From Phycisphaerales bacterium UBA1845 (GTDB lineage: Bacteria > Planctomycetota > Phycisphaerae > UBA1845), in the NCBI GenBank assembly GCA_002338715.1, contig DDIR01000092.1, positions 1 to 20,750 on the forward strand: a stretch of DNA of 20,750 nt. The letters are read 5' to 3'. Both the position numbers and the translations under genes were made by a program. The number at the start of each line of letters is the position of its first letter. The first letter of the stretch is position 1. The notes below the pieces were generated by a model that did no database searches, had not been told where the DNA came from, and worked only from the letters and a program-made list of their open reading frames with translations. Positions 1 to 20,750 of this stretch are shown in pieces.

Positions 1-42
1 CAGCCCGTGGTGAAAGCCGGGTTCGCCGCGTTTTCTGATTGG

Positions 43-1425
43 TTAGGCTGCGGCGAGTTGGAACGACTGCTTTCCCGATGCGTGCGCTGCAATTGGCGCT
101 TGCCGCTTCACCGACCGCTTCAAGAGTGCCCAGTGCATCAAGATCCGCGCGATTAGACGCGCGTGCAGGCCTTGCAGGCCTCGCGGGGTGCCTCGGCCCA
201 TTAGTTTGCGCATGATCAGGCTCAGGTTGAAACCGGCGACGTGTACCAGCACCCGCTTGAGGATGTTCGGGTGATCTCGCAAGTGTGTTCGACGCATCCC
301 GCCCGTGTCGTAGCAGTGGGCGAAACTCCGATCGATCAACTCCCCGCGTTTCTTCATCAACCGCTTCCCGCGTTCGCCTCGGGTGCGTCGGCGATTGGCA
401 TACACCGCATCGCGTTCCGCGCTCTTGCCCGTCCACCGGCGCTGGCCACGGTCCGGTTCACTGATGTATGTCCGTATCCCCGGACGGGCGTGCTCAAGAA
501 GAATCGCGTTACTGTGATAACCCTTGTCCGCAACGATCTCTGACAGAACCGTGTCACTAAGTGGCACTTTTGCATTGGCACCAGGAATAGCATTCGCCAA
601 CACTTCGACCAGGCTGTCGCCCGCTTGTTCCAACGTCTCGCCGAGGCTTGTCGTATCGCCACGGTTGGCCGGCTGGACCGTCACCGACACGATCGCACCC
701 GTCTTCATATCCACCGCGTGTTCGGCTTTGTGGGCCAGATGCGTGCGCCCATCTTTCATCTTCGTGATCTTCGCATCGGGGTCGTGCGGATTCTCCCAAT
801 CGTCGTTCGACCCTTTATTCTTGCGGTTTTTGTCGATGCGCACCAAGTCCTCGCGGGTCGGTGTCTCGATCCCCGAAGCCACCGCCAACCGCGTCAAGAA
901 AGCTTGGTAACTCTCACCTGTGTCCCGGCGAACGATGCTTCGCAGGGCCGCGTTGGCCTCCAACGTCGTTGCGTCTACGCCGATCGTCTTGCCGTCCAGC
1001 AACCCCGCATCCGCCAGCACACCCAACACCCAATCGAAAACTTCTTGATGAACCTCAAGGTCGAGCAAACGACGGTTGCGGGAGATCGTCGAGTGGTCGG
1101 CTGTCTGATCGGTCAGGTCGTAGCCGAGAAAACACCGCAACGCCATCGAGTCCGACACCCGCCAAGCGATCCCGCGCTCCGAGTCGATACCCTCGAAGTA
1201 ACCAATCAGAAGCATCCGGAAGTAAACCGCCGGCGCCAACGAAGGGCGACCAAACTTCTCCGCATAGAATCCCCGGCAAGCCGCTTCAACGAAAGCATCA
1301 AAGCCATTGTCATCCAGGATTTGGTTCACCCGATCATAAAACGGATGGCCCGCCGTCAGAGGAAGATCCGCCGTAGCAACCCAAAAACTACTCTGCCGTT
1401 CCCGCTTGCGCGTACCCATCGCCAT
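43..1425 (-). CDS. IS1182-family DDE transposase
   Basis: This 460-residue protein would cut and rejoin the element's ends. It has an N-terminal transposase domain of the DUF772 type (about residues 50-125, with FYAEKFGRPSLAP and STISRNRR) and an RNase H-like catalytic core. The likely DDE triad is D151 in IGVDATTLEANA, D300 in IVADKGYHS and E362 in KRGELIDRSFAH. The length is normal for the family and no frameshift is seen. I chose the ATG at 1425 because GGAGGA (1431-1436, minus strand) sits 5-6 nt upstream; the longer frame would need a TTG at 1452 and lacks such a site. It fills the insertion sequence almost end to end. The triad assignment is by motif position only. Confidence 0.9.
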   Translation of the reverse strand: MAMGTRKRERQSSFWVATADLPLTAGHPFYDRVNQILDDNGFDAFVEAACRGFYAEKFGRPSLAPAVYFRMLLIGYFEGIDSERGIAWRVSDSMALRCFLGYDLTDQTADHSTISRNRRLLDLEVHQEVFDWVLGVLADAGLLDGKTIGVDATTLEANAALRSIVRRDTGESYQAFLTRLAVASGIETPTREDLVRIDKNRKNKGSNDDWENPHDPDAKITKMKDGRTHLAHKAEHAVDMKTGAIVSVTVQPANRGDTTSLGETLEQAGDSLVEVLANAIPGANAKVPLSDTVLSEIVADKGYHSNAILLEHARPGIRTYISEPDRGQRRWTGKSAERDAVYANRRRTRGERGKRLMKKRGELIDRSFAHCYDTGGMRRTHLRDHPNILKRVLVHVAGFNLSLIMRKLMGRGTPRGLQGLHARLIARILMHWALLKRSVKRQAPIAAHASGKQSFQLAAA

Positions 1426-1430
1426 CGCTG

Positions 1431-1436
1431 TCCTCC
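1431..1436 (-). promoter_or_regulatory. Shine-Dalgarno deciding the transposase start
   Basis: GGAGGA on the minus strand, 5 nt before the ATG at 1425. It argues for that start over the upstream TTG at 1452. Confidence 0.6.
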
Positions 1437-1624
1437 ATGACAAACCGAACAAAGCAATACGCCCTTATGATATCACGCGATGAAGAGTTTCACCACGGAC
1501 TGATAGGGCGACGCACACAATGAATCGCGCAGCGGTCATCGCCCATGTCAAATGCACGACATTCATTAGTAGACTCCTTCGTACTCTGCCGTGATGCAGC
1601 GGCCCCATGATCATCCGCTTGCTG

Positions 1625-4600
1625 CTATTGCGCGTACTCCGATAAGAACAATTCGATATTATCCGCGTATGCGTAGTTGAAATTTGCGTCGCTGCCTTTG
1701 AAGCTGATGTCGACGATGATCACGGCTGCGTCCTCGGGAAGATAGTCGCTCGTTTCCACCGGAAATAAGCCCGTCTGATTATCGCGCTCAAGTGGCGTGA
1801 CCTCGGGGAGGTTGACCGAAGCCAACACGCTGTCGTCGGCGCGGCGAACGATGAGCCTTGCGCTAGCTGCGTCGGTCTTTGCCAGGTCGCCGCCCATAAA
1901 TGCGGCGAACCTATACTTCACTCGACCGGTATCAATGGCCTCGCGCCAACTCGGATCGACAACAATCGTCTGCCGAATGGTACTCAATAAGTAGTCCGAT
2001 CCACCAGCAAAGAAATACAACCCTCGATCGGCCGGTCCCGGGTCGGATTCAGACGGTAAGTCGGTGGATTCACCATAAGCTCGAACCGCCACGCTGGATT
2101 CAACGAAGTTCCAATGTGGAATGCCGGACTCGTCGGAGAAAATTTCGGCGCCCGGGTTCTGTACGAGGTTTTCGCTGGTGCGCGTGGGCGATGCGGCTTC
2201 CCATTGGATTCGCAGTGTCGGCGGCCCATCTGTTAAGTTGGTGGGCGTGGCTCGCAGGACGTATCCCTCACCGGAAAGTGTCTCGGCGAGACTTAGCCGC
2301 TCTCCTTGGAATTTGGGCGTTCCTTCGGCAATAATGTCGCCAGCAAGGTCGAACAAACTCAAATGAACCCCCGGATCGAGCGACACAACGCCATCGAAAG
2401 ATGGATCACCGAAGAACGAAAAGTACTCGGCATACTTCAATTGCTTTTCAATTTCGACAGGCCCGGGCCTGATGATTTCCGGCGGAATGTTGCCCACCAG
2501 TATTGGCGGTAATTGGGTGGGATCGACGAGGGCGCCGTTGAAAAGCGTGTAACTTCCCACGTCACCATCGACCTTGACCAGATAATACACATCGGATTGC
2601 AATAGTACCTTCGCGCCTGCCGCGCAGCTTGCAGCGTCGACAACGCCGACCATAGCCCCCTGCGTCCCGTTGTCGTTGAGCAGATAAACGTGCATCGAGA
2701 CGGGAGCGGTATTCGCATAGATCGACACAAACGGGCTTCCAAAAAGCAGAACGGCTTCAGCATTGGACAAGCGGGCGCCGCGTACAATGTAATAATCGAC
2801 ATCCGAGGGAATATCGTTATGAATCGTAGCGTTGATTGTGACGCTAGGGTTGATGACGAATGTACCACCAATTCCGGAGGCAAACGAGTAAATGTATCGT
2901 GCCGCTGGCACATCGTTGTTCACTTCATAAACGTCCGTTCCCGTCGCGGGCGCACCGAAGCTGATCCCAAGATGGTACGCGTTAACGTCCTCCGCCCGCA
3001 GACCCAGTTTCAAGAGACCGCCCGGCACCTCGTAGCCAAGGATGCGTCCATTCGCGCTCGTTGCGTCATTGGTTCGTGAGAGGGCGCCACAGGTGTCACC
3101 AAGACTTTGGAGCGTGATCAACGACAGATCTCCGAGCCCGCCCGGATACTGGAGATTGATAAGAATATGGGCGGCGCCCGGTGACTCGAACTCAAAGAAG
3201 TCGTGATCCTGGGCATTTATGCTCAGATTAGGTTCATTATAGGGAGGGTTGTTGCCCAGATCGGTCGGGTCTGCGGGACCATTGTTCGGTTCGAATCGGT
3301 CGGGAAGATTCTCGACCCCGTCGGCTGCACTGTGGACTGCCGCGTAGGCGTCAATGATACGGGTGACGAATGCATCACCCCCTGGCTGGGACGTCTCAAT
3401 TAGTATTCGGGCGACGTCGTCAGCGCTCAAGGATGGATTTAGCGCCTTCATCATTGCAGCGACGCCTGCTACGAATGGAGCGGATGCACTGGTACCACCG
3501 AATGACGTGGTCGCAGGGTTCGGCTGAATCGCCGGGCCGGCGGGGTTGGCATTACCGGGAGCCGGTTGGGCCATTACCGGGATGTTTGTCGGGGCGAAGA
3601 TCGTCACACCGCTTCCGAAGTTGGAATAGGTTTGTTTTGTGGTTTCATTGGGTGGATCGTTCAGTGCACCGACGCAAATGACGTGTTCGAACGTGCATGG
3701 ATGATAGTAATTGTCGGGACCATCCACGTCGTATCCGACACCCGGATTGCCTCGGCCATTACCCGCGGACGCGACAAATACCGTCGCGGTTGCTGCGTTG
3801 ATATCATCAATGATGCTTCCATCGCGAAATGGGTTCCCGCCCCTGTCATCAATGCGGCACCAGACATCACAGTCCATTCCGAAACTCATCGAGACTACGT
3901 CGGCACCCCAGGCGATGGCTGTTCGGATCGCGCTATTGCGCGTGTCCTTCGTTCCATCAATTCGAAACAACATCGGGTCAGCTACTTGACCACCTACGCC
4001 TGCGTCACCCAACCGATTGTCCAGAATTCCGGTGGCCACACTGGTGGATCCCGTTCCATGCCAAAAGCACGGCGTATTCGCACATCGCATCAGGCTGGGA
4101 CCGTCTGCAACGGAGTCTCCGTCACCGCTGAAGTCTGCTTGTATCGGGCGGATTGTGGGAAAGTCGCTGTCATTGCCCAGCATCGGGTCGACTCGCCCCA
4201 TACCGGCCGCGTCCAGCCAAAACCCGCTATCGATGATCGCGACACGAACACGGCGCTGGATGCCGTGCGCCGCTACGAACTGCCAAGCCAGCGCGACGTT
4301 GGAATTGCTTGTATTCATTCCCGTCCCAAAGTGCGTTTCGGAGAGTCCATTCTGAAAGGTACCGGCTCCTGCCGCCGGCGTAGGTCGCTCCTGCGAATTC
4401 AGCAAGACTTGGTACGCACCCGCGGGAAAAGGCACCTGGTCGGCGTGGCTGATCCAATCCGCCGACACGCTGTAACCGGATGCCTTGGCGTCCAAGATTC
4501 CAGCGAAGGTTCGCAGTCCTGCATCAGACGAAAATTCCAATACTCCCTCAATGCCGGCGTCCGTGGCATCCTCAACGACGCGCGAGGTATCGACCCCGTC

Positions 4601-5050
4601 CAGGTCAATCATGACCACAAATGTGTTCGCAGCGCGCTGTTCGGCGGTTAGCGTGCTTCCCAACTCGGGAGGCGGCTCGGGAATGGTATTGTCTCGCAGA
4701 ATCGTTCCATTGTACCGTTCGATGAATTCAAGCAATTCGGCTTCGCTCTCGGTCTGGACGAGTACGAGGCCTTCGACGAAGTCGCTTTGCACGCCCATTG
4801 CATCGCGAGAAGCGGCAATGAATAGCGACTCACCACCAATGTCGGGAATGGTTTCCTGTTGCGGAATAAGTTCCTCGTTGACTACCGCCTTAAACGGGGC
4901 ATCGGGATCCGGTGAAGGGCTCGGCGAGGGCGAGGGCGAGGGCGATGGAGAAGGAGAAGGAGAAGGCGACGGAGAAGGCCCAGGCACTTGATTGCAAGCA
5001 CCGGTTGATGCAAGCACTATGATTGCAATGACGATTGACATTCGACTCAT
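1625..5050 (-). CDS. Lipoprotein-like S8 subtilase, tandem copy 1
   Basis: A 1141-residue serine protease predicted to be exported. It has a hydrophobic N-terminal signal ending at Cys19 in STGAC (lipobox-like, but with Thr at -3), eleven Pro-Ser pairs, then a propeptide-like domain (about 55-190). The peptidase S8 domain spans about 265-580, with D274 in VAIIDSG, H331 in FWHGTG, N431 in SAGNG as oxyanion residue, and S521 in GGTSASAP. Two pre-peptidase C-terminal-like beta domains follow (starting at DRFEPNNG and DVYEVNND). The end is a probable jelly-roll/CBM-like domain opening with NLVQNPGAE. The ATG at 5050 follows GGGAGG by 7 nt; the longer frame needs a TTG. It lies 40 bp downstream of its paralogue in one operon. 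Substrate is unknown; a role in extracellular protein turnover is inference. Confidence 0.88.
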   Translation of the reverse strand: MSRMSIVIAIIVLASTGACNQVPGPSPSPSPSPSPSPSPSPSPSPSPDPDAPFKAVVNEELIPQQETIPDIGGESLFIAASRDAMGVQSDFVEGLVLVQTESEAELLEFIERYNGTILRDNTIPEPPPELGSTLTAEQRAANTFVVMIDLDGVDTSRVVEDATDAGIEGVLEFSSDAGLRTFAGILDAKASGYSVSADWISHADQVPFPAGAYQVLLNSQERPTPAAGAGTFQNGLSETHFGTGMNTSNSNVALAWQFVAAHGIQRRVRVAIIDSGFWLDAAGMGRVDPMLGNDSDFPTIRPIQADFSGDGDSVADGPSLMRCANTPCFWHGTGSTSVATGILDNRLGDAGVGGQVADPMLFRIDGTKDTRNSAIRTAIAWGADVVSMSFGMDCDVWCRIDDRGGNPFRDGSIIDDINAATATVFVASAGNGRGNPGVGYDVDGPDNYYHPCTFEHVICVGALNDPPNETTKQTYSNFGSGVTIFAPTNIPVMAQPAPGNANPAGPAIQPNPATTSFGGTSASAPFVAGVAAMMKALNPSLSADDVARILIETSQPGGDAFVTRIIDAYAAVHSAADGVENLPDRFEPNNGPADPTDLGNNPPYNEPNLSINAQDHDFFEFESPGAAHILINLQYPGGLGDLSLITLQSLGDTCGALSRTNDATSANGRILGYEVPGGLLKLGLRAEDVNAYHLGISFGAPATGTDVYEVNNDVPAARYIYSFASGIGGTFVINPSVTINATIHNDIPSDVDYYIVRGARLSNAEAVLLFGSPFVSIYANTAPVSMHVYLLNDNGTQGAMVGVVDAASCAAGAKVLLQSDVYYLVKVDGDVGSYTLFNGALVDPTQLPPILVGNIPPEIIRPGPVEIEKQLKYAEYFSFFGDPSFDGVVSLDPGVHLSLFDLAGDIIAEGTPKFQGERLSLAETLSGEGYVLRATPTNLTDGPPTLRIQWEAASPTRTSENLVQNPGAEIFSDESGIPHWNFVESSVAVRAYGESTDLPSESDPGPADRGLYFFAGGSDYLLSTIRQTIVVDPSWREAIDTGRVKYRFAAFMGGDLAKTDAASARLIVRRADDSVLASVNLPEVTPLERDNQTGLFPVETSDYLPEDAAVIIVDISFKGSDANFNYAYADNIELFLSEYAQ
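4913..4978 (-). repeat. Pro-Ser hexanucleotide repeat (11 units)
   Basis: Eleven consecutive Pro-Ser codon pairs form a flexible spacer between the predicted membrane anchor and the propeptide of protease copy 1. Codons are CCN plus TCN/AGC, mostly imperfect GGCGAG/GGAGAA-type hexamers on the plus strand. The paralogue has a shorter Pro-Ser/Pro-Thr version, so length is variable, probably through replication slippage. Confidence 0.85.
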
Positions 5051-5057
5051 AACAAAA

Positions 5058-5063
5058 CCTCCC
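5058..5063 (-). promoter_or_regulatory. Shine-Dalgarno of protease copy 1
   Basis: GGGAGG on the minus strand, 7 nt upstream of the ATG at 5050, within the 40-bp gap between the two protease genes. It decides the start and implies independent re-initiation within the operon. Confidence 0.65.
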
Positions 5064-5090
5064 AATTACTGAGCAGTTCACGCACTCTCG

Positions 5091-8000
5091 CTACTGCTGA
5101 AATTCCAAAAGGACCAACTCGAAGTTGTCTGCATATCCGTCGTTGAATTCACCGTCCGGACCGTTGAAGGTGACGTCGACGTGCATCTCAAATGTCCCGA
5201 AGGGCAGGTAGTCGACGACTTCGACGGGCAGCAGACCTGTTTCGTCCTCGCGCTCCAATCGCGTGACCGACGGCAACTTGACTTGATCCAGAATTTGTTC
5301 ATTCGCGTCCACGAACGTCAGTGTCGCCGACGCGCTGTCGCTTTCGCCAAGGTATCCACCCAGATATGCCGCGAATCTGAATTTGGCGCGCCCTTCATAG
5401 ATGGGTTGTTGCCAGTCGGGTGCAACAAAAATGGATTGCCGCATGCCGCTTATCTGATTGTTACCGCCGGCGAAGAGGTGGAATCCGCGATTGTCGGGAC
5501 CGGGCCCTGTTGTTGACGGGTACCCCTCCTGATCGTCATAGAAATAAAGTCTCGGTAGTGGCAGGTCGCCAAACGCAGACCACTCGGACAAATCTTCCTC
5601 ACCCAGGACAACCTCAGCGCCGGGGTTCAAGATCAAATTCTCACTCGTGCGGGATGGTGCGACGTCATCCCACTCGAGGTCGAGCAGCATCTCATCTTCA
5701 CTGGAAGGCATCAGCGGGGTCACCCGCAGGGCATAGATTTGATCTTGCACGGTCGAAAGTAGGTCCAATCGCTCCCCCAAACCCGATTGCGCCTGACCTT
5801 GAGCGATGAAGTTATTGTCGAAGTCAAACAGTTCCAGATGCAGATTCGGGTTGCCCACATCTATGGCACTGAATGCGCGGTCAGCGGCAAACACCAAAAG
5901 CTCTGGAAAACGGATCGCGCGCTCAACCGGGTCGCCAGGATGAAGTACGGTATAGACATGGTCGCGAGCGAGAATGGGAAGGCGCAAACGGCCCCCGTCT
6001 ACACCATTGCTCAGGGTGTACCGACCCGCTGTTCCAGCAACGGTGACCAGGTAGTAAGCTTCGGAATCCAAGCGCACGGCCAATGGCTGAGCCGCGCAGC
6101 TTCCTCCGCCCAACGAGGCAACCAGCGTCCCCTTGGTATTGTCCGGATTGAGCTTGTTCACGACGAGCGTAAGCGCCGATTCATTGCCAAAAACTTTTAG
6201 GGTCGGGACGCTGCCCAAGAACAGGATATCCGCAAAGGTTGGCGTGACGCCTCGGACGATGTAATGGTCCTGTTCAAAGTTGGAATGCAAATTGACCTGA
6301 ATCGTGAATCGCGGATCAATGCCCAACCTTTTGAGCAGTCCGGAACCCACACGCTTCAGCGAGTAAATCCACTTCGCAGTGGCGTCGGTTTCGTTGGGTT
6401 CATAATCGTCCGGTGCCAATATCGCAGAAGTAAAACTGATCCCGAGGTTGTAGGCATTAATATCCTGGGCATCGATGCCGAGCTGGATTGGTCCTCCTGG
6501 AACACGGTAGACAAATTGGTGTCCACTGCCACCTCCCAACGACCCGTCGCTGACGTATGTGGGCATGCCGCACTCGCCCAAACTTTCTACGTTGAGCAGC
6601 GCGAGATCACCGAGGGTGACAGGGTATTGAAGATTGACCGTCATGGTCGAACTTCCCGGCGACTCAAATTTGAAGTAATCGCGGTCTCGCTCGTCGAGAT
6701 TGAGGTTGGCCTGGTTGTAAGGCGCGGGCGCCGCAAGATCGGTAGGGGTCAGGTCGTTACCGGCGCCGGCGTCAAAGCGATCTTCGACAATGGCAATGTC
6801 AAGAGCTGCACGGCGCAATGCCGAATATGCGTCGATATAACGGGTAACTTGTCCGGCACCGGGATAGGCGGTCGCGCGAATAATCTCGCCAACCTGATCG
6901 CCATTGAGATTCGGATCGATGGCCTTGATCATCGCAGCCACACCGGCGACGAAAGGCGTCGATGCACTGGTGCCGCCAAATGTCGCAGGACTTGCAGGTC
7001 CAGCCGGATTGTTATCGGTGGACGCCGGTTGCGCCATGACCGGGATGTTCGTGGGCGCGAAGATGTCGACGCGTGCGCCAAAGTTTGAGTAACCAATTTT
7101 GGTCGTCACGTCATTAGCGAGCGCGCCGACACAGACCACATGATCTTCGATGCAGGGATGAAAGAACGATGGATCGCTCACTTCGTATCCAGCTGCGGGA
7201 TTGCCCCGTCCGTTGCCTGCGGCGGACAGGAAAACGGTTCGGCTTCCGGCGTCGACCGCATCGCTAATCGGCGTGTGTTCTCGATCATAAATACGGCAGC
7301 CCTGATTGCAGTCGCCGCCAAAACTCATCGACACAACATCGGCGCCCCAAGCAACGGCAGTGCGAATGGCTCGGTTGATCTGATTACGCTGACCATTCAT
7401 CTTGAATAGCATGACGTCTGCAATCTGCCCGCCAGTTCCGGCGTCCCCAAGCATGTTGTTCAAGAATCCCGCCGCGACACTGGCCGCACCAGTGCCATGC
7501 CAAAAGCACGGATTTCCTGTGCCACAGGCAGTCACGTTAGGACCATCAGCGAAATAGTCATCGGCGACGAAATCGTATTGGACGGGATTCGCTGGAAAGT
7601 CGCTGTCTGTACCGCGTGAGCTGCCGTCGGTGTTGAGCCAGAATCCGCCATCGATGATCGCCACCTGTACGCGGCGCTGTATTCCGTGGGCCGCGAGGAA
7701 CTGCCATGCCGCAGTTACATTCGACGCGCTGCCCGACGCTTGAAATCGTGTTGTGGCAAAGGCGTCGGTGAATCCGCCCATCCCGTCGGGTCGTTCCTGG
7801 GTACTTAGGACGGTCATGGGAAACGCCTGGTTGGGATAGCTGACTTGAACAGGAGAAACGTCAAACCCCTCCGCAAACGCCTGAGCGACACCCGAAAACG
7901 TTTGCATTCCTGCTTCTGATGAAAACTCGTACAAGCCTTCAATTCCCGCAGCTGCGCCATTGGCAGCCAAGCCCGCCGCGTCAACCGCGTCGAGATTGAT

Positions 8001-8411
8001 GCGGACCAGATATTCTGTGGGCCGGCGCTGTTCATCGGTCAGCGTGATGCCCAAAGTGGCGGGTGGTTCAGGAACAGCATCGTCGTCAACGACCGAGCCC
8101 TCGAAGCGGTTGAGAAACGCTGTCAAATCTGCATCGCTGGCGGGACGCAACAAAATAAGCCCTTCGAGAAAATCGCTCTGCACGCCTTTGGCATCACGCG
8201 AGCAGGCGACAGTTTGTAGACTTCCCTCTGCGTCGGGTATGGCGGCTTGTTGCGGGGCTAGCTCCGTATTGATTTCCGGCTTAAATCGAGCGCCGGGACT
8301 CGGTGTTGGGCTTGGCGAGGGCGAAGGCGACGGCGTCGGCCCGGCCATTTCATTGCACGCTCCCGCCAAGACAATCAAGACGGTTGAAACAGGCATCAAG
8401 AATCTTCTCAT
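5091..8411 (-). CDS. Lipoprotein-like S8 subtilase, tandem copy 2
   Basis: A 1106-residue paralogue of the downstream protease with the same domain order. It has a signal peptide ending at Cys19 in LAGAC (lipobox-like, Ala at -3), a short Pro-Ser/Thr linker, and a propeptide-like region. The S8 domain has D254 in VAIIDGG, H305 in FWHGTG and S482 in GGTSAST, with SAAGNG supplying the oxyanion Asn. Pre-peptidase C-terminal-like domains start near DRFDAGAG and DDYEPNET. A C-terminal domain (about 925-1106) opens with NLILNPGAE. I placed the start at 8411: GGAG lies 8 nt upstream and translation begins directly with the signal peptide. The frame stays open to 8585, but that 58-residue extension runs out of frame through the stump of a third copy and would hide the signal peptide. 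All three catalytic residues are present, so activity is expected. Confidence 0.88.
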   Translation of the reverse strand: MRRFLMPVSTVLIVLAGACNEMAGPTPSPSPSPSPTPSPGARFKPEINTELAPQQAAIPDAEGSLQTVACSRDAKGVQSDFLEGLILLRPASDADLTAFLNRFEGSVVDDDAVPEPPATLGITLTDEQRRPTEYLVRINLDAVDAAGLAANGAAAGIEGLYEFSSEAGMQTFSGVAQAFAEGFDVSPVQVSYPNQAFPMTVLSTQERPDGMGGFTDAFATTRFQASGSASNVTAAWQFLAAHGIQRRVQVAIIDGGFWLNTDGSSRGTDSDFPANPVQYDFVADDYFADGPNVTACGTGNPCFWHGTGAASVAAGFLNNMLGDAGTGGQIADVMLFKMNGQRNQINRAIRTAVAWGADVVSMSFGGDCNQGCRIYDREHTPISDAVDAGSRTVFLSAAGNGRGNPAAGYEVSDPSFFHPCIEDHVVCVGALANDVTTKIGYSNFGARVDIFAPTNIPVMAQPASTDNNPAGPASPATFGGTSASTPFVAGVAAMIKAIDPNLNGDQVGEIIRATAYPGAGQVTRYIDAYSALRRAALDIAIVEDRFDAGAGNDLTPTDLAAPAPYNQANLNLDERDRDYFKFESPGSSTMTVNLQYPVTLGDLALLNVESLGECGMPTYVSDGSLGGGSGHQFVYRVPGGPIQLGIDAQDINAYNLGISFTSAILAPDDYEPNETDATAKWIYSLKRVGSGLLKRLGIDPRFTIQVNLHSNFEQDHYIVRGVTPTFADILFLGSVPTLKVFGNESALTLVVNKLNPDNTKGTLVASLGGGSCAAQPLAVRLDSEAYYLVTVAGTAGRYTLSNGVDGGRLRLPILARDHVYTVLHPGDPVERAIRFPELLVFAADRAFSAIDVGNPNLHLELFDFDNNFIAQGQAQSGLGERLDLLSTVQDQIYALRVTPLMPSSEDEMLLDLEWDDVAPSRTSENLILNPGAEVVLGEEDLSEWSAFGDLPLPRLYFYDDQEGYPSTTGPGPDNRGFHLFAGGNNQISGMRQSIFVAPDWQQPIYEGRAKFRFAAYLGGYLGESDSASATLTFVDANEQILDQVKLPSVTRLEREDETGLLPVEVVDYLPFGTFEMHVDVTFNGPDGEFNDGYADNFELVLLEFQQ

Positions 8412-8419
8412 CAATGTGT

Positions 8420-8423
8420 CTCC
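8420..8423 (-). promoter_or_regulatory. Shine-Dalgarno of protease copy 2
   Basis: GGAG on the minus strand with 8 nt to the ATG at 8411. It supports the short start against the in-frame extension to 8585. Confidence 0.55.
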
Positions 8424-8451
8424 GAAAAACTGACCAGGGTGCGTCATGTCG

Positions 8452-8571
8452 CTACTGCCAAAATTCCCATAGGACCAGCTCAATGTCATTCGTGTCTTCG
8501 TTGTTGAATTCACCCTCCCGGCTAAAGAACCCAACGCCACCGTTTGTCTCAATTGGCGGCACCTTGACTTG
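8452..8571 (-). pseudogene. 3' stump of a third S8 subtilase copy
   Basis: Read on the minus strand in the frame ending at the TAG 8452-8454, this gives QVKVPP..., then EFNNEDTNDIELVLWEFWQ and stop. The end of copy 2 is QVKLPS..., EFNDGYADNFELVLLEFQQ and stop, so the homology is plain at both protein and DNA level. The stump has 39 residues where the paralogue has 64, implying an in-frame internal loss of about 25 codons. Upstream of QVK the similarity ends and a TGA follows. The stump lies 40 bp from the copy 2 start, exactly the gap between copies 2 and 1. It is therefore the remainder of a tandem gene whose body was deleted. Confidence 0.75.
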
Positions 8572-8648
8572 CCGAAACCGCCCATGACGCTGAGCCTTGA
8601 CCGGTCACGATTGTGTTTTTGGAGGATTAATCGCCGGTAGGTGTCACT

Positions 8649-8694
8649 TGAAGCCCTTCAACCTATACGCGACAATTGGAAGTGAACCCCTTCA
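8649..8694. promoter_or_regulatory. Paired TGAA-N4-TTCA palindromes in divergent intergenic region
   Basis: Two near-identical short palindromes, TGAAGCCCTTCA (8649-8660) and TGAACCCCTTCA (8683-8694), sit 34 bp apart between the minus-strand protease operon and the plus-strand sigma factor. The shared core is TGAA-N4-TTCA. Such spacing is compatible with a dimer-binding operator controlling either or both transcripts. No confident -35/-10 pair was found nearby, so this is a candidate only. Confidence 0.22.
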
Positions 8695-8763
8695 GTCGGG
8701 TCGAAGAAATCGGTGGGTTCTTGGAAGCGTTGTCCTGTCCGGCACCCGGAAAGTCGTTTCCTG

Positions 8764-9378
8764 ATGTCACTAGACGTTACTCAGTTACTGCATGCTATTG
8801 CGGACGGACACGATTCCGGTGTGGATGAACTCCTTCCATTGGTTTACGGCGAGCTTCGCAAATTGGCGCAAAGCTTTCTCGAACGCGAACGCGGCGACCA
8901 CACGCTTCAGGCCACGGCGCTGGTGCATGAAGCGTATCTCAAGTTAGTGGATCAACGATCAGCGCGATTGCAGGATCGAACGCACTTCTTTGCTGTCGCG
9001 GCGCAGGCCATGCGACGGATCCTTGTGGACCACGCTCGCACGCATGGTCGGGCCAAACGGGGGGGAGGACTTCAGCGCGTTTCACTCGACGGGCAAGCTG
9101 AGTTAGCCCAGGAACCCGATGTCGATTTGATGACGCTCGATGAAGCGCTTGAACGGCTTGGTGAAGACAGCCCCGAGTCAATCAGAGTCGTTGAAATGCG
9201 ATTCTTCGCCGGGATGACCGTTCAGGAGACGGCAGTTGCCCTGGGTGTGTCTGATAGCACCGTGGAACGCGATTGGCGCTACGCGCGGGCATGGCTCTTT
9301 CGGGAGTTGGCGGACGATCAGGCTGGCAGCGAAGGAGCCGGGTTCAATGACGCACCCGAATCACCGTCGCGCGGCTGA
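8764..9378 (+). CDS. ECF sigma-70 factor, Sig-70_X6 type
   Basis: A 204-residue alternative sigma factor that would redirect RNA polymerase to a specific promoter set. Region 2 spans roughly residues 20-95, with the characteristic HTLQATALVHEAYLKLVDQ and the FFAVAAQAMRRILVDHAR block. Region 4 covers about 138-183, with MRFFAGMTVQETAVALGVSD as helix-turn-helix. These motifs match the Sig-70_X6 family, which in Planctomycetes is often paired with Ser/Thr kinases. The ATG at 8764 is preferred because family homology begins there; a GTG at 8713 is possible. The Shine-Dalgarno is weak (GGAAAG). The gene overlaps the kinase frame by 32 nt, implying translational coupling and control by phosphorylation rather than by a classical anti-sigma factor (inference). 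Confidence 0.9.
   Translation: MSLDVTQLLHAIADGHDSGVDELLPLVYGELRKLAQSFLERERGDHTLQATALVHEAYLKLVDQRSARLQDRTHFFAVAAQAMRRILVDHARTHGRAKRGGGLQRVSLDGQAELAQEPDVDLMTLDEALERLGEDSPESIRVVEMRFFAGMTVQETAVALGVSDSTVERDWRYARAWLFRELADDQAGSEGAGFNDAPESPSRG
9332..9337 (+). promoter_or_regulatory. Shine-Dalgarno of kinase inside the sigma factor gene
   Basis: AAGGAG lies 9 nt before the ATG at 9347, within the last codons of the sigma factor gene. It supports the ATG over the longer frame beginning at 9236. Confidence 0.6.
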
Positions 9379-12300
9379 TCTATTCAAGGCCGCACTGGAT
9401 TTGGATGCAGGGGCGCGATCCGCTTTTCTCGACGCCCAGTGCGCCGATGAGCCCGACCTGCGCAGCGAAGTCGATTCTCTGTTGGAAGCCGACGTTTGTG
9501 CCGATCAGTTTCTGTCCGCGCCTCCCGAACGGGTACGCGCGCTCGCGGCTCAGTCGGACGCGATGGTAGGGCAACGGTTGGGTGGTTATAGGATCGTAAG
9601 GCGCATCGCCGTCGGTGGCATGGGGGCGGTTTATGAGGCGGTTCAGGAACAATTGGGGCGGACCGTCGCGCTCAAGGTGGTTCGAAGTGGATCCACCACT
9701 GATTCAGCGCTTCGTCGATTTGAATATGAGGCCAGGTTTCTCGCGCGTCTTCGACACGTGGCGATCGCGCAGATTTATGAGGCAGGAACCCATACGACGG
9801 GTGGCGCGACCCTGCCGTACTTCGCCATGGAGTATGTTCCCAACGCCCAAACGCTTGTTCAGTATTCAGACGAACATGGTTTGTCAAAGCGGCAGCGACT
9901 TGAGCTTTTCGTTCAGGCATGCGACGCGGTTCAATATGCCCATCAACTGGGCGTCATCCATCGCGACCTAAAACCCAGCAATATTCTTGTCGGGCACGAT
10001 TCGACTACCGCAAGCGACGAGCCTGAATATCGGGCGACTCTAAAGGTGATTGATTTTGGCGTCGCGCGGTTGGTTCAATCGGACTTCGCCGTTACCTCAA
10101 TGCACACCGCTTATGGACAACTCCTGGGAACACTTCAATACATGAGCCCGGAGCAGTGTGGCGCCGACCCCGAGGCTATCGACATCCGCAGCGATGTGTA
10201 TTCGTTGGGCGTTGTGCTGTACGAATTGCTGGCCGGTCAATTGCCCTACGACGTCCAACGTTTGAGTTTGGTGGATGCGGCGCGCGTGATCGCGCAGGCG
10301 CCACTACCGCGAATTGGGGCACTGACTCAAACCTCTCACGGCGACCTGGACACCATCGTAAGAAAAGCCATGGAAAAGGATCGCGAGCGCCGCTATCGAA
10401 CTGCCGCGGAATTGTCCGACGATATTCGCCACTACCTTCGCAACGAGCCAATCGCGGCGCGCCCACCCAGCATGACCTATCTGCTAGGCGCCTTCGCCAG
10501 GCGCAACAAGGCAATGGTGACAGGTCTGGTCGCCGTTCTCCTCGTGCTGGTGGGCGGCATTGCCACGACAAGCTGGCAGGCTTCCCGCGCCCGTGCCTCG
10601 GAACGAATCGCGCGGGAAAGCCTTCGCGACCTTTACGTGGCGCGGGCACGCTCCCTTCGCTACTCGCAATTGGCCGGACAGCGCACGGCGGCGATGGATG
10701 CACTTTCCAAAGCTGCAGCAATTCGGCCCGACCCGGACCTGCGCGACGAAGTCATGACCACGCTCTCGGTTCCCGACGTTCGTGAAACGACTTTCCCCCT
10801 GCCCGATGGAAGCATCAGTGCCGTGTTGAGCCCAGATCTGTTGCAATACGCGGCTACACTTGCTGATGGTTCGATTCAGATTGGTGGAGTGAAAGACGGC
10901 CGTCAGCGTGCTCGAATTCCGCCGCCAGTTGATCCGGTTTTGAATCCCATAAAACTCTGGTGCAACCAACAGTTCGTCATTCGACTCTTTGACAGAGATC
11001 AAAAGCCGCGCCGACTGGAGCTTTGGCGCGTTGATAACCCCGCCATGATCCTGGAGGTTTCGGACATACCAGATCGCGCCTCGTTTGACGTGTCGGCGGA
11101 CGAAACGACGCTGGCCATAGGTCGCAGCGATCATGCAATTCACTTTTACGATTTGTTGACCGGTCAAGAGACGCGCCGAATCGAATTGGATCGTGATCCG
11201 TCTTACCTCCAATTCGATCCGACCGGACGACGCATTGCGCGGTTTCATGCGCGCGATTCACAAGCAAGCATCCTCGATCTTGAGACGCAGGAATCTGCAC
11301 GCATTTTCGAGGGATCGAACATTGCGTTCGCCGTGGCGTGGAGTCCGGACGGAAAAATCATCGCCGGATCAGAAGACTACCTGATTCGAATTTGGGATGT
11401 TGACAAACATCGCGAAATCGCGGTTCTACCGGGACACGAATCGGGAGTTGTTCACCTGCGGTTTTCACATGATGGGCGTTTGTTGGTTTCATACGGCTGG
11501 GACGGAAAATCCATCATCTGGGAATTAGCGACGCTACGACCCCTGCTTCGACTCGACGTTCAGACCCCTGCGTTCAGTTCGGACGATCAGACGCTAGCCG
11601 GGTTGGTAAGCCGCGAAGGGAAGTTCACCGTCAACATCCTCGATATGCTCAATGGCGACTACTTTGATTTTGTGAGTACCGAACTCGGAATCGAAGCGGC
11701 AGTAGGCAGCGGTTCCGCTGTGCATCCCAATGGGCGCATCGCCGTATGCGGTGTTCACCGGCGGGCGGATGAATCGTCCGGATTGCAATGTTTCGATGTC
11801 GCGCAACGGACCTGCATCGGGAGCGTAAGATGCGGGAAAGTCGAAACCATGCGATTCAATTCGATCGGCACGTCGCTTTATACCGCGGGTCGCGATGGGC
11901 TCATCAAGTGGCCTGTCCGGATCGACCAGAATGCGGTGCGATTTGGTCCGCCCCAAATTCTTTTGGCCGACGAGAATGCAGAACAATTCGATGTTTCGGC
12001 GGATGGCGCTATCATCGCCTCGGTGTCGTGGGTCAATCAGACCATTACGTTTCTTGACGCGCAGTCGGCAAAATTTAACACCCACAACGCTTTGACGAAT
12101 GCCCGTAGCGTCGCACTTTCACCCAATGGCAGATGGGCGGCGGTGACCACGTGGCAAGGCGCGGGCTGCGAAATCTGGGACGTCAATTCCCAAACAGTAG
12201 TCGCACGCCTCGATGTATCGGGGAGTGCGATGCCGGCATTTAGCCCGGATGGAAAGTGGTTGGCTATTCGTGATTGGTCGGGGATTTCAATTCTGAGAGC

Positions 12301-12676
12301 GCCATCGTGGGATAAGGCGCATAGGATCGACGTGGCGGGATTTACGCGAGTCGGGTTCTCCCGCGACAGCCGGTTGCTAATTGCCAGCGACGAGCAATCG
12401 AAGATCCACTTGATTGATCTCTCCACCGGAAAAACACTAACCTCGTTTTATGGTCCTGGCCAATTGGCTGCGACCGATCCAATGATCACTTCGGATGGTT
12501 TGTTGGTCGCGTTTGCACAGCGCGGCGCTCTCGTACAAATCTGGGACCTTCATGCAATGCGAAAAACACTCGCGTCGCTGCGGCTCGATTGGGATCACCC
12601 AATGTATTTAACTTCGGAAGGGTTTGAGCACCGCAAACCGATAAACTTGACACATGCAAGCTTCCTCCAAAACTGA
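9347..12676 (+). CDS. Transmembrane Ser/Thr protein kinase with WD40 propeller
   Basis: A 1109-residue Hanks-type kinase. A short N-terminal helical segment (about 1-55, RRAADLFKAALDLDAGARS) is typical of planctomycete kinases. The kinase domain spans about 81-366: glycine loop AVGGMGAVYEA, Lys110 in VALKVV, HRDLKPSNIL with Asp207, DFG Asp236, and GTLQYMSPEQ. One membrane helix follows (about 391-409, VTGLVAVLLVLVGG). The rest is a run of about twelve WD40-like blades, for example FSPDGKWLAIRDWSG and SEDYLIRIWDVDKHRE, probably two propellers. All key catalytic residues are present. With the kinase at the N-terminus and one helix, the propeller should lie across the membrane as a sensor or scaffold. 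It overlaps the sigma factor gene by 32 nt and likely acts on it. The signal sensed is unknown. Confidence 0.92.
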   Translation: MTHPNHRRAADLFKAALDLDAGARSAFLDAQCADEPDLRSEVDSLLEADVCADQFLSAPPERVRALAAQSDAMVGQRLGGYRIVRRIAVGGMGAVYEAVQEQLGRTVALKVVRSGSTTDSALRRFEYEARFLARLRHVAIAQIYEAGTHTTGGATLPYFAMEYVPNAQTLVQYSDEHGLSKRQRLELFVQACDAVQYAHQLGVIHRDLKPSNILVGHDSTTASDEPEYRATLKVIDFGVARLVQSDFAVTSMHTAYGQLLGTLQYMSPEQCGADPEAIDIRSDVYSLGVVLYELLAGQLPYDVQRLSLVDAARVIAQAPLPRIGALTQTSHGDLDTIVRKAMEKDRERRYRTAAELSDDIRHYLRNEPIAARPPSMTYLLGAFARRNKAMVTGLVAVLLVLVGGIATTSWQASRARASERIARESLRDLYVARARSLRYSQLAGQRTAAMDALSKAAAIRPDPDLRDEVMTTLSVPDVRETTFPLPDGSISAVLSPDLLQYAATLADGSIQIGGVKDGRQRARIPPPVDPVLNPIKLWCNQQFVIRLFDRDQKPRRLELWRVDNPAMILEVSDIPDRASFDVSADETTLAIGRSDHAIHFYDLLTGQETRRIELDRDPSYLQFDPTGRRIARFHARDSQASILDLETQESARIFEGSNIAFAVAWSPDGKIIAGSEDYLIRIWDVDKHREIAVLPGHESGVVHLRFSHDGRLLVSYGWDGKSIIWELATLRPLLRLDVQTPAFSSDDQTLAGLVSREGKFTVNILDMLNGDYFDFVSTELGIEAAVGSGSAVHPNGRIAVCGVHRRADESSGLQCFDVAQRTCIGSVRCGKVETMRFNSIGTSLYTAGRDGLIKWPVRIDQNAVRFGPPQILLADENAEQFDVSADGAIIASVSWVNQTITFLDAQSAKFNTHNALTNARSVALSPNGRWAAVTTWQGAGCEIWDVNSQTVVARLDVSGSAMPAFSPDGKWLAIRDWSGISILRAPSWDKAHRIDVAGFTRVGFSRDSRLLIASDEQSKIHLIDLSTGKTLTSFYGPGQLAATDPMITSDGLLVAFAQRGALVQIWDLHAMRKTLASLRLDWDHPMYLTSEGFEHRKPINLTHASFLQN

Positions 12677-12680
12677 TTGC

Positions 12681-12878
12681 TCAGACGGCGGCTTGATCTG
12701 CAAGTGAACTCTTGTTCGAGAACTTGGTCGCCTGGCGAGTGCGGTGGCATTGGGGAAAGGGAGAACAGCCCCAGAACGTTGATCCGACATTCGGTCCGTT
12801 TTGGCCAGTGGGTCTGGCGCATAGCGCGCAACTTACCAACACAACTCGCGATACGTCACGCCCTTTGTCGCACGGCAC
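12681..12878 (-). pseudogene. Topoisomerase-type C4 zinc-finger fragment
   Basis: A 65-residue minus-strand frame starting at a GTG contains SCALCARPTGQNGPN followed by VGSTFWGCSPFPQCHRTR. This is the CX2C...FWGCxxFPxCxxTR pattern of the C4 zinc ribbon found at the C-termini of type IA topoisomerases and some nuclease-like proteins. Upstream of about residue 15 the frame shows no recognisable domain, and I found no strong Shine-Dalgarno, so it is probably the decayed 3' end of a larger gene; a tiny free-standing zinc-ribbon protein is the alternative. It converges on the kinase, with 4 bp between their stops. Confidence 0.45.
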
Positions 12879-12892
12879 CCTCGCACAAGAAT

Positions 12893-12917
12893 AGCCCGTG
12901 ACGTTTTGCCACGGGCT
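12893..12917. terminator. Perfect hairpin, possible terminator
   Basis: AGCCCGTG, a 9-nt loop, then CACGGGCT give an 8-bp perfect stem about 215 bp beyond the kinase stop. There is no following T tract on either strand, so rho-independent termination is uncertain; it may be a repeat-type hairpin. Confidence 0.3.
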
Positions 12918-13015
12918 TGGACCTCCCCGAAAGCACCCCCTTTCGAACGTCGGCTAATAGACAGAGTGGGCCGGGCGGGCAATTGGGCTGGTTAACAGGG
13001 TGCATCGCTCAGAAG

Positions 13016-13100
13016 CGACCCTTCAACTAGCGGGAACAACACCGTCTTCGAACCGCTGGCACGCTGCGCGGAGGGACCTTTTCGAGGTTCTGTTCGCTTA
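13016..13100 (+). repeat. Flanking direct repeat, copy A
   Basis: This 85-bp segment aligns without gaps to 20294-20378 in the same orientation. The first 20 bases (CGACCCTTCAACTAGCGGGA) are identical and 65 of 85 match by hand count. In one forward frame both copies read TLQLAG..PSSN...A..RDLF.V.FA, and mismatches favour third codon positions, suggesting remnants of a coding family. The two copies bracket the membrane-protein/radical SAM/GH3 cassette. Confidence 0.7.
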
Positions 13101-13285
13101 TCCGAATGGAATCGCTGTCCTTATGGTCGAATCCCGCTTCGCAATGCGCGTATTTGACTCCCTGGTGGATTGCTGCGCCATTATCATCGCGCTTCGTGAC
13201 AATCGATCGTCTAAGCGCATTGCATTTCTGCGCCGTTCAGACTCGCCACTCGGCGGCGAGCATATTATCGTACACGCCGCGACCT

Positions 13286-13309
13286 GCGCGATCGACCCAT
13301 CGGTCGCGC
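13286..13309. other. Strong GC-rich hairpin
   Basis: GCGCGATCGA, loop CCCA, then TCGGTCGCGC form a 10-bp stem containing one G-T wobble. No T tract follows on either strand. It lies between repeat copy A and the membrane protein gene; it could be a structured transcript end or a protein-binding site. Confidence 0.35.
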
Positions 13310-13462
13310 GTAACAACGCCGTTGAATGAATCTCAAATCACTCCCGAAAGCGAATGAGAGAGGCACCTAAATTTTGGACCCGCTCGTGATGGACCAGCGC
13401 GACCGAACGCGACCACATTCTTCGGTCGAATAGAAAACTTCAACTGCGCCCAAATGACAATA

Positions 13463-13903
13463 TCACGAATTGGAATGCATCGCAGAATCAGCTCGAACTG
13501 CTAATCGAAGAAACAGGATGAGCAGAAGTGCCAGAATTCCAAAGAATGCCGATGCGGTTATCAACTTTGAAGAGGAAATGCCGAATCTTTCGGCAATCAA
13601 ATCATGGAACACAATTCTTTGGAAAACCCGCACAACGAACAATCCAACAAATCCCCAGATGATTGGCTGATGGCGAAGTGGCCGCAGTGCGGCTGCACCG
13701 GCTGCTACGCCCAAAGCCATCATGAATGCGCCTAGGGGCCGAAGCATGTACTGCATTTGAGGTTCAATCTCTACGGTGACCCCGTAGAGCGTCGCCATAA
13801 AGCCTTGAAGACGCTCCGAAAGCGCAATCGCAGCCCCAAGGGCGACATGCGAAGCGCTGATAAACCAAAGTAGAACTTGTAGACTTCGGTAAGCAGAATT
13901 CAT
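13463..13903 (-). CDS. Small four-helix integral membrane protein, unknown function
   Basis: A 146-residue protein with four predicted membrane helices (about 8-28, 54-73, 79-97 and 114-134). The loop between helices 3 and 4 carries charged residues (FQRIVFHDLIAERFG). The layout resembles small DUF4345-like membrane proteins, but I do not recognise it with certainty and assign no function. GGAG at 13913-13916 (minus strand) is 9 nt upstream of the ATG at 13903, a good start signal. It is divergent from the radical SAM operon across a 72-bp gap, so the two may share a control region. A role with the operon's product, for example handling or transport of a lipid-like compound, is speculation from position only. 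Confidence 0.75.
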   Translation of the reverse strand: MNSAYRSLQVLLWFISASHVALGAAIALSERLQGFMATLYGVTVEIEPQMQYMLRPLGAFMMALGVAAGAAALRPLRHQPIIWGFVGLFVVRVFQRIVFHDLIAERFGISSSKLITASAFFGILALLLILFLRLAVRADSAMHSNS

Positions 13904-13975
13904 AGAGTCATACTCCGACTGTCGGCAATGTTTACAGGCGTCGAGTGCGATTGCAAGAAAAAATGAGAACCAAAT

Positions 13976-15403
13976 ATGAAGAAGCTCAAAATCGCATTGA
14001 TCAGTCCCAAGGGACCACTCTACCGCAAGAAGGGCGGCATCTTTGGTCGTTCCCTCCGTTACAAGCCGTTAACATTGCCAACTCTAGCCGCCCTCCTGCC
14101 AAGCGAAATAGATATTAAATTAACTTGTATCGACGAAGGGATTGAGGACGTTGATCCAAATCTGGATGCCGATCTAATTGGGATGACGGTAATTACGGGA
14201 TGTGCACCTCGGTCCTATGAGCTGGCGGCTATGTTCCGACGAAGGAACATCACGGTCGTTCTCGGGGGGCCCCATATCACGCTCGTTCCGGATGAAGCAC
14301 AATCTCATGCGGATGCCATTGTTGTCGGTTCTGCGGAAGAAGAGTGGCCGCGTTTGGTGCGTGATTTTGTTCAAGGCAAGCTTCTCAGTCGATATGTCCA
14401 ATCTCCGAACCTTGATCTTGCCGGATCGCCGCGGCCCGACCGATCGGTGCTCCCCAGACGCGCATATCTAACTGACGACGTGTTTGAAGCGACGCGCGGG
14501 TGTGTTCACGATTGCGATTTCTGTGTCGTGCCTGCAACGTCGGGACGCCGACCATTTCAACGACCGGTGGGCGAAGTTTTCGACGACATCATCAGTCATG
14601 GAAGTAAGACAGCCATATTCGTAGACCCTAACCTCATTGCCGATCGTACCTATGCAATGTCTCTGTTCAAGGCAATTACACCGCTAAAGATTCAATGGTA
14701 CGGTTTGGCGACAACTCTCTTGTGCCAGGACATTCCTCTCCTCGATGCCTGTGCGGCCAGCGGATGTCGCGGATTGCTAATGGGTTTTGAATCGCTGTCT
14801 TCCAAGAATCTGGACCAATCAAGAAAAGGATTCAATCGGCCTGAAGAGTATGAAACTGTCGTTGGTCGACTACACGATCGCAGAATTGCACTGCAAGCGT
14901 GCTTTGTATTTGGAATGGATGAGGATGACCTTGGGATCTTCGAACGCACGGCGAAGACTGTGATTGACCTGAAGATTGACCTGCCGAGATTTTCAATTGC
15001 CACTCCCTTTCCAGGCACCGCGCTCTTCGCACGTTTGGAGAGAGAGGGCAGAATCTTGACTCGAAACTGGGAGTTCTATGATGGGCAGCACGCTGTGTTT
15101 CGCCCCAAGAACATGAGTCCGCGTGAGCTTGAACTGGGTACAGAGTCTGCATGGAAACATGCGTACAGCCTGAGAGGGATGGCGCGTCGGATGTGGCACT
15201 CGGCAGCATCGTGGCACGTCGCGCTTGTGACGAATCTGGGGTACAGGCACTATGCCCACAACTTGAAACGCTTTTATACCTGTGACCTTCCCGCGTTTAC
15301 GCCGAACTGGAGCCGATTCGACGATCGTTCTTCGGTTATCGCAAGTTCGGAACTGGTCCAACCGAGCATACGCATATCCTCAACAGCAGGGAGCTCGCGG
15401 TGA
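13976..15403 (+). CDS. B12-binding-type radical SAM enzyme 1
   Basis: A 475-residue enzyme. Residues 1-140 form a Rossmann-like domain of the cobalamin-binding kind (LGGPHITLVPDEAQSHADAIVVGSAEEEWP); the base-off DxHxxG motif is absent, as in many class B members. The radical SAM core begins near 165 with the CX3CX2C cluster motif, C176, C180 and C183 in TRGCVHDCDFC, and includes FVFGMDEDD and ATPFPGTALF. The family makes 5'-deoxyadenosyl radicals and often methylates unactivated carbons or rearranges rings; the substrate here is unknown. First gene of the five-gene operon; its stop overlaps the next start by 4 nt (GTGA). The Shine-Dalgarno is weak (GAGAA). Similar in layout to the next gene, so probably an ancient duplicate. 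Confidence 0.88.
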   Translation: MKKLKIALISPKGPLYRKKGGIFGRSLRYKPLTLPTLAALLPSEIDIKLTCIDEGIEDVDPNLDADLIGMTVITGCAPRSYELAAMFRRRNITVVLGGPHITLVPDEAQSHADAIVVGSAEEEWPRLVRDFVQGKLLSRYVQSPNLDLAGSPRPDRSVLPRRAYLTDDVFEATRGCVHDCDFCVVPATSGRRPFQRPVGEVFDDIISHGSKTAIFVDPNLIADRTYAMSLFKAITPLKIQWYGLATTLLCQDIPLLDACAASGCRGLLMGFESLSSKNLDQSRKGFNRPEEYETVVGRLHDRRIALQACFVFGMDEDDLGIFERTAKTVIDLKIDLPRFSIATPFPGTALFARLEREGRILTRNWEFYDGQHAVFRPKNMSPRELELGTESAWKHAYSLRGMARRMWHSAASWHVALVTNLGYRHYAHNLKRFYTCDLPAFTPNWSRFDDRSSVIASSELVQPSIRISSTAGSSR

Positions 15404-16818
15404 CGGCAATGAAAGACCCATTTCGCCTGACGATTGTTCACCCATGTGTGGGCCGGCGCGTGGGAATGAAGAAATACATCCGCACGTGGTTGATGGAACC
15501 GCTTGCGCCTGCGCTACTCGCCGCATTGGTCCCAGAAGAAGTCGAAGTTTCGTTTTACGACGATCGGCTCGAACCGATTCCCTTTGGCACGCGAACCGAT
15601 CTTGTTGCGATAAGCGTGGAAACGTACACTGCTCGCCGCGCTTACCAGATTGCGACGGAATATCGACGACGCGGTGTGCCTGTGGTCATGGGTGGGTTTC
15701 ACGCGACCTTATGCCCTGATGAGGTTATGCAGCATGCAGAGTCCATTGTCGTCGGCGAGGCGGAAGAATTGTTCCCACAAGTCGTCGACGATTATCGGCA
15801 CAGGACCCCAAAGCGCCGATACGAGTCTTTGGGGCGGCCGCAATTGGGTGTCAAGCCTCGCCGGTCGATCTACGAGGGCAAAGCGTATTTACCAATTCGG
15901 CTGGTTGAGTATTCCCGCGGGTGCCGGTTCAAATGCGACTTCTGTGCTGTTCAGTCGTTTTTTTCTGCAACGCATACGCATCAACCCATTGGTCAAGTCT
16001 TGAGCGAAATAGAAAGCACGCGTGATAGAAGAACGCTTTATTTTTTCATCGACGACAACATCTGCTCGGACCTGGACGCCGCCAAGGAGTTGTTCAGGGC
16101 GTTAATACCGCTTCGCATACGCTGGGTTAGCCAGTCGAGCATAAATGTCGCCTTTGATGATGAGGCGATGCAACTTCTGAAAGCAAGTGGTTGCCAGTGT
16201 TTGCTCATTGGAATTGAAAGCCTGCGGCCTGATGCGCTTGCCGGAATGAACAAGTCGTTCAACCTGATGCGTGGTGGACCGGAAATTGCGTTGTCGAATC
16301 TTCGTAAGTTTGGAATACGTGTCTATGGCACGTTCATGTTTGGTTACGACCACGATTCCGATTCGTCATTCAAGCAATCGATCGAATTTGCAACGCAACA
16401 GGAAATGTTCATCGCGGCGTTCAATCATGTTACCCCGTTTCCTGGCACGCCGTTGTATCGTCGCCTGAAATTCGAGGGCAGGCTCCTTTTCGATGCCTGG
16501 TGGAATGACCCCGGCTACAGTTATAATATGGTTCCATTTCAACCGGCATCGTGTAGTCCGGAAGAACTCTCGCAGAATTGCGTGCGCGCAAGACGCCAAT
16601 TCTATTCGATTCCGAGCATCATCAAACGTGCAATCGGTAAAGCGAATCGCGCGGACTTGCTGATGTTGGCGAGATACTTCATCATTAATGCAATGCACAG
16701 ATCGGACGTTTCAGGCCGCAATGGCCTACCGCTGGGAGACGCTGCGTGGAAAGGCCCGTTCTTGCCAATTCAGATGCAGAAACAAAGCTTGTCCGGATAC
16801 TCGATGCCCATTGCTTAA
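15400..16818 (+). CDS. B12-binding-type radical SAM enzyme 2
   Basis: A 472-residue homologue of the preceding gene. The N-terminal B12-binding-like domain contains MGGFHATLCPDEVMQHAESI and VVGEAEELFP. The iron-sulfur motif is C175, C179, C182 in SRGCRFKCDFC, followed by FFIDDNICSD, LLIGIESLRPDAL and TPFPGTPLYRRLKFEGR. I chose the GTG at 15400 because GGGAG (15386-15390) lies 9 nt upstream and the codon overlaps the previous stop; an ATG at 15409 is the alternative. The downstream GNAT frame starts inside this gene, overlapping it by 73 nt. Likely performs a second radical step, such as methylation or C-C bond chemistry, on the same pathway intermediate (inference). Sequence divergence from enzyme 1 suggests different sites or substrates. 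Confidence 0.88.
   Translation: MTAMKDPFRLTIVHPCVGRRVGMKKYIRTWLMEPLAPALLAALVPEEVEVSFYDDRLEPIPFGTRTDLVAISVETYTARRAYQIATEYRRRGVPVVMGGFHATLCPDEVMQHAESIVVGEAEELFPQVVDDYRHRTPKRRYESLGRPQLGVKPRRSIYEGKAYLPIRLVEYSRGCRFKCDFCAVQSFFSATHTHQPIGQVLSEIESTRDRRTLYFFIDDNICSDLDAAKELFRALIPLRIRWVSQSSINVAFDDEAMQLLKASGCQCLLIGIESLRPDALAGMNKSFNLMRGGPEIALSNLRKFGIRVYGTFMFGYDHDSDSSFKQSIEFATQQEMFIAAFNHVTPFPGTPLYRRLKFEGRLLFDAWWNDPGYSYNMVPFQPASCSPEELSQNCVRARRQFYSIPSIIKRAIGKANRADLLMLARYFIINAMHRSDVSGRNGLPLGDAAWKGPFLPIQMQKQSLSGYSMPIA
16734..16738 (+). promoter_or_regulatory. Shine-Dalgarno of the first GNAT-like gene
   Basis: GGGAG, 7 nt upstream of the GTG at 16746, inside the second radical SAM gene. It decides for the long start, which gives an unusual 73-nt overlap. 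Confidence 0.55.
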
Positions 16819-17861
16819 GTTCGATCGAAGCTTCTCGAATCAACAAAGTTCTATCGCAACCCATGGGGGGGCGGATTCGATTGAGCTTTCAAGACAAGCC
16901 TGGGCACATTAATCCGTGTAAGCGCGAGACTCTTGTGTTGCTTGAGTCCCAAGGCGGCCGAGTCCACGGCGTCGGCGGGCGCAAAGTTCTTGATGTCTGG
17001 TATGATGGCCGCAAAGCGCAAGTCGGATATCTGCACCGATTCCGAGGAGAATCTCGAATTGGATGGAACTTTGAATCCATCAAGCAAGGCTTCGACATGC
17101 TGCTCGACTCGCGCACTGACAATCAACTCGACTTTGATGTCACCAGCATCGCCTCAGACAACACGGCGGCCCGGCGTCTGCTCGAACGAAATCTTCCGGG
17201 CATGCCGATATATCACCCGCTCTGCGGCTACACGACTTTTGTTCTGACAACCCGCCGATCTGGGACTGTTTCGTCGGACTCCGAACCAATGGATGACACG
17301 GTCATTGCAGAGATCGAATCGCTCCAGCAGCAGTACGCTAGCGCGATACAATTCGCACCAAGTTATTCAATGGTCCGCTTGCTTTCTGTGATCCCGGCCC
17401 AAGACTGGATTCTGGTCCGACGGGGCGGCCGGATCGTTGCAGCTGCGGGAATGTGGAATCAGCCTCCAACTGAACAGATTCGCGTTGCCGGTTACGATTC
17501 TCTTCTGTCGGCAATGCGTCCTCTCCATAACGTTTTAGCGAGACTGTTGAACAAGCCCACATTGCCGCCAGCGGATTCGAATTTGCCCATGGCGTTTCTT
17601 GCATTCGCTGCGTTTGATTCTCCCCATCCATCAGATGTGTTGCTGCTTATCCGGCGTGCGATGCTGCATGCCAGAAACCTTGGGTTGGCTTACCTCGCAT
17701 TCGGAGCCACAGAAGGCGCGCCCCTGTATCGGATCGCGCTTAAACATTTTCGCCCCTGGAAATTTGCAACGACGATATATGCGGTGACGCGATCGGGTCG
17801 TCAAACCGTCGATGGCATCCAGCGAGCTGCAAGCGTGGGGTTGGAGGCGGCGCTGCTATGA
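16746..17861 (+). CDS. GNAT-like acyltransferase 1
   Basis: A 371-residue protein with a two-lobed GNAT-like plan. The N-terminal lobe (about 20-175) has the recurrent pattern PMGGRIRLSFQ, VHGVGGRKVLDVWYDG, VGYLHRFRG; a C-terminal lobe spans about 190-350. The classical acetyl-CoA R/QxxGxG/A loop is degenerate, so acetyl transfer is not assured; other acyl donors or a structural role are possible. The GTG at 16746 is supported by GGGAG 7 nt upstream and because family-like sequence starts before the next candidate, an ATG at 16863. That makes a 73-nt overlap with the radical SAM gene. The stop overlaps the next start (ATGA). In this operon it probably transfers an acyl or amino-acyl group (inference). 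Confidence 0.7.
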   Translation: MERPVLANSDAETKLVRILDAHCLSSIEASRINKVLSQPMGGRIRLSFQDKPGHINPCKRETLVLLESQGGRVHGVGGRKVLDVWYDGRKAQVGYLHRFRGESRIGWNFESIKQGFDMLLDSRTDNQLDFDVTSIASDNTAARRLLERNLPGMPIYHPLCGYTTFVLTTRRSGTVSSDSEPMDDTVIAEIESLQQQYASAIQFAPSYSMVRLLSVIPAQDWILVRRGGRIVAAAGMWNQPPTEQIRVAGYDSLLSAMRPLHNVLARLLNKPTLPPADSNLPMAFLAFAAFDSPHPSDVLLLIRRAMLHARNLGLAYLAFGATEGAPLYRIALKHFRPWKFATTIYAVTRSGRQTVDGIQRAASVGLEAALL

Positions 17862-18589
17862 AGGCGGAAGTTCAACCAACTATGCAACTTCAGGAGGCAG
17901 ACAAAGCCGGCATGTTTCGTTTACTTGATATGCATTTTTTGCATGCACGACGTGAGGATTTTGAAGCGGACCTGGCCAACAAGAACTGGGCAGTGATCGT
18001 GCGAAATCGAGACGGAGCGATTGTGGGGTTTTCCACGATGGCGCTGTACCGGAGTTCGTGCAACAGGATCGCCGACCCCGTACTCTGTTCAGGGGACACC
18101 ATTGTCGATCGAACGGCAAGGAGTTCATCGCGATTTCTGTCCGCGTGGCTTCACGCTGTTCTCCGTCTTCGCCGCGAATACGGCTGCGAGAAGCTTTATT
18201 GGCTTTTGATTGTGTCAGGGTTTCGTACGTATCGCCTCTTGCCCGTATTTTGGCGTGAATACTTCCCGCGATATGACGCCCCAGTGCCTGCGGGCACACT
18301 CGCGACGATGCGGGACTTAGCCGGCGAGCGATTTGGTGATTCATTCGATCCATCTAGCGGCATTGTTCATCTCCCAAACACGCAGATTCTTCGGCATCCC
18401 GTAGACGCTGACCCGAGCGGGAAAGCAAGCGATCCGCACGTTGCATTCTTTGGTGAAGCCAATCCGGGGCATATTGTCGGTGACGAATTGGTGACGCTGA
18501 CTGAACTGAGCGAAGCCAATCTGACGAGAGCTGGACGGCGGTTGATCCGGGAGTCGGTGGGTGGCCTGTTCACGGGAGCACATCAATGA
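17858..18589 (+). CDS. GNAT-like protein 2, unknown substrate
   Basis: A 243-residue protein with a GNAT-like core: LLDMHFLHARREDFEADLAN, NWAVIVRNRDGAIVGFSTMA, SGDTIVDRTA, then YWLLIVSGFRTYRLLPVFWR and a conserved-looking C-terminal block with DPHVAFFGEANPGH. I recognise the layout as a hypothetical family related to acyltransferases but cannot name a reaction. The start is the ATG of an ATGA overlap with the previous stop; GGAGG lies 10 nt upstream (17843-17847). Its own stop overlaps the GH3 start in the same way. Strict coupling to both neighbours implies the product is needed in step with them, perhaps as a partner that delivers the acyl substrate to the GH3 enzyme (speculation). Confidence 0.68.
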   Translation: MKAEVQPTMQLQEADKAGMFRLLDMHFLHARREDFEADLANKNWAVIVRNRDGAIVGFSTMALYRSSCNRIADPVLCSGDTIVDRTARSSSRFLSAWLHAVLRLRREYGCEKLYWLLIVSGFRTYRLLPVFWREYFPRYDAPVPAGTLATMRDLAGERFGDSFDPSSGIVHLPNTQILRHPVDADPSGKASDPHVAFFGEANPGHIVGDELVTLTELSEANLTRAGRRLIRESVGGLFTGAHQ

Positions 18590-20157
18590 ATATGGCGCAC
18601 TTTGCCAACCGAATGTGGTATGGAGCTAACCTTATCAGATGGAGACGTTTTCGCGAAGCGCTAAAGTCGCCGCTGTCAGCGCAGGTGCGAATACTTCAAA
18701 GTTACGTTAATCGCAACGCTGACACATTGTTCGGACGGAAGCATGGCTTTTCGTCTGTTCGCTCAATCCAAGATTTTCAGAAAGCTGTCCCACTGACAAC
18801 ATATGAAGATTATGTTCCCTTCATTGATTCGATTGGAAGAGGAGCGTCAGATCAAACCACCGCTGATCGAGTTAGTCGTTTGATGCCCACGAGCGGGTCG
18901 TCCGGCGCTATCAAGTTCATACCCTATACGAACAGACTGCAAGCGGAATTCAATCGGGCAATTGGTCCGTGGATTGTTGATCTATTCAAACGGTTTCCAT
19001 CCGCAATGGATGGCCCAGCGTACTGGGCTGTCTCTCCGGCAATTTGTCACAGCGGGGAAACAGGGTGGACGGTTCCTGTCGGATTTGAGGACGACACCAA
19101 GTATCTCGGGGCCTGTCTTAGTCGTCTGGTTGGACAGACCTTAGCGGTTCCGACTGGCGTCAGGCACATTCAAGAAATTTCACTTTTCAAGTTTATCACG
19201 CTTGCCTTTCTTCTTGCTCATCGAAATCTCAGTTTTGTTTCAATTTGGCACCCATCGTATTTAAGCGTCTTGCTCGCGGACCTCGCGGCACATCTAGACA
19301 CAATCATTGGGTGCTTGCAAGACGGCCGGTTGCGCCTCCCTCATGATCTTGACGGCTCTATCCTTCCGGAGATTCACTCGGCATGGAAACGAGATCGTAG
19401 TCGCGCGAAGGAATTGGCTGGCATTGACGTTCGCCAGTGGAACGCCCTGTGGCCAAAATTGTCTGTCATTAGCTCATGGGGGCACGGCGCATCGCAACTG
19501 CCTTGGACCGAGTCCGCGCGAGCATTCCCGTCGACGGTGCATCAGCCAAAAGGTCTGATTGCTACTGAGGCGATCATGACGATTCCATTTCGAAACCGCT
19601 TTCCCCTAGCAATAAATTCTCACTTCTTTGAGTTCATCGACGACACGGGACGTATTCTCACCTGCGATCAACTCAAGGTGGGCAGCGAATATGAAATTGC
19701 AATTACAACGGGAGGTGGATTGTATCGGTACAGGATCGGAGATCGAGTCAGCGTGAATGGCTTTGTCGCGTCCACTCCAAGTCTCGTCTTTGTTGGGAGG
19801 GGGGCGCTGGTCTCTGATATTTGTGGCGAGAAGTTATCAGAAGCATTTGTTGCAAAGTGTATCAATAAGGCACTCGCAGGGACTTTGAAAGGTAAAGTGA
19901 ATTCAGCTAGATTGATTCCGGAACGGAGAAAAGGAGTCGTTGGATATTGCTTGAAGATCCAACTTAAAGCGCCATTGAACGGGGAAACAGCACTCATCGA
20001 GCGCAGAGTGGAGATTGCACTAAAGAAAAATCCGCACTACGCGCTATGTGTCCGCCTAGGGCAACTCGCACCTCTACGCGTTGAAGCGTGTCGATTTCCA
20101 CGTTGCGAAAACGACACCGCAATAAGCAAAAAACCCTGCATCTTTGGAGAATATTGA
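18586..20157 (+). CDS. GH3-family acyl-adenylating amide synthetase
   Basis: A 523-residue member of the GH3 'auxin-responsive promoter' family, firefly-luciferase-like adenylating enzymes. GH3 proteins activate a carboxylate with ATP and join it to an amine, usually an amino acid; in plants they conjugate hormones. Visible motifs are the phosphate-binding loop PTSGSSGAIKFIPYT (101-115), GLIATEA (323-329), GLYRYRIGDRV (378-388, nucleotide binding) and FVGRG...DICGEKLSE (402-418), opening the mobile C-terminal lobe. Length is normal for the bacterial branch (plants about 580-610). The start overlaps the previous stop (ATGA), with GGGAG 7 nt upstream. It closes the operon and likely performs the final amide-forming step. 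The acyl and amine partners cannot be read from sequence. Confidence 0.9.
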   Translation: MNMAHFANRMWYGANLIRWRRFREALKSPLSAQVRILQSYVNRNADTLFGRKHGFSSVRSIQDFQKAVPLTTYEDYVPFIDSIGRGASDQTTADRVSRLMPTSGSSGAIKFIPYTNRLQAEFNRAIGPWIVDLFKRFPSAMDGPAYWAVSPAICHSGETGWTVPVGFEDDTKYLGACLSRLVGQTLAVPTGVRHIQEISLFKFITLAFLLAHRNLSFVSIWHPSYLSVLLADLAAHLDTIIGCLQDGRLRLPHDLDGSILPEIHSAWKRDRSRAKELAGIDVRQWNALWPKLSVISSWGHGASQLPWTESARAFPSTVHQPKGLIATEAIMTIPFRNRFPLAINSHFFEFIDDTGRILTCDQLKVGSEYEIAITTGGGLYRYRIGDRVSVNGFVASTPSLVFVGRGALVSDICGEKLSEAFVAKCINKALAGTLKGKVNSARLIPERRKGVVGYCLKIQLKAPLNGETALIERRVEIALKKNPHYALCVRLGQLAPLRVEACRFPRCENDTAISKKPCIFGEY

Positions 20158-20274
20158 CAACTCGCACCAACGCAACCCGCTTCAATCGATCCGCATTCGC
20201 CAACAAAGATGTGGGCCGAAATGATGGAATTTCAAGTCCTACGGGCCGAGAAGAGCGGTAAGCATGTTCCTCGT

Positions 20275-20299
20275 GGGTCGGCGAATTTCGCAACGACCC
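20275..20299 (+). terminator. Hairpin downstream of GH3 operon
   Basis: GGGTCGGCG, loop AATTT, then CGC-AA-CGACCC form a 9-bp stem with a 2-nt bulge, about 120 bp after the operon's last stop. No T tract follows, so termination is a guess. Its right arm coincides with the first bases of repeat copy B. Confidence 0.28.
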
Positions 20300-20378
20300 T
20301 TCAACTAGCGGGATCGATACCGTCATCGAACTTTTTTCGGGCTGCAAATAGAGACCTTTTCGATGTTCCGTTTGCTTG
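20294..20378 (+). repeat. Flanking direct repeat, copy B
   Basis: Gap-free partner of 13016-13100, same orientation, 7278 bp away, 65/85 identical by hand, with an identical 20-base start and a second identical block (ACCTTTTCGA) near the end. The forward translation TLQLAGSIPSSN...RDLFDVPFA parallels copy A. The pair brackets the cassette, suggesting duplication during insertion or a dispersed repeat family. Confidence 0.7.
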
Positions 20379-20573
20379 TCGGTACAAAAACACTTGCTGC
20401 TTGCCGCCGACTCGCATTGCAAGGCTTCGGAGCCCGCGCCGTCGCGCCCGTCCTTGACCAGATCAACCGGCGACTGCCGTGGAATCGTGGATATTTTCGC
20501 GCGCACCATTCACATAATATGCAACATGCGGACTTCGCCGACTTGGTGCAAAGCTAACCCGGCAGCCCAGAGA

Positions 20574-20750
20574 CTACGGACTGATCGCGCGCATGAACAT
20601 GTCGAAGTCGCCTAGGTCCACGTCGTTGTCGTGATCCAGGTCGGTGATGGTGAAGCGTTCCAACGGGCAACCCGGCGGCGGGACGGAAACGTCCGGGCCG
20701 GCGAAACACGACGCGAATCTGGGGTAGTCGTCGAGATCGACGTCGCCGTC
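20574..20750 (-). CDS. 3' end of a secreted protein with dockerin/EF-hand-like C-terminus (partial)
   Basis: The last 58 codons of a minus-strand gene that runs off the right edge. They read DGDVDLDDYPRFASCFAGP, a short Pro-rich spacer, then TDLDHDNDVDLGDFDMFMRA and stop (TAG at 20574-20576). Two Asp-rich loops of the DxDxDVDLxDF kind, separated by a conserved C..GP turn, are the calcium-binding, dockerin-like tail widespread on large secreted proteins of Planctomycetes. The main domain lies outside the window, so the protein's function is unknown. The tail ends at its usual place (FxMFxxAIS), so the C-terminus is complete. It converges on the GH3 operon. Confidence 0.8.
   Translation of the reverse strand, partial: DGDVDLDDYPRFASCFAGPDVSVPPPGCPLERFTITDLDHDNDVDLGDFDMFMRAISP

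What the first reader, a model, noticed from the sequence alone, without database searches (positions are those of the whole stretch)
13976..20157. Five-gene coupled operon: two B12 radical SAMs, two GNAT-like proteins and a GH3 amide synthetase
All four junctions overlap (4, 73, 4 and 4 nt) and each internal gene has a good Shine-Dalgarno inside its predecessor. This means the five products are made together and probably act in one pathway. Radical SAM modification of a scaffold, acyl transfer and GH3-type amidation do not correspond to a biosynthetic pathway I can name, so this is the best candidate here for an undescribed system making an acyl amide or modified lipid conjugate. Sequence shows the genes and overlaps; the pathway is inference.
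Basis: partly seen in the sequence, partly recalled or inferred. Interest (0 to 1): 0.8.

Follow-up and report, generated by a model that had tools for sequence, protein, structure and literature searches.

The report
Conserved five-gene fatty-amide pathway cassette
A tightly packed set of five bacterial genes, found in the same order in several unrelated bacterial phyla, looks like a pathway with no known product that joins fatty acids to amines, and one of its enzymes is shaped like the N-myristoyltransferase long thought to be special to eukaryotes.

The parts
13976..15403 (+). rSAM1: B12-binding-domain radical SAM protein (475 aa)
   Evidence: PF02310 34.8 bits (cut-off 32.1), PF04055 27.9 bits (just under its cut-off of 29.5); CxxxCxxC in 36 of 36 rows
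15400..16818 (+). rSAM2: B12-binding-domain radical SAM protein (472 aa), paralogue of rSAM1
   Evidence: PF04055 46.5 bits, PF02310 36 bits; 33% identical to rSAM1 over 371 columns; CxxxCxxC in 41 of 41 rows
16746..17861 (+). GNAT1: NMT-type double-GNAT acyltransferase (371 aa), ending ...EAALL at the fixed C-terminal Leu
17858..18589 (+). GNAT2: single-domain GNAT acyltransferase (243 aa); with GH3 the most widely shared part
18586..20157 (+). GH3: ATP-dependent acyl-amide ligase of the GH3 family (523 aa)
   Evidence: PF03321 124.8 bits, PF23571 68.6 bits; in a set of 32 rows made only of cassette GH3s, SH-aLRT 100
13463..13903 (-). possible sixth part: small predicted membrane protein (146 aa), divergent neighbour
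   Evidence: relatives beside the cassette in L006/L029 (41%), L076 (48%) and L151 (39%); no Pfam hit; membrane nature judged by eye

Best explanation
The five genes are a conserved, co-inherited biosynthetic cassette that makes a fatty-acyl amide (an N-acyl amino acid or aminolipid type of molecule) whose carbon skeleton is altered by two radical-SAM enzymes. Proposed working: (1) GH3 activates a carboxylic acid with ATP as acyl-AMP and joins it to an amine. (2) GNAT1, an N-myristoyltransferase-type double GNAT, transfers a long acyl chain from acyl-CoA or acyl-ACP to an amine or hydroxyl, with its C-terminal Leu carboxylate as general base. (3) GNAT2 makes a further acyl transfer. (4) rSAM1 and rSAM2, with or without B12, modify an unactivated carbon of the chain or head group. 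Shown: the genes, their conservation and co-occurrence, the predicted folds, and the fixed C-terminus of GNAT1. Inferred: every substrate, the order of steps, C-terminal catalysis and the product class.
For: Cassette complete, in the same order and on one strand, in 17 of 22 non-cyanobacterial GNAT2 loci. Within the class, GNAT2 and close rSAM2 relatives occur in the same ten of 397 genomes, with all five families together in 10 of 11 loci, two of them rearranged but still adjacent. GH3-anchored test in the phylum, 40 loci chosen by me: of 19 stronger matches (220 bits or more) 14 have GNAT2, 15 GNAT1 and 8 both rSAMs; of 21 weaker ones 0 have any of the four. GH3 tree. All ten pairs of distance matrices correlate, r 0.55-0.91, no shuffle of 2000 as high. 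Lipid chemistry: GH3 is related to OlsH, shown to make N-acyl ornithine (PMC12493201). Relatives often add a fatty acid desaturase, PAP2, Rieske, SnoaL-like, AurF-like or hexapeptide proteins. One cyanobacterial counterpart (L024) has an OlsE-like hydroxylase (66.5 bits against a cut-off of 475). GNAT1 matches acyl-chain-using NMTs and its C-terminus does not vary in position.
Against: No substrate or product evidence of any kind. GH3 is far below the OlsH cut-off (57.7 of 620 bits), so ornithine is not supported as the amine. The rSAMs are missing from some relatives with GNAT1, GNAT2 and GH3 (L143, L144, L146, L147, L153) and from nearly all cyanobacterial loci (L025 has one weak rSAM2 match, 26%), so they cannot be needed for a core reaction shared by all. 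Four of the 19 stronger-matching GH3s show none of the four partners (L145, L148, L149, and L154 on a 3.7-kb contig). The window's genome shows no relative of the desaturase or Rieske proteins (empty answers are weak). GNAT1 shares no detectable sequence with NMT (one of 22 rows matched NMT_C at E 0.18). Correlated distances may partly reflect descent of the organisms rather than of the cassette.
Confidence: 0.6

Rival explanations
1. A variant of the planctomycete ornithine-lipid pathway: GH3 is an OlsH that makes lyso-ornithine lipid, the GNATs replace OlsI as O-acyltransferase, and the rSAMs decorate the lipid.
For: All 20 GH3s of alignment A4 match NF052613 OlsH at E <= 0.001; OlsH/OlsI is a proven GH3 lipid pathway in planctomycetes (PMC12493201); one cyanobacterial cluster has an OlsE-like hydroxylase.
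Against: 57.7 bits against a cut-off of 620. No alpha/beta-hydrolase (OlsI) or methyltransferase (OlsG) among the five genes. The cassette-type GH3s are split with SH-aLRT 100 from 21 other planctomycete GH3s; but none of the eight of those that I scanned reaches the OlsH cut-off, so a true OlsH was not placed in the tree.
Confidence: 0.15
2. A peptide- or protein-lipidating system: GNAT1 acts like eukaryotic NMT on the N-terminus or a lysine of a peptide, and the rSAMs modify a ribosomal peptide (RiPP-like lipopeptide).
For: NMT fold; bacterial tandem GNATs that acylate lanthipeptides exist (PMC13060382, passages); weak NCBIfam matches of the rSAMs to RiPP enzymes ApyD and rSAM_ocin_1.
Against: The five genes overlap end to end, leaving no room for a precursor gene between them; no RiPP-type neighbour was seen among the proteins scanned around the cassette, but these were a selection and small ORFs were not searched systematically. 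GH3 ligases act on small molecules (established knowledge).
Confidence: 0.12
3. A small non-lipid amide natural product: GH3 joins an aromatic or other acid to an amine, the GNATs acetylate it, and the rSAMs methylate it.
For: The GH3 relatives with solved structures are plant enzymes named for indole, benzoate and jasmonate acids; GNAT2's fold is shared by acetyltransferases.
Against: Desaturase, fatty acid hydroxylase, PAP2 and Mpo1-like partners in relatives point to lipids; the NMT fold binds long acyl chains.
Confidence: 0.1
4. A chance or generic operon: unrelated genes that happen to lie together.
For: The four other genomes of the same genus show no GNAT1 or GNAT2 match, so it is not a fixed part of this lineage.
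Against: Same order across several phyla, correlated distances, and identical ten-genome presence of GNAT2 and rSAM2.
Confidence: 0.02

Closest known systems
OlsH/OlsI/OlsG ornithine lipid pathway of Singulisphaera acidiphila (PMC12493201)
   Same: GH3-family ligase in an operon with acyl-transfer and modifying enzymes, in planctomycetes; OlsH makes N-acyl ornithine from ATP, fatty acid and ornithine
   Different: GH3 far below the OlsH cut-off; GNATs instead of the alpha/beta-hydrolase OlsI; two radical SAM proteins; no OlsG
Rieske-containing CylC/AurF-type orphan clusters of cyanobacteria (PMC8406957)
   Same: what I take to be these clusters share GNAT2 (40-49% identical) and, in 31 of 57 loci, a GH3 in view; the 14 cyanobacterial GH3s put in the tree fall on the cassette side; Rieske, AurF-like and hexapeptide partners also occur beside some rSAM cassettes
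   Different: no rSAM pair and, except in L083, no GNAT1 found; Rieske, ferritin-like, ferredoxin and hydroxylase genes that the window lacks; product unknown there too (as of 2021)
Eukaryotic N-myristoyltransferase (NMT) and the bacterial NMT-type double-GNAT models reported in PMC12219266
   Same: GNAT1 has the double-GNAT fold over its full length and a C-terminus that is the last aligned residue against NMTs
   Different: no detectable sequence similarity; gene context is small-molecule or lipid biosynthesis; peptide substrate not indicated
B12-domain radical SAM enzymes of lipid and cofactor pathways (HpnJ, BchE, ladderane-type TIGR04072)
   Same: B12-binding plus radical SAM architecture; among the best NCBIfam matches of rSAM1 and rSAM2
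   Different: 67 and 88 bits against the HpnJ cut-off of 577.6; no cut-off of any family listed is reached
N-acyl tyrosines (stieleriacines) of planctomycetes (PMC12479983, passages)
   Same: fatty-acyl amides made by planctomycetes
   Different: a term search of that paper's text found no GH3, radical SAM, Rieske or GNAT

Membership tests
GH3 acyl-amide synthetases | Pfam GH3 N-terminal and middle domains | tested here: met
   PF03321 124.8 bits and PF23571 68.6 bits, both above the cut-off of 23.6
GH3 acyl-amide synthetases | nucleotide-binding motifs corresponding to SSGTSQGRPK, YGSSE and GLYRYRLGD (as quoted in PMC12493201) | tested here: inconclusive
   read by eye in alignment A4: TSGSSGAIKFIPY and GGGLYRYRIGD are recognisable in the window; the second motif diverges (IATEAIMTIP)
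OlsH (lyso-ornithine lipid synthetase) | NCBIfam NF052613 equivalog cut-off of 620 bits | tested here: not met
   57.7 bits; 20 of 20 rows of A4 match, best E 9.9e-33; 10 further GH3s score 61-132 bits
OlsH (lyso-ornithine lipid synthetase) | operon with OlsI (alpha/beta-hydrolase) and OlsG | tested here: not met
   none of the five genes matches an alpha/beta-hydrolase or methyltransferase family
OlsH (lyso-ornithine lipid synthetase) | ornithine and fatty acid as substrates | not testable with these tools
   needs an enzyme assay
N-myristoyltransferase (NMT) | double-GNAT NMT fold | tested here: met
N-myristoyltransferase (NMT) | chain ends at the active site (C-terminal carboxylate as base, PMC4964394) | tested here: inconclusive
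   model residue 371 is the last aligned residue in all 50 listed rows, with chain residue 496 in human and 455 in yeast NMT, which name as the C-terminal residues; 52 of 52 rows end in the same column. Geometry and catalysis were not measured
N-myristoyltransferase (NMT) | sequence membership in the Pfam NMT families | tested here: not met
   window 0 hits; 1 of 22 rows matches NMT_C at E 0.18, while 4 of 22 match Acetyltransf_1, best E 0.0013; no NMT among PDB sequences by profile
N-myristoyltransferase (NMT) | acylates N-terminal glycine of proteins with myristoyl-CoA | not testable with these tools
   needs an assay
B12-dependent radical SAM enzymes | CxxxCxxC cluster motif | tested here: met
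   36 of 36 rSAM1 rows and 41 of 41 rSAM2 rows
B12-dependent radical SAM enzymes | N-terminal B12-binding domain PF02310 | tested here: met
   34.8 and 36 bits, cut-off 32.1
B12-dependent radical SAM enzymes | cobalamin really bound and used | not testable with these tools
   the best solved relative of rSAM2 is AprD4 (6fd2, 35 bits); needs an experiment
Rieske-containing CylC clusters | two to four Rieske proteins and a CylC/AurF homologue (PMC8406957) | tested here: not met
   none among the window proteins scanned; present in many cyanobacterial relatives

The most novel reading that the evidence does not exclude
A horizontally spread pathway, present in at least six bacterial phyla, makes a so far unknown class of fatty-acyl amide lipid on a GNAT2-GH3 core that is combined with radical-SAM enzymes, with oxygen-using Rieske and AurF-like enzymes, or with both. 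Its GNAT1 is a bacterial N-myristoyltransferase-type enzyme that uses its C-terminal carboxylate as catalytic base on a small molecule, so the enzyme of eukaryotic protein myristoylation would share its root with a bacterial lipid-making enzyme.
Probability: 0.3. Interest if true: 0.9.

Novelty: new variant of a known kind. Interest (0 to 1): 0.72.

Why it matters
It gives a biosynthetic context to bacterial NMT-type proteins, which PMC12219266 reported as predicted structures. It links product-less Rieske/CylC-type clusters of cyanobacteria, through the shared GNAT2 and GH3, to radical-SAM cassettes in other phyla. It extends bacterial GH3 chemistry beyond ornithine lipids. Because GNAT2 and GH3 occur in named cyanobacterial strains (L066 Planktothrix rubescens PCC 7821, L077 Microcystis wesenbergii FACHB-1317; GNAT2 alone in view in L011 Chlorogloeopsis fritschii PCC 6912), a product can be looked for directly. 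A catalytic C-terminal carboxylate outside eukaryotic NMT would be a second case of what PMC4964394 calls unique to NMT within the GNAT superfamily.

Tried and rejected
Sequence search of the GNAT1 profile against the PDB gave only two nanobody chance hits. Protein search with the GNAT1 alignment gave 9 proteins, as only 7998 word-sharing candidates were scored. Ten proteins flanking the cassette in L032, L045, L060, L063, L070, L074, L079, L080 and L084 were scanned: helicase, ABC transporter, sigma factors, peptidase M55 and alpha/beta-hydrolase in one locus each (sigma factors in two), the rest without a hit; the core was therefore taken as the five genes. Own-genome searches for desaturase and Rieske relatives were empty. 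Stieleriacine biosynthesis was considered and set aside. Promoter and terminator scans gave nothing above chance. OlsH membership was tested and not met. Other double-GNAT folds for GNAT1 are not excluded: NMT entries fill the 50 rows shown. OlsH could not be placed in the GH3 tree because no sequence above its cut-off was in hand.
Full report
What is there. The window is one whole contig (G000:C110, 20750 bases). Five ORFs run 13976-20157 on the + strand with overlaps of 4, 73, 4 and 4 nt. Pfam gives B12-binding plus radical SAM for genes 1 and 2 and GH3 for gene 5. Genes 3 and 4 have no sequence-family hit. rSAM1 and rSAM2 are paralogues, 33% identical.

Anchor (a), GNAT2 across species. A scan of the genome collection found 196 relatives and kept the best 80. 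By record title, 58 of the 80 are cyanobacterial and 22 are not. Of the 22, 17 hold rSAM1-rSAM2-GNAT1-GNAT2-GH3 in that order and on one strand: L009, L015, L029, L045, L059, L060, L064, L069, L070, L072, L074, L076, L078, L079, L080, L084, L087 (L072 has a Rieske gene between the rSAMs, L076's rSAM2 appears in two pieces, L078's rSAM2 has an internal stop). The other five: L046, L057 and L058 begin at a contig end inside the cassette, L063 shows only a piece of rSAM2 and no rSAM1, and L032 shows rSAM1 in two pieces and no rSAM2. The taxa by title are Verrucomicrobiota, Acidobacteriota, Gemmatimonadota, Planctomycetota and Pseudomonadota. All 22 are metagenome assemblies, so some names may be wrong. 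In the 58 cyanobacterial loci no rSAM1 was found; L025 has a weak rSAM2 match (26%) and L083 a GNAT1 (24%).

Anchor (b), the class. GNAT2 occurs in 10 of 397 genomes. Eight further loci were fetched; with the window, L006 and L007 that makes 11 loci in ten genomes. All five families lie together in 10 of the 11 (GNAT1 found with relatives' sequences as queries). In L102 and L104 the rSAM pair is transcribed opposite to GNAT1-GNAT2-GH3, so the link survives rearrangement. The eleventh, L106, starts inside GNAT2 at a contig end and shows GNAT2-GH3. A separate search with rSAM2 found matches of 355 bits or more only in these same ten genomes; the next best match has 264 bits (at most four candidates per genome were scored). 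The other four genomes of the window's genus show neither GNAT1 nor GNAT2, which suggests gain by transfer or repeated loss.

Anchor (c), GH3 in the phylum. 107 of 392 genomes match. I chose 40 of the listed places and fetched their surroundings. Of 19 with tblastn scores of 220 bits or more, 14 have GNAT2, 15 have GNAT1 and 8 have both rSAMs (L142 has rSAM2 at a contig end); L145, L148, L149 and L154 show none of the four. Of the 21 below 200 bits, none has any of the four. A tree of 84 GH3s splits 63 rows (cassette, cyanobacterial and allied) from 21 others with SH-aLRT 100. Those 21 are 20 of the weaker loci (L166 was partial and left out) plus the window genome's own second GH3 (C47, 30% identical). 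L147 (broken) and L155 were not put in the tree. The window falls in a set of 32 rows, all cassette members (100). The label 'cassette' needs six changes on the tree, because rSAM-less and cyanobacterial rows are nested among the cassettes. So the rSAM pair is usual but not required: L143, L144, L146, L147 and L153 show GNAT1, GNAT2 and GH3 without it.

Co-inheritance. In 26 loci with one clean copy of each gene (L029, L099, L101 and L137 left out as near-duplicates), all ten pairwise distance matrices correlate, r 0.55 to 0.91, and none of 2000 shuffles reached the observed value for any pair. Shared descent of the organisms may account for part of this.

Wider context. Counted over 25 loci (23 of the 80, L083 included, plus L006 and L007; L006 and L029 are the same place), the neighbourhood holds Rieske in 10, fatty acid desaturase in 10, PAP2 in 9, SnoaL-like in 8, an unknown 350-aa family in 7, hexapeptide protein in 3 (identities) and an AurF-like protein in 2. 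Twelve of the 25 show none of these (L006, L029, L032, L046, L058, L063, L074, L076, L079, L080, L084, and L057 with too short a contig); some of these are cut. In 57 cyanobacterial loci GNAT2 is accompanied by Rieske (54), ferritin-like (51), AurF-like (49), ferredoxin (44), fatty acid hydroxylase (35), hexapeptide (32) and GH3 (31; often near the edge of the fetched stretch). One such hydroxylase is OlsE-like (66.5 bits, cut-off 475). This gene set fits the 'Rieske-containing' CylC clusters which PMC8406957 (passages) describes as associated with no known natural product; the count shows no mention of GH3 in that paper. That they are the same clusters is my inference from the gene content. 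The further inference is one family of lipid pathways on a shared GNAT2-GH3 core.

What is not shown. No substrate, product, order of steps or B12 use has been shown. The paper searches cover open-licence PMC papers only, so an unseen description elsewhere is possible.

Noticed in passing
window 13463-13903 (-): Small protein divergent from the cassette; relatives sit beside the cassette in L006/L029, L076 and L151 (39-48% identical), so it may be a sixth part.
   Followed up: partly
window 1625-8585 (-): Two neighbouring subtilase-family (PF00082) proteins of about 1150 aa that look like tandem paralogues.
   Followed up: no
window 8713-12676 (+): ECF sigma factor (PF07638) followed by a protein kinase with WD40 repeats.
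   Followed up: no
window 43-1452 (-): Transposase (DUF772/DDE) at the contig end.
   Followed up: no
L002 1363-3123 (G000:C47): A second GH3 in the same genome, 30% identical, between a TruB-like and a malate dehydrogenase-like gene (names by eye); it belongs to the other GH3 clade.
   Followed up: partly
L009 3268-6056 and L079 3183-5980: Two extra rSAM2-like genes before the cassette, in a Gammaproteobacteria and a Gemmatimonadales bin (same strand in L009, opposite strand in L079).
   Followed up: no
G199:C49:2244-8619: Four tandem rSAM-like genes (three of them 42-43% identical to rSAM2) on a contig apart from GNAT2-GH3 in the same genome.
   Followed up: no
L024 8225-8638 and 16381-17133: Cyanobacterial Rieske-type cluster holds an Mpo1-like protein and an OlsE-like hydroxylase, hints that its unknown product is an aminolipid.
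   Followed up: partly
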